Under the pieces are notes generated by a model. That model saw only the letters and a program-made list of their open reading frames with translations. It was not told the DNA's origin and did not search any database. Below are positions 1 through 64,000 of a stretch of DNA of 64,000 nt, one piece after another. Position numbers and translations under genes: made by a program. How positions within the stretch are numbered: the first letter of the stretch is position 1; every line of letters starts with the position of its first letter. Origin of the DNA: Cyanobium sp. Aljojuca 7A6 (GTDB lineage: Bacteria > Cyanobacteriota > Cyanobacteriia > PCC-6307 > Cyanobiaceae); the NCBI RefSeq assembly GCF_024346455.1, contig NZ_JAGQCY010000006.1, forward strand, positions 124,001 to 188,000, read 5' to 3'.

Positions 1-707
1 CGGATCGCGCCGGAGGCCTTGCCCTGGATCTCCCCGGCCACGTTCACGGTGAGGTAGCCCACCAGCAGCGACGCCGAGACGATCCGCACCAGGTAGGCCA
101 GGATCACAATCCCGTTGCCGCGGATGGTGGCCACGATCGTGTTGCTGCCCGGCCCGGTGGCCAGCACCTGGAACACCTTGCTGATGTGACGCAGGGAGTG
201 ATGCCTGCTGCCCGCAGGCGGATGGTTGCGGTCCTCCAGCCTCAGGGTGAGCCCGGTGAGCAGGGCGATCGCCAGCAGGTAGCCGCCCAGCAGCTGCAGC
301 AGCGTCGGCGTCAGCAGGGCGCCGAGGAAGGAACGGCCCAGATCCAGCCGGCTCTTGACCACCATCACCGCCAGGCCGTCCTCCTGGAAGGGAAGGCTGA
401 AGCGGTAGCGCTGCAGGCGGTCGGGCGAGACGTTGAGGCAGCCCACCGCCACATCCACCTTGCCTTCGCGGCTGGCCTCCAGCATCTGCCGCACCGACGG
501 CCACTCGGAAACCACGTAGGGCAACTGCTCGAGGCTGGCCACCCGGTTCCATAGATCCACGGCCAGTCCCCGCCACACCCCCGCTTGCCGGTAGCTGCAG
601 GGCGGCGAACCCTCCACCATCCCCACCCGCAGCACCGGCTCGGTCGCTGCCGCCGCCGGGAGCCCCATGGACAGGCTGAGGGCGAGGCCCCAGCAGAGGC
701 GTTTCAT
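1..707 (-). CDS. Glutamate-receptor-type (GluR0-like) ligand-gated channel, C-terminus outside window
   Basis: This membrane protein reads as a ligand-gated channel in which a periplasmic amino-acid-binding domain is interrupted by a pore. I see a signal peptide (residues 1-21), a first binding lobe at about 25-118 (VLRVGMVEGSPPCSY, KVDVAVGCLNVSPD), a membrane helix at about 125-147, a pore loop near 157-178 containing ATGPGSNTI, and a second helix at about 180-205 followed by GYLTVNVAGEI. That last segment lies where ionotropic glutamate receptors carry their gate motif. GluR0 of the family has TVGYGD in the filter; here the filter is degenerate, so ion selectivity is unclear. The ATG overlaps the thyX stop by one base. 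The second binding lobe lies beyond the window. A plain ABC binding protein is less likely because of the two helices. Confidence 0.72.
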   Translation of the reverse strand, partial: MKRLCWGLALSLSMGLPAAAATEPVLRVGMVEGSPPCSYRQAGVWRGLAVDLWNRVASLEQLPYVVSEWPSVRQMLEASREGKVDVAVGCLNVSPDRLQRYRFSLPFQEDGLAVMVVKSRLDLGRSFLGALLTPTLLQLLGGYLLAIALLTGLTLRLEDRNHPPAGSRHHSLRHISKVFQVLATGPGSNTIVATIRGNGIVILAYLVRIVSASLLVGYLTVNVAGEIQGKASGAI

Positions 708-1432
708 CAGGGCGCCAGCCGCGCCCGGTGCAGCCGGCTCTTCTCGTACCAGTCGGCGAATTCCGGCACCCATTGCTGCAGGTGGGGCCACATCAGGTCG
801 CAGAGTTCGCGGATCTCCTGCTGGGCATCGAGCTTGGCCCGCAGGTCGAGGAAGTGCAGGAACGCCCGCAGGGTGAAGCTCACCACGAAGTGCTGGCGGT
901 AGTCGAACGGCAGGATGCCGCGCGCATGCTCCTCGGCGAAGCCCGCATCGAGCAGGTCGCGGTAGCGCTCGGCCGCCGTCCGACACAGCTTCAGATCGAT
1001 GGCCCGCTGGCCGTCGTCGTAGAGGTACTTCTTGCCCTGACGGTCGCTGTAGGGCCCCACCGGCCGCAGGTAGAACACCTCCTCCAGCGCCAGTTCGCCG
1101 TTGGCGGCCCGGCGGATGCGATCGCCCGTGTACCGCATCGACTGCACATCGAAACTCACACCCACCCGATGGGTGCGGGCCTGCTGCATCACCGAATGGG
1201 GGAACCAGCCCACATTGAGGACGATCTGGGCGTGCTCCAGGGGGCCGTAATGGCCGCGTTCACCGGCCAGCAGCCGCTTGACGCAGATCTCCCCGGCCTT
1301 GGTCTCATCGGGCCATTCGGCCCGGTCGGCGGCCACGAAGCCCTCGCTGTAGTCCTGGTGCATCCCGGCGTAGACGCACAGCTGCGGGTTCGGGGTGGCG
1401 GCGATCAGCTCGACCCGGAAGCGGGGATCCAT
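707..1432 (-). CDS. thyX: FAD-dependent thymidylate synthase ThyX
   Basis: Makes dTMP from dUMP using methylene-tetrahydrofolate and NADPH with FAD, in the cytoplasm. The protein is 241 residues, the normal size for the family. It contains the ThyX signature as RTHRVGVSFDVQSMRY, in which the usual Asn after the first Ser is Asp, and the C-terminal block GILPFDYRQHFVVSFTLRA that lines the active site. It lies 42 bases downstream of a thioredoxin-like gene on the same strand, and its stop overlaps the start of the next gene (TGATG). I saw no thyA in this window, so thymidylate synthesis probably depends on this enzyme. Confidence 0.95.
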   Translation of the reverse strand: MDPRFRVELIAATPNPQLCVYAGMHQDYSEGFVAADRAEWPDETKAGEICVKRLLAGERGHYGPLEHAQIVLNVGWFPHSVMQQARTHRVGVSFDVQSMRYTGDRIRRAANGELALEEVFYLRPVGPYSDRQGKKYLYDDGQRAIDLKLCRTAAERYRDLLDAGFAEEHARGILPFDYRQHFVVSFTLRAFLHFLDLRAKLDAQQEIRELCDLMWPHLQQWVPEFADWYEKSRLHRARLAP

Positions 1433-1474
1433 GGGTGGGGATGGGTGGTGTGGGGTGGGGCGAGGCGGCGGGGA

Positions 1475-2068
1475 TCAGCCGTGGCTGCGGGGGCCGGCCT
1501 GGGGGCTGGCGCTCTCGGCCGCGGCGGTGGTGGCGGTGTCGCTGTCGGGCAGGGCACTCACGGCCCCCACGCCCGCCAGCTGGGGCAGGGGGGTGCCATC
1601 AACCAGGGCCGTGCTGAGGGCGTCGAGTTCGGCGCCGCTGCGGGCCCCGATCGAGCGGCCCACGGAGGTGCCGGCGGCGTCGAAGAACTCCAGCTGGGGG
1701 ATGCCGTTGACGTCGTAGCGCTCCAGTTGCGGTTGCCAGCGGGGGTTGTCGACGTTGAGCAGCACCACATCCATCCGGCCGCGCTGCTGGCGCTCGATCC
1801 GCTCCATCGCCGGTGCCATCGCGCGGCAGGCCTCACACCAGTCGGCGTAGAACTCCACCACCGTGGGCTTGCCATCGGCCAGGGCGACGGTGAGCTCGGG
1901 CGACTGGCGGGCCAGCCGTTCCAGGGGGGCTTCCGGATGCAGGCCGCCCCGCAGCCACACCATCAGCACCACCAGCACGGCCGCCACGGCCGCCAGAACC
2001 ATGCGCTCGGTGCGGCCGAGGCTGGAGGGGGGGAAACTGCCCGACGGGGCCATGGACACCAGTGACAC
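1475..2068 (-). CDS. Membrane-anchored thioredoxin-like protein (TxlA/HCF164 type)
   Basis: A 197-residue protein with one N-terminal membrane anchor (about residues 23-39, MVLAAVAAVLVVLMVW) followed by a thioredoxin fold. The redox motif is WCEAC (Cys78 and Cys81) and the cis-proline loop reads NGIPQLEFF. In cyanobacteria and plastids, proteins of this type (TxlA, HCF164) face the lumen or periplasm and reduce apocytochromes during cytochrome c and b6f assembly. That role is inferred from the architecture. An alternative start is Met6 (2053). The C-terminal 40 residues are Ala/Ser-rich and probably disordered. The gene heads a run into thyX and diverges from a ferredoxin gene across 101 bases. 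Confidence 0.82.
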   Translation of the reverse strand: MSLVSMAPSGSFPPSSLGRTERMVLAAVAAVLVVLMVWLRGGLHPEAPLERLARQSPELTVALADGKPTVVEFYADWCEACRAMAPAMERIERQQRGRMDVVLLNVDNPRWQPQLERYDVNGIPQLEFFDAAGTSVGRSIGARSGAELDALSTALVDGTPLPQLAGVGAVSALPDSDTATTAAAESASPQAGPRSHG

Positions 2069-2169
2069 GGAATGGCGCCCACTCTGGCAGCGCTGTCCCG
2101 TCGGCAGGGCCAGAACAAGGGGCTGGCTCGGGACATCGTTGCTAGCGTCAGCGTTCCCGGGCAGGAGCG

Positions 2170-2580
2170 GTGAAACGGCGCCTCACTCTCCATTTCCCCT
2201 CGGAGGCGGTGCACCAGCCGATCACCTACCGCCTCGCCGTCGACTTCGACATCGCCGCCAAGATCCTGCGGGCCCAGATCGCCCCCAACCAGAGCGGCAC
2301 CATGGTGGTGGAGCTCTCGGGGGACATCGACGAGCTCGATGCCGCCGAAGACTGGTTGGAGGGCCAGGGGCTGGGGCTCAATCGCGCTCCTGGGGAAATC
2401 CGTATCGATCCGGTGCTCTGCGTCGACTGCGGCATCTGCTCCAGCGTCTGCCCCAGCGGCGCCCTCCACTACACCCCGGCCACCCAGCGACTGCAGTTCG
2501 AAGCCTCCCGTTGCCTGGTGTGTGAGCAGTGCATCCCCAGCTGCCCGCTGGAGGCGATCACCCTGGTGCTGGAGCCATGA
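2170..2580 (+). CDS. NIL-domain two-[4Fe-4S] ferredoxin
   Basis: A 136-residue electron carrier. The N-terminal half (about residues 1-75) is a NIL domain, a ferredoxin-like fold first described at the end of methionine ABC ATPases. The C-terminal half carries two classical [4Fe-4S] motifs, CVDCGICSSVCP and CLVCEQCIPSCP. The start is GTG at 2170, preceded by the ribosome binding sequence GCAGGAG. Proteins of this layout are conserved in cyanobacteria and have been linked to sulfur or homocysteine metabolism in other bacteria; nothing here fixes the partner. The stop overlaps the start of the next gene as ATGA, so the two are probably co-translated. Confidence 0.9.
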   Translation: MKRRLTLHFPSEAVHQPITYRLAVDFDIAAKILRAQIAPNQSGTMVVELSGDIDELDAAEDWLEGQGLGLNRAPGEIRIDPVLCVDCGICSSVCPSGALHYTPATQRLQFEASRCLVCEQCIPSCPLEAITLVLEP

Positions 2581-3044
2581 AAGACGTCTTTCGGCTGATG
2601 ATGTTGCCGATCCAGGCCCCCATGCTGCTGGTGCTGATGGGGGTGAGCACCTATCTGGGCATGCACTGGAGCCAGGCCCTGGAGTCGGGCAGCTCCCAGG
2701 TGCAGGAGCTCACCACATTGATCTGGTCGGCGGAGTGTCTGCAGGCCCTGCTGATCGTGTTCATCTGCACCATGCCCGATCTGGTGATCCGGCAGGTGTC
2801 GATGCTGATGGCCGCCAGCCGGGTGGTGAGCCTGGTGGTCACCCTGCTGCTGGTCACCATCGGCGGCCTCTACCTGTTGCACCTCAACGTGCTGGCCAAC
2901 GTGCTGATCCTGGGCTCGGCGGTGTTGCTGGCCCGGCTCGATCTGCTGCGGGTGCGGGTGGTGCCGCCGCCCCTGGTGCTGGCCGGGGTGCTCACCCTGC
3001 TGGTGCTGGGGGGGGCCAACTTCGGCCGCATGCTGGTGCGCTGA
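2577..3044 (+). CDS. Conserved hypothetical membrane protein (four helices)
   Basis: A 155-residue integral membrane protein with about four hydrophobic segments (near residues 7-24, 46-66, 78-100 and 105-152, the last probably two helices) and no recognisable catalytic motif. The ATG at 2577 overlaps the stop of the ferredoxin gene; an upstream in-frame ATG at 2529 lies inside that gene and is not favoured. Tight coupling suggests that the membrane protein works with the NIL-domain ferredoxin, for example as its docking partner, but this is inference. It converges with the transglycosylase gene, whose stop follows directly. Confidence 0.75.
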   Translation: MKDVFRLMMLPIQAPMLLVLMGVSTYLGMHWSQALESGSSQVQELTTLIWSAECLQALLIVFICTMPDLVIRQVSMLMAASRVVSLVVTLLLVTIGGLYLLHLNVLANVLILGSAVLLARLDLLRVRVVPPPLVLAGVLTLLVLGGANFGRMLVR

Positions 3045-5144
3045 TCAGCAGCCCGGTTCGCTGCCCTGCTGGTAGCTCCAGACGTTGCCCAGCACCTTCT
3101 TCACGTACAGGCGGGTTTCGGGGTAGGGAATCGCCTCCACCCACAGCTCCGGGTCGCTGCGCAGCTGGGGACCCAGCCAGCCGCCGACGGCGCCGGGCCC
3201 GGCGTTGTAGCTGGCCACCGCCAGCAGCGGGTCGCCGTTCCACTGGCGCAGCATCTGCGCCAGGTAGCGGGCGCCGAGGCCGGCATTCTCGGCCGGGTCC
3301 TCCAGCCCCTGCTCCGGCACTGGCCCGCCGGCCAGTTCGGCGGCGGTGGCCGGCATCAGCTGCATCAGGCCCGTCGCCCCCACCGGCGAGCGCACGGCCG
3401 GCGTGAAGCGCGACTCCTGCTTGGCCACGCCCAGCAGCAGCGCCATCGGCAATCCGGCCTGGGTCGCGGCCGCCCGGAAAGCCGCCTCGAAGCGCAGTGG
3501 GTGCAGGTTGCGCTCCAGCTCCCGCTCCAGGGCGCACTGGTTGCCGTCGAGCTTCAGGCTGGCTTGTTCCAGCAGGCCGAAGGCGGTCCAGTCGTCACCG
3601 ACGCCCTGGCGCAGCCGCCCCTCCAGCAGCAGCTCCCGGCTGCCACTGGGGGCGCGGCGCCCGCGGCGGTGGCGCCAGGTTTCCCAGGCTTCGGTGCGCT
3701 GATCCAGGCGCCAGAGCCGATCCAGCGTCCCGTTGCCGCTGGCCAGGGGCCGCCAGTCGCTGCCGTCTCCTGGCCTGTTGGCGCCGGCGGGCACCTGGGA
3801 GGCGGCGTTCAACTGCAGATCCCCCTGGCCCAGGCGCACCGCGGCACGCCAGCCGTAGTAGCCGCCCGGATGGCGCCGCAGCAGCACTTCCCAGGTGCTC
3901 CGGGCGGCAGAGTCCTGGCCGAGCTTCTGTTGCACGAAGCCGATCCAGAAGCTCTGGCGGGCGGCCAGCGGCGGCGGCAACTGGTCGGTGGGGATGGCCT
4001 CCAGCAGGGCCATGGCCGCTTGCCAGCGGCCAGCCAGCAGCCGCTCCCGCACGAGATCCCACTGCAGCGTGCGGCTGGCGGGGTCGAGGGGCCAGCGGCG
4101 CAGCAGGTCGAGGGCGGCGGCGTCGGTGGCCTTGGCCTCCAGGATCCGCCGCGCCAGCACCGGGGCGGACTCGCGCCAGCGGGGCGGCAACCGGGCCAGA
4201 GCCGCGGCGGCGGCGGGGCTGCCCTGCTGGGCCAGCAGGCGCACGGCCGCCTCGGCCTCCGGAGCGGTGGGGACGCTGCGGACCAGATCCAGCAGCAGCC
4301 GCTCCGCCTCGCCTTGCTGCCGGGTGTCCCCTGCCAGCAGGGCCCGGCCCAGGCTGAGGCGGCCGCTGGTGCCCAGACCCGTGAGCGTTGGGCCCAGGCA
4401 ACGCAGGGCCCCCTGGGCATCGCCGAGTTCGGCCAGCCCCTCGGCCAGCTGGGCCCGCTGGCGGGCCTCCAGCACCGAGGCGTCGTCCTTGCAGACCTGC
4501 CGCAGGCGGGCTTCGGCGCCGGGCCAGCGGGCGCCCCAGTGGGCCAGGTGCAGGGCGCCGCGACGGCGTTCGGCGGCCTCGGGGCCAGCCGCCAGGGCGG
4601 CCGCCAGGGCGGCGGGGTGGGCTGGGAAGCGTTGCAGCAGCTGCCGGCGCTTGGCGGGATCGTCGCCGCCGAGGGCGTAGAGGGCATCGGCGCTGGCTGG
4701 ATCGCCCGGGAAGCGCCGCTGCAGCTGGCGCCACAGGACCAGGGAGGTGTCGGGGCGTCCGATGGCCGCAGCGGCCAGGGCGTCCTGCTTCAGCACCAGG
4801 GCGGCCAGGGGATCGGGCCCCCAGCCCTGGCCCCGCAGCCACTGGCGCTGCTCCTGAGGCTCCTTGCTGCGGGCCGCCAGCAGCAGGCTGGCCTCCCGGC
4901 GTCGCCAGGGATCGGCATCCCAGCGCTGGAGCCACTCCAGCCGGTCGGTGGCGGTGGCCGGCGTCAGCGCCGGCTGGCGCGCCAGCAGGGCCCGGCCCCC
5001 CACCAGGGCCAGGGCGGTGCCCAGGCACGACAGGGACAGCAGCAGTGGGAGTCGGGCCAATGGCCGGGGAACGGGGTCCGGGGCATTCTGGGCATCCGCT
5101 TGCGCCGCACCCGGTGCGATTGCCCTCCCTCCCCGCCCTGCCAC
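3045..5144 (-). CDS. Soluble lytic murein transglycosylase (Slt type)
   Basis: Cleaves the MurNAc-GlcNAc bond of peptidoglycan in the periplasm, leaving 1,6-anhydro ends. The protein is up to 699 residues: an N-terminal hydrophobic segment (LPLLLSLSCLGTALALVGG), a long Ala/Leu/Arg-rich helical region of TPR-like repeats, and a C-terminal SLT domain with KQESRF (catalytic Glu), GATGLMQLMPATA and NAGLGARYLAQML, AVASYNAGPGAV. The start is uncertain. ATG at 5144 would overlap the divergent gene that starts at 5114, and an in-frame TTG at 5060 puts the hydrophobic segment at the very N-terminus, as expected for an exported protein; I favour a start nearer 5060. Confidence 0.88.
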   Translation of the reverse strand: MAGRGGRAIAPGAAQADAQNAPDPVPRPLARLPLLLSLSCLGTALALVGGRALLARQPALTPATATDRLEWLQRWDADPWRRREASLLLAARSKEPQEQRQWLRGQGWGPDPLAALVLKQDALAAAAIGRPDTSLVLWRQLQRRFPGDPASADALYALGGDDPAKRRQLLQRFPAHPAALAAALAAGPEAAERRRGALHLAHWGARWPGAEARLRQVCKDDASVLEARQRAQLAEGLAELGDAQGALRCLGPTLTGLGTSGRLSLGRALLAGDTRQQGEAERLLLDLVRSVPTAPEAEAAVRLLAQQGSPAAAAALARLPPRWRESAPVLARRILEAKATDAAALDLLRRWPLDPASRTLQWDLVRERLLAGRWQAAMALLEAIPTDQLPPPLAARQSFWIGFVQQKLGQDSAARSTWEVLLRRHPGGYYGWRAAVRLGQGDLQLNAASQVPAGANRPGDGSDWRPLASGNGTLDRLWRLDQRTEAWETWRHRRGRRAPSGSRELLLEGRLRQGVGDDWTAFGLLEQASLKLDGNQCALERELERNLHPLRFEAAFRAAATQAGLPMALLLGVAKQESRFTPAVRSPVGATGLMQLMPATAAELAGGPVPEQGLEDPAENAGLGARYLAQMLRQWNGDPLLAVASYNAGPGAVGGWLGPQLRSDPELWVEAIPYPETRLYVKKVLGNVWSYQQGSEPGC

Positions 5145-5338
5145 CGCTGTTCAACCGCCTGCCCGGGGCGGCCCAGCGCCGCCGCGCCGTGGTGGTGACG
5201 GTGGTGGCGTTGCTCACCCTGCTGCTGCGGCCGGTGTGGCCCCTGCGGCTGCTGCCGGGTTGGTGCGTGGGTCTGCTGCTGCTCTGGGCCACGCTGGAGC
5301 TGCTGCGCTGGCGCTGGTGGCCGCCCCGCTGGCGCTGA
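5114..5338 (+). CDS. Small hydrophobic protein of unknown function
   Basis: A 74-residue product starting at GTG (5114): a proline-rich basic N-terminus (LPSLPALPPLFNRLPGAAQ), then two hydrophobic stretches (VVVTVVALLTLLL and WCVGLLLLWATLELL) and a Trp/Arg-rich tail. It lies between the divergent transglycosylase gene and glmM, about 50 bases ahead of the latter. I recall small hydrophobic ORFs in this position in other picocyanobacteria but have not checked. Support comes from the clean frame, membrane-like composition and position; the start codon is a guess. Confidence 0.5.
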   Translation: MRLPSLPALPPLFNRLPGAAQRRRAVVVTVVALLTLLLRPVWPLRLLPGWCVGLLLLWATLELLRWRWWPPRWR

Positions 5339-5386
5339 GGCCGGCCGGGGACGGCGCGTAGCCTGCTCTTCAGTGATGGCAACGGC

Positions 5387-6787
5387 ATGGCCGCAGCGGC
5401 TTCGCATCCGGCGGTTTCCCCCCTTGGGGCGCCCCTGGAGGAGGGTTTGGCCCGCTTCGGCACCGACGGCATCCGCGGCCGCGTCGGCACCAGCGTCACC
5501 CCTGCTCTGGCCCTGCAGGTGGGCTACTGGACCGGGGTGGTGCTGCAGGCCGAGGGGCCGGTGGTGATCGGCACCGACTCACGCCGCAGCGGGCCGATGC
5601 TGGTGGCGGCCCTCAGTGCCGGCCTGATGGCGGCCGGGCGGGAGGTGTGGCAGCTGGGGCTATGCCCCACGCCGGCGGTGCCAGGCACGATCCGGCGCCA
5701 GGGCGCCGCCGGCGGACTGATGGTGTCGGCCAGCCACAACCCACCCCACGACAACGGCCTCAAGGTGTTCGGCGCCACCGGTGCCAAGCTCGTGGCCGCC
5801 CGCCAGCAGGCGATCGAGGCGGGACTCCAGGGCCGCACCGCCCCGCCGCCGCTGGCGGGCAGCGGCCGTCTGGTGCTGCGCCCCGATCTGCTGGCGGCCT
5901 ATGCCGATTCCCTGCGGGCCAGCGCCGCCGGCCAGCGCCTTGATGGCTGTCGTGTGGTGCTCGACCTCTGCTGGGGATCGGCCACAGCCTGCGGCGAGGA
6001 GCTGTTTCGCTCCCTGGGGGCCCAGGTGCTGGTGCTGCACGGCGAGCCGGATGGCGAGCGCATCAACCAGGGCTGCGGCAGCACCCACTTGGAGCCCCTC
6101 AGGCGGGCGGTGCTGGAGAGCGGCGCCGACATGGGCTTCGCCTTCGACGGCGATGCCGACCGGATGCTGGCGGTGGACGGCCGCGGCCGGGTGGTGGATG
6201 GCGACCACACCCTCTATCTGTGGGGTTCGGCCCTGCGCCGAGAGGGCCAGCTGCCCGACGATCGCCTGGTGGCCACGGTGATGTCGAACCTGGGCTTCGA
6301 GCGGGCCTGGCAGGCCAGCGGCGGGGTGCTGGAGCGCACCGATGTGGGCGACCAGCACGTGCACGCCGCCATGGAGGCCCTGGGGGCCGGCCTGGGGGGC
6401 GAGCAATCCGGCCACATCCTCTCGGCCCGCCACGGCATGAGCGGTGACGGCCTGCTCACCGCCCTGCAGGTGGCCACCCTGATCCAGGGCGGTGGCCTGA
6501 AGCTGGCCGAATGGATGGACGGCAGCTTCCAGCCCTACCCCCAGCGCCTGGTGAACGTGACCGTGCCCGACCGGCAGCGGCGCCAGCAGTGGCAGCAGTG
6601 CGAACCGCTGCGGCTGGCGGTGGCTGAGGCGGAGGCGGCCATGGAGGGCCATGGCCGGGTGCTGGTGCGGGCCAGCGGCACCGAACCCCTGCTGCGGGTG
6701 ATGGTGGAGGCGGCCGAGCAGAGCCAGGTCGACCACTGGAGTGAGTCCCTGGCGGCCGCCGCCGAGGAGCACCTCAACCGGGCCTGA
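5387..6787 (+). CDS. glmM: Phosphoglucosamine mutase
   Basis: Interconverts glucosamine-6-phosphate and glucosamine-1-phosphate on the path to UDP-GlcNAc, peptidoglycan and lipid A. The protein is 466 residues, close to the usual 445-460. It has the N-terminal FGTDGIRG motif, the active-site phosphoserine loop MVSASHNPPHDNG, the metal-binding loop FAFDGDADRM, the sugar-binding segment GGEQSGHI and the phosphate-binding C-terminal block RASGTEPLLRVMVE. About 20 extra residues precede FGTDG, so a later start is possible, but no internal ATG is available before the motif. The gene stands alone; the next gene converges on it. Confidence 0.95.
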   Translation: MAAAASHPAVSPLGAPLEEGLARFGTDGIRGRVGTSVTPALALQVGYWTGVVLQAEGPVVIGTDSRRSGPMLVAALSAGLMAAGREVWQLGLCPTPAVPGTIRRQGAAGGLMVSASHNPPHDNGLKVFGATGAKLVAARQQAIEAGLQGRTAPPPLAGSGRLVLRPDLLAAYADSLRASAAGQRLDGCRVVLDLCWGSATACGEELFRSLGAQVLVLHGEPDGERINQGCGSTHLEPLRRAVLESGADMGFAFDGDADRMLAVDGRGRVVDGDHTLYLWGSALRREGQLPDDRLVATVMSNLGFERAWQASGGVLERTDVGDQHVHAAMEALGAGLGGEQSGHILSARHGMSGDGLLTALQVATLIQGGGLKLAEWMDGSFQPYPQRLVNVTVPDRQRRQQWQQCEPLRLAVAEAEAAMEGHGRVLVRASGTEPLLRVMVEAAEQSQVDHWSESLAAAAEEHLNRA

Positions 6788-6802
6788 CCTCCCCGCCTGC
6801 CC

Positions 6803-7663
6803 TCAGACCACGCCGTTGGCGCGGAACCAGGCCTGCAGCTGCGTCCAGCCGGCGGCGGCGGCGGCCTGGCGATACGTCGGGCGGTAGTCGGCATGGAAGC
6901 CGTGGGGCAGGCCCGGGAACACCTCGATGCGGCTGGGGCTGCCGGCCGCCTTCAGGGCCGCCTGCATCCGCTCCACCGACGCCATCGGAATGCCGTCGTC
7001 CTCGCCGGCATAGAGCCCCAGCACCGGCGCCTTGAGCCGGGGGATCACATCGATCGGATAGAGGGGCTGCAGGTCGGTGGCCTGGCCCACCAGGCGGCCG
7101 TACCAGGCCACCCCGGCCTTCAGTTTCGGGTTGTGGGCGGCATAGAGCCAGGTGATCCGCCCGCCCCAGCAGAAGCCGGTGATGCCGAGCCGGGAGACAT
7201 CGCCGCCGCCGCTGGCGGCCGCCCAGGCGGCGGTGGCATCGAGATCGGCCATCACCTGGGCATCGGGCACCATGGCCACCAGCGGCAGGATCGAAGGGAT
7301 GTCGGGCAGCACGGTGACATCGCCCTGGCGATCGAACAGGCTCGGGGCGATGGCCAGGTACCCCAGCTGGGCCAGGCGGCGGCAGACGTCCTGGATGTAG
7401 GCATGGACGCCGAAGATCTCCTGCACCACCAGCACCACCGGGAAGCCTGAGCCCTTGGCCGGGCGGGCCCGGTAGGCCTTCACGTCCCCATCAGCCGCCG
7501 GCACCGACACCCAGCCGGCGTCGAGCCCCTCGGCGGAGGTGGTGACGGTGGAGGCGGCGACGGGCCGCACCGCCAGGGCGAAGCCGGCACTTGCCGCGCC
7601 CAGCAGCAGCTCCCGGCGGCCGAAGCGAAGCCCGGGGCCGGGAGGGACAGCGAAGGGATCCAT
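6803..7663 (-). CDS. Tat-exported dienelactone hydrolase family protein
   Basis: An alpha/beta hydrolase of the dienelactone hydrolase family, 286 residues from the ATG at 7663; an ATG at 7699 would add 12 residues. The N-terminus carries a twin-arginine signal (FGRRELLLGAASAGFALA), so the enzyme is probably exported folded. The nucleophile is the Cys in GFCWGG, as in true dienelactone hydrolases, followed by an Asp in YAGEDDGIP and the catalytic His in PHGFHAD. The natural substrate is not given by the sequence. Tat export of this family is common in cyanobacteria. It lies just downstream of the mscS-type gene on the same strand (40 bases). Confidence 0.87.
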   Translation of the reverse strand: MDPFAVPPGPGLRFGRRELLLGAASAGFALAVRPVAASTVTTSAEGLDAGWVSVPAADGDVKAYRARPAKGSGFPVVLVVQEIFGVHAYIQDVCRRLAQLGYLAIAPSLFDRQGDVTVLPDIPSILPLVAMVPDAQVMADLDATAAWAAASGGGDVSRLGITGFCWGGRITWLYAAHNPKLKAGVAWYGRLVGQATDLQPLYPIDVIPRLKAPVLGLYAGEDDGIPMASVERMQAALKAAGSPSRIEVFPGLPHGFHADYRPTYRQAAAAAGWTQLQAWFRANGVV

Positions 7664-7703
7664 CGGCCGGGGAGCCCGTGCGGGCATGGGAAGGGGCATC
7701 AGC

Positions 7704-9491
7704 TTAGAAAGCGGATCCCGGCGGCTCGCCGGGCTGCTGGGGCCAGCCCTGCAGCCGTTCCACCAGCCGCCCCAGCAGGGCCCGCCGGGCCTCCCCCTGC
7801 TGGCCTGCCTGGGTGATCAGCAGGGCCTTCACCTGCAGGTCGTCCGCCGTCATCGCCTCGATGCCCAGCAGGCGGGGGGGCTCCAGCAGGCGGGCGGCCC
7901 AGTGCGGATCGCTGCCGAAGGCGGCCAGTTCCTCGGCGACCACGGCCATGGCGCCCCCCAGATCGGTGAGGCGGCGCGACAGCAGCAGGGTCACTTCCGC
8001 TCCCGAGCGCAGCTTGGTGTGGTTCACCACCTGCTCGCAGTGGCTGTTGGGCACCACCACCACCCGCTGGTCGGCGGCGCGCAGTTCGGTGCTCAGCACG
8101 CCCACGTCCACCACCTCCCCTGTGCGCCCGGTGATCTCCACCCAGTCGCCGATGGCATAACGGTCGTCGAGCAGCAGCACCAGCCCGGCGACGAAGTCCC
8201 GCAGCAACCCCTGGAACACGAGCGCCAGGGCGCCCAGCACGGCGCCGCTGGCCAGCACGGCATTGGTGGACAGATCCCGGAGGACAGGGATGCCGCGGAC
8301 GGTCCAGAGGGCGAACAGCAGCAGGCAGGTCAGGTTCACCAGCCGCCGCAGCACCCGCAGCAGGCTGAGGTAGCGCTGCCGACGACGGGCGCGGTGATCG
8401 CTGCGCACCGCCGGGTGGCTGGCCCACTGGGTCAGCAGCAGCCCCACCAGGCCCCGCAGCACCGCGGCCAGGGCCAGCAGCAGCAGCGCCTTCATCAGCA
8501 CCACCAGCGGCTGCATCAGCACATCGATGGCGGCCGGGATCTGGCCGGGCCAGGCCAGCAGCAGCACCGCCCCCATGGCGACCCCCAGCAGCAGCACCAG
8601 TGCCGCCAGCAGCCGGCTGAAGGCCTGGGTGGCCTGGAGCGCCAGGGGATCGAGGCGTCCGGAACCCTCCGCACAGCGACGCTGCAGGCGCGGCAGGAGC
8701 CGGTGGCTCCGCTGCCAGAGCACCACCACCACCGCCATGAGCAGGGCCAGGACGGTCAGGGAGACCAGGCTGATCCGCAGCCGATCGTTGATCTGCTCCT
8801 CCCCGAACACCCGTCGGGCGCTGCGCAGGCGACGTTCCAGCAGGCCGCGCCAGCGCTTGGCCAGCGCCTCGGCCGTCAGGCCGTTGAACTGGGCGTCCTG
8901 CTCGGTGACCGTGAGCAGGGGGAAGGGGCTGGCGCGGCCGGGCACGACGGCCGCCAGCCGCCGATCTCCACCCGGCTCCTGAAGGACCACCACCCTCAGG
9001 GCCTCCGGCCGCCCCTGCAGCCCCAGATGGTTGGGGTCGCAGGCGGCCGTCGTCCCCTCGAGGCTGAGGTGATCCAGCAGCGCCTCACCGAGCCGTTCCC
9101 CGGGCGTGCAGGGATTGCGGGGCTCGTACAGCTGGCTGAGGTTGCCCTCGATCACCCGGGCCCGCTCGGCGGCCTCCGGCCCGGAGCCGCTGCCGGCATC
9201 CACCGCCGGTGAGGCCACGGTGATCACGGGCACCCCCAGGATCCGCACCGTGCCGAGGCGGAAGCTGCCGGCATCGCCGGTGTCGACCGCAGCGTTGCCG
9301 GTGACGCTGCGGGCCGGTGCCTCGGCCGCGGCGGTGGCCGCCAGGGCCCCCGCGGGCCGGCTGGCGCCGATGCCCACGGCCGCGACCAGCACCAGGACCA
9401 CCACCAGGGCCAGGGCACGCCGCCAGAGGAAGACGCGTCGCTGGGCTGGGGTCATCGGCGGCGCCGCGGCACTCTGGGCCGACTCTGGCAA
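7704..9491 (-). CDS. MscS-family mechanosensitive channel with long N-terminal periplasmic domain
   Basis: A pressure-release channel of the inner membrane, 595 residues and larger than E. coli MscS (286). An N-terminal hydrophobic segment (about residues 26-50) is followed by a soluble region of about 200 residues, then several membrane helices (about 255-430), a pore-lining helix (GAVLGALALVFQGLLRDFVAG), and the MscS beta domain with RYAIGDWVEITGRTGEVVDV and VVVVPNSHCEQVVNHT. The extra N-terminal domain resembles the layout of cyanobacterial and YbdG/MscK-like members. It protects against hypo-osmotic shock, in keeping with the several other ion-transport genes nearby. Confidence 0.9.
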   Translation of the reverse strand: MPESAQSAAAPPMTPAQRRVFLWRRALALVVVLVLVAAVGIGASRPAGALAATAAAEAPARSVTGNAAVDTGDAGSFRLGTVRILGVPVITVASPAVDAGSGSGPEAAERARVIEGNLSQLYEPRNPCTPGERLGEALLDHLSLEGTTAACDPNHLGLQGRPEALRVVVLQEPGGDRRLAAVVPGRASPFPLLTVTEQDAQFNGLTAEALAKRWRGLLERRLRSARRVFGEEQINDRLRISLVSLTVLALLMAVVVVLWQRSHRLLPRLQRRCAEGSGRLDPLALQATQAFSRLLAALVLLLGVAMGAVLLLAWPGQIPAAIDVLMQPLVVLMKALLLLALAAVLRGLVGLLLTQWASHPAVRSDHRARRRQRYLSLLRVLRRLVNLTCLLLFALWTVRGIPVLRDLSTNAVLASGAVLGALALVFQGLLRDFVAGLVLLLDDRYAIGDWVEITGRTGEVVDVGVLSTELRAADQRVVVVPNSHCEQVVNHTKLRSGAEVTLLLSRRLTDLGGAMAVVAEELAAFGSDPHWAARLLEPPRLLGIEAMTADDLQVKALLITQAGQQGEARRALLGRLVERLQGWPQQPGEPPGSAF

Positions 9492-9619
9492 GCGATCACT
9501 GGCATGACCGCCGCTGATCCGGAGCCTGGACGGCTATCCGACCGGACGGCTGGGGGGAGGGCCGTCACGCTCTCCCGGGCGGAGCGGCCACATTGGGAAC
9601 ACCCGATCCCTTGCGACCC

Positions 9620-10177
9620 ATGGCGGTACAGGTCCGACGCGTCAGACAGTGGCTGGCCCGGCGTCTGCGCGCCATGGCGGCGGTCCTGTGGCAGGAGCCG
9701 CCGGCGCCGCCACCGGCCCTGGCCCCGGCCCTCTCCAAGGCGCCCGCGGCCGATCCCGGTGCGGCGCTGCTGCCCGGCATGCGGGAGCCCCTCTCGGTGG
9801 AGGCGGTGGTGCTCAGCCGCGACATGACCGTGCTCAAGCGGGAAGCGGCCGATTCCCTGGCGGCCCTGGGCGCGGCCCATGCCCTGGTGAGCTCGGCGCG
9901 CCTGGCCCAGGTGCAGGAGCTGCGGCCGCGGGTCATGGCAGGCCAGGCCTCCGGTGAGGCGCTGATGGCCCTTGCCGCCGAGTACCAGGGCTGGCAGGGC
10001 GACCAGGTGCGCATCTTCGATGCCCTGGCGCTCGTTCTGCGCATGCAGGTACCCCAGGGTCTGGTGTTCGACCAGCTGGATCCCGCCCTGCAGGAGCAGG
10101 CCCGTTCCCACCTGGAGGCCCTGTCGCTGGAGTACCAGCGCCGCCTGCTCGCGGAGCAGTTCCAGGCCTCCGCCTGA
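9620..10177 (+). CDS. Conserved hypothetical protein, helical, cytoplasmic
   Basis: A 185-residue protein from the ATG at 9620; an ATG at 9593 would add nine residues. The N-terminus is basic and could form an amphipathic helix (VRRVRQWLARRLRAMAAVLW). A proline/alanine-rich linker (PPAPPPALAPALSKAPAAD) follows, then an all-helical region of about 120 residues with many Gln, Glu and Leu and no signal peptide. I do not recognise a family or catalytic motif. It lies 85 bases ahead of the Mrp operon on the same strand, which might mean shared transcription, but the gap is wider than those inside the operon. Confidence 0.6.
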   Translation: MAVQVRRVRQWLARRLRAMAAVLWQEPPAPPPALAPALSKAPAADPGAALLPGMREPLSVEAVVLSRDMTVLKREAADSLAALGAAHALVSSARLAQVQELRPRVMAGQASGEALMALAAEYQGWQGDQVRIFDALALVLRMQVPQGLVFDQLDPALQEQARSHLEALSLEYQRRLLAEQFQASA

Positions 10178-10261
10178 GGCCCGGCCTGGCCCGTCGGCCT
10201 CTGGCAGCAACGGCTACCATCCCGCTCCGTGTCCCGGCCGTCCTCCGGGAAGGAAGGTCCA

Positions 10262-10648
10262 ATGGATCCGTTCCGCCTGCTTGAGCTCCTGATCCTGGTG
10301 GCCGTGCTAGTGGGTTTCGTCGGGCTGCTGCTGCGCCGCAACCTGTTCCTCAAGGTGCTGGCCATGGACGTGATGGGGTCCGCCGTGGTCGCCCTCTTCG
10401 TGCTCGTGGCGGCGCGCGCCGGCCTGCGGAGCCCGATCCTGGCGGCCCCCCTCGCCCCCGGGGCCGTCGCGGCTCCGCTGCCCATGGCCGACCCGATCCC
10501 CCAGGCCGTGATCCTCACGGCCATCGTGATCGGCCTCTCGATCCAGGCCCTGCTGCTGGTGGTGATCACCCGCCTGGCCCGCGTCGACCCCAGCCTTGAT
10601 CTGGCCAGCTTCGATGCGGGTCGCCTCGACGCCGAGGGGCGGCGCTGA
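10262..10648 (+). CDS. mrpC: Mrp-type Na+/H+ antiporter subunit C
   Basis: A 128-residue membrane protein of the NuoK/MnhC type with three helices (about residues 5-22, 27-50 and 82-106). The motif AVILTAIVIGLSIQALLLVV is the typical third helix of MnhC/MrpC. It is one subunit of a multi-protein cation/proton antiporter related to complex I. The start is ATG at 10262 after the purine-rich GGGAAGGAAGG. The stop overlaps the mrpD start by one base. This is the first gene of the operon C-D-E-F-G-A'-B, the gene order known from cyanobacterial Mrp clusters. Confidence 0.88.
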   Translation: MDPFRLLELLILVAVLVGFVGLLLRRNLFLKVLAMDVMGSAVVALFVLVAARAGLRSPILAAPLAPGAVAAPLPMADPIPQAVILTAIVIGLSIQALLLVVITRLARVDPSLDLASFDAGRLDAEGRR

Positions 10649-12114
10649 TGGCGCCACCCTCCGGCGAGACCCTGCTGATCGGCTGGCTGCTGCTGCCTTA
10701 CACCGCGGCGTTTCTGGCCGCCCTGCTGCCCCCCCTCGCCCGCGGGCTGGCCCTGCTCTGCTGCCTGGCCACCGGCGCGGTGGCCCTTGCGATCCAGGCC
10801 GGTGCCCTGCCGGCCAGCCTCAGCCTGCTCGGCCCCTACGGAGTGTCGCTGCAGCCCGATGGCCTGGCGGCGCCGTTCCTGCTCCTCAATGCCCTGGTGT
10901 GCGGCGCGGTGGTGCTGGACAGCTGGCGCCGGACCCTGCCCGGGCCGTTCCTGCTGCTGCTGATGGTGCTGCACGGCGGCCTGGCCTCCGCCTTCGTGGC
11001 GGTGGATCTGGTGAGCCTCTACGTGACGCTTGAGGTGGTGGGGATCAGCGCCTTCCTGCTGATCCTGGGCAGCCGCTCCGAGCGCTCCCTCTGGCTGGCG
11101 CTGCGCTACCTGCTGATCGGCAACACGGTCATGACCCTCTACCTGGTCGGTGCCGCCGTCGTCTACCTGGCCCAGGGCAGTTTCCGGCTCGAGGCCGTCG
11201 CCGGGGCCGGTGCGGCCGCCCTGGCCCTGCTGCTGGTCGGGCTGCTCACCAAGGCCGGGCTGTTCCTCTCGGGCCTGTGGCTGCCCCGCACCCACGCCGA
11301 GGCGCCGGCGGAGGTGTCCGCCCTGCTCTCCGGCGTGGTGGTCGCCGCCGGGATCGTTCCCCTGCTGCGGCTGAGCGGCGTCGTGCCGGCCCTGGCGGCC
11401 GTGCTGCCGGTGATCGGTCTGGCCAGCGCCGGCCTGGGCCTGGTGTTCGCCCTGGTGGAGGCGGATGCCAAGCGGCTGCTGGCCTGGAGCACCCTCTCCC
11501 AGATGGGACTGGTGGTGCTGGCGCCGGCCGCCGGAGGGCTCTATGCCCTCGGCCACGGGTTGGCGAAGGCCGCCCTGTTCCTGGTGGCCCGCCGCTTCCC
11601 CGGCCGCGACCTGGCCGGCTGGGCCCGCCGGCCCCTGGCCGCCGGGGTGTGGGTCCCGCTGTGGATCGGTTCCCTCTCGATCGTGGGGGTGCCGCCGCTG
11701 CTGGGCTTCTTCGCCAAGGCCGGCCTGGATCGGACCCTGCCGGGGCCCACGGGCCTGCTGCTCAGCCTGCTCACCGTCGGCACCGCGGCGGTCTATGCGC
11801 GTCTCTGGGGCGCCCCCCTGCAGGAGGCAGCCGCGCCGGCCCCAGCGGAGTCCGCCTGGTCGCCCGGGGTGCTGCTGCTGCTGGCGGCGCTGGTGCTGCT
11901 TGGTGCCGCCGAGGCCAGCCGCAGCTGGAGTCCGGAGCTGCTGCCCGCGGCCGCCAAGGCGAACCTGGTGCTGGCGGCCGGGGTGGGGCTGCACCGGCTG
12001 CTGCAGCCCCTGCGGCACCGTCCCTGGTTCCGCCTGCCGGATCTTGAGGCCTTCCCCGATCTGGTGGGCGGCATGGGCGTGGTGGGTGCCGGCCTGCTGG
12101 TGTGGATCCGATGA
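10648..12114 (+). CDS. mrpD: Mrp-type antiporter subunit D (proton-conducting antiporter-like)
   Basis: The ion-translocating subunit, 488 residues with about 13 or 14 helices, homologous to the antiporter-like subunits NuoL/M/N and NdhD. Seen: the conserved helix SLYVTLEVVGISAFLLI with its buried Glu, the Lys in LVGLLTKAGLFLSGLWLPR, HAEAPAEVSALLSGVVV, and AKRLLAWSTLSQMG in the middle of the fold. In the Mrp complex this subunit is thought to move protons against Na+. Many cyanobacterial clusters carry two copies of this gene; here there is one. It overlaps mrpC (TGATG) and mrpE (ATGA). Confidence 0.92.
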   Translation: MAPPSGETLLIGWLLLPYTAAFLAALLPPLARGLALLCCLATGAVALAIQAGALPASLSLLGPYGVSLQPDGLAAPFLLLNALVCGAVVLDSWRRTLPGPFLLLLMVLHGGLASAFVAVDLVSLYVTLEVVGISAFLLILGSRSERSLWLALRYLLIGNTVMTLYLVGAAVVYLAQGSFRLEAVAGAGAAALALLLVGLLTKAGLFLSGLWLPRTHAEAPAEVSALLSGVVVAAGIVPLLRLSGVVPALAAVLPVIGLASAGLGLVFALVEADAKRLLAWSTLSQMGLVVLAPAAGGLYALGHGLAKAALFLVARRFPGRDLAGWARRPLAAGVWVPLWIGSLSIVGVPPLLGFFAKAGLDRTLPGPTGLLLSLLTVGTAAVYARLWGAPLQEAAAPAPAESAWSPGVLLLLAALVLLGAAEASRSWSPELLPAAAKANLVLAAGVGLHRLLQPLRHRPWFRLPDLEAFPDLVGGMGVVGAGLLVWIR

Positions 12115-12548
12115 GACGCCTGCTGCCCCTGCTGCTCACCACCGCCTTCCGGCTGGCTGTCTGGTGCCTGCTGACCGCCGACCTGAGCCGCCTCAACCTG
12201 CTGATCGGCCTGGTGGTGGCCCTGCTGCTGCCCCGCGCCCACTCCCGGCCCCTGCCCCTGCGGGCCCTGCTGCGGGCCCTTGGGCGCAGCCTGCTGGCCG
12301 TGCCCCAGGCCTACCTGGAGGCCCTGCGGCTGATCGTCGGCCGTGAGCCGCAGGAGGAGGAGATCAGCGAGGCCACCACCGACAGCACCATTCCCCTGCT
12401 CGTCTTCCTGGACGTGTTCCGCATCACCCTCACCCCCTTCACGATCGTGCTCGGCCTGGAGGACGGCGGTCGCCGCTACCGCATCCACGCCCTGCGCCTC
12501 CGCCGCAGCCCGGCCGCCGACCCCGCCACCGGAGGGCCGACCCCATGA
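12111..12548 (+). CDS. mrpE: Mrp-type antiporter subunit E
   Basis: A 145-residue MnhE/MrpE subunit. An N-terminal two-helix hairpin (about residues 6-45) is followed by a cytoplasmic domain with the family block TDSTIPLLVFLDVFRITLTP, in which MrpE usually has TPGT. The ATG at 12111 overlaps the mrpD stop, so an upstream in-frame ATG at 12102 is not needed. The E subunit is required for assembly in studied Mrp systems. The C-terminus (RRSPAADPATGGPTP) is probably disordered. Confidence 0.85.
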   Translation: MRRLLPLLLTTAFRLAVWCLLTADLSRLNLLIGLVVALLLPRAHSRPLPLRALLRALGRSLLAVPQAYLEALRLIVGREPQEEEISEATTDSTIPLLVFLDVFRITLTPFTIVLGLEDGGRRYRIHALRLRRSPAADPATGGPTP

Positions 12549-12793
12549 CGGTGCTGCTCTGGGGCATGGTGCTGGCCCTGCTGATCCCGATCGCGGTGGC
12601 CTGCCGGCCCAGCGACGTCTGGCACCGCCTGGCGGCCTTCTCCAGCGTCGCCAGCAAGGTGGCCCTGATCATCCTGGTGGTGTCGGCGGTGCGGGGCGAC
12701 CGGATGCTGGGCCTGGCCGGCGTGATCGTCCTGTGCGCCGGCAACGCCGGGCTGCTGCTGCTGGCCAACCTGCTGCGGGGGACGGAGCGATGA
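12545..12793 (+). CDS. mrpF: Mrp-type antiporter subunit F
   Basis: An 82-residue MnhF/MrpF subunit with three hydrophobic helices (about residues 3-20, 30-48 and 56-76) and the characteristic RPSDVWHRLAAFSSVASKVAL between the first two. Its ATG overlaps the mrpE stop and its stop overlaps the next ATG. It is a small structural subunit of the antiporter complex, present in all Mrp operons and identified mainly by size, hydropathy and position. Confidence 0.83.
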   Translation: MTVLLWGMVLALLIPIAVACRPSDVWHRLAAFSSVASKVALIILVVSAVRGDRMLGLAGVIVLCAGNAGLLLLANLLRGTER

Positions 12794-13089
12794 CCCTCGC
12801 GTCCTTCGCCGATCACGCCAGCCTGTTGCTGCTCGGGGCCGGGCTGCTGCTCTGGTTCTGGGGCACCTGGCCCCTGCTGGAGAGCCGCAGCTACCTGAGC
12901 AAGCTGCACGCCCTCTCGGTGGCCGACACCCTCGGCTCGGTCCTGATGCTGCTGGGCCTGCTGCTGCGCATCCCCGGCCAGTGGCCCCTGCTGGTGCTGG
13001 CCCTGCTGGCGCTGATCCTGTGGAACACGATCTTCGGCTATGTGCTGGCCAACTGCTCGCTGGCCTCCCGCCGGGAGCCGGAGCCATGA
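12790..13089 (+). CDS. mrpG: Mrp-type antiporter subunit G
   Basis: A 99-residue protein with three helices (about residues 11-31, 45-62 and 65-88), of the MnhG/MrpG family. The stretch SKLHALSVADTLGSVLMLLG matches the family core, which reads KlHa.s.adtlG in other species. The start at 12790 overlaps the mrpF stop, and the end overlaps the start of the following gene. It follows F in the standard E-F-G order. Confidence 0.85.
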   Translation: MTLASFADHASLLLLGAGLLLWFWGTWPLLESRSYLSKLHALSVADTLGSVLMLLGLLLRIPGQWPLLVLALLALILWNTIFGYVLANCSLASRREPEP

Positions 13090-13610
13090 GCGGCAGCGTG
13101 TCCCTGGTGGGGGAGCTGGATCTGCTCCTGCCGATCACCGCCCTGCTGCCCCTCACCGCCGTGCTGCTGGTGAGCCAGTCGAACCCTTACCAGACCCTGG
13201 TACTGCGGGGCATCCTCGGGTCGGTGTCCACCCTGATCTATGCCCTGCTGGGCGCCCCGGACGTGGCGATCACCGAAGCCCTGGTGGGCACCCTGCTCTC
13301 CACCACCCTCTATGCGGTGGCGTTGCGCTCCTCGATGGCGCTGCGGTTGACCTACCCGGCCGACGATCCCCCCAACGAGGCCACCCAGGCGCTGCTGCGC
13401 GACTGGCTGGACCCCCTGTCGCTGCGGCTGCGGCTGCTGCCGCCGGAGCCGGCGGAGCCCGGCGAGGCCGACGCGAGTCACGGCCAGCTGGGCCCGGGCC
13501 TGCGGCTGCAGCTGGCCAACCCCGGGTTGGCGGAGCGGCTGCGGGCCCTGGAGGGCTTTCGCCGCTGGCAGAGCAGCGGTGGTGAGCTGCTGCCGGGGGA
13601 GCGGCCATGA
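13086..13610 (+). CDS. MbhD/DUF4040-type subunit of the Mrp antiporter (partial MrpA equivalent)
   Basis: A 174-residue protein. The first 90 residues hold three helices with the block NPYQTLVLRGILGSVSTLIYALLGAPDVA split over two helices, followed by ITEALVGTLLSTTLYAVAL. That pattern belongs to the MbhD/DUF4040 domain, which corresponds to a segment of the C-terminal part of the large MrpA subunit. The remaining 80 residues are soluble and rich in Leu, Arg and Pro. Cyanobacterial Mrp operons lack full-length MrpA and keep only this piece, as here. It sits between mrpG and mrpB with 4-base overlaps on both sides. Confidence 0.82.
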   Translation: MSGSVSLVGELDLLLPITALLPLTAVLLVSQSNPYQTLVLRGILGSVSTLIYALLGAPDVAITEALVGTLLSTTLYAVALRSSMALRLTYPADDPPNEATQALLRDWLDPLSLRLRLLPPEPAEPGEADASHGQLGPGLRLQLANPGLAERLRALEGFRRWQSSGGELLPGERP

Positions 13611-14266
13611 CCTGGCTCTACCTGCTGGCCGCCACCGCCCTGTGCCTGGCCCCGCTGGCCGCGGCCCTGCCGCCGCCGCCCCCCATCGGGCCGATGATCG
13701 CCTCGCTGGCCGCCACCACCGACGTTCCCAACCTGGTGTCGGGGGTGATCCTGCACACCCGCCTCTACGACACCATCGCCGAAGTGGTGGTGTTCACCCT
13801 GGCCTCGATCGGGGTGCGCTTCCTGCTGGCGGGGGAGCCCACCAAGACGAGCATCCGGGCCATCGAGGATGCCCCCTCGGTGGTGCTCTGCCAGCTGGGG
13901 GCCACCATGGCCACCCTGATTGGGGTGGAGCTGGCCCTGCGCGGCCACCTGTCCCCGGGGGGCGGGTTCGCGGCGGGGGTGGCCGGCGGCACCGCCATCG
14001 GCCTGGTGCTGATCAGCGGCTCGGCCCGCCTCTCCGACCGCCTCTACCGCCGCTGGCGGGCCGACCTCTGGGAGAAGGCCGCCGTGATCGCCTTCGTGGT
14101 CCTCTCCGCCTTCGCCCTCGGGGGCGTCCCCCTGCCCGCCGGCACTTTCGGCACCCTGGCCTCGGGGGGCTGGATCCCCCTGCTCAACGGGCTGGTGGCC
14201 GTCAAGGTGACCCTGGGCTCCTGGGCGATGGTGCAGCTGTTCGTGCGCCATCGGGGGCTGCTCTAG
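13607..14266 (+). CDS. mrpB: Mrp-type antiporter subunit B (MnhB domain)
   Basis: A 219-residue subunit. After an N-terminal segment that may correspond to the MbhE part of MrpA (VSGVILHTRLYDTIAEVVVF), it has the MnhB domain with GHLSPGGGFAAGVAGGTAIG, the hallmark of this family, and further helices to the end. It is the last gene of the seven-gene operon, whose product is expected to export Na+ in exchange for H+ and so support pH and salt tolerance and bicarbonate uptake. Its stop overlaps the convergent sbcC stop by four bases. Confidence 0.88.
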   Translation: MTWLYLLAATALCLAPLAAALPPPPPIGPMIASLAATTDVPNLVSGVILHTRLYDTIAEVVVFTLASIGVRFLLAGEPTKTSIRAIEDAPSVVLCQLGATMATLIGVELALRGHLSPGGGFAAGVAGGTAIGLVLISGSARLSDRLYRRWRADLWEKAAVIAFVVLSAFALGGVPLPAGTFGTLASGGWIPLLNGLVAVKVTLGSWAMVQLFVRHRGLL

Positions 14267-17200
14267 GCGCTGACCCCCACCCGCAGGCTGGAGCCGCGAT
14301 CGCCGGCGATCACCTCGATGCCGCCGCGGATGCGCTCCCGCAGGGCGCCGACATGGCTGATCAGGCCGATCATGCGGCCCCCTTCCCGCAGCCGGTCGAG
14401 TTCGTCCATGGCCAGCTGGAGGTTGTCGGGGTCGAGGCTGCCGAAGCCCTCGTCGATGAACAGGGCCTCCAGGGGCACGCCGCCGGCGTGGGCCTGGACC
14501 GTGTCGGCCACGCCCAGGGCCAGGGCCAGCGAGGCCTGGAAGGTTTCGCCGCCCGAGAGGCTGCTCACCTCCCGTTTCTCGCCGGTGTAGGCATCCAGCA
14601 CTTCCAAGCCCAGACCGGCGTTGCGGCCGCCGCGCCCCCCCTCATCGGTGAGCTGCAGCTGGTAGCGGCCGGAGGTCATCAGGGCGAGCCGCTGGTTGGC
14701 ATAGCCGCAGATGTCGGCGAGGTAGGCCGAGAGCACCCAGCGCTGCAGGGAGATGTAGGGCGCCGCCTTGCCCTGGCAGCGGTTGGCCACGGCGCTGAGC
14801 CGCTCGGCCCGCTCCTGCTTCAACGCCAGCCCAGCGGCGCCCTCGCGGTGCTCGGCCACCAGCCGGGTGATCTCCTTCCGGGCGCCCCGGGCTTCGCTGT
14901 GGCGTTCCACCGCCCGCGTGCGGGCCAGGTCCAGGCGGGCCACGGCCTCGCCGGCGGTGGTGGTGTCGGGCCGCAGCTCCGGCAGATCGGCCAGATCGGG
15001 GGCGGCCAGGATCCCCCGCAGCTCGATGACGTCCTTGTCGTACCTCTCGATCCGCCGCTTCACTTCCTGGCGCCTGGGTTCGTCCTGAAGCTCGGCGGCC
15101 GCAGCTTCGGCGCTGGTGAAGGGTGAGGCGGCCAGCTCCTGGCCCAGCCGCCGGGCCGTCTGCTCCAGCTCGCTGCTGGCGCGGGTGTGGGCGCCGGCCC
15201 CGGCCACCAGGGCCTGGAGGGCGGCCTCCAGGGGCCCGAAGGCCCGCAGCACCGCGCCGGGCTCCAGCCCCTCCCCCAGCTCCCGCGTCACCTGAGCCGC
15301 CAGGGTCTGCTCGCGCTGGCTGGCCTCGGCGGCGGCCTGGCTCTCCAGGGCGACCGTGGTGGCGGCCGCCTCGATGGCCTTGGCCAGCTGCTGGCGTTGC
15401 TGTTCGCGGGAAGCGGTCCGCTGCTCCAGCGCCGGCAGGCCGGCGGCCAGGGCCTGGGCCGCCTGGTGGGCCGCCGCAGCCGTACTGGCGGCCTGGCGGG
15501 CGGCGTGCGGATCAGGGCCGTCGCCGGCCTTCTCCAGCACGGCAGCGAGGGCGGCCTGGGCGTTGGCCACGTCCACCGCGGCCGTCTGTGCCGCTGCAGT
15601 GGCTGCGGCCAGGGTCCGTTCCGCGGCGGCGATCGCGCCGTCATCGACGGCGTCGGCCGAGGGCCGGGCCGGCGCCGGATGGTCGGTGGCGCCGCAGACC
15701 GGGCAGGGAGCTTCGGCGGCCAGACCCCCGGCCAGCCGGGCGGCCATGCCCTCGATCTGGCGCCGCCGCAGCTCGTTGAGGCCGGCGGCCGCTGTGTTGA
15801 CCTGACGATCGGCGCCGTTCCTGGCGGCCTCGGCCGCGTGCTGCCGCTGCCGGGCCGGGGCGAGGGCTTCGGCGGCCACGGCGCGGCCATCGGCCTCCCG
15901 GGCGGCCCGCTGCAGGCCCTCGAGCTGGTCGCGGGCGCTGCGGGCCTGGGCGAGCAGCGCCAGCTCCCGCTCCTGCTCCGCCCCCAGCTGCTCCAGCTGG
16001 GCCATGGCGGTGGCCCGCCCGGCTTCGGCCTCGCGGGCCCGCTGGTTGGCGGCGGTTGCCGCCCCCCGGGCCTGGGCGGCTTCTTCGGCCTTGCGGGCCA
16101 GCTCCCGCACCTCGGCGCCCCGGGCGGCCAGGTCGGCGCCGGCCGCGGCGAGGGCCTCGGCGGAGGGCAGGGCCACCAGATCCAGCCCCAGCACCGACGG
16201 CGGCAGTGCCCGCGCCGCGGCCCTGGCCTGGATCGCCGCCCGCAACTGCTCCTGCAGCCCCCGTTCCACCAGGGCGAGAGCACGGCGGGCCCCCTGTTCG
16301 GCCACCAGGCTGGGGCGCAACGTTTCGGCCCGCTCCGCCAGCGCGAGCTTCTGGCGGTACTCGGCCACCGTCTCCTTTTTGGCTTCCAGTTCGCCGAGCC
16401 GGGTGGTGGCAGCGGAGCGCCGGTCCCAGCGCTCCGCCTGCGCCGTGAGAGCCGCCTGCGCCGCCTGGGCCGCCGTCAGGCTGGTGGTGGCCTCCTGCAG
16501 GGCGGCCTCGGTGCCCTGCACCACCACGGCGATCTGACCCATCAGCGCTTCAAGGCCAGCCTGGTCGACGGGTGGCGGCGGCGGTTCGGCCCCCTCCGGC
16601 AACTCCGGAGCCTGGGGGGCCCAGGCGTCGGCCGCCCGGCGGCGCAGCACCTCCTGCTCCCTGGCCTGATCCAGCGCCAGGTTCCGCGCCGTGCGGGCCT
16701 GCTCCTCCAGCCACCAGCCGGCCCGCTCGTAGATCACCGTGTCGAAGAGCGTTTTGAGCAGGGCTTCGCGCTCCTCCGCCTTGGCCCGCAGCACCTCGGC
16801 GAAGCGCCCCTGGGGCAGCAGGATCACCTGGCGGAACTGGGCGGCGTTCAGCCCCACCAGGTGCTCCACCTCCCGGGTCACCTCGGTGGTCTTCGCCGCC
16901 ACGGCCTGCTCCGGGGCACCGGCGTCGAGCCGGAACAGGCAGGCCTGCGGCGGCTTCTCGGTCGTGCCCTGGCCCCGGGCCTTGGGGGCGGTGTGGGCAG
17001 GGGTGCGCTCCACCCGGTAGCGGGCGGCGCCGCAGGAGAACTCCAGGCTCACCCGGGGCACGGCGCCGGGGGGGGCATGGTCGGAGCGCAGGCCTTTGAC
17101 GCTGCGGTCGCCCGACACCTCGCCGTAGAGGGCAAAGCAGAGGGCATCGAGCAGGAAGGTCTTGCCGGCGCCGGTGGTGCCGTGGATCAGGAACAACCCC

Positions 17201-17283
17201 TCGGCGGCCAGGGCGTCGAAGTCGATCGCCACCGGATCGGCGTAGGGCCCGAAGGCCTCGATCGCCAGCCGGTGCGGCTTCAG
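14263..17283 (-). CDS. sbcC: SbcC exonuclease ATPase subunit (Rad50-like), non-canonical start
   Basis: The ATPase half of the SbcCD nuclease, which opens hairpins and processes blocked DNA ends. About 1006 residues: Walker A GTTGAGKTFLLDAL near residue 35, a long coiled coil rich in Ala, Glu and Arg with the zinc hook CPVCGATDHP in the middle, and at the C-terminus the signature SLSGGETFQASLALALG and Walker B EALFIDEGFGSLD. There is no ATG or GTG at the expected N-terminus. The family-like start is CTG at 17283 in CTGA, overlapping the sbcD stop. The open frame continues upstream inside sbcD, but that part has no SbcC-like sequence. Confidence 0.92.
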   Translation of the reverse strand: MKPHRLAIEAFGPYADPVAIDFDALAAEGLFLIHGTTGAGKTFLLDALCFALYGEVSGDRSVKGLRSDHAPPGAVPRVSLEFSCGAARYRVERTPAHTAPKARGQGTTEKPPQACLFRLDAGAPEQAVAAKTTEVTREVEHLVGLNAAQFRQVILLPQGRFAEVLRAKAEEREALLKTLFDTVIYERAGWWLEEQARTARNLALDQAREQEVLRRRAADAWAPQAPELPEGAEPPPPPVDQAGLEALMGQIAVVVQGTEAALQEATTSLTAAQAAQAALTAQAERWDRRSAATTRLGELEAKKETVAEYRQKLALAERAETLRPSLVAEQGARRALALVERGLQEQLRAAIQARAAARALPPSVLGLDLVALPSAEALAAAGADLAARGAEVRELARKAEEAAQARGAATAANQRAREAEAGRATAMAQLEQLGAEQERELALLAQARSARDQLEGLQRAAREADGRAVAAEALAPARQRQHAAEAARNGADRQVNTAAAGLNELRRRQIEGMAARLAGGLAAEAPCPVCGATDHPAPARPSADAVDDGAIAAAERTLAAATAAAQTAAVDVANAQAALAAVLEKAGDGPDPHAARQAASTAAAAHQAAQALAAGLPALEQRTASREQQRQQLAKAIEAAATTVALESQAAAEASQREQTLAAQVTRELGEGLEPGAVLRAFGPLEAALQALVAGAGAHTRASSELEQTARRLGQELAASPFTSAEAAAAELQDEPRRQEVKRRIERYDKDVIELRGILAAPDLADLPELRPDTTTAGEAVARLDLARTRAVERHSEARGARKEITRLVAEHREGAAGLALKQERAERLSAVANRCQGKAAPYISLQRWVLSAYLADICGYANQRLALMTSGRYQLQLTDEGGRGGRNAGLGLEVLDAYTGEKREVSSLSGGETFQASLALALGVADTVQAHAGGVPLEALFIDEGFGSLDPDNLQLAMDELDRLREGGRMIGLISHVGALRERIRGGIEVIAGDRGSSLRVGVSA

Positions 17284-18443
17284 CGTTCCCCTCCCCGTTC
17301 CGCCGCCGCCAGGGCTGCCCGCAGCAGCTCGGCCTCCGGCTCGCCGGGCGAGCGGCCCTGCTGGTCGGCGAAGAAGGCGGTAGCCAGCTCCAGCGGCGAA
17401 CGGACCTGGCGCACCTGGCGGTGGCGCTCGGCGCCTCCGGCGCGGGCCAGCTCCGGGGGTTCGTGACGCAGCTCGGCGATGTGGGGAAAGCGGGCCCGCA
17501 GCCGGGCCATGGCCTGCAGGGGCAGGGTGTCGTCGGTGAGGATCGCCCGCACCCGCGCCTCGCTGGCGGCGTCGTGGGCAGGGTCTGAGCAGAGCTCGTC
17601 GATGGGGCCCCGCAGGGTGCACAGGCGCCGGCCAACCCCCAGGGGCACCACCTGCACTGATGGCGTCCCGTCGGCGGCCAGCTCCACGATCCGCACCGAC
17701 TTGACGTGCTGCTGTTCGGAGAAGGAATAGGCCAAAGGGGTGCCCGAATAGGCCACCCGGGGACCATCGAGTTGCTGGGAGCCGTGCAGGTGGCCCAGGG
17801 CCACGTAGTCGAAGCCCTCGAAAGCCGCCACGCTCACCCGGTCCACGTTGCCGATGGTGAGCTGCCGCTCCGACTCCGAGGTTTCGCCGCCGGCCACGAA
17901 GGTGTGGGCCACCAGCACCGAACGCTGGGGCGGCCGTTCGCGGCGGTCGGCGTGGATCCGCGCGATGGCCAGCCGGGTCACCTCCTCGTGGCGCAGGCGC
18001 ACCGGTTCGCCGGCCAGGGCCGGCCCGACCACCGCCGGCTCCAGGTAGGGCAGGGGGTAGATGGCCACCGGCTCACCCCCGTCCCGGGGTGTCACCAGCA
18101 CCGGCTCCTGGGCCCGGCCCACGTCGCCCCGCACCGTGACCCCGAAGGCCGAGAGCAGCGGGTCGTACACCGACACCCGCACGTGGGAATCGTGGTTGCC
18201 GGCGATGGCCACCACGGCGGTGCCATCGCGGCTCAGCTGGGCCAGGGCCCGGTTGAACAGCTCCACCGCCTCGGCCGGTGGGATGGCCCGGTCGTAGAGG
18301 TCGCCGGCGATCAGCACCGCATCGACGGCATGCTCCCGGGCCAGTTCAGCAATGCGCGCGATCGCCGCTTCCTGCTCCTCCAACAATGAGGCCCCGTGGA
18401 AACTGCGGCCCAGATGCCAGTCGGAGGTGTGCAGCAGGCGCAT
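17280..18443 (-). CDS. sbcD: SbcD exonuclease subunit (Mre11-like)
   Basis: The nuclease half of SbcCD, 387 residues. The metallophosphoesterase motifs are all present: TSDWHLGRSF at the N-terminus, LIAGDLYDRAIPP, AIAGNHDSHVR, and GHLHGSQQL with the two metal-binding His residues. It acts with SbcC on DNA hairpins and double-strand ends. It is the first gene of a two-gene operon with sbcC. Confidence 0.95.
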   Translation of the reverse strand: MRLLHTSDWHLGRSFHGASLLEEQEAAIARIAELAREHAVDAVLIAGDLYDRAIPPAEAVELFNRALAQLSRDGTAVVAIAGNHDSHVRVSVYDPLLSAFGVTVRGDVGRAQEPVLVTPRDGGEPVAIYPLPYLEPAVVGPALAGEPVRLRHEEVTRLAIARIHADRRERPPQRSVLVAHTFVAGGETSESERQLTIGNVDRVSVAAFEGFDYVALGHLHGSQQLDGPRVAYSGTPLAYSFSEQQHVKSVRIVELAADGTPSVQVVPLGVGRRLCTLRGPIDELCSDPAHDAASEARVRAILTDDTLPLQAMARLRARFPHIAELRHEPPELARAGGAERHRQVRQVRSPLELATAFFADQQGRSPGEPEAELLRAALAAAERGGER

Positions 18444-18482
18444 GGCAACAAGGTACCGAGGCCTGCGGCTCCCAGGCGGTCG

Positions 18483-19022
18483 TCAGTTCATGCAGGCGTC
18501 CGTCAGGGAGTGGAGGGTCTGGACCTGGCCCGGCGAGAGGGCGAAGCTCAGATCTCCGGCGGAACTCGGCACCGTGATCTTCAGGGGCAGGCCATCGGCA
18601 GGGGTCGGATCGAGGCAGCCGGCGTCGAACTGGGAGGAGGTGGCCGGAATTGCGCCACCGACAGAGGCCGTGAGCTCAGCGCTGCGGTTGGCGAGACTCC
18701 AGTTCTGATCCTTGCCATCACTGAGCCGCAGAGGTCGGGAGTGGTCCAGGCTCAGCTTGGGCGACTCCGCATTCAGCCGGATGCGCAGACCCTTGGCCGC
18801 GTTGATGTCTGACGATTCGTAGAGCATGCCGCCGAGGCGGTGCCCCGCGCCGTCATCCAGATTCCAGTTGCCATCGGTATCAGCGGCTGAGGCGGTGGGT
18901 GGCGACAGGAGCGAGGCCAGCACGAACAGTCCGACCGCCACGATCCCGGCACGGCCGATGCCGACAAGGCGGCGCCAGGGCGTCATCACCATGGAGGCGA
19001 ATAAAGCAAGAATTCTTTTCAT
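18483..19022 (-). CDS. Secreted DUF3122-like protein, copy 1
   Basis: A 179-residue exported protein: signal or anchor peptide (GIVAVGLFVLASLLS...ASA, about residues 25-47), then a compact domain of about 130 residues. It is clearly homologous to the products at 21741-22247 and 41742-42275; shared blocks are DDGAGHRL, GLRIRLNAE, LDHSRPLRLSDG, WSLANRSAEL and SQFD. From memory this matches the cyanobacterial family DUF3122, of unknown function; I could not check. The predicted location is periplasm or thylakoid lumen. Two Cys (in GCLD and DACMN) are unique to this copy. The gene lies between sbcD and sqr, on the same strand as both. Confidence 0.75.
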   Translation of the reverse strand: MKRILALFASMVMTPWRRLVGIGRAGIVAVGLFVLASLLSPPTASAADTDGNWNLDDGAGHRLGGMLYESSDINAAKGLRIRLNAESPKLSLDHSRPLRLSDGKDQNWSLANRSAELTASVGGAIPATSSQFDAGCLDPTPADGLPLKITVPSSAGDLSFALSPGQVQTLHSLTDACMN

Positions 19023-19310
19023 TGGCTTGTGGCTCTCTGCGGGGACATTGTCAACCTAATCAGATCGCCTGATGAGGCGCAGACGGATACCCAACGTGTG
19101 ACAAAGATGTCGTCGTCGTTATCCTCAGCCAGCGCACAAATTCTCGCCCATTGCCAGTGGGAGCCTGAGCGCCTGCTTCTTGCCAAGGCTCTCTTTGCTC
19201 CTGGCCAGATACGCCATCTGCAGCAGAGTTGGTCCCTTCTGCAGCATCCATGCAGCGCCGATTCCATCGGGCAGCATCATTGGAGGGCAACTCCGGGCTT
19301 GACGCCAAGC
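19023..19310. other. Intergenic stretch upstream of DUF3122-like copy 1
   Basis: 288 bases between the DUF3122-like gene and the end of the sqr gene, noticeably less GC-rich than the surroundings. On the minus strand TTGACA at about 19050-19055 could be a -35 element for the DUF3122-like gene, with only a poor -10 (CACAAG). Two short open frames on the minus strand (19019-19267 and 19060-19314) have no ribosome binding site or family-like sequence. I see no gene here. Confidence 0.4.
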
Positions 19311-20606
19311 TCAAGTCTCACGGCGCGCCAGCCCCAGGGCACGCACCAAGGGCCCGAACGGCTTGAGGAAGCGGCTTTCGTGAAGGCGCCCCTTGAGCAC
19401 CCGGTGCCAGTACACCCAGGGGAACACCCGCGTTTCCACCAGGAACATGCTCCAGCGCTCCTTGGTGGGATCCACCAGGAAGGAACTCACCGGCTGGAGG
19501 CTGTAGTCGAATTCCGCCATCACCACATCGTGGAAGCTGGTGATCAGGGGGCAGGCGGTGTAGCCGTCGTACCGGGCCCTCAGCGGGTCGCCATCGAGCC
19601 GGGCCAGCAGGTTGGCCACCAGCACCGGAGCCTGGCCGCGCACGGCGGCCAGGCTCTTGGCCGTGGGCAGCGAACTCACGTCGCCGAGGGCGAACACGTC
19701 GCCAAAGCGTTTGTGCTGGCAGGTGAATCGATCGACCTCCACCCAGCCCCCCGGCCCGGCGATCGCCAGGGGGCTGGTGGCGATCACCTCCGGCGCCGCC
19801 ATCGGGGGCACCACGTGCAGCAGGTCGTAGGGGATCTCCTCGCGGCGGGGTTCCTGGCCCTCGGCCAGCACCTCAAAGACGGCCACCCGCTCCTCGGCGC
19901 GCACCTCGATCAGGTTGTGGAGCAGGCGGGTCTCGATGCCTCGGCGCGCCACGACGCGCTCGACGCTGGCGTTGTAGGCCGCCACCGGATACAGCTGCGG
20001 CTGGGCGCTGCAGAAGATCACATGCGTGTTCACGCCCACCCCACTGGTGGCCTGGAAGATGTCGTCGGCCAGGTACATCACCTTCTGGGGGGCACCGCCG
20101 CATTTGATCGGTGTGGCGGGATGGGTGAACAGGGCCGTTCCACCACGGAAGTCGCGGATCGCCTTCCAGGTGGCGGCGATGTGGGGGTGGGAGTAGTTGC
20201 TGACGACGCCGTGCTGGCCGAGGGCCTGCGGCAGGCCCTTGATGCGGCTCCAGTCGAGCTTCAGCCCCGTCGCCACCACCAGCACCTCGTAGCTGAGGGC
20301 GACCCCGGCGGCGGTGATCACCCGGCGGGCTTCCGGCTCGAAGCAGGCAGCGCTGTCCCGGATCCAGACGGCACCGGCCGGGATCACGGCGGCCTCGGGC
20401 CGCTGGGTCTGGGCGTAGGGGAGCAGGCCGGCGCCGGCCAGGATCCAGCCGGACTGATAGGCGTGAAGGGCCGCGGGCTCCAGGATCGCCACGTCCAGGC
20501 CGGGGCGGGCGCGCAGCAACTGGGCGGCGACGGTGATCCCGGCGGAGCCGCCACCCACGATCAGAACCCGGTGGTGGCGATGGTCTTCCGATGCAGCAGC
20601 AGCCAT
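19311..20606 (-). CDS. sqr: Type II sulfide:quinone oxidoreductase
   Basis: Oxidises sulfide to zero-valent sulfur or persulfide and passes the electrons to plastoquinone at the membrane face. 431 residues with an FAD-binding Rossmann motif VLIVGGGSAGITVA, VVATGLKLD and FALGDVSSLP. Two features mark the type II class, like the mitochondrial enzyme: TPIKCGGAPQKVMYL with a redox Cys near residue 169, and GYTACPLITSFHD with a second Cys near residue 352. A membrane-binding amphipathic C-terminus is plausible (WYHR-type tail, FGPLVRALGL). The gene diverges from a KirBac channel gene across 126 bases. It is the first step of the sulfide pathway completed by genes at 22.2-27.7 kb. Confidence 0.9.
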   Translation of the reverse strand: MAAAASEDHRHHRVLIVGGGSAGITVAAQLLRARPGLDVAILEPAALHAYQSGWILAGAGLLPYAQTQRPEAAVIPAGAVWIRDSAACFEPEARRVITAAGVALSYEVLVVATGLKLDWSRIKGLPQALGQHGVVSNYSHPHIAATWKAIRDFRGGTALFTHPATPIKCGGAPQKVMYLADDIFQATSGVGVNTHVIFCSAQPQLYPVAAYNASVERVVARRGIETRLLHNLIEVRAEERVAVFEVLAEGQEPRREEIPYDLLHVVPPMAAPEVIATSPLAIAGPGGWVEVDRFTCQHKRFGDVFALGDVSSLPTAKSLAAVRGQAPVLVANLLARLDGDPLRARYDGYTACPLITSFHDVVMAEFDYSLQPVSSFLVDPTKERWSMFLVETRVFPWVYWHRVLKGRLHESRFLKPFGPLVRALGLARRET

Positions 20607-20640
20607 CTCCCCATCACGCCAGGGGCTTCACTCTGGGTGG

Positions 20641-20732
20641 ACGCGATGACGATCCGTAGTGATGCACACATAAATTCATGCGCACAGACGCATAGACGGA
20701 TAGAATCAGAGACCAGCGTCAGAGTCAGGCCG
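20641..20732. promoter_or_regulatory. Divergent sqr/KirBac control region with direct repeats
   Basis: AT-richer spacer between two divergent genes. ACGCATAG followed directly by ACGGATAG (about 20688-20703) is a tandem 8-base repeat with one mismatch. ATGCACACA and ATGCGCACA (about 20662 and 20678) form a second direct repeat around ACATAAATTCATG. Such repeats may be binding sites for a regulator serving both genes, but no known operator is recognised. Confidence 0.35.
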
Positions 20733-21659
20733 ATGGCTCCAGCTCAGCGGCCTGCGCCTCTGCCCCCTGTGGCCGCGCCGGAGCGGCTCTTGAAGCACGG
20801 AGGCATCTTCACCGCCGTGAATCCGGGGGACTGGATCCGCCATTGGCGCCATCCCAATCACCTGATGCTGGCGGTGCCCTGGCCGGGCTTTTTCGGGTTG
20901 ATCGCCGCCGGGTATCTGCTGCTCAACATCCTCTTTGCCCTGCTCTACCAGCTCGACCCCCATGGCATCGCCGGGGTGGTGGGTGAAGCGACCCGTTTCT
21001 CGGAGGCCTTCTTCTTCAGCGTGCAGACCCTGGGCTCGATCGGCTACGGCGTCTTTCACCCCACCAGCCTGTTCACCCACCTGGTCGTCACGGTCGAATC
21101 CCTGCTGGGACTGATCGTGATCGCCCTGATGACGGGGATGGCGTTCAGCCGCTTCTCCCGTTCCACCGCGCGGATCCTGTTCTCCGAGGTGGTCACCGTG
21201 CACGATTACGACGGACGGCCCACCTTGATGTTCCGCCTGGCCAACGAGCGCCGCAAAACGATCCTGGAGGCCAGGGTTCAGGCCTATCTCGCCATCGATG
21301 AGCGCACGACGGAGGGGCACAGGATGCGACGCCTGCATCCGCTGGCCCTGAGTCGCGATCGCTCACCGCTGTTTCTGCTCGCCTGGACGGTGATGCATCC
21401 CATTGACGACGCCAGCCCCCTGCATGGACGCACGCTTAGCCAGCTGGCCGAGCGTCAGGCGGAAATCCTGATTGCCTTCAGTGGCATCGACGAAACCCTG
21501 GAGCGCCCGATCTATGCCCACCACAATTTCTCGGCCTCCCAGATGCTGTTCGGCCAGGGCTTTCTGGACATGATGCGGGAGGACGACGGTCAGGGTCCGA
21601 GCTTCGATTTCGCCAATTTCAACCTCACGCACCCCTGTCCTTCGGAGGGGCCGGTCTGA
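20733..21659 (+). CDS. Inward-rectifier-type potassium channel (KirBac family)
   Basis: A K+ channel of 308 residues. Order of parts: slide helix (DWIRHWRHPNHLMLAVPWPGF), outer helix (about residues 48-70), pore helix and filter FFFSVQTLGSIGYGVF with the K+ signature GYG, inner helix (LVVTVESLLGLIVIALMTG), then the cytoplasmic immunoglobulin-like Kir domain (VVTVHDYDGRPTLMFRLANE, ILEARVQAYL). The ATG at 20733 is chosen because the family starts shortly before the slide helix; an in-frame ATG at 20647 is possible. The filter residue after GYG is Val where many KirBac proteins have Asp. It diverges from sqr and is followed by a DUF3122-like gene. Base composition is slightly lower in GC than average. 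Confidence 0.88.
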   Translation: MAPAQRPAPLPPVAAPERLLKHGGIFTAVNPGDWIRHWRHPNHLMLAVPWPGFFGLIAAGYLLLNILFALLYQLDPHGIAGVVGEATRFSEAFFFSVQTLGSIGYGVFHPTSLFTHLVVTVESLLGLIVIALMTGMAFSRFSRSTARILFSEVVTVHDYDGRPTLMFRLANERRKTILEARVQAYLAIDERTTEGHRMRRLHPLALSRDRSPLFLLAWTVMHPIDDASPLHGRTLSQLAERQAEILIAFSGIDETLERPIYAHHNFSASQMLFGQGFLDMMREDDGQGPSFDFANFNLTHPCPSEGPV

Positions 21660-21740
21660 ACGGGGCGCTGCCGCGCAGAGATGGTCAGCTTTCATGTGTT
21701 AATCGCGCTAGTGTTTTATCGTCAATCTGGGCTGTCCGTC

Positions 21741-22247
21741 ATGTCCCGTTCCTGCCGCCGTCCCTGCCTGCTGAGGAAGTCGGTTCTGGCCCTCCTCCCC
21801 TGGCTGTTGGTCTTCCTGGCGGGAGCCGCCCCTGCCCTGGCGGCCGAAGGCTGGTCCCTCAATGATGGGGCGGGTCATCGGCTCAATGCCAGGGTCTTTG
21901 AGCAGCCGTTTCCCGAGTACCCCTCCGGCCTGCGCCTCCGCCTCAATGCCCTGGAGAGCAGCACGCGGCTGGATCACCAGGAGGAGCTGGTGTTGAGCGA
22001 TTCCTCAGGCCAGGAATGGAGCCTGCCCAACCGCAGCGAGGAGCTGGTGGAGAAGGGCCGTGGGCCCATCCCCCCCGGCTCGGCCCAGTTCGACCTGGAG
22101 GCCCTGATGCCCCGGCCCAGTGAGGCCCTGCCGCTGCATGTCGCCGTGCCTTCGGCCGAAGGGGTCCTGGGTTTCGACCTCACACCCGATGAGGCGATGG
22201 CGCTCCACGCCATGGCGTCCGTGGCCCGTGGCGGTGATCAGGCCTGA
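21741..22247 (+). CDS. Secreted DUF3122-like protein, copy 2
   Basis: A 168-residue exported protein with a signal peptide ending in APALAA (about residue 35) and the same domain as copies 1 and 3 (NDGAGHRLNARVFEQ, GLRLRLNAL, EWSLPNRSEELV, SAQFDLEALMPRPSEALPL). It lacks the two Cys of copy 1. Its nearest relative here is copy 3, with which it shares the PRPS.ALPL block. The ATG at 21741 begins a normal signal peptide. It follows the KirBac gene on the same strand, and its 3' end overlaps the convergent rhodanese gene by 10 bases. Function unknown; location beside sulfide genes is the only hint. Confidence 0.75.
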   Translation: MSRSCRRPCLLRKSVLALLPWLLVFLAGAAPALAAEGWSLNDGAGHRLNARVFEQPFPEYPSGLRLRLNALESSTRLDHQEELVLSDSSGQEWSLPNRSEELVEKGRGPIPPGSAQFDLEALMPRPSEALPLHVAVPSAEGVLGFDLTPDEAMALHAMASVARGGDQA

Positions 22248-22729
22248 GCGGTCCCGGACCCGTCTGAGCCTGAGACGGCCTCGCCGGCGGCCTGCCAGCC
22301 GGCGAGGCTTGGCGGAAAGCCCCGCACCTGGCTGTAGCCCTGCAGCTGCAGGGCCATCACCCCCATGGCCGATCGAAAGCCTGTGGAGCAATAGAGGACG
22401 ATCTCCTTGTCTGTCGGGATGTCGCTGAGGTGTTCATCGAGGTCCCTCAAGGGGATGTTGACGGCCCCGATGATGTGGCCGGCTCGGTACTCCGAAGGCT
22501 GGCGCACATCGATCAGCAGGGCGTTGCCACTGGCCATCACTTTTTTGAGGGCTGGAACCGTCCTGATCGTGTGGAAGTCTGCGGGCAGGGAATGGAGATA
22601 CTGATCAATCGTTCCCTGCAAGGGAGAGCTCCCCTGTGGTTCGGCCGCGGCTGAACCCGACCCACCGCCCACGAGCAGCAGCAGGACGAGGACAAGGACG
22701 CTGAGCGCCTGGGGCAGGGAGGTTCGCAT
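22238..22729 (-). CDS. Exported single-domain rhodanese
   Basis: A 163-residue sulfurtransferase with a signal peptide (residues 1-28, LSVLVLVLLLLVGGGSGSAA) and one rhodanese domain. The active-site loop is LYCSTGFRSA with the catalytic Cys, and LLIDVRQPSEYRAGHIIGAV is the upstream signature. It probably moves sulfane sulfur to a thiol or cyanide acceptor in the periplasm or lumen. The start at 22729 is chosen because it begins the signal peptide; the frame stays open further upstream. It lies 71 bases downstream of cydB on the same strand and may be part of the cydAB transcript, which ties sulfur handling to the oxidase. Confidence 0.87.
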   Translation of the reverse strand: MRTSLPQALSVLVLVLLLLVGGGSGSAAAEPQGSSPLQGTIDQYLHSLPADFHTIRTVPALKKVMASGNALLIDVRQPSEYRAGHIIGAVNIPLRDLDEHLSDIPTDKEIVLYCSTGFRSAMGVMALQLQGYSQVRGFPPSLAGWQAAGEAVSGSDGSGTAQA

Positions 22730-22800
22730 GGGTCCGGGTTTCGGGAGGACGTTCAAGGCGCAAGGCTTACCGTCTGAGGGACTGGGATCCATGTGCAGGT

Positions 22801-23814
22801 TCAGACCTGGTCGGGTTCGGCATCGACCTTGCCACTGAAGGCGATGTAGTTGTAGATGTTGTAAAAGAGCATGATCGGAATCAGAACGCCGATGAAGGTG
22901 AGCATGAACACCATCGACGTCACGGAAGAAGAGGCTTCGAAGATAGTGATCGAGGGCGGAATGATCGCCGGAAACACCATCACCCCCAGACCCGCGAAGC
23001 TGAGAACGAACAGCAGGACCGTATAGACGAACGGCCACACCTCCTGGCCCAGGGAGAGGCTGCGGAACAGCTGCACGATCAGGGCGATGCCCAGCAGGGG
23101 CAGGAGCACGAAGAAGGGCAGAAAGGCCGGATCAAACAGGCGCGCCCGCAGCGTTTCCGACACGAAGGGGGAGGTGGCCGTGATCAGCAGAGCCCCCCCC
23201 AGGGTGGTGGCTGCCGCCAGCCGGGCGGTGCGCACGTGCAGTTGCTGCAGCTCACCACTCGTTTTGAGGATCAGGTAGGTGGAGCCGATCAGCACATAGC
23301 CCTGGATCAGGGTGAGGGCCACCACCAGGCTGCTGCCGTTGACCCAGATCCAGGGGGAGCCGATGAAGTGCCCATCGGCGTCGGTGGGCAGGCCAGAGAG
23401 CACCGTGCCCAGGCAGATCCCCTGGGACGCCGCGGCCAGCAGGCTGCCGAAGCCGAAGGTGAGGTTCCAGGGACGCTTGTCGATGGCGTTCTCGCGGAAC
23501 TCGAAGGCCACCGCCCGCAGGATCAGGCCAAGGATCATCAGGTAGATCGGCCCGTACAGGGCCTTGAGGATCGTGCCGTAGGCCAGGGGAAAGGCACCGA
23601 ACAGCGCCCCGCCCATCAGCACCAGCCAGGTTTCGTTGGCGTCCCAGATGGAGCCGAGCGAGGCCATCAGCAGCGTGCGCTGCTTCTCGCTGGGGGAGGT
23701 GAGCGACAGGATCCCCACCCCCAGATCAAAGCCATCGAGGATCACGTAGAGGAGCAGGAACAGGGCCAGGATCACGAACCAGACCACCGGCATGAAGACA
23801 TCGAGGAAGTCCAT
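22801..23814 (-). CDS. cydB: Cytochrome bd ubiquinol oxidase subunit II
   Basis: Membrane subunit of a bd-type quinol oxidase, 337 residues with about eight or nine helices. Typical CydB features are VWFVILALFLLLYVILDGFD at the N-terminus (quinol oxidase II signature YxxLDGFDLG) and SLGSIWDANETWLV. Together with CydA it oxidises quinol and reduces O2 with high affinity without pumping protons. The family is resistant to sulfide and cyanide compared with haem-copper oxidases, which fits the neighbours. The ATG at 23814 overlaps the cydA stop; open frame upstream is antisense-like extension inside cydA. Confidence 0.93.
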   Translation of the reverse strand: MDFLDVFMPVVWFVILALFLLLYVILDGFDLGVGILSLTSPSEKQRTLLMASLGSIWDANETWLVLMGGALFGAFPLAYGTILKALYGPIYLMILGLILRAVAFEFRENAIDKRPWNLTFGFGSLLAAASQGICLGTVLSGLPTDADGHFIGSPWIWVNGSSLVVALTLIQGYVLIGSTYLILKTSGELQQLHVRTARLAAATTLGGALLITATSPFVSETLRARLFDPAFLPFFVLLPLLGIALIVQLFRSLSLGQEVWPFVYTVLLFVLSFAGLGVMVFPAIIPPSITIFEASSSVTSMVFMLTFIGVLIPIMLFYNIYNYIAFSGKVDAEPDQV

Positions 23815-25220
23815 CAGTCGGCCGGCAGGGGGAGCGGCCCGCGGACGGGACCGGTGGGTGGGTCCAGGGTGAGATCGGGACCCTTGCGGATGAGGCGGGC
23901 GCCGAAGACGAGCGCGAACACCAGCAGGACGCCGTAGAGCACTGCGAAGCTGCTCAGGCTGATCAGCACTTCCTGGGCCGGCAGCTGGGAGGCGGCCTCG
24001 GAGGTGCGCAGCTGGCCGTACACCGTCCAGGGCTGCCGGCCGACGCAGCGCACGATCCAGCCCGACTCGATGGCCAGGTAGCCGGCCGGTGCGGCCAGGA
24101 TCCAGCACCAGCTCAGCCAGGCCTGGCGGCGGAAGAATTCGGGCGTCAGGCCGGTGCGCCACCACAGCAGCACGGTCAGGCCCATCAGGGCGGCGACGGC
24201 GACGCCGATCCCCGCCATCAGGCGGAAGGCGTAGAAGATCAGCCCGACCATGCGGGGACGCTGGTCGGCGGGCCAGCTGTTCAGGCCGCGCACGTCCTGG
24301 CTGAGCCGGGGCCGGCCTTCGAGGATCCAGCTGAGCCCGCCGGGCAGGCCCACCGCCCAGCGGTTGCGGCCGCCGTTCTCATCGGGCGCGACGATCACGG
24401 TCCAGGGGGGAGCCTCGCCGGCGGCTTGGTTCTCCCAGATCGCCTCCATGGCGGCCAGCTTGGTGGGCTGGTGCTCGGCGACCTGCAGGCCGCTTTCGTG
24501 GCCCGCCACGATCTGAAGGGGAGCCACCACCAGCAGGACCACCAGGGCCAGGCGGAAGGAGAAGGAGAAGAACTCCTCCGCCTTGCCGGAGAGCAGCGAC
24601 CAGGCGCTGATCGCCGCCACCACCAGCATCGAGGTTTCCACCGTGGCCAGGCTCATGTGCAGCACGCTGCGCAGCATGAACGGGTTGTTGATGGCGGTGA
24701 AGTAGTTCTCCACGTGGAAATGGCCGTCGCTGAAGCTGCCGCCAGCCGGGGTCTGCAGCCAGGAATTGGCACTGAGGATCCAGAACACCGAGAGATTGGC
24801 GCCGAAGGCCACCATCACGGTGGAGAGGAAATGGATCACCGGCGGCACCCGGTTCCAGCCGAACAGCATGATGCCGAGGAAGCCGGCCTCGAGCATGAAG
24901 GCCATGGCGCCTTCGAAGCCGAGCACGGCCCCGAAGAAATCACCCACGAACTCCGACAGCGGGGCCCAGTTGGTGCCGAACTGGAACTCCATCGGCAGCC
25001 CCGAGGCCACGCCGATGCCGAAGTTCAGCACGTAGAGCTTGGCCCAGAAGCGGGCCTGCCGGTAGTAGAGGGGGTTCTGGGTGCGCAGCCAGAGGGCTTC
25101 GAGGATCACCAGAAAGATCGCCAGGCCGGTGGAGAGCACCGGCCAGAGCATGTGGAAGATCGCCGTCAACGCGAACTGCATTCGCGAAAGAACGACGGTG
25201 TCGGCAAGCCAGTCCATCAA
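23814..25220 (-). CDS. cydA: Cytochrome bd ubiquinol oxidase subunit I
   Basis: Haem-carrying subunit, 468 residues. Visible features are the N-terminal RMQFALTAIFHMLWP with a haem-ligand His, FLGIMLFGW, ESGLQVAEHQPTKLAAMEA in the quinol-binding loop, and GRQPWTVYGQLRTSEA near the C-terminus. The Q loop is short, as in cyanide-insensitive (CIO) type oxidases of cyanobacteria. Acting with CydB it serves respiration on the thylakoid or cytoplasmic membrane at low oxygen or when the aa3 enzyme is blocked, for example by sulfide. First gene of the run cydA-cydB-rhodanese. Confidence 0.94.
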   Translation of the reverse strand: MMDWLADTVVLSRMQFALTAIFHMLWPVLSTGLAIFLVILEALWLRTQNPLYYRQARFWAKLYVLNFGIGVASGLPMEFQFGTNWAPLSEFVGDFFGAVLGFEGAMAFMLEAGFLGIMLFGWNRVPPVIHFLSTVMVAFGANLSVFWILSANSWLQTPAGGSFSDGHFHVENYFTAINNPFMLRSVLHMSLATVETSMLVVAAISAWSLLSGKAEEFFSFSFRLALVVLLVVAPLQIVAGHESGLQVAEHQPTKLAAMEAIWENQAAGEAPPWTVIVAPDENGGRNRWAVGLPGGLSWILEGRPRLSQDVRGLNSWPADQRPRMVGLIFYAFRLMAGIGVAVAALMGLTVLLWWRTGLTPEFFRRQAWLSWCWILAAPAGYLAIESGWIVRCVGRQPWTVYGQLRTSEAASQLPAQEVLISLSSFAVLYGVLLVFALVFGARLIRKGPDLTLDPPTGPVRGPLPLPAD

Positions 25221-25344
25221 GTCACCGCCACGATGTGTAAGGGCTCAGATCCTGGAGTGAAAGAATGCAATGAAATGCCGGGATCACGATGCCGTTGCGA
25301 GCGGATGAACACATGGAGCGCGCCTTCCTGCCCATGCTGGAGTC

Positions 25345-25992
25345 ATGACCCCCTCCATACCGACAGCCACCGCTGAGCCAGGCCACTGGGACCAGCGCTA
25401 CCGGCAGGGCGCCGACGGCTGGGAGCTGGGCCGGCCGGCTCCGCCGCTGGAGCGGTTCCTGCGCAGCCATCCCCTGGCCCCCCGGCCCCCGGGCCCCGTG
25501 CTGGTGCCGGGCTGCGGCCGCGGCCATGAGGCCGCCCTGCTCGAAGAGCTCGGCTTCAGTGCCATCGGCCTGGATTTCAGCGGCGAGGCCATCGGAGAAG
25601 CCCGTGCCCGCCATGGCTCTGAGCGGGCCGATCTGCGCTGGCTGCAGGCCGATCTGTTTGACCAGCAGGCCCTGGACGCGGCGGGTCTTGTGCCCGGAAG
25701 CCTGACGGGGATCGTGGAGCACACCTGCTTCTGCGCCATTGATCCGGCCCGCCGCGACGACTACATCGCCACCGTCTGTCGGCTGCTGGCGCCGGGCGGC
25801 TGGCTGCTGGGACTGTTCTGGTGCCACCGCAAGCCGGGGGGGCCGCCCTGGGGCAGCGCCCCCGAGGTGGTGGCCGCCCAGCTGGGCCAGGCGGGGCTGG
25901 TGGCCGAGCTCTGGGAGCCGGCCGCCGGTTCGGTGGACCAGCGCCAGGACGAATGGCTGGGCCTGTGGCGCCTCAGCTCCCCCCAGCCCTGA
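25345..25992 (+). CDS. TPMT-family S-adenosylmethionine thiol methyltransferase
   Basis: A 215-residue class I methyltransferase of the thiopurine/thiol methyltransferase family. Features are HWDQRYRQGADGWELGRPAP at the N-terminus (typical of this family), the SAM-binding loop VLVPGCGRGHEAALL, the acidic LDFSGEAI, and VEHTCFCAID. Relatives methylate thiols, sulfide, halides or tellurite; the placement between cytochrome bd and rhodanese/persulfide dioxygenase genes suggests sulfide or thiol methylation here, which is inference. It starts 124 bases from the divergent cydA and its stop touches the stop of the convergent rhodanese gene. Confidence 0.85.
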   Translation: MTPSIPTATAEPGHWDQRYRQGADGWELGRPAPPLERFLRSHPLAPRPPGPVLVPGCGRGHEAALLEELGFSAIGLDFSGEAIGEARARHGSERADLRWLQADLFDQQALDAAGLVPGSLTGIVEHTCFCAIDPARRDDYIATVCRLLAPGGWLLGLFWCHRKPGGPPWGSAPEVVAAQLGQAGLVAELWEPAAGSVDQRQDEWLGLWRLSSPQP

Positions 25993-26526
25993 TCAGAGCG
26001 ACACCCGGTTCCAGGGCAGGACGGCCAGCAGACGGGCCATGCCGCAGAAGCCGGAGACGCCGGCGAAGGTGAGCCCGGCCCCCACGAAGCCACTCAGCCA
26101 GATCCAGCCCGGGGCCACGGTCTGGGACAGGATCACGCCCAGCAGAACCAGGCTGCCGGCGACGATCTGCACCTGGCGCATCAGCGGCAGCGGCGCCCCC
26201 TTGAGCTTGCGCACCGGGAAGCCGGCCTGCTGCCAGGCGGGCACGCCACCGAGCAGATCGGTGACGGGGTGGGGGTGGCCCTGCTGGAGCAGCTGGGACA
26301 GGCCCTTGCTGCTGCGGTTGCCGCTCTGGCAGACCAGCACCAGTGGACGGCGGGGCAGATCGGCTTGGGTGAGTCGGGAGAGGGGGACGTTGAGGCTGCC
26401 GGCGATGTGGCCGGTGGCGAACTCCATCGGTTCGCGCACATCGATCACGCTGACCTCACCGGCCGCCAGCCGGTCGGCGAGGTCGTGGGCGCTGAGGCGG
26501 CTGGGGGTGGCCGTGGTGGTGGTCAT
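25993..26526 (-). CDS. Rhodanese fused to DUF2892 membrane domain
   Basis: A 177-residue protein (an ATG at 26535 would add three residues). The N-terminal 100 residues are a rhodanese domain with VSVIDVREPMEFATGHIAGS and the active-site loop LVCQSGNRSS. The C-terminus is a two-helix membrane unit (about residues 118-165), like DUF2892 and the YgaP layout. It would present a sulfurtransferase at the cytoplasmic face of the membrane. It lies 40 bases downstream of the persulfide dioxygenase gene on the same strand, so an operon is likely. Confidence 0.88.
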   Translation of the reverse strand: MTTTTATPSRLSAHDLADRLAAGEVSVIDVREPMEFATGHIAGSLNVPLSRLTQADLPRRPLVLVCQSGNRSSKGLSQLLQQGHPHPVTDLLGGVPAWQQAGFPVRKLKGAPLPLMRQVQIVAGSLVLLGVILSQTVAPGWIWLSGFVGAGLTFAGVSGFCGMARLLAVLPWNRVSL

Positions 26527-26566
26527 GGACGTCAAAGGGTTGGAGGTGGAAAGGGTGGGGAGCGCT

Positions 26567-27688
26567 TCAGGCCTGGACGACGCCGTCGAGGGGGAAGCCC
26601 TCGGCGGCCCAGCGGCTCAGGCCGCCATGGAGGTTGGCGACCTGCTGGCGGCCGGCCTTGAGCAGCTGCTGGGTGGCCAGGGCCGAGCGGCTGCCGGAAT
26701 GGCAGACCACCACCAGCGGGCGATCGGTGGGGATCTCAGCGGAGCGGCTCTCCAACTCCGGCAGGGGGATCAGCAGGCTGCCGGCCACGCGCCCATCAGG
26801 ACCGTCGAACTCCTCGGCGGAGCGCACATCCAGCACGGTGACGTCGCCGCGGTGGGCGGCCACCCAGGCCGGGCTGAGTTCGGGCAGTCCGGCATAGCTG
26901 CGGGCCATGGGCGCCCAGGCGGGTGCGGCGCTGGCCTCGCGGGGCTTGCCGGAGCGCATGTTGCCGGGCAGGGCCTGGGCGATCCGGTGGGGATGGGGCA
27001 GGCGCATGTTCTCCATGTGGCCCACGAAGTCCCGCTCGGTGGCGTTGCCGCCCAGGCGGGCGTTGAAGGCCTTTTCCTCGGTGACGGAGGTGACGTGGCG
27101 GCCGGTGTAGTCGTGGCCGGGGTACAGCAGGCAGTGATCCGGCAGGGTCAGGATCTGTTCGGTGATCGAGGCCCAGAGGGTGTGGGCGTTGCCCTGCTGG
27201 AAGTCGCAGCGGCCGCAGCCACGCACCAGCAGCGCATCGCCGGTGAAGGCCATCGTGTGGTCGTCGAGGACGAAGGTGAGGCAGCCGTCGGTGTGGCCGG
27301 GGGTGGCGCGCACCTCTACGTGGCGGCCGCCGAAGAGGACCCGATTGCCGTGGCTGAGGGGCCGGGTGACGTTCTCGGCGCCGACGCAGGCGGCCAGGCC
27401 GATGGCGCAGCCGGTGGCCTCGTGCATCAGCCAGCTGCCCGTCACGTGGTCGGCATGGGCATGGGTGTCGATCGCGGCCACCAGCTCGACCCCCAGCTCG
27501 CGGATCAGGGAGAGATCGCGGTCGTGCTCCTCAAAGACCGAATCGATCAGCAGGGCCTTGCGGCTGGCCACATCCACCAGCAGGTAGGTGAAGGTGCCGG
27601 TCTCGGCGTCGAACAGCTGACGGAACAGCAGCGGGGCGCCCCCGGCAGCGGCGGCGAGGGAGAGGCAGGGCGCGGGCGCGACAGCCAT
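26567..27688 (-). CDS. Persulfide dioxygenase-rhodanese fusion (ETHE1-like)
   Basis: A 373-residue two-domain enzyme. The N-terminal 250 residues are a metallo-beta-lactamase fold of the ETHE1/persulfide dioxygenase class: FTYLLVDVASRKALLID, metal motif DTHAHADHVTGSW, RATPGHTDGCLTFV, TGDALLVRGCGRCDF and YPGHDYTGR. The C-terminal 110 residues are a rhodanese domain with active-site loop VVCHSGSRSA. It should oxidise glutathione persulfide to sulfite, and the rhodanese part can exchange sulfite and persulfide with thiosulfate. It is the natural partner of the SQR at 19311-20606. Its promoter carries a palindrome at 27706-27731. Confidence 0.9.
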   Translation of the reverse strand: MAVAPAPCLSLAAAAGGAPLLFRQLFDAETGTFTYLLVDVASRKALLIDSVFEEHDRDLSLIRELGVELVAAIDTHAHADHVTGSWLMHEATGCAIGLAACVGAENVTRPLSHGNRVLFGGRHVEVRATPGHTDGCLTFVLDDHTMAFTGDALLVRGCGRCDFQQGNAHTLWASITEQILTLPDHCLLYPGHDYTGRHVTSVTEEKAFNARLGGNATERDFVGHMENMRLPHPHRIAQALPGNMRSGKPREASAAPAWAPMARSYAGLPELSPAWVAAHRGDVTVLDVRSAEEFDGPDGRVAGSLLIPLPELESRSAEIPTDRPLVVVCHSGSRSALATQQLLKAGRQQVANLHGGLSRWAAEGFPLDGVVQA

Positions 27689-27705
27689 GGGGGCTCAGAC
27701 ATCAA

Positions 27706-27731
27706 CTGTTATGAGTATAGCCGCATAACAG
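27706..27731 (-). promoter_or_regulatory. Promoter with 8+10+8 palindromic operator upstream of persulfide dioxygenase gene
   Basis: CTGTTATG (27706-27713) and CATAACAG (27724-27731) form a perfect 8-base inverted repeat with a 10-base spacer. Read on the minus strand, the spacer holds TATACT (27719-27714), a good -10 element, so a bound repressor would cover the promoter. The gene starts 18 bases further on (27688). Sulfide-responsive repressors of the ArsR family (BigR, SqrR) control such genes elsewhere; no regulator gene is in the window. Confidence 0.6.
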
Positions 27732-27739
27732 TGGATCGA

Positions 27740-28204
27740 TCACGTGGATGCTGGAACCGCCGCCGAGCTCAGTAGTTTCTGGACGATGGCCACGCCGCTG
27801 ATCGCCTGCCAGCCGAACAGCAGCAGCACGCCGCCGTTGAGCGCGATGTGCAGGCCCCGGGCCCAGTCCTTGCCCTTCTGCAGGGAGGGCCCCAGGGAGG
27901 CCGTGGCGATCACGAGCGTGGCAACGGCCAGGCCGACGAACAGGTGCGGACCGAGGATCAGCTTGCCGTTCTTCAGGAACGTGGCCCCCATCCCGCCGGC
28001 GGCACCGAGCAAGGTGAGGCCCAGGATCACCAGCCCAAGCTGGCCATGGCGCTGGGCGTAGCGCAGCGGCAGCATCGCCTTGCGTTCCTCCGGCCCCACC
28101 TTGCGGATCTGGCTGGATTTGAGGCCGAGATAGCCCGAATAGAGCATCAAGCCCAGCAGCCCCCACATCAGGACGGGGTGGACGAAGTTGAGGGCGAAGG
28201 GCAT
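27740..28204 (-). CDS. DUF4079-type membrane protein
   Basis: A 154-residue protein with four hydrophobic helices (about residues 8-25, 52-72, 80-100 and 115-138). Conserved-looking His residues sit in helices (NFVHPVLMW, AQRHGQLG, LGPHLFVG, LHIALNGG), as in b-type cytochromes, which suggests but does not show haem binding. From memory it matches the cyanobacterial and plastid family DUF4079. The ATG at 28204 is favoured over upstream in-frame codons because hydrophobic sequence begins there. It stands upstream of the persulfide dioxygenase promoter on the same strand. Confidence 0.72.
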   Translation of the reverse strand: MPFALNFVHPVLMWGLLGLMLYSGYLGLKSSQIRKVGPEERKAMLPLRYAQRHGQLGLVILGLTLLGAAGGMGATFLKNGKLILGPHLFVGLAVATLVIATASLGPSLQKGKDWARGLHIALNGGVLLLFGWQAISGVAIVQKLLSSAAVPAST

Positions 28205-28319
28205 GACACCGGGGCGAGGGAATGGATCCGCGCCGGCGGCATCCACCCCACTCTCAGCAGGGGTTCCTGGGCTGATTCCGCAGCCAACCTGGAGATTGCC
28301 GGCCGCCGTGATCAGCGCC

Positions 28320-28967
28320 TCAGGGCGCCAGCCGCTCGATGGTCCAGGCAGGCTCGGCGGGCCGGTAGCGGAAGCGATCGTGCAGGCGGTTGGTGCGGCC
28401 CTGCCAGAACTCGAACTCGAACGGCACCACCCGCAGCCCGCCCCAGGCCGGCGGCAGCGGCACCTCGCCATCGGCGAAGCGGCGCTGCATGGCGGCCCAC
28501 TGCATCTCCAGGATCGAGCGGGAGCCGATCACAGCGCTCTGCTGCGACACCCAGGCCCCCAGCCGGCTGCCGACGGGGCGCGAGAGGAAGTAGGCCAGCG
28601 ATTCGGCGCCGCTGATCCGCTCGGCCCGGCCCAGGATGGCCACCTGCCGCTCCAGCCCGTACCAGGGAAACAGCAGGCTCACCTCCGGATGGGCGCCGAT
28701 CTCGGTGGCCTTGCGGCTCTCGTAGTGGGTGAAGAAGACGAAGCCCCGTTCGTCGAAGGCCTTGAGCAGCACGGTGCGGGCGCTGGGGCGCACGCCATCG
28801 GTGGTGCCCAGCACCATGGCGTTGGGCTCCTCCAGAGCGGCGGCCACCGCCTGATCAAACCAGCGGCGGAACTGTGCCACCGGATCGTCGGCCAGATCCC
28901 CCCGCCGCAGGGCGGCGTTGCGGTAGTCGCGGCGCAGCTGGGCGGGGTCGGTGGGGGTGGGGGGCAT
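28320..28967 (-). CDS. pdxH: Pyridoxamine 5'-phosphate oxidase
   Basis: Oxidises pyridoxine- or pyridoxamine-5'-phosphate to pyridoxal phosphate with FMN and O2; 215 residues, the normal length. Seen: [37 protein letters not shown] (FMN contact), [20 protein letters not shown], and the C-terminal signature [20 protein letters not shown] ending near RLHDRFRY with RLAP at the terminus. The start overlaps the stop of the PIN-domain toxin gene by one base, so it may be transcribed with that toxin-antitoxin pair. Confidence 0.95.
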
Positions 28968-29419
28968 CAGGTGGGGATCAGGCGCAGGGCGGCGCTGCCG
29001 CCGGCCACGGCCCCGCAGCCCAGGCGGCGGTCGAAGCTCACCAGCGTGCCGCCGTGGTGCACCGCCAGGGCCAGGAGATAGGTATCGGTGAGTTGCCCCG
29101 CCTCCAGCAGCTGCGCGGCGTCGACAAGGGGAGTTGCGCCCCCCGGTGCGGCGAGCAGGCTGATGGCATCGGGCCAGAAGTGGTGGCGTGGATGGCGGAT
29201 CAGCTCCCGCATCAGGGGCGTCACCACCGCCGGTGGCCCCGGGCTGTTGGGGTAGCGGGGCTGGCCGAGGATCCGCAGCACCGCGTTCTGGGTGAGCGGG
29301 CAGGTGGCCCAGCCCAGGTCCTGGGAGGTGGCGAACCAGTCGTGGGCCTGGTCATGGTGCACATGGCGCCCGTCCAGCAGGGCGATCAGAACGTTCACAT
29401 CCAGCAGGGCTGCGCTCAC
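28967..29419 (-). CDS. vapC: PIN-domain toxin (VapC type)
   Basis: A 150-residue PIN-domain ribonuclease, toxin of a type II toxin-antitoxin pair. The first acidic residue is in [10 protein letters not shown], further acids are in [10 protein letters not shown] and LVSFDRRL. In the segment [12 protein letters not shown], Gln stands where most PIN toxins have the second catalytic acid (TEN); some members of this subgroup also vary here. Its start overlaps the antitoxin stop by four bases and its stop overlaps the pdxH start. VapC toxins usually cut tRNA or the sarcin-ricin loop; the target here is unknown. Confidence 0.87.
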
Positions 29420-29661
29420 GGCAGTTCGTCGCGCAGGCTGTTGACCAGCTCGAGGTCCACCGGCGCGCCCTGCGGCTGCCAGGGCAGCAGGGGCAAGCCG
29501 TTGCGGTGGCTGGGACCGGTGCTGGCGGTGCCTCGGGGCGGGGCCACCAACCCCTGGCGGGCCAGCGCGCTGATCACGGCCCCCAGGCTGGTGCGCTTCT
29601 GCCGGGCCAGCACCCGGGCCGCTGCCAGCACGTCGTCATCGAGCTGCAGGGTGGTGCGCAT
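29416..29661 (-). CDS. vapB: Ribbon-helix-helix antitoxin (VapB type)
   Basis: An 81-residue antitoxin from the ATG at 29661. The N-terminal RTTLQLDDDVLAAARVLAR is a ribbon-helix-helix DNA-binding domain, and the C-terminal part (about residues 45-81) would wrap the PIN toxin. An in-frame ATG at 29679 gives six more residues. It is expected to repress its own promoter together with the toxin. The ATGA overlap with vapC gives translational coupling. Confidence 0.85.
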   Translation of the reverse strand: MRTTLQLDDDVLAAARVLARQKRTSLGAVISALARQGLVAPPRGTASTGPSHRNGLPLLPWQPQGAPVDLELVNSLRDELP

Positions 29662-29785
29662 CGGATGGCAACGCATCAAGCATCAACTGTAGTCCGACCT
29701 TGGTGGGCCCAACGACGGCAGCGGTTGGCGCAACCCTGTCTGCGGCGGCCATGGTGGACGCAGTCGAGCGACGGGCGCCATTCCC

Positions 29786-30607
29786 ATGAGCAAGCCGCAA
29801 CGCCCAGCGCCCGTCGAGTCCATCGAGGCGATGCAGAACGATCTTCCCTGTGACGAAGCGATCGGCAAGAAGGCCTACAAGCGAGACCTCCAATCGCTCC
29901 AGATCGAACTGCTCAAGGCGCAGCGTTCCATCAAGGCTGTCGGACAGCGCGTGGTCATCCTGTTCGAAGGGCGCGATGCGGCGGGCAAGGGTGGATCGAT
30001 CAGGCGCTTCCGCCAACACCTGAACCCTCGTGGCAGTGTCCATGTGGCGCTGCCGAAGCCCAACGAGGCCGAAGCGTCCCAGTGGTACTTCCAGCGCTAT
30101 GTCCTGCACCTGCCATCGGCCGGCGAAATCACAATGTTCGATCGGTCGTGGTACAACCGGGCCGGCGTCGAGAAGGTCATGGGCTTCTGCACACCGCAGG
30201 AGCATGCCCTGTTTCTCCGCCAGGTTCCCGCCTTCGAACAGTCACTCGTCAGCAGTGGGATCCTGCTCTTCAAGATGTGGTTCACCGTGTCGCAGGACCG
30301 GCAGAAGCGGCGTTTCGAGGCCCGCCGTGACGATCCCCTCAAGCAATGGAAGATCTCGCCCATCGACGAGGCCAGCGTGGCGCAGTACGACGCCTACACC
30401 CATGCGCGCAACGAGATGCTGTTGGCCACCGACACCCTCGTGGCGCCATGGACGATCGTCAATTCCAACGAGAAGAGGCGAGCCCGACTCGGCGCCATCC
30501 GCAGCGTCCTCCACGCCCTGGACTACGACCACAAGGACCACGACGTCGTCGCTGAGCCCGATTCACGGGTCGTGCGCACGGCCCATTCCCTGTTCATCGA
30601 CAACTGA
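29786..30607 (+). CDS. ppk2: Polyphosphate kinase 2 family protein
   Basis: Transfers phosphate between polyphosphate and nucleotides; 273 residues, a one-domain PPK2. Walker A is FEGRDAAGKGGSI, the lid and Walker B region has MFDRSWYNRAGVE, and QDRQKRRFEARRDDPLKQWK and EKRRARLGAIRSVL complete the family pattern. Class (AMP, ADP or GDP preference) cannot be fixed from sequence by eye. The gene stands alone, with its own 100-base upstream spacer, diverging from vapBC. Base composition is somewhat lower in GC than its neighbours. Confidence 0.93.
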   Translation: MSKPQRPAPVESIEAMQNDLPCDEAIGKKAYKRDLQSLQIELLKAQRSIKAVGQRVVILFEGRDAAGKGGSIRRFRQHLNPRGSVHVALPKPNEAEASQWYFQRYVLHLPSAGEITMFDRSWYNRAGVEKVMGFCTPQEHALFLRQVPAFEQSLVSSGILLFKMWFTVSQDRQKRRFEARRDDPLKQWKISPIDEASVAQYDAYTHARNEMLLATDTLVAPWTIVNSNEKRRARLGAIRSVLHALDYDHKDHDVVAEPDSRVVRTAHSLFIDN

Positions 30608-30678
30608 ACGGGCGTCGCGCCTGCGGTCTTGCTCCACCCCGAAGACGCGATACAAAGTGTTTGCCCCGCGCCCGTTCG

Positions 30679-31428
30679 ATGGCCCCTGCGTCCCTCCGGC
30701 GGGCTCCGGCGCTGTTGCTGCTTCTCCTGCTGCTGCCCGGCGGCACCGCGGCTGCGGCGGGGACCGGGGCAGGGTCCCCTGGGGAGCCGCCGATCCCCGA
30801 TTCAGCCACCGGGGCGGGTGAGGAAGCGCCGCACGAGCCATCTCCCGAGCGGGTCGCCCCCGCCTCCAAGCCGGCGGCCACCAGGCCCGAGCGTCCGGCG
30901 CTGCTGCCCAGGGAGGTGCCGGTGGGTGACCTCGCCCTCCAGGCCCGGGAGTCCGGGGCCGGTGAGGCCGCGGCGGGGCCGCTGGCGCCGCTGCACTATC
31001 CCCTCGCGGTGGCGGCCTCGGAGCAGGACCCCTGGGGCTGGCGGTTTTCGCAGGCCCGCGGGGCCTGGCGCATGCACACCGGGCTAGATCTGATCGCGCC
31101 GGAAGGAACCGCCGTGCTGGCGGTGCAGACCGGCTGGGTGCAGCGGGTGGCGGAGATCAGCGGCTACGGCCTCACGGTCCTGATCGATCACGGCGGTGGG
31201 TGGTCGAGCCTCTATGCCCATCTGCGCCAGGCCTCCGTGGCTGAGGGCGAGAGCGTGGGGGCCGGACAGCCCATTGGCGCGGTGGGCCAGAGCGGCAACG
31301 CCAGCACGCCGCACCTGCACCTGGAGGTGCGCCAACGCCAGCCCCAGGGGCTGGTGGCGGTGGATCCCACACCCCTGCTGCCAGCGCCTCCCGCCGGTGG
31401 CGCCATCGCTGGTGACATGCGGCCCTGA
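30679..31428 (+). CDS. Exported M23-family peptidase (LytM domain)
   Basis: A 249-residue exported peptidoglycan endopeptidase or regulator of amidases. It has a signal peptide (about residues 1-28, [17 protein letters not shown]), a proline-rich low-complexity linker, and a C-terminal M23 domain from about residue 110. The zinc-binding motif has [14 protein letters not shown] (H...D) and the second block [11 protein letters not shown] (HxH), so it is probably catalytically active. The ATG at 30679 is preferred over an upstream TTG at 30661. Confidence 0.9.
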
Positions 31429-31501
31429 GCGTTGGGCGGACCCCCCACAACCGCCCTACCGCAGGCAGACTCCCTCCAGCGCCGCCCAACCTGATCCCTC
31501 G

Positions 31502-32911
31502 ATGCCCGATCAGGAGCACCTCGACGACTTCCTGGAAGCCCTGGAATCGGCCGGCAGCCCCGCCAGAAACCCGGCCCTGCGGGAGGCGCTTGGCTGGGAG
31601 GAGGCCCTCTACGAAGAGGTGAAGGCGGAACTGGTGGCCAAGGGGATCGTCGTGCGCGGCCGAGGCCGCAGCGACAGCGTGTCCCTGGTGGGAGCCAAGC
31701 CGGTGGCGCCACAGGCCGCGCCCGCCAAAGCCCCCCGCAAAGGAAAAGCCGCCAGCAACGGCACCGCCAACCTGGGCTTCGAGGCCAAGCTCTGGCTCAC
31801 GGCCGACAAGCTGCGCAACAACATGGACGCGGCCGAATACAAGCACGTGGTGCTCGGCCTGATTTTTCTGAAATACATCTCCGACAGCTTCGAAGAGCAC
31901 CGCGCCAAGCTGCTGGCCGGCGTTGGCGACTACGAGGGCGCCAACCCGGAAGACCCCGACGAATACAAGGCCGAGAACGTGTTCTGGGTGCCGGCCGAGG
32001 CTCGCTGGAGCCACCTGCAGGGCCAGGCCAAAGAGCCCACGATCGGCAAACTGGTGGACGGCGCCATGGTGGCGATCGAGCGCGACAACCCTCGCCTCAA
32101 GGGGGTGCTGCCGAAGGACTACGCCCGTCCGGGGCTCGACAAGCAGCGCCTGGGGGAGCTGATCGATGTGATCGCCACGATCGAACTCACTGCTTCCAGT
32201 GAGAGCGGCGCCAGCGAGGGGGAGCAGACCCATCGCTCGGTGGATCTGCTGGGCCGGGTATACGAATATTTCCTCACCCGCTTTGCGTCAGCCGAGGGCA
32301 AGAACGGCGGCCAGTTCTACACACCGAGCTGTGTGGTGCGCTGCCTGGTGGAGATGCTGGAGCCCTACAAGGGCCGCATCTACGACCCCTGCTGCGGCTC
32401 CGGCGGCATGTTCGTGCAGAGCGAGAAGTTTGTGGAAAGCCACGGCGGCAAGCTGGGCGACATCTCGATCTACGGCCAGGAGAGCAACGCCACCACCCGC
32501 CGCCTGGCGGTGATGAACCTGGCCCTGCGTGGCATCGAAGCCGACTTCGGCCCCGAGCACGCCGACAGCTTCCTCCGCGACCTGCATCCAGACCTGCGGG
32601 CCGACTACGTGCTCGCCAACCCGCCGTTCAAAGACTCCGACTGGTTCCGCAAGGACGACGACGTGCGCTGGCAGTTCGGCGTGCCACCCAAGGGCAACGC
32701 CAATTTCGCCTGGGTGCAGCACTTCCTCCACCACCTGGCGCCGCAGGGCATGGCCGGCTTCGTGCGCGCCAACGGCAGCATGAGCTCCAACCAGAGCGGC
32801 GAAGGCGAGATCCGCCGCGCCCTGATCGAGGCGGATCTGGTGGTCTGCATTGTGGCCCTGTTTGGCCAGCACTTCTACAGCACGCAACCTCTCGAAGCCT
32901 TCGCAGCATGA
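31502..32911 (+). pseudogene. hsdM: Type I restriction methyltransferase subunit HsdM, 3' end lost
   Basis: The N-terminal 460 residues of an adenine-N6 methyltransferase of a type I restriction system. An accessory domain (about 1-85) is followed by the HsdM helical domain ([20 protein letters not shown]) and the methylase core with [21 protein letters not shown] motif [13 protein letters not shown] and catalytic motif NPPF. Homology stops at GQHFYSTQ; the normal continuation is replaced by PLEAFAA and a stop. The C-terminal helical part, needed for HsdS contact, is missing, and no hsdS is present, so the system cannot be functional as a methylase in the usual way. The stop overlaps the start of the ATPase gene as ATGA. 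Confidence 0.85.
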
Positions 32912-35244
32912 TTCGCCGCATCAACACACTAAAGAATGTGGGCCGGTTTGCCGACCTTAGGTCTCTGAGCGGTAATCAGCATGAGTTCACTAGAGTAAAT
33001 GTTATTTACGCGCCGAATGCCTGCGGCAAAACCACGCTCTGCGATGTCTTCCGGTCACTCGGAACCGGTAACAAGGATTTCATCCTTGGGCGTAAGCGTT
33101 TCGGTTCAACAGCAGCGATTGAAATTGAGATCCTCCTCCACGGTTCGCCAACTCCAAGGGCAGTCTTTGCTCAGGATAGATGGAGATTTCAACCAGCTGG
33201 AAGCAGTGTGCAGAAGATACTCGTCTATGACGACCGTTTCGTGGCCGACAACGTTCTTGTCGGACGTTCCATCGCGGTGGAGCAGCGGCGGAATCTCTAC
33301 GGCCTCGCTCTTGGTGCCCGCGGTCAGCTTTTGAAAGCGGCGGTTGATACTGCTGAACAGGAGCTTAGTGCTGCAACAAACATGTTGAATACAGCTCGAG
33401 CTGCACTGACCCAACTGCTTCCTGCAGGGTTCACAATTGATACCTTCCGTCCATTGGTAAGGGACGACGCGATTGACCAACTCATCCAAGCAGCGACTGC
33501 TGAATTGGAAGCAGCTCGGCGAACCAAGCAAAACGCTGACTCAATTCGCCAGCGGAATGCCATGAGCATCAGTACGCCCCCTGTGATTCCAGAGGGAGTC
33601 GAGGCAGTACTAGAAACGACGCTCGATGCAGCGGCATTGCAAGCTGAGGCAAAGATTCGCCAACACCTTGAGGCCCACAGCAGTGGTTTGAGCCTCGATT
33701 GGGTTGGGCAAGGATACCGAGCCCAGATCGGCACTGGTTGCCCACATTGCGGGCAGGAGATGGGTGATTTAGACATTCTTGCCGCCTACCGTGCGTTCTT
33801 CTCAGGCGGATTACAGGATCAGCAGGCTGCTCAAGCCAGAATCGCAGACGAGGTTGAGGAAAGATTCGGCACTGGGGCTCAGCAGCGGATTAGCCAGTTG
33901 CTACGCACTCACATTGTTGAACGTGACTGGTGGAGAGATGCTGGCGGATTCTCTTTTGATTTACCAGTCTTTCTCGAAGGCGATGTGGTTTCGTCTGCGA
34001 TGGAAGCTGTCCGCTCCGCTCTTTCCCGCGCGATTCAACGCAAGCAGGCCAAGCCGGCTCAGAGAGTGGAGATGAGTGAAGCAGAGGCCGGCACTCTCGC
34101 GGCTTGGGTTGAGGTGGGTGCTCAAGTCACAAGCTATATGGACTCAATTATTCTGATCAACAACTCAATTGCCGAGCGTCAACGGACAGCAGGAAATGTT
34201 GACATGGGACCGATTGAGGAACGAATTACTTCGCTCAAGGCGCAGAAGAAACGCCATGACACAGACGTAGTCTCTGCGTTTGCTGTATTCGACGCCGCCA
34301 AGATAAGTAAACTCGATAAAGAAAGGGCCAAAGCTGCGGCGAACAACGCTCTCCGCGAGCAGTCGGAGCAGATTTTGGCAGAATATGGTGATCGAATCAA
34401 TGAACTGCTGGACCTCTTCAGGGTTGGTTTCCGCTTGGTCAGCGGAGGAGTTAATTTCCGTGGCGGTCCACCAGCCGGTGAACTCGCTGTTGAGATTCTC
34501 GGGACCCGCGTCAGCACAACGCCGGATGACGCAAGAAATCCTTCACTGCCCTCGCTTGCGAATACGTTAAGCGGGGGTGATCGAAGTGCCTTGGGTCTCG
34601 CATTCTTCGTCGCAATAGCTGAACGCGACTCCGATATCAGCAATACCATTCTTGCCTTCGACGATCCATTTCACAGCCAAGACCGGTCTCGCCGCCGCAG
34701 AACCATTGAGTGTGTTCATCGCTTAGCCGCCTTAAGCAGTCAGTGTTTCATCCTCTCGCACGAATTGGATTTTGCGCGAGAAGCGGCCCGGATTGCTCAA
34801 GTGCAGGTCAATACGTTCACCCTGGACCCAATGGCTGACCATTCACGCTTGGAAGCCAAGAACCTGCCGCCACTGCCAGGGCGTGCCTACGAGCAAGACT
34901 ACGCAAAGCTCACTGCATTTCTCGGCAACCCGACGGATTTCACGGACCAACTCAAGGATGTCGCCCGCTGCATACGTCAGTCATTGGAGGGTTATATGCG
35001 TACCAAGTTTCCCAAATCTTGTGAGGACGACGAGTGGATTGGTGGAATGATAGGAAAGATTCGTGATGCTCAGCCGGACGATGTGCTTTCGCACGCGTAT
35101 CGCCTCGTACCCGAGTTAACAGAGGTGAACGAATGGGGCAAGCGCTACTATCATGGCGAGACGGACGGATCTGGCGCTGGAGCAGTCGATGCTAATGAAC
35201 TAGTGGGATACGTCCAGCAGACGATCAGAATCATTTCTCGATGA
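32908..35244 (+). CDS. RloC/PrrC-like AAA ATPase with zinc hook and candidate anticodon nuclease domain
   Basis: An intact 778-residue protein, strikingly lower in GC than its surroundings. Order of parts: Walker [10 protein letters not shown] (residues 35-43, first Gly replaced by Ala), [16 protein letters not shown], coiled coils on both sides of a Cys-Pro-His-Cys motif (about 278-281, zinc-hook-like), ABC signature [10 protein letters not shown] (about 554), Walker [11 protein letters not shown] (about 585), H-loop FILSHE, and a C-terminal domain with R690-x3-E694 ([10 protein letters not shown]) and His749 (YYHGE). RloC and PrrC combine such ATPase parts with an Arg-Glu-His tRNA anticodon nuclease and live in type I restriction loci. 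The nuclease call is inference. Probably an abortive phage-defence protein. Confidence 0.75.
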
Positions 35245-35401
35245 CATGCTTGCGGCCATCCGATCTAGCTGAATTGACTCCGTATATTTATGGGGCCAAC
35301 ATGCTTACAAAGGAACGCTTCTTGGCTGCCTAGGCTTGCCGTATAACTCTACAAGTCCATAGAAGGTGGGGCGCCCACCAAGTTACGAAGCACTTCCTTC
35401 C
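35245..35401. other. Junction between ATPase gene and hsdR remnant
   Basis: Short AT-richer stretch after the ATPase stop. HsdR homology begins only near 35402, in the middle of the helicase region, so the 5' two-thirds of hsdR (nuclease and first helicase motifs) are absent. No inverted repeats, target duplications or transposase fragments are visible at the join, so deletion is more likely than a transposon insertion. Confidence 0.55.
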
Positions 35402-36919
35402 AGAGCAGCCGCCCTCGAAGCCCTGGTAGGCGATCCCAAGCGCCTCGCCCTGGTGGCTGCCGACCTGGTGGCGCACCTCGAAAAGCGTCTGGAGGCAATG
35501 GACGGCAAGGCGATGGTGGTCTGCATGAGCCGCCGCATCTGCGTCGATCTCTACAACGCCCTCATCCAGCTGCGGCCCGAATGGGCCACCGACACCCTCA
35601 AGGTGGTGATGACGGGCAGCGCCGACGACGGGCCCGACTGGCAGCCCCACATCCGCAGCAAGGAGGCCCGCCGCCAGCTGGCCAACCGCTTCAAAGATGC
35701 CAACGACCTCTTCAGGATCGTGATCGTGCGCGACATGTGGCTCACCGGTTTCGATGCGCCCTGCCTGCACACCATGTATGCCGACAAGCCGATGCAGGGC
35801 CACGGCCTGATGCAGGCCATCGCCCGCGTCAACCGGGTGTTCCGCGACAAGCCAGGCGGCTTGGTGGTGGATTACCTCGGCCTCGCTGACCAGCTCAAGC
35901 GGGCACTGGCCACCTACACCGAAAGCGGCGGCCGGGGCGACCCCACCGTCGACACCGCCTAGGCCATCGCCGTGATGCTCGAAAAGCACGGCATCGCCTC
36001 TGATCTCCTGCATGGTTTCGACTGGTCGGCCTGGACCAGCGGCACCCCCACCCAGCGCCTGCAGCTCCTTCCCGCTGGCCAGGAGCACATCCTTTTGCAG
36101 GAGAACGGCAAGCAACGCTGGCTGCAGGTGGTGGCCGAACTCTCCCGCGCCTTCGCTCTCTGCGCCGCCAGCGACGAGGCCACCGCGATCCGCGACGACG
36201 TGAGTTTCTTCCAGGCGTTGCTGGCCGCCCTCGCCAAGCAAACCAGCAGCACCAGCAAAACGCCCGAGCAGCTCGATGCAGCCATCCGCCAGCTGGTGAG
36301 CAAGGCCATCACCACCGAAGGCCAGGTGATCGATGTATTCACCGCCGCCGGTCTGCCCAAGCCTGACATCTCGATCCTCAGCGATCAGTTCCTCGCCGAG
36401 GTGCGTGGCCTCAAGCACAGGAATGTGGCCCCCGAGCTGTTGGAGAAACTGCTCAAGGACGAACTGAAGGTGCGCTCCAAGCGCAACCTCGTACAGAGCC
36501 AGGTGTTCTCCGAGAAGCTCAAGAAAGCCCTCAACGCCTACCACAACCGCGCCATCACCACCGCCGAGGTGATCGAAGAGCTGATCGCCCTCGCCAAGGA
36601 ACTCGATGCCGCCACCAAACGCGGCGAATCCCTCTGCCTCAGCGACGACGAGGTGGCCTTCAATGACGCCCTCGCCGCCAACGACAGCGCCGCGGCGGCC
36701 ATGGGCGACGCCAAGCTCAAAGTGATCGCCGCCGAACTGATCACCCAGGTGAAGAGGAGCGTGTCGATCGACTGGACCCTGCGCGAAGGTGCCCGCGCCA
36801 AGATCCGCGTGATGGTGAAACGCATCCTCAACAAATACGGCTACCCCCCTGATCTGCAGGAGGAGGCTGTGAAAACCGTGCTGGCCCAGGCGGAGTTGCT
36901 CTGCGCCCAGTGGGTGTAA
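35366..36919 (+). pseudogene. hsdR: Type I restriction subunit HsdR, C-terminal remnant with internal stop
   Basis: The frame 35366-36919 encodes the end of a type I restriction motor subunit: [39 protein letters not shown] (helicase motifs V-VI with [10 protein letters not shown]) and then the HsdR C-terminal helical domain ending at LCAQWV. A TAG at 35960-35962 breaks the frame between GDPTVDTA and AIAVMLEKHGIASDLLHGFD; both sides are in the same frame, so it looks like a CAG or GAG codon turned into a stop. The N-terminal nuclease and helicase motifs I-III are absent. GC content is again high here, so this is the resident locus, not part of the low-GC ATPase block. Confidence 0.85.
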
Positions 36920-36985
36920 AACGATCATTCCCAGCCGCAAGCCCGATCGCCTCTACACAGTATTCAGCCCCACTGGAGCTGCATC

Positions 36986-37177
36986 ATGAGCATTCCCATC
37001 CCGGCATCACTGGATCCTGAAGAGCAGCAGCTCCTCGCTGACTTCGAAGCTGGCGAACTGCGCAGCGTGGCCACGCCGGCTCTGCTGGGCCAACTCCAGC
37101 AAGCTGCGAAGGCCACGGGCCTGAACGACCATCGGATCAATATCCGCCCTTCCATCGACGGCCTCCAGACCATCTGA
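36986..37177 (+). pseudogene. Truncated CopG/BrnA-type antitoxin
   Basis: A 63-residue product. The pattern LDPEEQQLLADFEAGEL, then KATGLNDHRINIRPSIDGLQ, matches the antitoxin family in which a variable N-terminal part leads into the ribbon-helix-helix strand written KD.RINIR.S..DL. The protein stops at LQTI, where the two DNA-binding helices should begin. No toxin gene of the BrnT type is adjacent. I read it as the remains of a toxin-antitoxin pair; a short functional orphan is possible. Confidence 0.55.
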
Positions 37178-37190
37178 TCAGCATCGTGCT

Positions 37191-37379
37191 TCACAAAGAC
37201 GTGAGCGGAACCGTTTCAGGCTCAACACCTTCACGCTCACTGCAGTGAATCACTCCCTCGCGTCCGCCGAGCCGAATGACAATCCCGATGATCTCCCCTT
37301 CGTAGGCATGACACAGTGCATCATCAGGAAATCTGCTCAGTTCCTCAATCAGGCTTTTCAAGGTTCTCATTTGCGTCAT
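37191..37379 (-). CDS. Small conserved hypothetical protein
   Basis: A 62-residue protein from the ATG at 37379 (MTQMRTLKSLIEELSRFPDD), with a start further up at 37415 less likely. The pattern LIEELSRFPDDALCHAYEGEIIGIVI resembles many short bacterial proteins of unknown function found in accessory regions, often near toxin-antitoxin genes. No catalytic motif. Its stop lies 13 bases from the end of the convergent antitoxin remnant. Base composition is lower in GC than the core genome. Confidence 0.6.
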   Translation of the reverse strand: MTQMRTLKSLIEELSRFPDDALCHAYEGEIIGIVIRLGGREGVIHCSEREGVEPETVPLTSL

Positions 37380-37411
37380 CCGTACATTGATCTTCTCCGA
37401 GCGTAGGGAGC

Positions 37412-37930
37412 TCACCCCAGCGTCCGCAGGATGTCCTTCATCAGCAGCACCAGATGCAAGGGGTCGGTGGGGGACGGCTCAAACTCTGGAACGAGATGCA
37501 GATAGAACGCCTTGGCCGAGGCGCTCTCGGCATGGACGAGCAACCCTCGGCAACCCACTTCGGATCCGATCTGTGCCGTTCGGCTGATCACATCCGCCAG
37601 TAGAGCGGCACCGAGGCCCCGTCCTTCATGGCGAAGATCGACGCCGAGCCGGGTCAGCAGGGCAACGGGCTGGGGATAGCGACCAGCGCCTTTGCGCAGC
37701 CGTGGCGGAGCCTGAGCAGGAGAGATGCTGGCCATGCACCAGGCGTAGTAGGCCGCCACATCACTGCCGCCGACTTTGGTGACCACGAACACCCTGCTGG
37801 TGCCACCACGGGCATGGGCTTGGCGAGCATGCTTGCTCAACCAGTTCGTCTGCTCCTCAGATCGGCATTCGAAACCGTCGAGACGGTCGCTGGACGCCAG
37901 CAGCCGGGGTGACAGGTAGCCAGCGCTCAC
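37412..37930 (-). CDS. GNAT-family toxin (TacT/AtaT type)
   Basis: A 172-residue Gcn5-type acetyltransferase that pairs with a DUF1778 antitoxin. Features are the N-terminal FECRSEEQTNWLSKHARQAH, the acetyl-CoA pyrophosphate loop LGVDLRHEGRGLGAALLADV, and RGLLVHAESASAKAFYLHLV with the conserved Tyr. Toxins of this family acetylate the amino group of charged tRNAs and stop translation. The ATG at 37930 overlaps the antitoxin stop by four bases. Confidence 0.9.
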   Translation of the reverse strand: MSAGYLSPRLLASSDRLDGFECRSEEQTNWLSKHARQAHARGGTSRVFVVTKVGGSDVAAYYAWCMASISPAQAPPRLRKGAGRYPQPVALLTRLGVDLRHEGRGLGAALLADVISRTAQIGSEVGCRGLLVHAESASAKAFYLHLVPEFEPSPTDPLHLVLLMKDILRTLG

Positions 37931-38211
37931 TCCTGGAACGGTGAGGGCCGATCCATCAGCGCGCGCAGACCCTTCAGCGACCGTGCTGGCCTTTGGTTGA
38001 TGCGCTCCCAGGCGTCGAGCGCATCGGGGTCGAGGCGGAATTCCTCGCGGTCGGCCAGCACTTGCTGGGCCGCGAGGCGCAGATGGGTGATCACAAACCC
38101 GGTCAGATCGGTGCCGGAAGCGGCCACTGCCCGATCAATCAGTTGGCGGTCCTCCGCCGTGGCCCGAACTTCAAGGCGCCGATCACGGGCGCGGGTAGGG
38201 GCGGTGTCCAT
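37927..38211 (-). CDS. DUF1778 ribbon-helix-helix antitoxin
   Basis: A 94-residue antitoxin from the ATG at 38211; the in-frame ATG at 38235 lies inside the operator and is less likely. RRLEVRATAEDRQLIDRAVA is the DNA-binding part, followed by TDLTGFVITHLRLAAQQVLA and a toxin-binding tail (DALDAWERINQRPARSLKGL). It neutralises the GNAT toxin encoded downstream and represses the operon with it, as known for TacA and AtaR. Confidence 0.88.
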   Translation of the reverse strand: MDTAPTRARDRRLEVRATAEDRQLIDRAVAASGTDLTGFVITHLRLAAQQVLADREEFRLDPDALDAWERINQRPARSLKGLRALMDRPSPFQE

Positions 38212-38225
38212 CGGCCGGCCTCGTT

Positions 38226-38240
38226 GTACGTCCATCGTAC
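38226..38240. promoter_or_regulatory. Palindromic operator of the GNAT toxin-antitoxin operon
   Basis: GTACG (38226-38230) and CGTAC (38236-38240) form a perfect 5-base inverted repeat with a 5-base spacer, 15 bases upstream of the preferred antitoxin start. It fits an autorepressor site of a ribbon-helix-helix dimer. Confidence 0.55.
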
Positions 38241-38304
38241 GGCCAGTGCCAGCTCATGGGTGTGAGACACCGGTGGCACTTCCCTGTGCAGCCGCCTCAG
38301 CCCC

Positions 38305-38676
38305 TTGGCCACCCGCGCCGTCTATTCCTTCACCGGCTTCCCCGGCGTTCCGGAGCGCCATCTCTACCTCCACCACGATGGCTACCCCACCGGTGCCGCC
38401 TGGCGTTTCGCCACGGCCCTGCGTCAGCGGCCGGAGCCTGGGGCGTTCGCGGCCGCGTTCCTGGCCACCCAGCCCGGCGCCGACCTCCTGGCCGCCCCCG
38501 AGCAGGCCGCCGATGCCGAGTACCGCTATCAGGTTCAGTTGCTCGGCGGCGATGCGGCCCCGCTCCAGGTGCAGGCCTGGAGGCGGCTGCCGGGCGGCAG
38601 CCTCTGGCAGCTCCGCTGCGGGCCCATGGCCCTGGAGCTGTTCATCCGGCGCTTTCTGCCGGGAGATCCGTTGTGA
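38305..38676 (+). CDS. Conserved hypothetical protein
   Basis: A 123-residue soluble protein starting at TTG (38305); no ATG is available in the frame before the apparent domain. It begins ATRAVYSFTGFPGVPERHLY and contains YLHHDGYPTGAAWRFATAL, a pattern I recall from uncharacterised proteins of cyanobacteria and their phages, with no assigned function. No signal peptide or membrane segment. It sits between two toxin-antitoxin pairs on the opposite strand to the first. Confidence 0.55.
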   Translation: MATRAVYSFTGFPGVPERHLYLHHDGYPTGAAWRFATALRQRPEPGAFAAAFLATQPGADLLAAPEQAADAEYRYQVQLLGGDAAPLQVQAWRRLPGGSLWQLRCGPMALELFIRRFLPGDPL

Positions 38677-38698
38677 TCCGATGGGATGGGTCTCCAGC

Positions 38699-38716
38699 CG
38701 TACAGTAACGCGTACA
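38699..38716 (+). promoter_or_regulatory. Repeated CGTACA boxes upstream of yefM
   Basis: CGTACA occurs at 38699-38704 and 38711-38716, 12 bases apart, just before the yefM start. YefM-YoeB of E. coli binds TGTACA-core repeats at its own promoter, and these boxes share the GTACA core. Probable autoregulatory site. Confidence 0.5.
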
Positions 38717-38733
38717 TGTCAGCAAAGGAGTCG

Positions 38734-38985
38734 ATGGACGCCATCACCTACACCACGGCCCGCGCCAACCTGGCGCAGACCATGAACCGGGTCTGCGCGG
38801 ATCATGAGCCGCTGATCATTACCCGCAACGGGCAGCAATCCGTGGTGATGATGTCCCTTGATGACTTCAAAGCCCTCGAGGAAACCGCCTATCTCCTGCG
38901 GGTGCCTGAAAACGCCAGGCGTCTGCTCGAGGCGACGGCCAGCCTGGACGCCGGCCAGGGCCGGGAGCGCACCCTCAGCGAATGA
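38734..38985 (+). CDS. yefM: YefM/Phd-family antitoxin
   Basis: An 83-residue antitoxin. The start at 38734 is chosen because AAAGGAG (38723-38729) lies at the right distance; in-frame ATGs at 38686 and 38716 are less well placed. The Phd/YefM fold is seen as ITYTTARANLAQTMNRVC, PLIITRNGQQSVVMMSLDDF and ALEETAYLLRVPENA. It holds the YoeB toxin inactive and represses the operon. The stop overlaps the yoeB start (ATGA). Confidence 0.93.
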   Translation: MDAITYTTARANLAQTMNRVCADHEPLIITRNGQQSVVMMSLDDFKALEETAYLLRVPENARRLLEATASLDAGQGRERTLSE

Positions 38986-39236
38986 GGCTGATCTTCGCTG
39001 AGCAGGCCTGGCAGGACTATCTCCACTGGCAGGCCACCGACAAGGCACTGCTCAAGCGCATCAATGCCCTGATCAGGGAAGCGTCTCGGACGCCGTTTTC
39101 GGGAACCGGCAAGCCAGAAGCCCTGAAACACGCCCTGGCTGGCTACTGGTCACGCCGCATCAACGACGAGCACCGCATGGTCTACAGGGTCGACGCTGAC
39201 GCTCTGCTGCTGGCCCAGCTTCGATATCACTATTGA
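38982..39236 (+). CDS. yoeB: YoeB ribosome-dependent mRNA interferase toxin
   Basis: An 84-residue RelE-superfamily toxin that cuts mRNA at the ribosomal A site. The family sequence is complete: FAEQAWQDYLHW, RINALIREASRTPFSGTGKP, GYWSRRINDEHRMVYRVD and the catalytic C-terminus RYHY. It overlaps the end of the convergent cytochrome gene by seven bases. With its antitoxin it forms an apparently intact stress-response or plasmid-addiction-type module. Confidence 0.95.
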   Translation: MRLIFAEQAWQDYLHWQATDKALLKRINALIREASRTPFSGTGKPEALKHALAGYWSRRINDEHRMVYRVDADALLLAQLRYHY

Positions 39237-39763
39237 CCCCGCTTCAGAAACCGCCGCACCTGCTCCGGCCAGTCGCCCGGTAGGTCGCCGGGCCGCAGGG
39301 TCGTGCTCGCCATCGAGGCCAACAGGGGCGTTCCCCCCAGCCGCAGGCTGTCTGCCACATGCAGCAGCACCGCCAGGCCGATCAGCAGCCAGGCCACCAG
39401 GTGCAGGCCGTAGGCGAGGTGATGCAGCTCGCCGTCCCGCAGCCAGTCCTCGTCCATCAGCTTGCCGGTGGCCACCGCCAGGACCAGGGACCCCAGGGCC
39501 AGGCTGTTGGTGATGCGCTTCAGGCGCGGCCGGCCCAGGCTGAGGGCGTAGGCGGCGAAGACCAGCCCCAGGGGCAGCAGCAGAAAGCCGGCCGTGCCAT
39601 GCAGGTCGATCCAGTTGCCGCCGGGAGTGAAGGGCAGCCGCCCCCAGCGGCCGTCGTAGCGGCTGTAGACGAACAGCCCGCTCAGCCAGGCGGCCAGCAC
39701 CAGCAATGCCGTGAGGCCATGGGTCAGCCGCAGCAGGGAGGGTTGGTAGGGGGGGCGCGCCAT
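39230..39763 (-). CDS. Four-helix b-type cytochrome (cytochrome b561-like)
   Basis: A 177-residue membrane protein from the ATG at 39763. Four helices each carry a His suited to bind two b haems: LLRLTHGLTALLVLAAWLSG, IDLHGTAGFLLLPLGLVFA, HHLAYGLHLVAWLLIGLAVL and the second segment LLHVADSLR. It resembles the bacterial cytochrome b561 and Ni/Fe-hydrogenase cytochrome b group. It lies four bases downstream of a haem c-type protein gene on the same strand, so the two probably form an electron-transfer pair between membrane quinones and the lumen or periplasm. Confidence 0.85.
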   Translation of the reverse strand: MARPPYQPSLLRLTHGLTALLVLAAWLSGLFVYSRYDGRWGRLPFTPGGNWIDLHGTAGFLLLPLGLVFAAYALSLGRPRLKRITNSLALGSLVLAVATGKLMDEDWLRDGELHHLAYGLHLVAWLLIGLAVLLHVADSLRLGGTPLLASMASTTLRPGDLPGDWPEQVRRFLKRGQ

Positions 39764-39767
39764 GGCG

Positions 39768-40418
39768 TCAGCCGGAGGTTTCGCCCAGCGTGTCATGGGC
39801 CTGCTGGAGCTCGGGGATGAACACGGCGTACATGCCGCGCAGGTCCCCCGCCTTGAAATCGAAGGCCCGATCGGCGGGGTAGTTCTGCTTCACGAAGGCG
39901 GGCCGGCTGGCCTTGGTGCCGTGGCAGGCCAGGCAGCTGGGCTCCACGTTGATGCGTCGGTAGTAGTTGACGCCGGCGCCCTGCTCGGCGGTGGCCGGTT
40001 GCCACAGGCCGGTGATCGCCGGCTGGCGGTGGAACAGGTCGATCACCTCCCGCTCCTGGGCACTGGCGGGGGCGTGGTCGGGATTGCGGAATTTGGCGGC
40101 CACCTGGCGCACCTGCCAGCCGTTCTCCTCGCCGATCGCGGCGGCCTTCATCCCCACCGGCTTGCAGACCTCCTTCATGGTGTCCATGGTGGGTTCTTCG
40201 CTGCGGCCCTCCAGGGTGGAGGCCAGGGCGATGCGCATCCGATCGAGTTGCTCCATTTCCACCACCGCCTTGGCCAGGGTGGTGGGCTCCACCGGCGCAT
40301 CGGCCTGGGCTGCCGGCGGGGAGAGGGTGAGCAGCAGGGCGCCGAGCAGCACCATCGCCAGTGAGGCGAGGGCCCTCAGCGCCAGGCGCCGCAGGCTGGG
40401 AGGCAGGATCTGGGCCAT
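39768..40418 (-). CDS. DUF3365 (Tll0287-like) exported haem protein
   Basis: A 216-residue protein with a signal peptide (about residues 1-39, ASLAMVLLGALLLTLSPPAAQA) and a single CXXCH haem motif, CLACHG, near residue 170 in the context RRINVEPSCLACHGTKASRP. This is the layout of the DUF3365 family; the structure of Tll0287 from a thermophilic cyanobacterium showed a PAS-like haem c protein with a Cys ligand, proposed as a redox sensor. Role here is inferred. It is the first gene of a two-gene unit with the b-type cytochrome and lies downstream of the psbA terminator. Confidence 0.87.
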   Translation of the reverse strand: MAQILPPSLRRLALRALASLAMVLLGALLLTLSPPAAQADAPVEPTTLAKAVVEMEQLDRMRIALASTLEGRSEEPTMDTMKEVCKPVGMKAAAIGEENGWQVRQVAAKFRNPDHAPASAQEREVIDLFHRQPAITGLWQPATAEQGAGVNYYRRINVEPSCLACHGTKASRPAFVKQNYPADRAFDFKAGDLRGMYAVFIPELQQAHDTLGETSG

Positions 40419-40474
40419 GGGTCGGCGGCTCCGGACGAGGGGGTTGAGACGGACGGACAGGCTGAAATGGGAAA

Positions 40475-40498
40475 CGGGCCCGGAGCAGTCCGGGCCCG
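40475..40498 (-). terminator. Rho-independent terminator after psbA
   Basis: CGGGCCCGGA (40475-40484) and its perfect complement TCCGGGCCCG (40489-40498) make a 10-bp GC-rich stem with a 4-base loop. Read on the minus strand the stem is followed by TTTCCCATTTC. It lies 46 bases after the psbA stop. Confidence 0.8.
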
Positions 40499-40543
40499 GC
40501 AGGGGCTCAGCGAGGGGTCGGCTGGGCGGGGTTCAAAGCCCCA

Positions 40544-41623
40544 CTAACCGATCGACGGAGCCGTGAGGGCCACGGGGGTGCTGGCGGTGGCCGCCAGATC
40601 GAGGGGGAAGTTGTGGGTGTTGCGCTCGTGGATGGCTTCGATGCCCAGGCCGCCGCGGTTGAGCACGTCGGCCCAGGTGTTGATCACCCGGCCCCGGTGA
40701 TCGAGCACGGAGTGGTTGAAGTTGAAGCCGTTCACGTTGAAGGAGAAGCTGATCACCGCCAGGGTGGCGAACCAGATCCCCACCACCGGCCAGGCGGCCA
40801 GGAAGAAGTGGAGGCTGCGGCTGTTGTTGAACGAGGCGTACTGGAAGATCAGCCGGCCGAAATAGCCGTGGGCGGCCACGATGTTGTAGGTCTCCTCTTC
40901 CTGGCCGAACTTGTAGCCCCGGTTCTGGGACTCGGTTTCGGTGGTCTCCCGCACCAGGGAGCTGGTGACCAGCGAACCGTGCATGGCGGAGAACAGGGCG
41001 CCGCCGAACACACCGGCCACGCCGAGCATGTGGAAGGGATGCATGAGCACGTTGTGCTCGGCCTGGAGCACCAGCATGAAGTTGAAGGTGCCGGAGATGC
41101 CCAGGGGCATGGGGTCGGAGAAGGACCCCTGGCCGATGGCGTACACCAGCAGCACAGCGGTGGCAGCACCCACCGGGGCGCTGTAGGCCACGGCGATCCA
41201 GGGACGCATCCCCAGGCGGTAGCTGAGCTCCCACTCCCTGCCCATCCAGCAGTAGATGCCGATCAGGAAGTGGAAGATGATCAGCTGGTAGGGGCCGCCG
41301 TTGTAGAGCCACTCGTCGAGGCTGGCGGCTTCCCAGATGGGGTAGAAGTGCAGGCCGATGGCGTTGGAACTGGGCACCACGGCGGCGGTGATGATGTTGT
41401 TGCCGTAGAGGAGGCTGCCGGCGATCGGTTCGCGGATGCCGTCGATGTCGACGGGGGGAGCGGCGATGAAGGCGATCACGAAGCAGACGGTCGCCGCAAG
41501 CAGGGTGGGGATCATCAGCACGCCGAACCAGCCCACGTAGAGGCGGTTCTCGGTGCTGGTGACCCAGGTCTTGAAGCGATCCCAGGGATGGAACCCGGAA
41601 CGCGACAGGTTTGTGATGGTCAT
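40544..41623 (-). CDS. psbA: Photosystem II D1 protein, D1' (low-oxygen) type
   Basis: Core reaction-centre protein, 359 residues from the ATG at 41623. All Mn-cluster and cofactor residues are present (Tyr161, Asp170, Glu189, His190, His198, His215, His272, His332, Glu333, His337, Asp342), with Glu130 as in high-light D1. Three substitutions are those known to define D1' (Synechocystis PsbA1, T. elongatus PsbA2): Gly80 to Ala, Phe158 to Leu, Thr286 to Ala. Further unusual residues are Ala162 next to Tyr161, Pro171 and Leu186. D1' genes are induced under micro-oxic conditions in studied cyanobacteria. C-terminal extension after Ala344 is [14 protein letters not shown]-like and normal. Upstream in-frame codons to 41743 are not D1. 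Confidence 0.96.
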
Positions 41624-41695
41624 GGCGAAGCATCCGAAGATGGACAGACCGGCAGGGGCGACATCGCCTTGCGGATAGGCCGCTTCCACTGCCAG

Positions 41696-41709
41696 ACGAT
41701 AAAACGATA
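41696..41709 (-). promoter_or_regulatory. Tandem ACGATA boxes upstream of D1' psbA
   Basis: ACGATA at 41696-41701 and 41704-41709, two bases apart, in an AT-rich patch about 73-86 bases upstream of the psbA start and 33 bases ahead of the divergent DUF3122-like gene. On the minus strand it reads TATCGTTTTATCGT and could include a -10 element. No named regulator site is recognised. Confidence 0.35.
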
Positions 41710-41741
41710 GCGTTGAATCATCCCCGGTTGCGACTCTGCCC

Positions 41742-42275
41742 ATGTGTGCTTCTGCTCAATCCGGATCTGGCTCTCCAGGCGCCCGCCGCCGCCCGTGGCC
41801 GAGGCGGCTGGCGCCCCTGCTCCTGGGGCTGCTCCTGCTGTTGACCCTGGCGCCGGGCCTGGCCCGCGCCGACGACGCCCAGCGCTGGAGCCTGCGGGAT
41901 CAGGACGGCAACCGCTGGTCGCTGCGGATCTTCGCCCAGCCCGACCCCGCCTACCCCAGCGGCGAGCGCCTGCGCCTCAGCGCCCTCACCCCGGGGATCG
42001 CGGTCGATCACGCCAGGCCCCTGCTGATCAGCGACGGCGCCGGCGGCTCCTGGACCCTGGCCAACCGCAGCGAGGAGCTGGTGCCCGCCGGCGGCGACGC
42101 CTTGCCCGAGGGTTCGGCCCAGTTCGACATGGCCGCCCTGCTGCCGCGCCCCAGTGATGCCCTGCCCCTGGCGCTCAGCCTGCCCCTGGCGGGAGAGGAA
42201 ACGGCCTCCATCGTGCTTGGCCCGAGCGAAACCCAGGCCCTGCATGCGCTGCGCAATCCCGTGGCCGCCAGCTGA
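41742..42275 (+). CDS. Secreted DUF3122-like protein, copy 3
   Basis: A 177-residue exported protein with signal peptide (about residues 24-43, [19 protein letters not shown], ending ARAD) and the shared domain: [71 protein letters not shown]. It diverges from the D1' psbA gene, with 118 bases between the start codons, so the two may share control. It is the most GC-rich of the three copies. Predicted thylakoid-lumen or periplasmic protein of unknown function. Confidence 0.75.
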
Positions 42276-42292
42276 GTCTGGGCGCTGCTTCC

Positions 42293-42484
42293 CTAGCTGC
42301 CGATGCGGATGTTGCGCAGCGAATCCATCAGGCCAAGAATGTTGAGCAGCCAGACCACGACCGCCACAACGACGACAATGTTGAGGATGCGTTTGATCTT
42401 GCCATCCATGGGGATGTAGTTGTTGACGAGCCACAGCAGCACGCCAACAACAATCAGGGTGATGATCAGTGAAATCAAGGACAT
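42293..42484 (-). CDS. Small two-helix membrane protein (Thivi_2564-like)
   Basis: A 63-residue membrane peptide starting at ATG 42484: a first helix SLISLIITLIVVGVLLWLV, the linker NNYIPMDGKIKRILN, and a second helix VVVVAVVVWLLNILGLM. The linker pattern is that of the small family I know as Thivi_2564, present in many bacteria, function unknown. It is transcribed away from the sigma factor gene; both face a 23-bp palindrome. Upstream in-frame codons to 42658 do not look coding. Confidence 0.8.
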   Translation of the reverse strand: MSLISLIITLIVVGVLLWLVNNYIPMDGKIKRILNIVVVVAVVVWLLNILGLMDSLRNIRIGS

Positions 42485-42542
42485 GAGCGTTTTCCTCTGG
42501 GTTGAATGGGGGGGCTGAGTGTGGCTTTGCGCTCCACCAGAT

Positions 42543-42565
42543 CTGCCTAAGTTCAACTTAGGCAG
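42543..42565. promoter_or_regulatory. 23-bp perfect palindrome between small membrane protein and sigma factor genes
   Basis: CTGCCTAAGTT (42543-42553), one C, then AACTTAGGCAG (42555-42565): an 11-base perfect inverted repeat with a one-base centre. A one-base loop is unsuited to an RNA hairpin and no T-run follows, so a protein-binding operator is more likely. It lies 58 bases before the small membrane gene and 155 bases before the sigma factor gene. Confidence 0.65.
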
Positions 42566-42720
42566 TCGAGTCTCACGGTGTTGTTCCTGACACAAAAGGA
42601 TGGCGTCTTGATGGGGGCGTCTGAGGTGTCGTGCAGTAGATCTGCCGCAGATTCGCAATTCGCCGCCACAAATTGGCCCAGTGATCGCAGGATTCCTACG
42701 GCCCTCTTTTCCCTGGACCT

Positions 42721-43551
42721 ATGTCTGATTGCTTCGGGGATTATCTGCGCAGCATCGGCCGCATTCCTTTGCTGACGCCTTCAGAGGAATTGCATCTCGG
42801 TGCCCTTGTGCAGGACTGGCTTACCCACTCGGCGGCGGGCCCTGGCCTGGAACGCCGGGGGCGTCGGGCCTTCGGGCGCATGGTGACCGGCAATCTGCGC
42901 CTGGTGGTGTCGCTGTGCAAGCAGCAGCACAACCGCATCCGTCTGATGCACCTCGATCCAATGGATGTGGTCCAGGCCGGCAACCTCGGCCTGATCCGGG
43001 CGGTGGAGCGCTTTCTGCCCGAAAGGGGCTGCAGGTTTTCCACCTACGGCTCCTGGTGGATTCGCCAGTCGGTGCACCGCCATCTCCAGGAGACGACGGG
43101 GCTGATCCGGGTGCCGCCCCAGATGGCGGCCCTGGCCCGCAAGGCTCAGGCCCTTCGCATGGCCTCGCCCCAGCCCCTGTCGCTGGCCGACATCGGTTCC
43201 GAGTTGGGCGAGAGTGTCAAACGGCTGGAGACCGTGCTTCAGGCGTCCCACGACCTGCAGACCCTTTCCCTTGATCAGGCGTTGGGAAGCTCCGATGGGG
43301 AGGTGAGCTTGACCGATCTGATCGGTGATCCCAATGAGCCCGGCCTTCTGGACGACTACCAGTGGCTCCACACCGAACTCACCCAGCTGAGCCCCACCGA
43401 ACGCCAGGTGCTGCGCCTTCGTTATGCCGAAGATGGGTCCCCTTCGCTGGCGCAGATCGGCGTGTGTATCGGAATGTCCAAGCACAAGGTGCAGCATGTG
43501 GAGCGAAAGGCGTTGCTCAAGTTGCGGCAACGCCTGGTCAAGGACTTGTGA
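42721..43551 (+). CDS. Group 2-type sigma-70 factor
   Basis: A 276-residue RNA polymerase sigma factor without region 1.1. Region 1.2 begins DYLRSIGRIPLLTPSEELHL, region 2 has NLRLVVSLCKQQHNR, DVVQAGNLGLIRAVERF and FSTYGSWWIRQSVHRHLQE, region 3 is short, and region 4 has LSPTERQVLRLRYAEDG with helix-turn-helix SLAQIGVCIGMSKHKVQHVE. This is the pattern of non-essential cyanobacterial sigma factors used in stress. Flanked by small membrane peptides and a CsbD-like protein typical of general stress regulons, so those may be its targets (inference). Confidence 0.92.
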   Translation: MSDCFGDYLRSIGRIPLLTPSEELHLGALVQDWLTHSAAGPGLERRGRRAFGRMVTGNLRLVVSLCKQQHNRIRLMHLDPMDVVQAGNLGLIRAVERFLPERGCRFSTYGSWWIRQSVHRHLQETTGLIRVPPQMAALARKAQALRMASPQPLSLADIGSELGESVKRLETVLQASHDLQTLSLDQALGSSDGEVSLTDLIGDPNEPGLLDDYQWLHTELTQLSPTERQVLRLRYAEDGSPSLAQIGVCIGMSKHKVQHVERKALLKLRQRLVKDL

Positions 43552-43571
43552 TCCGCCTCGTCGCCCCGGTC

Positions 43572-43718
43572 TCATACGGCCCGGCCGCTGAGCAGCCGGG
43601 ACACGATCACGATCAGGGCGATGACCAGAAGGAGATGGATGAAGCCGCCCATGGTGTAGGACGTCACCAGTCCAAGCAACCAGAGAATCACCAGAACGAC
43701 GGCGAGTGACTCCAGCAT
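43572..43718 (-). CDS. lmo0937-family small membrane protein
   Basis: A 48-residue peptide read from the minus strand: MLESLAVVLVILWLLGLVTS, then YTMGGFIHLLLVIALIVIVS and a short basic tail RLLSGRAV. Two hydrophobic helices joined by the motif TSYTMGGFIHLLLV are the signature of the lmo0937 (DUF5670) family. A strong ribosome binding site AAAGGAGG (43733-43726) precedes the ATG at 43718. It converges with the sigma factor gene. Family members are induced by stress in other bacteria; the biochemical role is unknown. Confidence 0.85.
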   Translation of the reverse strand: MLESLAVVLVILWLLGLVTSYTMGGFIHLLLVIALIVIVSRLLSGRAV

Positions 43719-43760
43719 TGGAGCCTCCTTTCGATGGAAATGGATGGATCAGAATGGTGC

Positions 43761-44099
43761 TTACTTGATCTTGTTCGCCAGCTTGTCGGCGGCATCACTG
43801 GTCTTGCGGGCCGTGGCCTTGGCGCCGTCCTTCACGGCTTCTTTCGCGTTCATGGCGGAGGCCTGAACCTGCTTGGCCTTGCCCTTGACCTGTTGGCCCG
43901 TATCGCCGGTGATTTCACCGTAGGCGGATTGCAGCTTGCCTTCGGCTCCTTTGGCTTGGGCGCTCATCTTGTCTGTCATGGCGGCGAAGATGGGGGCCTG
44001 GCTGGCCATGGCCATGGCGGGCCATTGGATCATCAGGGTGACAACCAGGGCGGCCACGGAGGCCAGCGAGAGCAGGCGTCTTCGGATGGAAATTCTCAT
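43761..44099 (-). CDS. Exported CsbD-like stress protein
   Basis: A 112-residue protein. A signal peptide (about residues 1-33, LASVAALVVTLMIQWPAMAMA) precedes a CsbD-like part with AQAKGAEGKLQSAYGEITGD and QQVKGKAKQVQASAMN, followed by an Ala/Lys-rich LEA-like helix. Most CsbD proteins are cytoplasmic; export is unusual but seen in cyanobacterial relatives. The ATG at 44099 begins the signal peptide. It lies 42 bases upstream of the lmo0937-type gene on the same strand, likely one operon. Confidence 0.82.
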   Translation of the reverse strand: MRISIRRRLLSLASVAALVVTLMIQWPAMAMASQAPIFAAMTDKMSAQAKGAEGKLQSAYGEITGDTGQQVKGKAKQVQASAMNAKEAVKDGAKATARKTSDAADKLANKIK

Positions 44100-44308
44100 C
44101 GGGTCTGGCTTCAAAGGGGTGCCTCCCTTCTTTACCGAGCTTCCAGCTCCGCGTAGACGGCTGATGCCGCCATTGGGGCCCGCAGGATGCAGTCTCCGGC
44201 GCTTGTTCAGTGGTGTCAGGCTGTCTGGGCTCTGTAGCGATTCATTTCTTTTTTGCTGCACTCTGCGTCGCTTCTGCCATAAGCAGCCAGATCCATCGGC
44301 AGGCCGTC

Positions 44309-44884
44309 ATGAAAACCACCCGGCTGGAGGCCTTCAGTGACGGTGTTCTGGCCATCGTCATCACGATCATGGTGCTGGAGATCAAGGTGCCCCACGACAC
44401 CGCACCGGCGGCCCTGGTGCCCCTGATTCCTGTCTTCCTGAGTTATCTGCTGAGCTTCGTCTATATCGGCATCTACTGGAACAACCACCACCACATGCTG
44501 CACACCCTGCAGCGTGTCAGCGGCCCGGTGCTGCTGGCCAACCTGCATCTGTTGTTCTGGTTGTCGCTGGTGCCGTTCGCCACCGGCTGGATGGGCCAGA
44601 ACCACCGGGCGATCGCCCCGTCGGTCCTCTATGGCGTCGTGATGCTGATGGCGGCCCTCGCCTATTTCACCCTTCAGGGGCGGATCATCGCCAGCCAGGG
44701 CCCCGACTCCCTGCTGCGCCGGGCCGTGGGCCGCGACTGGAAGGGGCAGACCTCCCTGACCCTCTATCTGGTGGCGATGCTGGCGAGCCTGCGCTCCCCG
44801 GCCGTTGGTCAGGCGGTTTATGCGTTGGTGGCCCTGATGTGGCTGATCCCCGATCGCCGCATCGAGCGGGTGCTGTCCGACTAG
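44309..44884 (+). CDS. TMEM175-family potassium channel
   Basis: A 191-residue membrane protein with six helices. The N-terminal TTRLEAFSDGVLAIVITIMV contains the RxxxFSDG motif that defines bacterial TMEM175 (DUF1211), whose first helix lines a K+-permeable pore by hydrophobic residues (here Ile-Ile-Met-Leu positions). IYWNNHHHMLHTLQRV and LFWLSLVPFATGWMG are further family blocks. Bacterial members are leak-like K+ channels that work as tetramers. Its stop overlaps the stop of the convergent nit-cluster gene by four bases. Confidence 0.9.
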   Translation: MKTTRLEAFSDGVLAIVITIMVLEIKVPHDTAPAALVPLIPVFLSYLLSFVYIGIYWNNHHHMLHTLQRVSGPVLLANLHLLFWLSLVPFATGWMGQNHRAIAPSVLYGVVMLMAALAYFTLQGRIIASQGPDSLLRRAVGRDWKGQTSLTLYLVAMLASLRSPAVGQAVYALVALMWLIPDRRIERVLSD

Positions 44885-45156
44885 GCGCTCCCGATCCCCA
44901 CCAGCTCCTGTTCACCGAAGCGGGAGGCCTGCTCCAGCAGGCGCCGTTCCTCCTCATCGGCCCGGGTGCAGGCGAAGCCGTAGCGGGCCCGCACCCGCTG
45001 GGAGGCCTGCCGCAGCGCCAACGTGCCCCTGGTCCGAAGCTCCGCCACCGAGAGTGTCTGGCCCGGGGCGAGGTGCTCGAGGATCACGGTGGAAGGCGAA
45101 TAGAGGCGGCTCCTGCCCCCGTCCGGCCATTCCAGCGTCAGCTCCACTTCCGGCAT
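44881..45156 (-). CDS. Nit1C cluster small protein (MSMEG_0570 family)
   Basis: A 91-residue soluble protein (ATG at 45156) with MPEVELTLEWPDGGRSRLYS, LAPGQTLSVAELRTRG and ASQRVRARYGFACTRADEEE. The pattern is that of the MSMEG_0570 family, known only from nitrilase clusters; I call it from the sequence and from position as the last gene of the cluster. No catalytic motif is obvious. It follows the AIR synthase-like gene by 75 bases. Confidence 0.8.
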   Translation of the reverse strand: MPEVELTLEWPDGGRSRLYSPSTVILEHLAPGQTLSVAELRTRGTLALRQASQRVRARYGFACTRADEEERRLLEQASRFGEQELVGIGSA

Positions 45157-45231
45157 GGCGCCCCCCACCACCCAGTGCAGCCATTGTGCGCCGAATCCGC
45201 ATCGGTTGCGGTGGCGATCACGACAGCTTGA

Positions 45232-46230
45232 TCACGACAGTGCCCCGAAACCGGTGAGGGGCTCCTCAGCGCGCCAGACCTCCTCCTGCAGACCTTCCTC
45301 CTCCAGCACCAACCGGGGTTCTTGCGTGAACGTGCCCACCCGCTCCAACTGCAGGCCGCCGCAGCTGGCGACCCGCTGCGCCAGCCGGCCCTCCTGATCG
45401 GGCCGGGCGGCCAGCAGGAAGCCGAAGCTGGGGAAGCCGGTGAGCCAGGGCTCCATGGCCACACCGGCGGGGGGATGGATCGCGGCCAGATCGAGGCGCA
45501 GACCGCAGCCGGCCGCCTCGCAGAACATGGCGGCGGTGCCCACCAGGCCGCCCATGCTGATGTCCTTGGCGGCATGGACACTGGCGTCGGCCGCCAGAGC
45601 CGCCATCAGGGCCAGCTGGCGCCGCAGCCGGGCGGGGTCGGCGCCGGTGGCCGCATCCCAGCAGAGGGAGTCGCCGCGGAAGCCGCCGTTGGGGTCAATC
45701 AGCAGATGGCAGTGGTCGCCGGCTCTGGCGGCGCGGGCCGAGAGCACCGGGCCGGCGGCCGTGCCCAGCACCGCCACCGCCAGGGCGTCGTAGGGGCTGT
45801 GCAGGTTGGTGTGGCCACCCACCATCGGCACCCCGAACACCTCCGAGGCCCGGCGCAGGCCCGCCAGCACCTGTTCCGCCTGGGTGGCACTGCGGCACCA
45901 GAGGCTGTTCACCACTGCGATCGGGGTGCCGCCCATGGCCGCGATGTCGCTGAGGTTCACAAGCACCCCGCACCAGCCGGCGAACCAGGGGTCGGCAGCC
46001 ACCAGGGCCGGGTCCAGGCCCTCACTGGCCAGCAGCAGCGGCGTGGCCACCGGCGGCAGCAGGGCGGCATCGTCGCCGAGGGCCGCGGCGGGGCCCAGCT
46101 CGGGAAAGGGCTGGTGGGGGAAGGTGGCCGCCGGGGACTGGATGTCGGTCTTGCCGGTGAGGCCGCTGAGCCGGCGCAGCCTGGCGGCCAGGGCCGCCAG
46201 GGGCGGATCCGGCGCCTCCGGGCGGCTCAC
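45232..46230 (-). CDS. Nit1C cluster AIR synthase-like protein (sll0787 family)
   Basis: A 332-residue protein of the PurM/AIR synthase/SelD fold: ALGDDAALLP near the N-terminus, VNLSDIAAMGGTPIAVVNSL with the nucleotide- and metal-binding Asp, MVGGHTNLHSPYDALAVAVL, and DISMGGLVGTAAMFCEAAGC. Such enzymes use ATP to activate a carbonyl or amide. The sll0787-type group occurs only in nitrilase clusters, and its substrate is not known. Its start overlaps the stop of the GNAT gene by four bases. Confidence 0.88.
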   Translation of the reverse strand: MSRPEAPDPPLAALAARLRRLSGLTGKTDIQSPAATFPHQPFPELGPAAALGDDAALLPPVATPLLLASEGLDPALVAADPWFAGWCGVLVNLSDIAAMGGTPIAVVNSLWCRSATQAEQVLAGLRRASEVFGVPMVGGHTNLHSPYDALAVAVLGTAAGPVLSARAARAGDHCHLLIDPNGGFRGDSLCWDAATGADPARLRRQLALMAALAADASVHAAKDISMGGLVGTAAMFCEAAGCGLRLDLAAIHPPAGVAMEPWLTGFPSFGFLLAARPDQEGRLAQRVASCGGLQLERVGTFTQEPRLVLEEEGLQEEVWRAEEPLTGFGALS

Positions 46231-46868
46231 GCCACGGCCCGGGGCACCGGCTGGGGCCGCCGTTCCTGGCCGGGCTGGTAGTAGGTGAGGTCGGCCTCCA
46301 TCAGGTGGTGGGGCAGACCGCGGATCTCCAGCGTCTTGATCGAGGTCCAGTGCAGGCGCTGGAAGAAGCGCACGTTCTGGAGCTGCACCGTGGCCAGGAA
46401 GCGATCGCAGCCCCAGCCGTTGGCGGTGGTGACCGCCTTCCAGATCAGGCCCTTGCCGATCTGGTTGTGGCGGCGGTGGTCGTGGTGCACCCCCAGCCGG
46501 CCGCCGTACCAGAGGCGGGGGCGCTCCTCCAGGATCCGCACCACCCCCACCACGCCGCTGCCGCTGCTGGCGCTGTGGTCGAGGGCGGCGATGGGATAGG
46601 CGTGGCCATCCTTCTCATCCCGGTCGGTGGCCTCGAACAGGTGCTGCTCCTGGCAGAAGATGGCGCTGCGCAGCTGCCAGTAGCCCTCCTCCAGGGGCGT
46701 GCCGCGCCGCAGCAGGTGGAAGGAGAAGCGCTGGGAGCTGGCCGTGGGTGAGAGGCGGAAGTCCTCGGCCTCGATGGCCACCCCCCGCCGCACCGAGGGG
46801 GCGAAGGCGGCGGCGCCGCTGCTGGCGCTGCGGCCGATGTCGTGGCTGGAGGGGTCGATGAAGAACAT
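46227..46868 (-). CDS. Nit1C cluster GNAT acetyltransferase (sll0786/MSMEG_0567 family)
   Basis: A 213-residue Gcn5-type acetyltransferase. A cluster-typical N-terminal region (about 1-55) precedes GYWQLRSAIFCQEQHLFEAT, VVGVVRILEERPRLWYGGRL, HNQIGKGLIWKAVTTANGWG (acetyl-CoA loop) and LQNVRFFQRLHW. The ATG at 46868 is chosen because the MFFIDPSS start matches family length; the frame is open further upstream inside the radical SAM gene. The acetylated substrate is unknown. Part of a tightly packed minus-strand operon. Confidence 0.87.
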   Translation of the reverse strand: MFFIDPSSHDIGRSASSGAAAFAPSVRRGVAIEAEDFRLSPTASSQRFSFHLLRRGTPLEEGYWQLRSAIFCQEQHLFEATDRDEKDGHAYPIAALDHSASSGSGVVGVVRILEERPRLWYGGRLGVHHDHRRHNQIGKGLIWKAVTTANGWGCDRFLATVQLQNVRFFQRLHWTSIKTLEIRGLPHHLMEADLTYYQPGQERRPQPVPRAVA

Positions 46869-46876
46869 GGCCGCGC

Positions 46877-48001
46877 TCAGGGGGTGGCTTCGAACAGGGA
46901 CAGGGCCGAGCAGGCGCCGCACTTGGCGCAGCCGGCCGCCATGGCCTCGGACCTGAGGTCGGAGGCCCGCAACCGGTCGCCCACCGCCGTGTACACCGCC
47001 ACCATGAAGTCGGTGGAGGGGGCGGGATGGGCCTCCAGGGGGGTGCCGGCGATCGGCACGAAGGGCACCACGAACGGGTAGACGCCCAGGGCGATCAGCC
47101 GCTCGCTCACCGCCACGATCGAGGCGGCGCTGTCCCCCAGACCGGCCAGCAGGTAGGTGGACACCTGGCCGCGGCCGAACACCGCCACCGCTTCGGCGAA
47201 GGCCTCCATGTAGCGCTCCAGCCCCAGCTCCGACTTGCCCGGCAGGATCCGCCGCCGCACCTCCTCCTCCACCACCTCCAGGTGCATGCCGAGGCTGTCC
47301 ACGCCGGCCGACCTCATGCGGCGGTACCAGGCCGGGTCGTCCGGGGGCTCGCACTGGGCCTGGATCGGCAGGTCGACCCGGGCCTTGACGGCGGCGGCGG
47401 TCTCGGCCATCAGCCGGGCGCCCCGGTCATCGCTGTTGGGGGTGCCGGTGGTGAGCACCAGCTGGCGCACACCATCAAGCCGCACCGCCGCCTCGGCCAC
47501 CTCCGCCACCTGCTCCGGCGTCTTTCGCACGAGGGTGCGGCCATCCTCCAGCGACTGCTCGATGGCGCAGAACTGGCACGACTGGGTGCGGTCGCGAAAG
47601 CGGATGCAGGTCTGCAGGAGCGTGGTGGCCAGCACGTCCCGGCCGTGCAGCAGGGCGATCGAGCGGTAGGGGATGCCTTCGGCGGTGGCCAGGCCGTAGA
47701 AGCGCGGCTCGGGTGGGGTCTGCACGGCCAGGGGCCCGGCGGCGTCGTCAGCGAGGGCGGTGGTGCCGCTCACCTGCAGGCCGCCTTCGGCGCTGGTGTC
47801 CAGCCGGTAGGGCGAGCTGCCGGCCAGGGCGTTGTAGACGGGCACCATCACCGTGGTGCCCTCGATGCTGAGGGCGCGGTGATCCGAGGGGCCGGCGCCG
47901 CCCCGGCGGCCGGGGTTGCCGGGCACCGCCGGGTCGACCACCCCGTGCACCTGCAGTTCGGTGAGCTTGCGGCCCAGGGCGCGGCGATCGTGCTCAGCCA
48001 T
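46877..48001 (-). CDS. Nit1C cluster radical SAM protein (MSMEG_0568 family)
   Basis: A 374-residue radical S-adenosylmethionine enzyme of the biotin-synthase-like branch. The cluster-binding Cys residues appear as [19 protein letters not shown], that is C-x9-C-x2-C instead of the textbook CX3CX2C. Other blocks are [20 protein letters not shown] and [21 protein letters not shown] Cys pair near the C-terminus ([13 protein letters not shown]) may hold a second cluster. Reaction unknown. It overlaps the nitrilase gene by eight bases. Confidence 0.9.
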
Positions 48002-48986
48002 GGTGCAGCTCCTCCAGCGCCGGCAGGCCCGGGGGCACCTCGCCGCCAGCCGGCTCGGGGGGGCGTTCGTGCAGCTGGAGAGCGGGGCTGCGGTCGATCA
48101 GCAGTCCCAGCAGGTCCGGGCGGCTGTAGTGGCCGACGCTGTCCATCATGCGTTTGCGTTTGGTGATCAGGGCCAGGTCGAGTTCGGCGATGGCCAGCCC
48201 CTCGCCATCGGGCAGCGGCCCGGCCAGATAACGGCCCTCCGGGCTGATCACCGCCGTGTGGCAGCCCCCCTGGCAGGCCTTCTGCAGCACCGGGTCGGGC
48301 GTGATCCTCTCGATGTCCTCCGGCTCCAGCCAGGCGGTGGAGGAGATCACGAAGCAGCCGGCCTCGAGGGCGTGGTGGCGCAAGGTCACGGCGGTCTGCT
48401 CGGCGAAGATCGGTCCCACGAGCGAGCCGGGGAACTGGGCGCAGTGGATCTCCTCGCCCTGGGCCATCAGGCTGAAGCGGGCCAGGGGGTTGTAGTGCTC
48501 CCAGCAGGCCAGGGCGCCGATGCGCCCGAGGGCGGTGGGCACCACCTGCAGGCCGGCCCCATCGCCCTGGCCCCACACCATCCGCTCGTGATAGGTGGGC
48601 GTGAGCTTGCGGCGCTTCAGCACCAGCTCCCCGGCCGCATCGATCAGCAGCTGGGCGTTGTAGAGGCTGCCCCCATCGCGCTCGTTGATGCCCAGCAGCA
48701 CGTGCAGGCCGAGCTGGCGGGCGGCGGCGGCGATGCGGCCCAGGGCCGGGCCGGGCACCGTCACCGCCTGCTCGTAGAGCTTCAGGTGCGACTTCCCCAT
48801 CAGCACCGGCGGCTCCACGAAGGAGAAGTAGGGGTAGTAGGGCAGGACCGTTTCGGGGAAGACGATCAGCTGCACCCCGGCCGCGGCGGCCTCCTCCATG
48901 GCGGCGACCACCCGCGCCACCGATCCCTCCAGGCTGTAGAGCACCGGACGGATCTGGGCGGCGGCGACGGTGATCGTGGCGGGCAT
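47994..48986 (-). CDS. nitC: Nitrilase of the Nit1C cluster (Nit6803-like)
   Basis: A 330-residue nitrilase. The catalytic triad is visible: Glu in [14 protein letters not shown], Lys in [17 protein letters not shown], and the nucleophile Cys in [15 protein letters not shown]. Nit6803 from Synechocystis, the nearest characterised relative by pattern, hydrolyses a range of nitriles. In cyanide-using bacteria the equivalent gene (nitC) of the Nit1C cluster is required for growth on cyanide. It probably releases ammonia from cyanide or small nitriles in the cytoplasm. The next gene upstream ends directly before its start. Confidence 0.93.
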
Positions 48987-49469
48987 TCAGAGCGTCCAGG
49001 TGTCGAGGATGAAGGCCCCCTCCTTGCGGTGCAGCAGCACGATGTCGAGCACATCAAGGGGATTGACCGGGATGATCCCGGGGATCAGGGCGCCTTCGCC
49101 GTGGCCGTAGAGGGCCTGCAGGGCGAAGCGGCAGGCATAGACCTTGCCGCCCTGGCCGATGAACTTCTCGATGCGGGCGCCGAAGTTGAGGTGGCCGTCG
49201 AAGGCGGCGTCACCGAGCTTGGGGAAGCCCCGCTGCAGCCCCAGGGTCACGCCGGGTCCGTAGAGAAGGATTGAGGTCTCGAAGCCCTTGTTGACCAGGC
49301 GGCTGGCCTGCAGCAGGTTCACCAGGCCGATGGAGCCTTCGAAGGCCACGGTGTGGAAGGTGACCAGGGCCTTCTCGCCCGGCTCGGCTTTGACGTCGGG
49401 GAAGACCTTTTCCTCGTAGTCGACGAGGAAATCGCCCGTCTGGTTGGCGGGACGGCTGACCTGGGGCAT
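48987..49469 (-). CDS. Nit1C cluster DsrE-like protein (sll0783/MSMEG_0572 family)
   Basis: A 160-residue soluble protein, first gene of the minus-strand operon. Blocks are [38 protein letters not shown] and [20 protein letters not shown], which contains a conserved Cys; the fold resembles DsrE/DsrF sulfur-relay proteins. Sll0783 of Synechocystis is induced by nitrogen starvation and affects PHB accumulation (from memory of published work). The ATG at 49469 is chosen by family length. No catalytic activity is established. Confidence 0.85.
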
Positions 49470-49638
49470 GGGGAAGTGCGGTCGGTGGAATCGGCAGGTG
49501 GACCGTGCCACGGATGAAGTTTTGTTCTGTGTCGCCGATGCCACCGAATCCCGGCACCGGGCAATCCGTGGCGGTCGTTACAGGGCGGATCCCGCCGCGC
49601 GGCCAGCATCAACACCCGACAACGACCAGAGGGGCTCG

Positions 49639-50937
49639 GTGGCAAGCGGTTCGCAGGTGCTGCAGCGCCATCCGGTGGTGGTGGTAGGGGGCGGGCAGGC
49701 CGGCCTGTCGGTGGCCCACTGCCTGCAGAAGCGGGGGCTGCGGCCCCTGGTGCTGGAGCGCCACCGCATCGGCCATGCCTGGGCGCGCCAGCGCTGGGAC
49801 TCCTTCTGCCTGGTCACCCCCAACTGGCAGTGCCGCCTGCCCGATTTCCCCTATGACGGCGACGACCCGGACGGCTTCATGGGCCGCGAGGAGATCGTCC
49901 GTTACGTGCAGCGCTTCGCCGACCACATCCAGGTGCCCGTGCGCGAAGGGGTGGCGGTGCGGCGCCTGCAGGCCAGCGGTTCGGGGTTCCGCCTCAGCAC
50001 CGACGACGGCGAGATCGAGGCGGATCAGGTGGTGCTGGCCACCGGCGGTTACCACCGCCCGAAGCGCCATCCCCTCGCCGCCAGGCTGCCCGAGCGGATC
50101 CTGCAGATCGATGCCCGCGACTACACCAGCCCCGCGTCCCTGCCCGCTGGCCCGGTGCTGGTGGTGGGCAGTGGCCAGTCGGGCTGCCAGATCGCCGAAG
50201 ACCTGTTCCTGGCCGGCCGCCGGGTGCACCTGAGCGTCGGCAGCGCCCCCCGCTCCCCGCGCCGCTACCGAGGCCGCGACGTGGTCGACTGGCTCGATCG
50301 CATGGGCTACTACGCCATGCCGATCGACCAGCACGCCGATCCGAAGGCGGTGCGGGGCAAGACCAACCACTACCTCACCGGCCGCGACGGTGGCCGCGAG
50401 ATCGACCTGCGCCGCCGCGCCCTCGAGGGGATGGTGCTGCACGGCCGGCTGGCCGACCTCGGCCACGACCGCATCAGCTTCGCCGGCGACCTGGCCGCGA
50501 ACCTCGACGGGGCCGACGCCGTCTACAGCCGCATCTGCCGCAGCATCGACGCCCACATCGCCGCCCAGGGCCTCAGCGCCCCCGAGGAGCCCGCCTACGT
50601 CTCCTGCTGGACGCCGCCCCCCGGTCCGTCCGCGCCCCTCGATCTGGCCGCTGAGCCCCTGGCGGCGGTGATCTGGTGCACGGGGTACCACCCGGACTTC
50701 ACCTGGGTGGAGGTGCCGGTCTTCGATGGCGCCGGCCATCCGGCCCACGAGCGGGGCCTCACCCAGGTGCCGGGCCTCTACGTCCTTGGCCTGCCCTGGC
50801 TGCACACCTGGGGTTCGGCCCGCTTCTGCGGGGTGGCCGAGGATGCCGAGTACCTGGCGGAGGCGATCCGGCTGCGCGCCTCCCGCCGGGTCGCCAGCCA
50901 GGAGCGGCTGGAGTGCACTGCCCTGCTGGGCACCTGA
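49639..50937 (+). CDS. Nit1C cluster flavoprotein monooxygenase-like oxidoreductase (MSMEG_0569 family)
   Basis: A 432-residue FAD- and NAD(P)H-binding protein starting at GTG 49639; the frame is open upstream. It has the FAD Rossmann motif VVVVGGGQAGLSVAH, the NAD(P)H motif VLVVGSGQSGCQIAEDL, and the FAD closing segment GLYVLGLPWLHTWGSAR. This is the flavin monooxygenase/thioredoxin reductase-like group found at the end of nitrilase clusters (nitH). It is transcribed divergently from the rest of the cluster across 169 bases. Substrate unknown. Confidence 0.87.
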   Translation: MASGSQVLQRHPVVVVGGGQAGLSVAHCLQKRGLRPLVLERHRIGHAWARQRWDSFCLVTPNWQCRLPDFPYDGDDPDGFMGREEIVRYVQRFADHIQVPVREGVAVRRLQASGSGFRLSTDDGEIEADQVVLATGGYHRPKRHPLAARLPERILQIDARDYTSPASLPAGPVLVVGSGQSGCQIAEDLFLAGRRVHLSVGSAPRSPRRYRGRDVVDWLDRMGYYAMPIDQHADPKAVRGKTNHYLTGRDGGREIDLRRRALEGMVLHGRLADLGHDRISFAGDLAANLDGADAVYSRICRSIDAHIAAQGLSAPEEPAYVSCWTPPPGPSAPLDLAAEPLAAVIWCTGYHPDFTWVEVPVFDGAGHPAHERGLTQVPGLYVLGLPWLHTWGSARFCGVAEDAEYLAEAIRLRASRRVASQERLECTALLGT

Positions 50938-50940
50938 GCC

Positions 50941-51564
50941 TCAGGCCACCAGGGCCGACCAGGTGAAGGCCAGGCCGAGGCCCATCAGCAGGCCGGCGGT
51001 GAGGCTCACCGCCGCGCTGGAAGCGTTCTGGCGCCAGCGCCGCACCGCCGTCAGGGCCACCAGAAGCAGCAGCGACTGGCTGACCAGCAGACCCGCCAGG
51101 TAGAAGCCGATCGGGGCCGGCTCCCAGCCGATCACGGCCCCGCTGAGGGCGTAGCCGTGCAGCAGGAAGGTGGGCACCAGAACGGCCGGGGGCAGGCGGC
51201 GCGCCAGAACCAGGCCGGTGAGCGCCACCGACAGGGCCACCAGCGGCTCGATCCAGGGGAAGCCCGGCAGGGCCAGCCCGAGGCCATTGCCCACCAGCCC
51301 GCAACCCAGCAGGGCCAGCACCCAGCGGAAGGGATGGACGATGCCCACCAGGCCGATCGCCAGCAGGAACAGCAGGTGGTCGGGGCCGAGGATCGGGTGG
51401 GCCAGGCCGCTGAGCAGCCCGGTGAGAGGTCCGGGCTTGAGCCCGGTCAGATCCATCACGTGGTGCGCCGAAGCCGGGGCGGCCAGCAGCAGGGGCAGGG
51501 CGCAGACAACGGCGAGGGCGATCGGCAGGAGGCCGCGCCGCTCAGCCAGAGAAGGCAGTGTCAT
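50941..51564 (-). CDS. HupE/UreJ-family metal transporter, copy 1 (riboswitch-controlled)
   Basis: A 207-residue membrane protein with a signal peptide (about 1-33, ending PASAHH) and six helices. The family metal-binding motif is LAHPILGPDHLLFLLAIGL, with His and Asp-His. HupE/UreJ proteins carry Ni2+ or Co2+. Because a cobalamin riboswitch lies in its leader (51608-51742, minus strand), cobalt for vitamin B12 is the likelier substrate. It is divergent from a second copy with its own riboswitch. Confidence 0.88.
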   Translation of the reverse strand: MTLPSLAERRGLLPIALAVVCALPLLLAAPASAHHVMDLTGLKPGPLTGLLSGLAHPILGPDHLLFLLAIGLVGIVHPFRWVLALLGCGLVGNGLGLALPGFPWIEPLVALSVALTGLVLARRLPPAVLVPTFLLHGYALSGAVIGWEPAPIGFYLAGLLVSQSLLLLVALTAVRRWRQNASSAAVSLTAGLLMGLGLAFTWSALVA

Positions 51565-51607
51565 GAAAAGTCTCCGGTCCTCGCCGGCGGGAAATGGGTC
51601 GAGTGGG

Positions 51608-51742
51608 GGTGAGCGTTCTGACTGAGGACGCCGGGCCGGGAAGCCAGGTTTCCATCACAGCTGCGGGACAGCGGCGGACTCGGGAAACCCCTCACCGCCT
51701 TTCCTCCTTGCGTCCTCCCCGTGAAGGGAAGGAACCCCTGGG
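51608..51742 (-). ncRNA. Cobalamin riboswitch, minus strand
   Basis: Leader of HupE/UreJ copy 1. On the minus strand I see GGTTCC (51736-51731), GAGGAAAGGCGGTGAGG, the core B12 element GCTGTCCCGCAGCTGTGATGG (51672-51652) in two overlapping parts, and the 3' end TCAGTCAGAACGC (51625-51613). The spacing follows the cobalamin riboswitch consensus. Bound B12 would reduce expression of the transporter, whose start is 44 bases downstream. Confidence 0.82.
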
Positions 51743-51814
51743 GGCCATCCTCCCCCCTTCCCGGTCAGAAGCTGCGGTCATCGGGCGGCAACGTCACCGG
51801 CTGCGGTCACAATG
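51743..51814. promoter_or_regulatory. Divergent promoter region between the two riboswitches
   Basis: About 70 bases that must hold both promoters. CTGCGGTCA is repeated at 51772-51780 and 51801-51809. CACAAT at 51807-51812 could be the plus-strand -10 element. No gene is encoded in 51565-51987; the whole stretch is riboswitch leaders and this spacer. Confidence 0.45.
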
Positions 51815-51948
51815 GGCAGACGGTTCCCGGGGTTCACCTCCGGGAGGAAACGAGGAAAGTCCGGTGCACGGCTGGGTTCGCCCTGTTGTCATTCCGGCGC
51901 TGTCCCGCAGCTGTGATGGGGTCACCCTCAGCCAGAACGCTCGCCGTG
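51815..51948 (+). ncRNA. Cobalamin riboswitch, plus strand
   Basis: Leader of HupE/UreJ copy 2. It shows GGTTCC (51822-51827), GAGGAAAGTCCGGTG (51852-51866), the B12 element GCTGTCCCGCAGCTGTGATGG (51899-51919, identical over 21 bases to the minus-strand copy, which I cite as one element) and CAGCCAGAACGCTC (51928-51942). GAGGAAAGTCC alone also occurs in RNase P RNA, but the rest of that RNA is absent. The gene starts 40 bases downstream. Confidence 0.82.
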
Positions 51949-51987
51949 AACCGTTCCTTCCATCCCCGGCGCGGACCGGGACCCTCG

Positions 51988-52587
51988 ATGACCAACTTTT
52001 CCGGCCTCCGCTCCTGGACCCTTCTGGGGGGTGCGGCCGCCCTCGGCTTCGTGCTGATCGGCCAGCCGGCCCAGGCCCATGGCCTGGCCCACGGCGGCCT
52101 CGGCTATGGCTTCCTCCACCCCATCACCGGCATCGATCACCTGCTGCTGCTGGTCGGCGTCGGCGCGGCTGCGTCCTATGTGTCCGCCGAGCTGCTGCTC
52201 TGGGGCCTGGCCGGTGCGGTGCTGGGGGGCCTGGTCGGGGCCACGGGCTTCGCCCTGCCCTTCGCTGAGGTGCTGGCCGCCCTGGCGATCTCGGCGGTGG
52301 CGCTGCTGATCCTGCGCTCCCACCGTGATGGCCGCAGCCCCGGGCTGGCCTTCGCCGGCACCCTGGTGGCCGGTGCGGTCGCCCTGCATGCCCTGCTGCA
52401 CGGCGGCGAGGCCCCCGTCGATGGCTCAGCCCTGGGCTGGTGGGCCGGCGCCCTGGCGGCCTCGCTGCTGGTGAGTGGTGGTTCGTTCCTGGCGATGCGC
52501 CGTCTGCCCCTGGTCTGGACTGCCCGCCTCGCCCTGTTGCTGGCGGTGCTCGGCGGCGCCCTGGCCCTGGCTCCGCTGGCGGCCTAA
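51988..52587 (+). CDS. HupE/UreJ-family metal transporter, copy 2 (riboswitch-controlled)
   Basis: A 199-residue membrane protein: signal peptide (about residues 1-26, ending AQAHG), then six helices. The metal motif is FLHPITGIDHLLLLVGVG (HP...G.DH). A second His-rich site, ALHALLHGGEAP, lies in the later part. It diverges from copy 1 and has its own cobalamin riboswitch, so it is predicted to import cobalt under B12 shortage. Copies 1 and 2 are only moderately similar, so they are not a recent duplication. It overlaps the end of the convergent kinase gene. Confidence 0.88.
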   Translation: MTNFSGLRSWTLLGGAAALGFVLIGQPAQAHGLAHGGLGYGFLHPITGIDHLLLLVGVGAAASYVSAELLLWGLAGAVLGGLVGATGFALPFAEVLAALAISAVALLILRSHRDGRSPGLAFAGTLVAGAVALHALLHGGEAPVDGSALGWWAGALAASLLVSGGSFLAMRRLPLVWTARLALLLAVLGGALALAPLAA

Positions 52588-53537
52588 GCCAGCAGGGCGG
52601 CCGCCATCGCCAGGGCCCCCTGGCAGGCATCACCGGCGGCCGTCACCAGGCGGCTGCCGGGCAGGGCCTGCGCCAGGCTCCGGCTGAAGGGGCGGCGCAG
52701 TTGCTCCAGATGGCTCAGCGCCCCGCCCATCGGGCACACCGCCGGCTCCACCAGATCCAGGCCCCGGGCCACCCCCGCCGCCATGGCGGCCAGGGCCGCG
52801 GCGTTGCGTTCCATCACCGCGATGGCCTCCGCTTCGCCTGAGGCGGCGCGTTGATCAAGCACCGGCGCCAGCCGGGCAAAGCCGGCGGGCCCGAAGCCGG
52901 CCGCCACCACCAGGGCCTTGAGCCGCTGCACTGACCCCGGATCGTCCGGGTCCAGATCCAGGGCCTGCCAGAGGGCGTGTCGCAGGGGGGAGTCGGGGAC
53001 GCGGCCATCGGCCATCTGCAGGCTCAGGGCCAGGCCGTCACGGCCGATGTCCATGGCTGAGCCGGCCCCATCCAGCAGCCAGCCCCAGCCCGCGCAGCGT
53101 TGCTCGCGGCCGCGGCCGTCGCGGCCGACGGCGATGGTGCCGGTGCCGCTGATCACCACGATTCCGGCCCCGTCAGGGAAAGCGCCCCGCAGGGCGGTGC
53201 GCTCATCGCCGGTGACCAGCACCCGCTCCAAGGGCAGCCCCAGGGCGTCGGCTGCCAGGGCCTGGCCCTGGGCTTGCACCGGGGAGCCCTGCTCGATGCC
53301 GCTGGCCCCCACGGCGGCCGCCACCAGCACCGGGGGCGGGCTACCGCTCTCCACGCCGGCCATGGCCCGCGCCAGGCTCTCCCGCAGGGCGGCGCCAAAG
53401 CGCGCCGGACCCTCGGGGGCCGCCAGGTGGCACACACCAGGGCCATCGCCTTCGCTGATGACCCGGCCATCGCCCGCCAGGGCGAGGCGGCAGCTGGTGT
53501 GGGTCTGGCCGGCGTCGAAGCCGGCGATCAGCCTCAC
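52584..53537 (-). CDS. BadF/BadG-type ATPase, N-acetylglucosamine kinase-like
   Basis: A 317-residue ASKHA-fold protein starting at GTG 53537, overlapping the ictB stop (GTGA). Phosphate-binding motifs: LIAGFDAGQTHTSCRLA at the N-terminus, VVISGTGTIAVGRDG in the middle, and CPMGGALSHLEQL near the C-terminus; WGWLLDGAGSAMDIGRDGL is typical of the GlcNAc-kinase branch. It probably phosphorylates an amino sugar, for example recycled GlcNAc from cell wall. A CoA-dehydratase activator is unlikely because the Cys cluster ligands are missing. Confidence 0.85.
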   Translation of the reverse strand: MRLIAGFDAGQTHTSCRLALAGDGRVISEGDGPGVCHLAAPEGPARFGAALRESLARAMAGVESGSPPPVLVAAAVGASGIEQGSPVQAQGQALAADALGLPLERVLVTGDERTALRGAFPDGAGIVVISGTGTIAVGRDGRGREQRCAGWGWLLDGAGSAMDIGRDGLALSLQMADGRVPDSPLRHALWQALDLDPDDPGSVQRLKALVVAAGFGPAGFARLAPVLDQRAASGEAEAIAVMERNAAALAAMAAGVARGLDLVEPAVCPMGGALSHLEQLRRPFSRSLAQALPGSRLVTAAGDACQGALAMAAALLA

Positions 53538-54853
53538 GGCTGGGGATCCGCGGGCCGGGCGGCTGCGGCCAGGGTGGCGAGGCTGAACAGGGCGATCAGC
53601 TGCACCTCCGGCCGGAAGAAGATCGTGTCGGTGAGGCCCTGCACCCCGAGGCCCGCGAACACGGCCACCGCCGCCAGGCACGGCAGGGCGAGGGGGGCGC
53701 TGCTGCGCCACTGGCCCAGGCCCACCTTGACGGCGCTCAGCAGCAGGCCCAGCCCCGCCAGCAGCCCTGGAATGCCGGCTTCCACCAGCAGCTCCAGGGG
53801 GATCGAATAGGCGCTGAGGGCGTTGAACTTGGGCTGTTGATACAGCGGGTAGATGAGGTTGAAGGCGTTGTTGCCGGGGCCGATGCCGATCCAGGGGCGG
53901 TCCTGGATCATCGCCAGGGCCGCGGTCCAGACGTTGATGCGGAAGTTGTTGGAGCTGTCCTCCCGGCCCGCCAGCAGGCTCATCACCCGCACCCGCAGGG
54001 GCTCCACCTGGGTGACCAGCACCGCCAGCACCACGGTGGCGCCGACCAGCAGCAGCAGGGGGAACAGGCGTCGCCACAACGGCGGCCAGTCGCGGGTCTG
54101 GCGCAGCACCAGCAGCAGGGCCATCACGCCGAGGGAGGCCACCAGGCCCATCCAGGCGCCGCGGCTGTAGGTGAGCACCAGGGCCACCAGGCCCAGCACC
54201 AGGCAGGCCAGGGCGAACAGGCGCCGTCCCCGTCCCTGCCAGCGCAGCAGGGCCACCACGGCCAGGGGCAGGATCGGCAGCAGATAGCCCCCCAGCAGGT
54301 TGGGGTTCTCCAGGGTGCTGTAGATGCGCACCGTGCCCTCGGCCACCGAGTTGCTGTCCGACCAGCGGGCCAGGGCGCCAGGAGCCGCGTAAAGCTGGCG
54401 GATACCGATCACGCTGGTGATCAGTTCACCGGCCAGCAGGGCGCCCACCAGCCGGTCCCACCACACCGGGGCGGTGGCCAGCAGCTGGCGCATCAGGGCG
54501 TAGACGCTCAGGTAGCTGAGCAGCTTGACCAGGCCCGCCAGGGCGGCCCTGGGCACCGGCGAGAAGCCGGTGGCCACCACGGCCACCGCGATCACCAGCA
54601 GCAGCCAGATGTTGATGGCGCCCAGGCGCCCCGGGGGGGTGCGCAGCGCCCAGACCACCCAGAGCAGGGCCGAGGCGGCGATCAGCAGGCTGAGGCCCTC
54701 ACGGGTCACCACGGGCAGGCCGGCCAGCAGGGCGCAGAGGATCCAGCCCGCCACCAGGGGCAGGTGGGCGCCGAACCGGCCGGCGGGGAGCCCGGCCAGC
54801 AGCCCCTGCCAGCGCAGCAGCAGGGGCACGGGAGCTGGGGCAGGCACCATCAA
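53534..54853 (-). CDS. ictB: IctB (O-antigen ligase-like membrane protein)
   Basis: A 439-residue membrane protein of the O-antigen ligase/polymerase superfamily with about ten or eleven helices and a large periplasmic loop. LENPNLLGGYLLPILPLAVV, TYSRGAWMGLVASLGVM, FRINVWTAALAMIQDRPWIG and GIGPGNNAFN are characteristic of cyanobacterial IctB. IctB was proposed to help inorganic carbon accumulation, but it is not a proven bicarbonate transporter; a glycan ligase role fits the fold. It overlaps trmB upstream and the kinase downstream. Confidence 0.92.
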   Translation of the reverse strand: MMVPAPAPVPLLLRWQGLLAGLPAGRFGAHLPLVAGWILCALLAGLPVVTREGLSLLIAASALLWVVWALRTPPGRLGAINIWLLLVIAVAVVATGFSPVPRAALAGLVKLLSYLSVYALMRQLLATAPVWWDRLVGALLAGELITSVIGIRQLYAAPGALARWSDSNSVAEGTVRIYSTLENPNLLGGYLLPILPLAVVALLRWQGRGRRLFALACLVLGLVALVLTYSRGAWMGLVASLGVMALLLVLRQTRDWPPLWRRLFPLLLLVGATVVLAVLVTQVEPLRVRVMSLLAGREDSSNNFRINVWTAALAMIQDRPWIGIGPGNNAFNLIYPLYQQPKFNALSAYSIPLELLVEAGIPGLLAGLGLLLSAVKVGLGQWRSSAPLALPCLAAVAVFAGLGVQGLTDTIFFRPEVQLIALFSLATLAAAARPADPQP

Positions 54854-55566
54854 TCCGCTTCAGCGTCGAGGGGATTATCGGTGCCGCAGGCGGTGGGCTC
54901 CAGCTGGGCTTCCAGATCGGCCAGCGGCGGCAAAGGGGCGCTGCTGCGGCGGTAGAGGCTGCGGTGCACCGGCAGGCCCCCCGCCAGCACCTGGCCTTCC
55001 CGCTCGGTGGCCACCGGCAGGGGATTGCGCTCGGGGCCGCACTCCTCGGGCCCGGCGGCCTCGAAGGCGCCACTGGCGTCCACCAGCTGCCGCATCGGGG
55101 CGATCAGGGCCTCCACATCGCTCTGCAGGAACAGGCTGCGGCCGGGGGCCAGGGCCGCGGCGATCGCCAGCAGCAGGGCGGGCTGCAGCACCCGGCGCTT
55201 GCGGTGGCGCAGCTTGAACCAGGGGTCGGGGAACTGCAGCGTGACCAGCTCCAGCTGGCCGGCGGGCAGGCGTGCCAGCCAGTCCGGCAGGTTGACGTTG
55301 GCGTTGCCGTAGAGGAAGCGCAGGTTGCTCAACCCCTGGCGGCGGCGGTCGGCCTCGGCGGCCTCCACCAGGGTCCGGCGGATCTCCAGGCCCAGGTGGT
55401 TGCGCTCGGGCGCCAGGGGGGCCATGGCCAGCAGGAAACGGCCCCGGGCGGCGCCGATGTCGAGATGCAGGGGCAGGGAGGGATCGGCGAACAGCTCGAT
55501 CAGCGGCGGCAGGGGCCGGGCCAGCTGGTGGATCCGGCTGAGCGGATTGACGTGCTGGCGCACCAT
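54850..55566 (-). CDS. trmB: tRNA (guanine-N7-)-methyltransferase
   Basis: Adds the N7-methyl group to G46 of tRNA, using S-adenosylmethionine. 238 residues with LHLDIGAARGRFLLAMA (SAM loop), NHLGLEIRRTLVEAAE, LRFLYGNANVNLPDW and the family signature VTLQFPDPWFKLRHRKRRVL. The C-terminal 45 residues are an extension found in cyanobacterial versions. The start overlaps the FIST gene stop by one base and the stop overlaps the ictB start by four. Confidence 0.94.
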   Translation of the reverse strand: MVRQHVNPLSRIHQLARPLPPLIELFADPSLPLHLDIGAARGRFLLAMAPLAPERNHLGLEIRRTLVEAAEADRRRQGLSNLRFLYGNANVNLPDWLARLPAGQLELVTLQFPDPWFKLRHRKRRVLQPALLLAIAAALAPGRSLFLQSDVEALIAPMRQLVDASGAFEAAGPEECGPERNPLPVATEREGQVLAGGLPVHRSLYRRSSAPLPPLADLEAQLEPTACGTDNPLDAEAD

Positions 55567-56879
55567 CAGAGCGGCGCGGCGCTGTCCCCGGGCGGCTCGT
55601 TGGGCACCAGGAAGCCCCAGCTGGCGGTGTAGCCATGCAGGTGGGTGGTGCCGCCCACCGGGCCGATCTCGCCATTGCAGAACAGGCCGGCGATGGGCAC
55701 GGTGCCGAACACCTCCCGGCAGAGGCTCACATCGCCGTCGACCTCGCCGTAGAGGCCTTCACCGCGCCCCAGGCAGGCGAACAGGAAGGCGGCCAGGGGC
55801 TCGCTGCGGCGCCGCGACTGGCCGGCCAGCAGCTGGCGGGATTCATCGCGGGAGGCATCGGCATCGCGCAGCTGGAACTGCACCTTCTGGCCGACGCGCA
55901 TGCGTTCGCCCACCGCCACGGCGCCGTTGCGGGGATCGACGCCGATCAGGTTGCGCACCAGGAAGGAACCGGGCGCCTCCGCCACGGGGGTGAGGTCGGC
56001 CGTGGGCAGGCTGAAATCGCTGCGGCCGACGCCTAGGAACAGGGAGTGCTTGACCTGCTCCCGCTCGGCCGGGGTCAGGTCGGTGAGGATCGACTGCAGG
56101 GCGGCCACGGGGCTGTTTCGGGTGCTGCCGCAGCTCACCTCGATCACAACGTTGCGCTGGGCCTGCTCCACCTCCAGCACCGGGCCGATCGGCCGGCAGC
56201 CCTGGGCCACCAGCGGATCAAGCCGCCAGGAGCCGCTGATCAGGCAGCCCACCGCCCCGTTGCGCACGGTGTCGGCCGGGTCGCTGTCGCCGCTGCTGAA
56301 CAGCAGCGAGCCGTGGGCGGCGCTGTGGGGGCCGGCGATGCCGCCCACCTTGGTGGTGTTGGGGTAGGCGTAATCCAGGCCGCTGATCAGGTCGTTGATG
56401 GCGGTGCCGGTGGGATCCAGCAGCAGCAGCATCGACTGGCCGTCCTCCCACTCGGCTCCCACCCGCTCGCGCCAGGGCTCGGCCGGACCATCGAGGTCGG
56501 GCAGGGAGGCGGTGTCGATCGCGAAGGGGCGGAGGCTGGCACCGGGGAGGCGCAGCAGGGTGACCGCCAGGGCCGGCTGATTCTCGATCTCATGGGGCGC
56601 GCCGGCCGGATCGGTGCCCACCACACCGCCGCCGACGCAGCCCAGCCAGTGGCCGGCCTGGAGTTTCTGCTGCAGCAGGGGCAGCAGCCGGGGCAGGTCG
56701 CTGGCATAGCTGGCGGAGGCGAACACCAGGGCCAGGTCGGCCTCACCGGCGCCCCGGAGCTGCTCGAACACCTGGTTGACCGCTTCCTGCAGAGAGGCGT
56801 CCCGGCCGAGGGCGGTGCGGCACCAGGGGGCGTCGGGGCGACGCTGCAACCAGGGAAAGGAGGGGAGGGAACCCATCAC
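55566..56879 (-). CDS. FIST-domain sensory protein
   Basis: A 437-residue protein with FIST and FIST_C domains, thought to bind small ligands such as amino acids in signalling. Family blocks are GHWLGCVGGGVVGTDP, TTKVGGIAGPHSAAHGSLLF, FLVRNLIGVDPRNGAVAVGE and AAFLFACLGRGEGLYGE, AGLFCNGEIGPVGGTTHLHG. Free-standing FIST proteins without output domains are usual in cyanobacteria. An in-frame ATG at 56876 may be the true start. First gene of the minus-strand run FIST-trmB-ictB-kinase; it diverges from the DUF3177 gene over 57 bases. Confidence 0.9.
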   Translation of the reverse strand: MMGSLPSFPWLQRRPDAPWCRTALGRDASLQEAVNQVFEQLRGAGEADLALVFASASYASDLPRLLPLLQQKLQAGHWLGCVGGGVVGTDPAGAPHEIENQPALAVTLLRLPGASLRPFAIDTASLPDLDGPAEPWRERVGAEWEDGQSMLLLLDPTGTAINDLISGLDYAYPNTTKVGGIAGPHSAAHGSLLFSSGDSDPADTVRNGAVGCLISGSWRLDPLVAQGCRPIGPVLEVEQAQRNVVIEVSCGSTRNSPVAALQSILTDLTPAEREQVKHSLFLGVGRSDFSLPTADLTPVAEAPGSFLVRNLIGVDPRNGAVAVGERMRVGQKVQFQLRDADASRDESRQLLAGQSRRRSEPLAAFLFACLGRGEGLYGEVDGDVSLCREVFGTVPIAGLFCNGEIGPVGGTTHLHGYTASWGFLVPNEPPGDSAAPL

Positions 56880-56936
56880 CGGACCCTATCGCCTGAGGGG
56901 CGCACGGATAATGGCGCCTTACCGAACCGAGCGGAC

Positions 56937-57554
56937 GTGCCGGAACAGCTCTATCGCTCCCTGGTCTGGCTCGACGTGCGGCTGGGAATGCTGTTCGCCG
57001 TTGGGCTGCCGCTGGTGCTGCTTCTCTGGGCGGCCCTCCGCAAGGAGCAGGCGCTGGTGCGTCTGATGGGCCTCTACTGGAAGGTGGCCAGCCTGCAGCT
57101 GATCGCCCTGCTGCTGCTCACCGACAACCGCCCCGCCGGCTTCCTGCTGCTGGTGGTGGCGCCCTTGCTGGTGGTGGTGACCCTGTGGTTCTGGGTGGAT
57201 CTCAACGAGGAGCTGGCCGACATGCCCCCCTGGCGCGCCCTGCCCCTCACCCTGCGCCTCTGGCGCTGGAGCCTGACGCTGCTGTCGCTGGGGGGGGCGA
57301 GCCTGGCCGTGACCGCCCTGCCCTGCATGGGCGGCGCCGGCGCTGGCCTGCGCCTCTGTCGGGCCTGGCTGGAGGCACCGGTGGGGTTGCACGGCGTGGT
57401 GGCCAGGGTGTTCGCCTTCGTGTTCGGCGGGGCGTGGACGCCGGGGGTGGCCGCCTTCGTGGGCTATGTGGCCCTGGTGGCCTATGCGGTGGGGCTGCTG
57501 CAGTGGCTGGTGGTGCGCCTGCCGCGGCTGGGCCGGGTGGCCGGCGAGTTCTGA
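56937..57554 (+). CDS. DUF3177-type cyanobacterial membrane protein
   Basis: A 205-residue membrane protein starting at GTG 56937, with about five helices and the segments YRSLVWLDVRLGMLFAVGLP, PAGFLLLVVAPLLVVVTLWF and FGGAWTPGVAAFVGYVALVA. From memory this is the cyanobacterial and plastid family DUF3177, of unknown function. The frame is open upstream, but that part is antisense to the FIST gene. It is followed after four bases by the next gene. Confidence 0.75.
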   Translation: MPEQLYRSLVWLDVRLGMLFAVGLPLVLLLWAALRKEQALVRLMGLYWKVASLQLIALLLLTDNRPAGFLLLVVAPLLVVVTLWFWVDLNEELADMPPWRALPLTLRLWRWSLTLLSLGGASLAVTALPCMGGAGAGLRLCRAWLEAPVGLHGVVARVFAFVFGGAWTPGVAAFVGYVALVAYAVGLLQWLVVRLPRLGRVAGEF

Positions 57555-57558
57555 CGCC

Positions 57559-57900
57559 ATGACCGACGCCGCCTCCCCCTCCGTTGCCGCCCTGCTGGCC
57601 GCCCTGGAGGCCATCAGCCGCGAGCGCCCGGATCGGGTGCTGCGCCTGGTGGGCACCCTGCCGGCGCCGGGGGACGACGAACCCTTTGAACTGCTGATCT
57701 TCCGGGGCTTCTCCAGCAGCATCACCCACCCCACCGCCTTCGATCCCGACCAGCCGGCCCTGCCGGCGTCGGCCCTCATCACCGCGGCCGAACTGCTGGC
57801 GGGGCCCCTCAACCCCAGCGATGAGCGGTGCCTGGCGGGACCGCTGCCGGCGGAGACCTATCTGGATCCGGGGGCCTGGGAAGGAACGGCAGCAGAATGA
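57559..57900 (+). CDS. Conserved cyanobacterial/plastid-type hypothetical protein
   Basis: A 113-residue soluble acidic protein: LEAISRERPDRVLRLVGTLP, EPFELLIFRGFSSSITHPTA, FDPDQPALPASALITAAELL and GPLPAETYLDPGAWE. The pattern, especially LLIFRGFSSSxTHPT, is one I recall from cyanobacteria and plant plastids (possibly DUF7734), with no defined function. ATG at 57559 follows the DUF3177 stop by four bases, so co-transcription is likely. Confidence 0.68.
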   Translation: MTDAASPSVAALLAALEAISRERPDRVLRLVGTLPAPGDDEPFELLIFRGFSSSITHPTAFDPDQPALPASALITAAELLAGPLNPSDERCLAGPLPAETYLDPGAWEGTAAE

Positions 57901-57939
57901 TCTGGCTGCCTGGATCACTGTTGCGCTCCTGCATCCACC

Positions 57940-58623
57940 ATGACCAACGTCACAGAGCTTGATCTGCAGTTCAATCACTTTCTGGTTCGTGATGAGCAGC
58001 CGTTGTTGTTTCACGCCGGCCTGAAGGGAATGTATCCCCTCCTGAGGGACGCGGTGGCGACGTTGATGGATCCAGGCAAGCTTCGCTACGTGGCCTGGAG
58101 CCATTTTGAATCCGACGAGATTGGTGGCCTCAACCACTGGCTGGAAGCGGCGCCAGAGGCCGAGCCGGTCTGCACGTTCGTCGGCAAAGTCGTCAGCGTC
58201 GATGACTACGCCATCCGGCCTGCCCGTGGTCTGATGCCTGAGGATGTTCTGGAAACAGGGACGTATCGTTTTCGGTTCTTTCCTTCGCCCCATCTGCCCC
58301 ATGGCTGGGATGCCGGCCTGTTGTTTGAGGAGACCCGGAAAACCCTTTTCTGCTCCGATCTTTTTCATCACTTCGGCGACGTTGTGCCCGTTGTCACGCA
58401 CGATCTGATCGGCCCAGCCCTTGCTGGCATGCGGCAGATGCAGCAGGGCCCATTGGCCGGCTATCTGCCCTACACCCCACAGACGCAAGGGTTGCTTGCC
58501 GGTTGCGCCCAGCTTCAGCCGGAGACCCTTGCCGTCATGCACGGGTCGTCGTACTCCAGTGAGAGCGGACCCATGCTGAAGGACTTGGCGAACGCCATGC
58601 AGGATGTCTTTGCTGTTGCCTGA
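57940..58623 (+). CDS. Stand-alone flavodiiron-type (ODP) metallo-beta-lactamase protein
   Basis: A 227-residue metallo-beta-lactamase-fold protein with the di-iron ligand set of flavodiiron proteins: His55-x-Glu57-x-Asp59 in SHFESDEIGG, His118 (PSPHLPHGWDAGLL), Asp140 (LFCSDLFHHFGD) and His201 (VMHGSSY). The spacing matches flavodiiron proteins closely, and Glu in place of the second His of the usual HxHxDH marks di-iron O2 or NO chemistry instead of hydrolysis. There is no flavodoxin or flavin reductase domain. The best-known stand-alone relatives are ODP oxygen-binding proteins. GC content is clearly lower than its neighbours, which suggests transfer. Confidence 0.82.
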   Translation: MTNVTELDLQFNHFLVRDEQPLLFHAGLKGMYPLLRDAVATLMDPGKLRYVAWSHFESDEIGGLNHWLEAAPEAEPVCTFVGKVVSVDDYAIRPARGLMPEDVLETGTYRFRFFPSPHLPHGWDAGLLFEETRKTLFCSDLFHHFGDVVPVVTHDLIGPALAGMRQMQQGPLAGYLPYTPQTQGLLAGCAQLQPETLAVMHGSSYSSESGPMLKDLANAMQDVFAVA

Positions 58624-58729
58624 CAACGAGCCGCTGCCCGGCCATCTGATCGGTCGTTCAGCAACCGCAGCGAATCCTGCGAAAGTTTCCTCCCTTGAGG
58701 GCCTCGGTAGAGTCGGCAACCGACAGCGA

Positions 58730-59590
58730 GTGACGCCTTTGTTCCTTCCAGCCCTTCGATTCGTGGTTCCCCTGGGCGGGCTGGCCGTGGCGCTGGCCCT
58801 GCCTTCGGCGGCCCGAGCCGGCAGCTGCGAAGACACTTTCGCCCAGGTTGGCAACCCCCTGTCCGGGATTCGCTTCAACGCGGCAGTCACCGTCGACGAC
58901 CTGTCGGTGCCGGTGGCGATTCGCCAGCTGCGCGGCATCGCCGCCGGCCGGGGTTACGACATCCTCAGCGAAGAGGCGGACGACGGCAGCATGCTGCTGG
59001 AGCAGCCCCGATCGGGCTCGGCCCGGCCGTTCCCGATCATCGCCACCGCCCTTGCCGAGCAGGCCGCCGCCAAGGTGAAGCTGGAAGCGAAGTTGCCGGC
59101 GGGCATGCTGGCGGGGGCCGGTGGGGCGCGCACCGAGCTGTGCGCCATGTTGGGCGCCTTGAAGGGTGGTGCTGAAGGCATTGCCGCCGCCGAGCGCAGC
59201 CAGGGGGCGGTGTCGTCAGCGGGCCCAGTCGTCATCGAGGCCTTGATGCTGTCGCAGCAGATCTCCCAGGAAGCCGACACCAACGCGGCTGTGATTCCCA
59301 GCCGCTACCAGGGAAAAACCTTCACGATCAAGGGCCGGGTGGCTTACGTGACGAAAGACGGTGGCGCTTATCGCATCGACTACGACATTCCAAGGTCCAC
59401 CAACGACCTGGCCCTGAAGTTCGGCAAGTTCCGCTTCCTGACCCAGATCAGTTGTCTGGCCGCCAAGGGCCAGGGCGCCTACGCCCTCTCGTTGCGAACC
59501 GGCCAGGGCATCCAGCTGACGGGCCAGTACAAGGATTACGACCATGCCCGCCACGTGATGTGGTTCGAGGGTTGCCGGCCGGCCGGCTGA
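58730..59590 (+). CDS. Exported protein with OB-fold-like domain
   Basis: A 286-residue exported protein from GTG 58730; the frame is open further upstream. Signal peptide about 1-27 (PLGGLAVALALPSAARAG). After a region of about 130 residues (RFNAAVTVDDLSVPVAIRQL) the C-terminal 110 residues (QISQEADTNAAVIPSRYQGK, FTIKGRVAYVTKDGGAYRI, YALSLRTGQGIQLTGQYKDY) resemble the secreted tRNA_anti-like OB fold. Two Cys pairs could form disulfides. Function unknown. Confidence 0.6.
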   Translation: MTPLFLPALRFVVPLGGLAVALALPSAARAGSCEDTFAQVGNPLSGIRFNAAVTVDDLSVPVAIRQLRGIAAGRGYDILSEEADDGSMLLEQPRSGSARPFPIIATALAEQAAAKVKLEAKLPAGMLAGAGGARTELCAMLGALKGGAEGIAAAERSQGAVSSAGPVVIEALMLSQQISQEADTNAAVIPSRYQGKTFTIKGRVAYVTKDGGAYRIDYDIPRSTNDLALKFGKFRFLTQISCLAAKGQGAYALSLRTGQGIQLTGQYKDYDHARHVMWFEGCRPAG

Positions 59591-59650
59591 GCCCTCCTGG
59601 CAGACAAACCCTGAGGCCCTGGCCAGCATGACCGTGGTGGCAGAGAGGGC

Positions 59651-60163
59651 ATGGGCTCAAGGGATCCGATCCGGGACTTTTTCACCTTCCTGCTGGGGGG
59701 CGTGCTCTTTTCGATGGGCGCGTTCCTGTTCTTCAACCAGGTGATGGTCAGCTCCGTTCCCATGGGCCTGGGCCTCCGCTTCGGCCGGCGCGCCGCAGGC
59801 GGCTGGGGTGGTGCCGGTGCGGCCTGGGGCGGCGGCTGGGGCGGCGGTTTCGGCTTCTCCCAGGGCCTGGGCGGCGGTTTCGGCCTGCTGCTGATCCCGC
59901 TCACGATCGGGGTGTGCCTGCTGTTCGCCCTGCGCAACCAACGCTGGGGCTGGTTCCTGGTGCTGGCCTCGGTGGCCGCCCTGGCGGTGGGCGTGCTCCA
60001 GACCCTGATCATGAGCTTCCAGCCCACTTCGCTCTGGAACCTGCTGACCATGTTTGCCCTGATCGGCAGCGGCGGCGGGTTGATGTTCCGTTCACTGATG
60101 GCCTACGACGATGGCAAGGACCGGCAAGACCGAGCGGAACATGGGGAGCGGGAAGACCGTTGA
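59651..60163 (+). CDS. Hypothetical membrane protein with glycine-rich loop
   Basis: A 170-residue membrane protein: one helix near the N-terminus (FFTFLLGGVLFSMGAFLFFN), a Gly/Trp-rich loop (GGWGGAGAAWGGGWGGGFGF), then three helices and a charged tail. The first helix and the loop are reminiscent of a cyanobacterial family with a conserved RDPIRDFFTF-type N-terminus; I do not know a function. It overlaps the start of the next gene on the same strand. Confidence 0.65.
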   Translation: MGSRDPIRDFFTFLLGGVLFSMGAFLFFNQVMVSSVPMGLGLRFGRRAAGGWGGAGAAWGGGWGGGFGFSQGLGGGFGLLLIPLTIGVCLLFALRNQRWGWFLVLASVAALAVGVLQTLIMSFQPTSLWNLLTMFALIGSGGGLMFRSLMAYDDGKDRQDRAEHGEREDR

Positions 60164-60698
60164 GGACCTGATCGTTGAAATGGAGCCGGTGCCCCCCGGG
60201 GGACGGCCCCCGTCGCCACCGGCCCTCCCCCCGGCGTCCGGTCCCTCCCGGTTTCCGTTCCTGCAGCGGCTGCTGGCCCTGGTGCTCGTGGCGGCGGGCT
60301 TCGGCGCCGGCTGGATGGCGGCCGGCCTGCGGGCGTCTCTGACGGAGAAGCCGGCCGCCGGCGGCAGGGGCGAGAGCCGCCAGGACCTGCTCGCCGATGG
60401 CTGGGTGGAAGCGGATCAGGGGGTGTTCACCCGCCGCTGCCAGGGGATCTGCCGCAAGCCCCGCCTCTATGGCGGCGGCCTCATCGACGTGATGGAGGTC
60501 GCCTGCCTGGAGCGTCCCTGCGGGGACATCCAGGTGACGTTCGCCGTGCTCGATGGCCAGGGCAAGGAGATTGACAGGGTGGTCGAAAACCGAGCCGGAC
60601 GGCAGGGGGAACGCCATCAGCTGGTGATCGAATCGCAGAAGCCGGAGGCCCGGCGCTTTGCTTTGGTTGACTTCCGTGCCAAGGCCAGGGTGGAGTGA
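60141..60698 (+). CDS. Hypothetical membrane-anchored protein
   Basis: A 185-residue protein (ATG at 60141, overlapping the previous gene by 23 bases). Residues 1-35 are Pro-rich and cytoplasmic, one helix follows (LLALVLVAAGFGAGWMAAGL), then an extracytoplasmic domain of about 120 residues with four Cys (FTRRCQGICRKP, VACLERPCGD) that probably form two disulfides, and an Ig-like or beta pattern. I do not recognise the family. Confidence 0.6.
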   Translation: MGSGKTVEDLIVEMEPVPPGGRPPSPPALPPASGPSRFPFLQRLLALVLVAAGFGAGWMAAGLRASLTEKPAAGGRGESRQDLLADGWVEADQGVFTRRCQGICRKPRLYGGGLIDVMEVACLERPCGDIQVTFAVLDGQGKEIDRVVENRAGRQGERHQLVIESQKPEARRFALVDFRAKARVE

Positions 60699-60720
60699 TG
60701 GGCACCTGGGGTTCACCGCC

Positions 60721-61656
60721 TTGAAGACACTCCCCTTCCAAGACGGCGCTGAGATGCCGATGCTCGGCCTGGGCACCTGGAACGCCCCGCCGGGGGAGGT
60801 GGGCGCGGCGGTGACGGCGGCGATCAAGCTCGGCTACCGCCACATCGACTGTGCCGCCATCTACGGCAACGAGGCGGAGATCGGCGAGGCCGTCGCTGGG
60901 GCGATCCGCTCGGGCCTGGTGCGTCGGGAGGATCTCTGGATCACCTCCAAGCTCTGGAACAACGCCCATGCCCCCGAGGACGTGGCCCCGGCCCTGCAGC
61001 GCACCCTGGCCGATCTGCAGCTCGAGCAGCTCGATCTGTATCTGATCCACTGGCCCGTGGCCTTCCGGCCGGGCGTGCTGATGCCCGAGAGCGCCGAGGA
61101 TCTGGTGTCGCTGGAGACCCTGCCGATCGCGGCCACCTGGGCGGCCATGGAAGTGGCCGTCGACGGGGGTCTGTGTCGCCACATCGGCGTCAGCAACTTC
61201 GGCATGGCCACCCTCTATAGCTTGCTGGGGCAGGCGCGGATCCGGCCGGCCATGAACCAGGTGGAGCTGCATCCCTACCTGCAGCAAAAAGGGCTGTTTG
61301 CTTTCTGCGAGGCCCACGGCGTGCACCTCACGGGCTATTCGCCCCTGGGCACCCCCGGTTTTGCCTCCGGTCAGCCGGTGCTGCTGGAGGACCCCACCAT
61401 CACGGCGATCGCCACCCAGCGCGGCCTCACGCCAGCCCAGGTGGTGCTGCGCTGGGCCCTGCAGCGCGGCACCGCCGTGATCCCGAAGTCGGTGTCGCCG
61501 GCGCGCCTGGCCGAGAACCTCGCGGCCGCCGAGGGCGAGCTGGCTCCCGAAGACATGGAGGCGATCGCCGGGCTCGACCGGAGCCATCGCTTCATCGACG
61601 GATCCTTTTGGGTGAAGGAGGGCGGCCCCTACACCCTGGAGAACGTCTGGGCCTGA
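60721..61656 (+). CDS. Aldo/keto reductase
   Basis: An NADPH-dependent carbonyl reductase, 311 residues from TTG 60721; an ATG at 60658 would add 21 residues and overlap the previous gene. The active-site tetrad is visible: Asp and Tyr in YRHIDCAAIYGNE, Lys in WITSKLWN, His in LDLYLIHWPVAF. The cofactor loop is VIPKSVSPARLAEN. It is closest by pattern to the AKR3/AKR4-like bacterial and plant enzymes. Substrate unknown; such enzymes detoxify reactive aldehydes formed under light stress. Confidence 0.93.
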   Translation: MKTLPFQDGAEMPMLGLGTWNAPPGEVGAAVTAAIKLGYRHIDCAAIYGNEAEIGEAVAGAIRSGLVRREDLWITSKLWNNAHAPEDVAPALQRTLADLQLEQLDLYLIHWPVAFRPGVLMPESAEDLVSLETLPIAATWAAMEVAVDGGLCRHIGVSNFGMATLYSLLGQARIRPAMNQVELHPYLQQKGLFAFCEAHGVHLTGYSPLGTPGFASGQPVLLEDPTITAIATQRGLTPAQVVLRWALQRGTAVIPKSVSPARLAENLAAAEGELAPEDMEAIAGLDRSHRFIDGSFWVKEGGPYTLENVWA

Positions 61657-62301
61657 TCACCCAGGCGGCAACCGCCGGCGCAGGTAGGCGATGGCCAGCT
61701 CGCCGGCTTCGGCCACCAGTTGGTCGCGGCGGCCCTGCTCCTGGGTGGCCGCCAGCCAGAGCAGGTGGCCGACGGTCTTGACCAGCACGTAGGCGAGCAG
61801 GTGGGCGTCCTCCCCGCAGGCGGCCCGCTCCACCAGCAGGCCGGCCCAGTCGGCGATGAGGCGGGCGTCGGCCTCGGCCTCGATGGCCAGCAGTTCGGGG
61901 GTGGCGCTCTGCACATCCAGGAAGATGGCCGGGTAGCCGGGGTGGTCGCGGAAGAAGCGATCGGTGAGGGCCACGGCGGCGGTGATCGCGTCCTCCAGCG
62001 ACAGCGACTGGCCGTCCCCCTCATCGAAGAAGGCCCGCAGCACGTCGTGCAGCTGCTCGGCGTAGCCCTCGGCGAGGCTGCGCAGGATGGCGCCCTTGTC
62101 GGGGAAGAACTGGTAAAGGGAGCCGATCGGTACCCCGGCCCGGGCGGCGATGGCGTTGGTGGTGGTGCTGCCGACGCCGCCGGCCACGAACAGCTCCTCG
62201 GCCGCCGCCAGGATCCGCCGCACCCGTTCCTGGCTGCGGGCCTGGCGGGGCTGGCGGCGCAGGGGCGAGGGCTCGCCGGCGGTGGCTTTGGCGTCGGCCA
62301 T
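61657..62301 (-). CDS. TetR-family transcriptional regulator
   Basis: A 214-residue repressor. The DNA-binding domain is near the N-terminus: RVRRILAAAEELFVAGGVGS, TTNAIAARAGVPIGSLYQFF (helix-turn-helix) and FPDKGAILRSLA; the remainder is the helical ligand-binding part. The ATG at 62301 gives normal length; the frame is open upstream. It diverges from coq4 and an MFS gene, and a perfect 7+5+7 palindrome lies in the promoter of those genes, so they are probably its targets, with a hydrophobic compound as inducer. Confidence 0.93.
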   Translation of the reverse strand: MADAKATAGEPSPLRRQPRQARSQERVRRILAAAEELFVAGGVGSTTTNAIAARAGVPIGSLYQFFPDKGAILRSLAEGYAEQLHDVLRAFFDEGDGQSLSLEDAITAAVALTDRFFRDHPGYPAIFLDVQSATPELLAIEAEADARLIADWAGLLVERAACGEDAHLLAYVLVKTVGHLLWLAATQEQGRRDQLVAEAGELAIAYLRRRLPPG

Positions 62302-62348
62302 GGCGGGAAGCGGCAGACCGGGAAAACCTGAGCGATCCTCGCATCCCA

Positions 62349-62401
62349 TTGACAAAGGCGAGGGATGCTCATAATTTCTTGGACGTGAGGACTGCTCACG
62401 T
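62349..62401 (+). promoter_or_regulatory. Promoter and TetR-type operator upstream of coq4
   Basis: TTGACA (62349-62354) is a consensus -35 box. TAATTT (62372-62377) after a 17-base spacer, or CATAAT (62370-62375), would be the -10. ACGTGAG (62383-62389) and CTCACGT (62395-62401) form a perfect 7-base inverted repeat with a 5-base spacer at the expected transcription start, well placed for repression. Confidence 0.68.
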
Positions 62402-62419
62402 TCTTTCGCGTTGACCCCG

Positions 62420-63139
62420 ATGACCACCACCGTTTTCCGCTCCACACCCGCCCCCACCGCGGCGTCGTTCGAGGCCCCGGAGCTGCCGCCCCAGCTGTTC
62501 CGGGTCCTCGGCACGTTCGTGGCCATGAGCGGCGGCGACACCGATCTGGAGCTGGTGGGGGCCCTGGCCGATGCCCTGCTGGAGACCCCCTCCTATGCGT
62601 TGATGGCCGAGCAACTGCGCCGCGATCCGGCCTGCGCCGCACTGATCGAGGCGCGCTGGATCCCGCCGGCCCACGACCTGGAGCAGCTGGCCCACATGCC
62701 TGAGGGCAGCCTCGGCCAGGCCTACGCGGCGTCGCTGGCGCGGCTGGGCTACGACCCCAACCTGCACGCCGGCATGGTGCCCGCCAGCGATGCGGCCTAT
62801 GTGGAGCTGCGGCTCAGCCAGACCCACGACCTCTGGCACGTGATCACCGGCTTCGACACCACGGTGGCGGGCGAGATCGGCCTGCAGGCCTTCCATCTCA
62901 CCCAGTTCCCCTACCCCCTGGGGGCCGCGCTCACGGCCCAGGCCCTGCTGTCGATCACCCTCGGGGCCCCCGAGCTGCTGCCGGAGCTGGTGGAGGCGAT
63001 CCGCATCGGGCTGCAGATGGGCCTGGAGGCCAGGCCCCTGTTCGCCCAGCGCTGGGAGGAGGGCTGGGAGCGGCCGCTGGTGGAGTGGCGCGAGGCGCTG
63101 CAGCTGCGTCCGTTTGCTGAGCGGGTGGGGCGGCTGTGA
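62420..63139 (+). CDS. Coq4-family protein
   Basis: A 239-residue protein of the Coq4 family: SLGQAYAASLARLGYDPNLH, then the metal-binding motif HDLWHVITGFDTTVAGEIGL (HDxxH with downstream Glu) and LTQFPYPLGA. Coq4 helps ubiquinone synthesis in eukaryotes; cyanobacteria make plastoquinone, and bacterial relatives serve in other lipid or carotenoid-type pathways, so the role here is open. The ATG at 62420 is chosen over TTG at 62411. Its stop overlaps the MFS gene start by four bases. Confidence 0.88.
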   Translation: MTTTVFRSTPAPTAASFEAPELPPQLFRVLGTFVAMSGGDTDLELVGALADALLETPSYALMAEQLRRDPACAALIEARWIPPAHDLEQLAHMPEGSLGQAYAASLARLGYDPNLHAGMVPASDAAYVELRLSQTHDLWHVITGFDTTVAGEIGLQAFHLTQFPYPLGAALTAQALLSITLGAPELLPELVEAIRIGLQMGLEARPLFAQRWEEGWERPLVEWREALQLRPFAERVGRL

Positions 63140-64000
63140 GCGGCAAGGCCGTGAGCGGATCCCTGCTGCTGCGGCCGGGCTTCCGCTGGCTCTGGCTGGG
63201 CCAGACCCTGCTGTTCGCCGGCGTCCAGTTCTGGTTCGTCGCCGTCACCTGGCTGATGCTGCAGCGCACGGGCTCGGGCACGTCCCTGGCCCTGGTGCTG
63301 ATGGCGGCGGCCCTGCCCCGGGGGCTGCTGCTGCTGCTGGGCGGCGTCCTCAGCGACCGCCATCCGCCCCGGACGATGGCGGTGCGAGCCGGAACGATCC
63401 TGGCGACGGCCACCGGGGTGCTCACCCTGCTGGCCAGTCGCGACGCCCTCGACCTGGGCCCGGTGCTGGTGCTGGCGGCCGTGTTCGGGGCGGCGGAGGC
63501 CTGCCTCTACCCGGCAGCCCTGGCCCTGCTGCCCCGCCTGTTGGAGGACCGCCATCTCGGCAGGGCCCACGCCTGGCTCCAGGGCAGCGAGCAGATCAGC
63601 AACGTGGCCGGCCCCGCCCTGGCGGGCCTGTCCCTGGCCGTGGCAGGGCGACGGCGGCCCTGGCCTTCGACACCGCTCTGCTGCTGCTCGCCGTGGGCTG
63701 CTTCCTGCAGGTGCGGCCTTGCTTGGCCGCGGCGGACACGGCCCCGACGGGGGGCCTGGGGCAGGGCCTGCGGGAGGGGATCGCCTTCGCCTGGGGCCAC
63801 GGGGCGATCCGCACGGGCCTGACGCTGATCGCCATGATCAACCTGGCCGTGCTGGGCCCGGTGGTGATCGGCGTGGTGGAGCTGGTGACGCTGCGCTTCG
63901 GCGGTGGCGCCGCCACTTTCGGCTGGCTCCAGGCCGCCTACGGCGCGGGCGCCCTGGTGGGGGTCTGGTGGGCCGGCCGGTTCGGCGCCATCGCCCATCC
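63136..64000 (+). pseudogene. MFS transporter with frameshift, runs off the window
   Basis: An MFS-type efflux carrier (GTG start at 63136). The first frame gives the normal N-terminal half (FRWLWLGQTLLFAGVQFWFV, helices 1-6, [18 protein letters not shown] between helices 2 and 3). After SLAVAG near 63648 the MFS sequence continues in the -1 frame ([20 protein letters not shown], then [20 protein letters not shown]) to the window edge. One missing base in GGC-GCG near 63645-63650 explains it. It is either a recent frameshift or a sequencing error. Co-transcribed with coq4 under the TetR regulator. Confidence 0.75.

Follow-up and report, generated by a model that had tools for sequence, protein, structure and literature searches.

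The idea that cyanobacteria oxidize sulfide with a sulfide:quinone oxidoreductase (SQR) and a persulfide dioxygenase (PDO) is already in print. The SQR and PDO of Synechococcus PCC 7002, placed in E. coli, convert sulfide to sulfite and thiosulfate, and 54 of 130 cyanobacterial genomes have both (PMC7042703). Mitochondria use SQOR, ETHE1, TST and SUOX. TauE-type exporters are part of both the BigR/Blh system of Xylella and the cst operon of Staphylococcus aureus, and CstR belongs to a different repressor family from ArsR. Those two systems share a persulfide-sensing repressor and a PDO–rhodanese; cst also has a type II SQR (PMC9995734). The sections of Grim and Dick (2016, PMC5061849) drawn on here describe low-oxygen psbA genes of group 2/3 in mat cyanobacteria, lying near sqr and an ArsR-type regulator. 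What role photosystem II plays in its low-oxygen D1' form was called unclear in a review (PMC4582080).

The window we analyzed is a stretch of 64,000 nucleotides from Cyanobium sp. Aljojuca 7A6, and the block of interest spans positions 19311–27688. Its genes predict the same two core activities as in PCC 7002, but here the PDO is fused to a rhodanese and clustered with SQR, two further rhodaneses, a K+ channel and cytochrome bd. The original prediction likened the set to mitochondrial sulfide oxidation. The likeness holds for an SQOR-type SQR, an ETHE1-type PDO with the same ligand residues and the rhodaneses; it fails at sulfite oxidase, which is absent from the block, and the mitochondrial pathway also differs from a locus with rhodanese fused to PDO and TauE encoded elsewhere. 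Unlike BigR/Blh and cst, the island found in relatives has links to components of photosynthesis and to cytochrome bd, and the ArsR and TauE genes of the window strain are on another contig. The low-oxygen psbA, sqr and ArsR-type regulator of the mat loci recur in the island, yet the text of PMC5061849 does not name Cyanobium, and in the sections drawn on here there is no description of a shared operator or of PDO, TauE, cytochrome bd or Tll0287. A study of the genomes of freshwater picocyanobacteria mentions rhodaneses as extras and nothing more of the island (PMC9361551). In the literature we searched, no picocyanobacterial SQR–PDO island was found described.

Genes of the block and their predicted activities

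Every enzyme that had been named for the block is there as an intact open reading frame with its catalytic residues (Pfam and PDB searches). Two divergent genes inside it, for a KirBac-type K+ channel and a DUF3122 protein, had gone unmentioned.

19311..20606, minus strand: type II SQR of the human SQOR type, 431 aa (PDB match, Cys conservation)
20733..21659, plus strand: KirBac-type inward-rectifier K+ channel, divergent from SQR (Pfam IRK_C E 5.6e-19, Ion_trans_2, IRK)
21741..22247, plus strand: exported DUF3122 protein (PF11320 E 1.8e-7)
22238..22729, minus strand: exported single-domain rhodanese with a signal-like N terminus (Pfam Rhodanese E 4e-19)
22801..23811, minus strand: cydB, cytochrome bd subunit II (Pfam E 3.6e-84; TIGR00203 above cut-off)
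23814..25217, minus strand: cydA, cytochrome bd subunit I (Pfam E 1.9e-151; GRQPW motif at residue 393)
25345..25992, plus strand: TPMT-family (thiol/halide) methyltransferase (PF05724 E 2.8e-19)
25993..26535, minus strand: rhodanese with a YgaP-type membrane anchor, DUF2892 (PF00581 E 2.4e-18; PF11127 E 1.6e-8)
26567..27688, minus strand: PRF, an ETHE1-type PDO with a fused C-terminal rhodanese (BpPRF 5ve3 E 1.4e-122)

SQR belongs to the type II SQOR group, with predicted sulfide:quinone activity. In the PDB search it matched human SQOR (6oi5) across residues 10–416 (E 3.7e-105), scoring 355.7 bits over 407 aa as against 52 bits for the type I SQR 3hyv and 62 for FCSD. Its sequence contains the FAD motif VGGGSAG, and the two redox cysteines foreseen for it are borne out: C169 and C352 align with those of SQOR and are invariant in 33/33 homologues. 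A second SQR paralogue is encoded elsewhere in the genome. In a tree, the SQRs of picocyanobacteria fall into a single clade (100/99) comprising two groups of paralogues, and on that ground a recent foreign origin of SQR was rejected.

PRF is 53% identical to BpPRF in a single alignment spanning residues 15–365, and also aligns with the ETHE1 structure 4chl. The dioxygenase Fe ligands and catalytic arginine (H76, H132, D151 and R160) are kept in 34/34 homologues; on the same chain the rhodanese domain (PF00581, residues 273–363) has its active C329 in 25 of 26. It is thus a BpPRF-like PDO–rhodanese fusion with activity predicted accordingly from sequence. Most other cyanobacterial PDOs are 36–49% identical to PRF, versus 53% for the Burkholderia BpPRF; going by these identity figures, PRF may be proteobacterial in origin. 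The other two rhodaneses also keep their cysteines, Cys114 of the exported protein (in YCSTGFRSA) and Cys69 of the membrane-anchored one each being present in 32/32 homologues.

With both subunit families and the GRQPW motif present, cydBA encodes a cytochrome bd oxidase, and the cydA product aligns with the bd oxidase structures 6rko and 7nkz. Bd oxidases elsewhere are sulfide-resistant, and by analogy the one encoded here would be too. The methyltransferase is assignable at superfamily level only: it matches 'Thiol methyltransferase 1' in the PDB (9h0d, E 8.1e-20) but scores just 27.6 bits with the TPMT equivalog, whose cut-off is 223. DUF3122-like proteins number three in the window, the paralogues lying at 18483–19022 and 41742–42275.

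A route from sulfide through persulfide to sulfite and thiosulfate, as first proposed, fits these predicted identities. 'Complete' was too strong a word for the set, since TauE (sulfite export), the ArsR regulator and an OsmC-like protein sit together on another contig. The window has no ArsR-type repressor; the orthologue is on contig C18 beside TauE, with a 9/10 motif (see below) between the two genes. ArsR has two cysteines, invariant in 28/28 homologues. The first aligns with SqrR C41, while the second falls 7 residues before SqrR C107, so sensing by SqrR chemistry cannot be taken as given. Next to this gene pair is a PF00174 molybdopterin protein, accompanied by a cytochrome b561. An apparent TauE match inside the window (contig positions 149985–150263) was judged spurious, the ORF used as query extending into the rhodanese gene.

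Clustering in relatives and a shared operator-like motif

SQR and PRF co-occur in 42 of 151 family genomes, and in numerous named strains of Cyanobium, Synechococcus, Aphanothece and Vulcanococcus, which runs counter to the view that such a set is not a usual feature of picocyanobacteria. All 42 SQR genomes have PRF, and all 11 cydA genomes have both. Nor are the genes scattered in relatives. SQR and PRF lie less than 10 kb apart in 18 of the 42 (0.66 expected; 8 genera, kinship uncorrected), SQR and cydA in 9 of the 11 (0.19 expected; 6 genera, again uncorrected for kinship); the grouping exceeds chance. Aphanothece minutissima CCALA 015 has the same gene order as the window, as does A. saxicola minus cydAB, and the SQR/Kir arrangement recurs in many relatives; otherwise order varies strongly. 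Thirteen family genomes have PRF but no SQR which, along with the second SQR paralogue, indicates that the parts are able to work apart.

In relatives the island also holds ArsR (positioned between SQR and PRF), TauE, the OsmC-like protein and the low-oxygen D1' with Tll0287, as well as an alternative Rieske protein. The gene for the latter lies beside SQR there, and no gene matching its product was found in the window. The D1'–Tll0287 pair of the window strain is about 12 kb from the block.

27740..28252, minus strand: DUF4079 membrane protein (PF13301 E 2.8e-38)
39771..40418, minus strand: Tll0287-like heme protein (PDB 5b82 Tll0287 E 7.3e-59)
40547..41623, minus strand: psbA for the low-oxygen D1' isoform (A80/L158/A286 signature)

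The other D1 genes of this genome have G80/F158/T286 in place of the D1' signature. Tll0287 is less than 10 kb from SQR in 13 of the 20 family genomes having both, and the D1' gene is likewise linked to the island in relatives.

What is new here is a shared candidate operator, TTATG-N10-CATAA, before several island genes and parts of respiration and photosynthesis; we found no earlier report of it in the literature searched.

27709..27728, no strand: exact inverted repeat, operator-like, 21–40 bp upstream of PRF
20676..20695, no strand: degenerate operator-like site with 2 mismatches, between the SQR and Kir starts

The exact motif matches once, against none in 100 shuffles. The two-mismatch site is weak alone (1.87 such matches are expected in the window), but relatives carry 9/10 sites at the same position. 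Counts were restricted to the family, because the lower G+C outside it raises chance matches. They came to 53 sites versus 1.35 by chance. Hold-out relatives had 31, as against 0–7 with permuted arms and 0–3 with other spacings, and 112 kb of control loci had none. Most of the held-out sites precede SQR/Kir, PRF/ArsR, cydAB or the alternative Rieske gene. The motif was not found upstream of the window strain's cydA, nor upstream of D1', whose tie to the island is therefore by position only. From its placement, the motif is likely the mark of a sulfide regulon controlled by ArsR, which would bind it.

A probable sulfide-detoxification island and alternative readings

We regard the block as quite probably a sulfide-detoxification island with the activities predicted above. 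SQR would oxidize H2S, pass the electrons to the plastoquinone pool and hand the sulfur to a thiol acceptor (glutathione or similar), giving a persulfide. Fused PRF and the two rhodaneses would turn this into sulfite and thiosulfate, with sulfite leaving through TauE. Cytochrome bd would reoxidize quinol with O2, still working while sulfide inhibits haem-copper oxidases. Persulfide would modify the two ArsR cysteines, release ArsR from the repeats and so turn the genes on. A wider reading, which we hold tentatively, is that the Cyanobium clade rewires its electron transport when sulfide appears. A single persulfide-sensing ArsR would switch on SQR, PDO, the alternative Rieske protein (of cytochrome b6f), cytochrome bd and the K+ channel, with D1' and Tll0287 alongside, and photosynthesis and respiration would continue in sulfidic water.

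The genes might instead deal chiefly with sulfur made by the cell (cysteine breakdown, sulfane-sulfur homeostasis, signaling), external sulfide being minor. PCC 7002 does use its SQR on sulfide arising in the cell, and the enzyme sets the level of sulfane sulfur even in aerobic growth (PMC7042703). Such a task would suit rhodaneses and an OsmC-like thiol protein, and PRF can occur without SQR; we nonetheless think it unlikely, since linkage to cytochrome bd, D1', Tll0287 and the alternative Rieske protein points to an environmental condition, low in oxygen and sulfidic. Somewhat more doubtful again is a module for anoxygenic photosynthesis, in which SQR electrons would reach photosystem I through the alternative Rieske protein and D1' would serve when water splitting is restrained. 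The island in relatives, where D1', Tll0287 and the motif-bearing alternative Rieske gene adjoin SQR, would suit it, as would the microaerobic psbA near sqr that the parts of PMC5061849 used here record for mat cyanobacteria, and the anoxygenic photosynthesis reported for PCC 7002 in the portion of PMC12466478 consulted. Yet the same parts of PMC5061849 tie type I SQR to anoxygenic growth in Geitlerinema, and the SQR here is of type II; an O2-consuming PDO together with a bd oxidase is in keeping with aerobic detoxification; D1' retains the C-terminal HERN...DLA motif holding the Mn ligands, so water splitting should persist; and no match to the alternative Rieske protein was found in the window.

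That the genes are neighbors by chance or through general genome plasticity, with no functional unit, is very improbable and already largely refuted: gene order is highly variable and the window strain's parts are on separate contigs, but clustering across genera is far above random expectation and the motif precedes separate transcription units even when these are split, as on C18.

If sulfide-switched rewiring is the right reading, many Cyanobium-clade picocyanobacteria are equipped for sulfidic water, which would matter for lakes that stratify and for low-oxygen zones as they spread. With a candidate regulator, a candidate operator of 20 bp and a fixed set of genes to follow, direct tests are feasible in strains already in culture, such as Synechococcus sp. 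SynAce01 or CCY 0621. The repeated placement of D1' beside sulfide-oxidation genes in picocyanobacteria bears on the role of D1'. The DUF4079 gene lies, in relatives, inside the island between D1' and Tll0287.

Genes and catalytic residues of the block

The window, 124001-188000 of contig C31, belongs to a cyanobacterial genome of 3.13 Mb in 34 contigs. Judged from the SQR gene, Cyanobium sp. N5-Cardenillas, Synechococcus sp. CCY 0621 and Aphanothece are its nearest named relatives. Every gene that the original prediction had placed at 19311-27688 was found there intact. The sulfide:quinone oxidoreductase (SQR) scores 355.7 bits over 407 aa against human SQOR (PDB 6oi5) versus 52 bits against the type I enzyme 3hyv, and is by sequence of the human SQOR kind. 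The dioxygenase (26567-27688), an ETHE1-type persulfide dioxygenase (PDO) with a C-terminal rhodanese, hereafter PRF, matches Burkholderia BpPRF over nearly its full length (E 1.4e-122, 53% identity). Pfam backs CydA, CydB, the exported rhodanese, the YgaP-anchored rhodanese and the TPMT-family methyltransferase, with PDB matches in addition for CydA and the methyltransferase. The latter scores far under the thiopurine methyltransferase cut-off and is a TPMT member at superfamily level only. Two further genes within the block had been overlooked:

20733-21659, KirBac-type potassium channel
21741-22247, DUF3122 protein

In alignments with relatives, all 33 SQR sequences have both C169 and C352, and all 34 PRF sequences have the dioxygenase residues H76, H132, D151 and R160; the rhodanese cysteine is kept in 25/26 PRF, 32/32 YgaP-type and 32/32 exported rhodanese sequences. 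The four PRF residues correspond to H79, H135, D154 and R163 of human ETHE1, a constant offset of three.

The proposed function, sulfide oxidation, is probably right in outline. The pathway itself was already known: SQR and PDO genes of Synechococcus PCC 7002 turn sulfide into sulfite and thiosulfate in E. coli, and 54 of 130 cyanobacterial genomes carry both (PMC7042703).

Clustering in relatives and a fuller island

Among 151 genomes of the family (Cyanobiaceae), SQR is present in 42, PRF in 55 and cydA in 11; all SQR genomes have PRF, and all cydA genomes have both. The block had been thought unusual for picocyanobacteria, which does not hold for the Cyanobium clade. Most of the listed family genomes without a match are small (1.3-2.4 Mb). 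Counting genomes individually regardless of relatedness, and taking uniform random placement for the expectation, SQR lies within 10 kb of PRF in 18/42 genomes (0.66 expected; eight genera), of cydA in 9/11 (0.19 expected; six genera) and of Tll0287 in 13 of the 20 with both (0.28 expected). The window's order (pdxH, PRF, rhodanese, methyltransferase, cydAB, rhodanese, DUF3122, Kir, SQR, DUF3122, sbcDC) is shared by Aphanothece minutissima CCALA 015; A. saxicola shows it with cydAB missing. Given this linkage and repeated order, the genes are clustered in relatives rather than scattered, scattering being what the original prediction had named as counting against it.

Other relatives have a fuller island: DUF3122 / D1' - DUF4079 - Tll0287 - alternative Rieske (PetC) / Kir / SQR / ArsR / PRF - rhodanese - TauE - OsmC-like - ... 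cydAB - rhodanese, D1' being a low-oxygen D1 isoform encoded by a psbA gene. The window strain has ArsR, TauE and the OsmC-like protein grouped on another contig, C18, where locus L115 contains:

L115:8324-9656, PF00174 molybdopterin oxidoreductase (sulfite-oxidase superfamily) and cytochrome b561, adjoining ArsR-TauE
L115:11597-12031, OsmC-like protein with two cysteines (PF02566 E 2.6e-4, under cut-off)

The first pair could supply the sulfite-oxidation step that the block lacks; the OsmC-like gene adjoins TauE here and in most relatives. A literature search of open-licence papers returned no report of the island in picocyanobacteria. Earlier work does describe psbA genes of the low-oxygen type close to sqr in mat cyanobacteria, along with arsR (2016; PMC5061849), and, in PMC9995734, the cst system, pairing PDO with type II SQR, and Blh with BigR, a PDO-rhodanese fusion controlled by a persulfide-sensing repressor.

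The family SQRs form one clade (support 100/99) with two paralogue groups, each with one member in the window genome; the second copy is on contig C4. Cyanobium-type SQRs, 83-87% identical, also occur in MAGs filed as Chitinophagaceae (L088, with much of the island) and Sphingopyxis (L109), probably through binning errors. Beside pdxH is a VapBC-like pair (28967-29658), read from sequence and without a match in a defence-library search, which some relatives keep beside the island.

An operator-like motif and its candidate regulator

What the analysis adds is this larger island together with a candidate regulon joining sulfide oxidation, cytochrome bd and the alternative Rieske protein. Intergenic comparison yielded a 20-bp inverted repeat, TTATG-N10-CATAA, whose sole exact window copy (27709-27728) lies 21-40 bp upstream of PRF; shuffles yield none. 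A 9/10 copy sits between ArsR and TauE on C18 (0.02 expected). Across 33 loci, one being C18 of the strain itself and the other 32 coming from its relatives, there are 53 sites of at least 9/10 versus 1.35 by chance. Nearly all precede PRF/ArsR, SQR/Kir, cydA/DUF3122 or the alternative Rieske gene. Because the motif had been read off some of these loci, we recounted in those unused for its derivation, finding 31 sites versus 0-7 for letter permutations and 0-3 for other spacings; 112 kb of control loci contained none. Since the loci are related, the sites cannot be counted as independent events. The window's SQR/Kir copy is degenerate (two mismatches), and the motif is absent upstream of window cydA and D1'.

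From position and co-occurrence, we infer that ArsR binds the motif. Two ArsR cysteines are kept in 28/28 sequences, the first aligning with SqrR C41 and the second falling seven residues before C107. In SqrR a C41-C107 tetrasulfide lowers DNA binding (PMC9995734), so ArsR is a candidate persulfide sensor.

D1', Tll0287 and neighbouring genes

39771-41623, D1 gene and Tll0287

D1' is tied to the candidate regulon by position only. At the positions covered, family D1 genes beside island genes all have A80 and L158, and all but one (S286) have A286; A80/L158/A286 is the D1' signature. The window genome's other D1 genes have G80, F158 and, where covered, T286. D1' is the microaerobic form (reviewed in PMC4582080), and that review cites a study associating the haemoprotein Tll0287 with PsbA2 (D1') photosystem II. 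Comparable mixed islands also occur elsewhere in the phylum.

Within 39233-43551, the D1' gene, the Tll0287-like haem protein and a cytochrome b561 are consecutive, adjoined divergently by DUF3122 and sigma-70-type sigma factor genes. In a distant cyanobacterium (G405, L145:3060-19403), Tll0287, DUF4079, alternative Rieske, PDO and rhodanese surround a D1 that has lost its C-terminal HERN motif and is probably of the rogue type. Lastly, 32908-36919, with a G+C of 0.54-0.62 versus about 0.70, is a probable defence-island remnant: it carries a candidate defence gene resembling AAA_13/PDC-S06 and an ORF whose match to a type I restriction enzyme is limited to that enzyme's C-terminal 300 residues.

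Follow-up and report, generated by a model that had tools for sequence, protein, structure and literature searches.

Two divergent predicted cobalamin riboswitches share a conserved spacer between head-to-head hupE genes

Two genes of the HupE/UreJ family lie head to head in the window, that is, the whole 64-kb stretch of DNA analysed here. The gene on the minus strand (50941..51564, ATG at 51564) encodes a protein of 207 aa and the gene on the plus strand (51988..52587, ATG at 51988) a protein of 199 aa; both match PF04955 (82.9 and 50.3 bits, respectively, with a cut-off of 23 bits for HupE_UreJ). The HupE signature HPXXGXDH (PMC7689651) is present in both, as HPILGPDH on the minus strand and HPITGIDH on the plus strand, and the two proteins share 30% identity over 139 aa. 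For the DNA between the genes, a first-pass annotation had proposed a cobalamin riboswitch on each strand, to be checked by a covariance-model search of both strands. When the whole window was searched against Rfam, exactly two matches to RF00174 were obtained and no other Rfam family was matched. One lies on the plus strand (51804..51962, 45.6 bits, E 3e-8) and the other on the minus strand (51591..51754, 43.7 bits, E 1e-7). Both are full length (model positions 1–189) and score higher than the gathering threshold of 31.5 bits, and each is directly upstream of one of the divergent genes, so that the proposal, which one match or none would have contradicted, is confirmed.

Each leader also contains the sequence UCCCG at the expected L5 kissing loop (51903..51907 on the plus strand and 51664..51668 on the minus strand), identical to the L5 consensus of cobalamin riboswitches (PMC10653944). 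Energy folding of the leaders recovered neither the aptamers nor the expression platform described below (z 0.07 and 0.61, no better than shuffles), and the evidence for the structure therefore comes from the covariance model and from comparison of leaders. We classify both leaders as cobalamin riboswitches by their RF00174 scores and by the match between L5 and a downstream loop, L13; binding of a corrinoid is predicted.

The L13 loop caps a P13 hairpin located between the aptamer and the start codon on each side: CCCGG-CGCGGA-CCGGG on the plus strand (51965..51980), and CCGG-CGAGGA-CCGG on the minus strand (51574..51587). P13 ends 7 nt before the ATG on the plus strand and 9 nt before it on the minus strand. 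Candidate Shine-Dalgarno sequences, both of them short matches, coincide with the 3' arms: GGGA (51978..51981, plus strand) lies mostly within the arm shortly before the ATG at 51988, and GGAG (51572..51575, minus strand) lies half within it before the ATG at 51564. The loop has the form CG-N-GGA, that is, CGGGA with one extra base, and without N it is the exact complement of L5 UCCCG. Comparison of 81 hupE leaders, which are related to each other so that the following counts do not represent independent events, showed that 79 carry the motif CG-N-GGAC a short distance ahead of the start codon, with N being C in 55, A in 22 and T in 2; in 77 of these 79, all four P13 pairs adjoining the loop are formed, including the compensatory forms CTGG/CCAG and TCGG/CCGA. 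A variable base amid five fixed ones fits an L5–L13 kissing interaction in which N would be bulged out. Covariation within the kissing loop was not seen among these leaders, as L5 hardly varies. No terminator-like site was found by a scan of the leaders, and P13 overlaps the ribosome-binding region, as in a translational expression platform, for which hiding of the ribosome-binding site is predicted. Since each leader has a complete aptamer and its own expression platform, the suggestion that each transporter has a separate riboswitch is upheld as well.

A third riboswitch is present in the same genome (G000:C1:127315-127478). The hupE gene that it controls (L046, G000:C1:125300-129500, positions 825-2809) is located downstream of another PF04955 gene, which is UreJ-like and scores far higher (182 bits). 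The P13 stem of this third leader looks weaker (CCGA/CCGG) than in its relatives.

With the whole spacer as query, full-length matches were found in 16 of the 42 genomes of the window's genus and in no other genus: when 400 genomes of the family were searched, those from other genera among the matches listed covered only part of the query, although fragmented assemblies could hide some pairs. The distance between the two aptamers was 49–53 nt in the 13 pair genomes in which it was measured. Named relatives with the minus-strand gene are Cyanobium sp. Cruz-8D1, Synechococcus sp. BO 8801, Aphanothece cf. minutissima CCALA 015 and Cyanobium sp. CACIAM 14. The locus is syntenic, in that almost all pair genomes have one and the same flavin oxidoreductase gene adjoining the minus-strand hupE. 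A Nit1C-type gene cluster is situated beside the pair (window positions 45232-50937), comprising a Nit6803-family nitrilase (TIGR04048), a radical SAM protein (TIGR04043), an MSMEG_0572/Sll0783 protein (TIGR04044), a GNAT protein (TIGR04045), an AIR-synthase-like protein (TIGR04049) and a flavin oxidoreductase (TIGR04046), and its nearest genes keep their place beside the pair in nearly all pair genomes tested.

The upstream regions of paired and unpaired loci were compared. A probable −10 box, CACAAT, lies at 51808..51813 on the plus strand, at the same position as in unpaired loci of the plus type; a possible −10 box on the minus strand, GAGGAT (51747..51752), is invariant in the 16 pair genomes and matches the consensus poorly. 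No sigma-70 promoter passed a scan of this DNA, both −10 boxes are weak and neither side has a −35 consensus. Because the putative −10 boxes are only 55 bp apart, the sites occupied by polymerase would overlap upstream. The DNA between them (51753..51807) is specific to the pair locus, and its centre (51765-51800) has a mean pairwise identity of 95% among the 16 genomes, compared with 76% at 187 four-fold sites of both hupE genes; none of 20000 resamplings of 36 four-fold sites was as conserved. A 20-mer from the spacer, GATGACCGCAGCTTCTGACC, matches 15 of the 16 pair loci with at most one mismatch and has no such match elsewhere in the 42 genomes of the genus. In addition, the plus strand carries a 17-nt direct repeat with a spacing of 29, consisting of GTCAGAAGCTGCGGTCA (51764..51780) and GTCACCGGCTGCGGTCA (51793..51809), and one of 1000 base shuffles gave a repeat as good.

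The conserved spacer may represent a pair of overlapping core promoters, an operator or a combination of the two; among the parts of the system, it is the only one for which known biology offers no explanation as yet. The degree of conservation, the 20-mer confined to the pair locus, the direct repeat and the lack of a −35 consensus all raise the possibility that a DNA-binding protein, such as a metal or nutrient sensor, binds the spacer and co-regulates both promoters in addition to the riboswitches. Two overlapping core promoters alone, however, would constrain this DNA, and the direct repeat decays in the most divergent pair genome and is missing from unpaired loci. We hold such a protein to be rather unlikely, and the same tentative standing applies to the idea, drawn from sequence comparison, that the spacer would be the operator through which it controls both importers transcriptionally, above the riboswitches. 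A 2021 review notes that a protein cobalt sensor acting on a cobalt importer had yet to be identified (PMC7689651).

Each of the two proteins is a member of a different HupE group; the two groups are deeply separated, and each also occurs singly with its own riboswitch. In the protein tree, the paired minus-strand genes form one clade, which is joined by an unpaired gene of another genome, G034 (support 100/99), and the leader of this unpaired gene is related to the paired minus-strand leaders in the leader tree (99/99). A single event within a Cyanobium clade apparently brought two old riboswitch–hupE units into the head-to-head arrangement; this is the simplest history, and pairing may also have been lost elsewhere. 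A different origin was suggested by our first leader tree, which put the paired minus-strand leaders with the plus type (100/97) while the minus-strand protein nevertheless grouped with its own type, as would be expected if the minus-strand gene had exchanged its riboswitch for that of the other hupE lineage at the time of pairing. This was not upheld when more sequences were included, as a grouping of all minus-type leaders together was not rejected (AU p 0.40), and the unpaired G034 relative carries the same leader subtype, which leaves the swap a doubtful alternative to the joining of two complete units. The unpaired relative is located at L118 (G034:C98:8000-13000, positions 1919-2521, minus strand), and its leader is absent from the RF00174 matches listed. 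Judging from translations only, the genes upstream of this relative seem to encode a metal-binding solute protein and an ABC ATPase.

Cyanobacteria use a variant of B12, pseudocobalamin. The genome that carries the pair encodes CobN (1618 bits) and MetH; searches of this genome found neither CbiM nor a class II ribonucleotide reductase (NrdJ_Z model). Cyanobacterial HupE proteins under B12 riboswitches have been assigned to cobalt, and a hupE mutant of Synechocystis was rescued by cobalt or methionine (PMC4284471, PMC7689651). By analogy with the Synechocystis protein and given the B12-type control, both HupE proteins are likely cobalt importers. Sequence alone does not decide between cobalt and nickel, and HupE/UreJ proteins encoded near hydrogenase or urease genes have been assigned to nickel (PMC2667541, PMC4284471), so import of nickel by both transporters, or of one metal by each, was also considered. 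However, there is little reason for B12 to exert feedback on a nickel importer, the published B12-regulated cyanobacterial proteins were assigned to cobalt and no hydrogenase or urease genes were seen among the neighbours examined; we regard a role in nickel import as quite improbable. For a cobalt importer, end-product feedback is the natural reading of B12 control.

The first-pass annotation had also pointed to a 21-base identity in inverted orientation between the two aptamers (51652-51672 and 51899-51919). The identity is present and slightly longer than claimed: the arms at 51652-51678, in the conserved core of the minus-strand aptamer, and 51893-51919, in that of the plus-strand aptamer, are 27 nt long, 96% complementary and separated by 214 nt, and the inverted match continues beyond them at 70% over 54 nt. 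Nearly every hupE riboswitch examined in this cyanobacterial family has the 21-mer, GCTGTCCCGCAGCTGTGATGG, which contains L5 (UCCCG), either unaltered or with a few differences. The unaltered form is present in many solitary, unpaired riboswitches of hupE genes, the third one of this genome among them. We conclude from this comparison that the inverted 21-mer is the L5 core conserved among hupE riboswitches of the family and nothing peculiar to the pair; constraint on this core across the family explains the inverted identity. Neither of the two possibilities that had been raised on the basis of the identity holds up. Pairing between the two leaders fails because an inverted DNA repeat that is read divergently gives identical and not complementary RNAs, so that within the identity only the 6-nt palindrome CAGCTG could pair between leaders; a large DNA cruciform is unlikely with arms of 27 nt and 214 nt between them, given that the identity is a family-wide core.

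Trees and identities of the leaders also bear on how the repeat arose. A single clade for the leaders of both sides, as expected from local inverted duplication of one element, was rejected (lnL 31 worse, AU p = 0.008), and leader identity is 79.6% within a genome versus 79.5% between genomes, giving no sign of gene conversion. An inverted duplication maintained by gene conversion, with the repeat itself functional as a cruciform or in leader pairing, would account for the length and complementarity of the repeat and for its continuation further out, and is nevertheless largely refuted and highly improbable in view of the tree, the equal identities, the same core in unpaired riboswitches and the identical transcripts.

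We consider it very probable that two independent corrinoid riboswitches repress translation of the divergent genes for HupE-type cobalt importers. Under this proposal, two promoters sharing the 55-bp spacer would fire outward, with each RNA starting at about its own P1 stem. With enough adenosyl-corrinoid, the aptamer would bind its ligand and L5 (UCCCG) would kiss L13 (CG-N-GGA), leaving N bulged out; the kissing loop would stabilise the P13 hairpin, hide the ribosome-binding region and so stop translation of the importer. At low corrinoid, P13 would open and both importers would be made, supplying cobalt for the cobaltochelatase CobN.

The proposed switch follows that of E. coli btuB and env8HyCbl, in which an L5–L13 kissing loop stabilises P13 and the ribosome-binding site is hidden, and the env8HyCbl kissing loop has been reported to contain a bulge (PMC10653944). 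It would differ from them in controlling the gene for a metal importer in an organism that produces corrinoids. The pair has in common with RF00174 riboswitches the full-length aptamer, the L5 sequence UCCCG, a kissing-capable L13 and a P13 at the ribosome-binding region; unlike typical members, the two are arranged divergently, back to back around one spacer, and L13 has one extra variable base, reminiscent of the bulged env8HyCbl loop. Gene family and type of control are shared with other B12-riboswitch-controlled cyanobacterial hupE genes, predicted to encode cobalt transporters, of which the Synechocystis homologue slr2135 has been tested. Unlike in those cases, two paralogous lineages stand head to head here and a third riboswitch-bearing copy is located elsewhere. 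The system is thus of a known kind and built from ordinary parts, with a modestly unusual layout. Titles and abstracts, from a literature collection with few subscription journals, yielded no published divergent pair of cobalamin riboswitches, and the arrangement may still have been reported.

The pair corrects a tempting misreading, in that inverted identity of divergent riboswitches means identical RNAs and not pairing RNAs. In addition, the arrangement of two B12 switches flanking a single spacer, conserved across 16 genomes, is a natural setting in which to ask if cobalt import in picocyanobacteria is subject to a further layer of control at the level of transcription.
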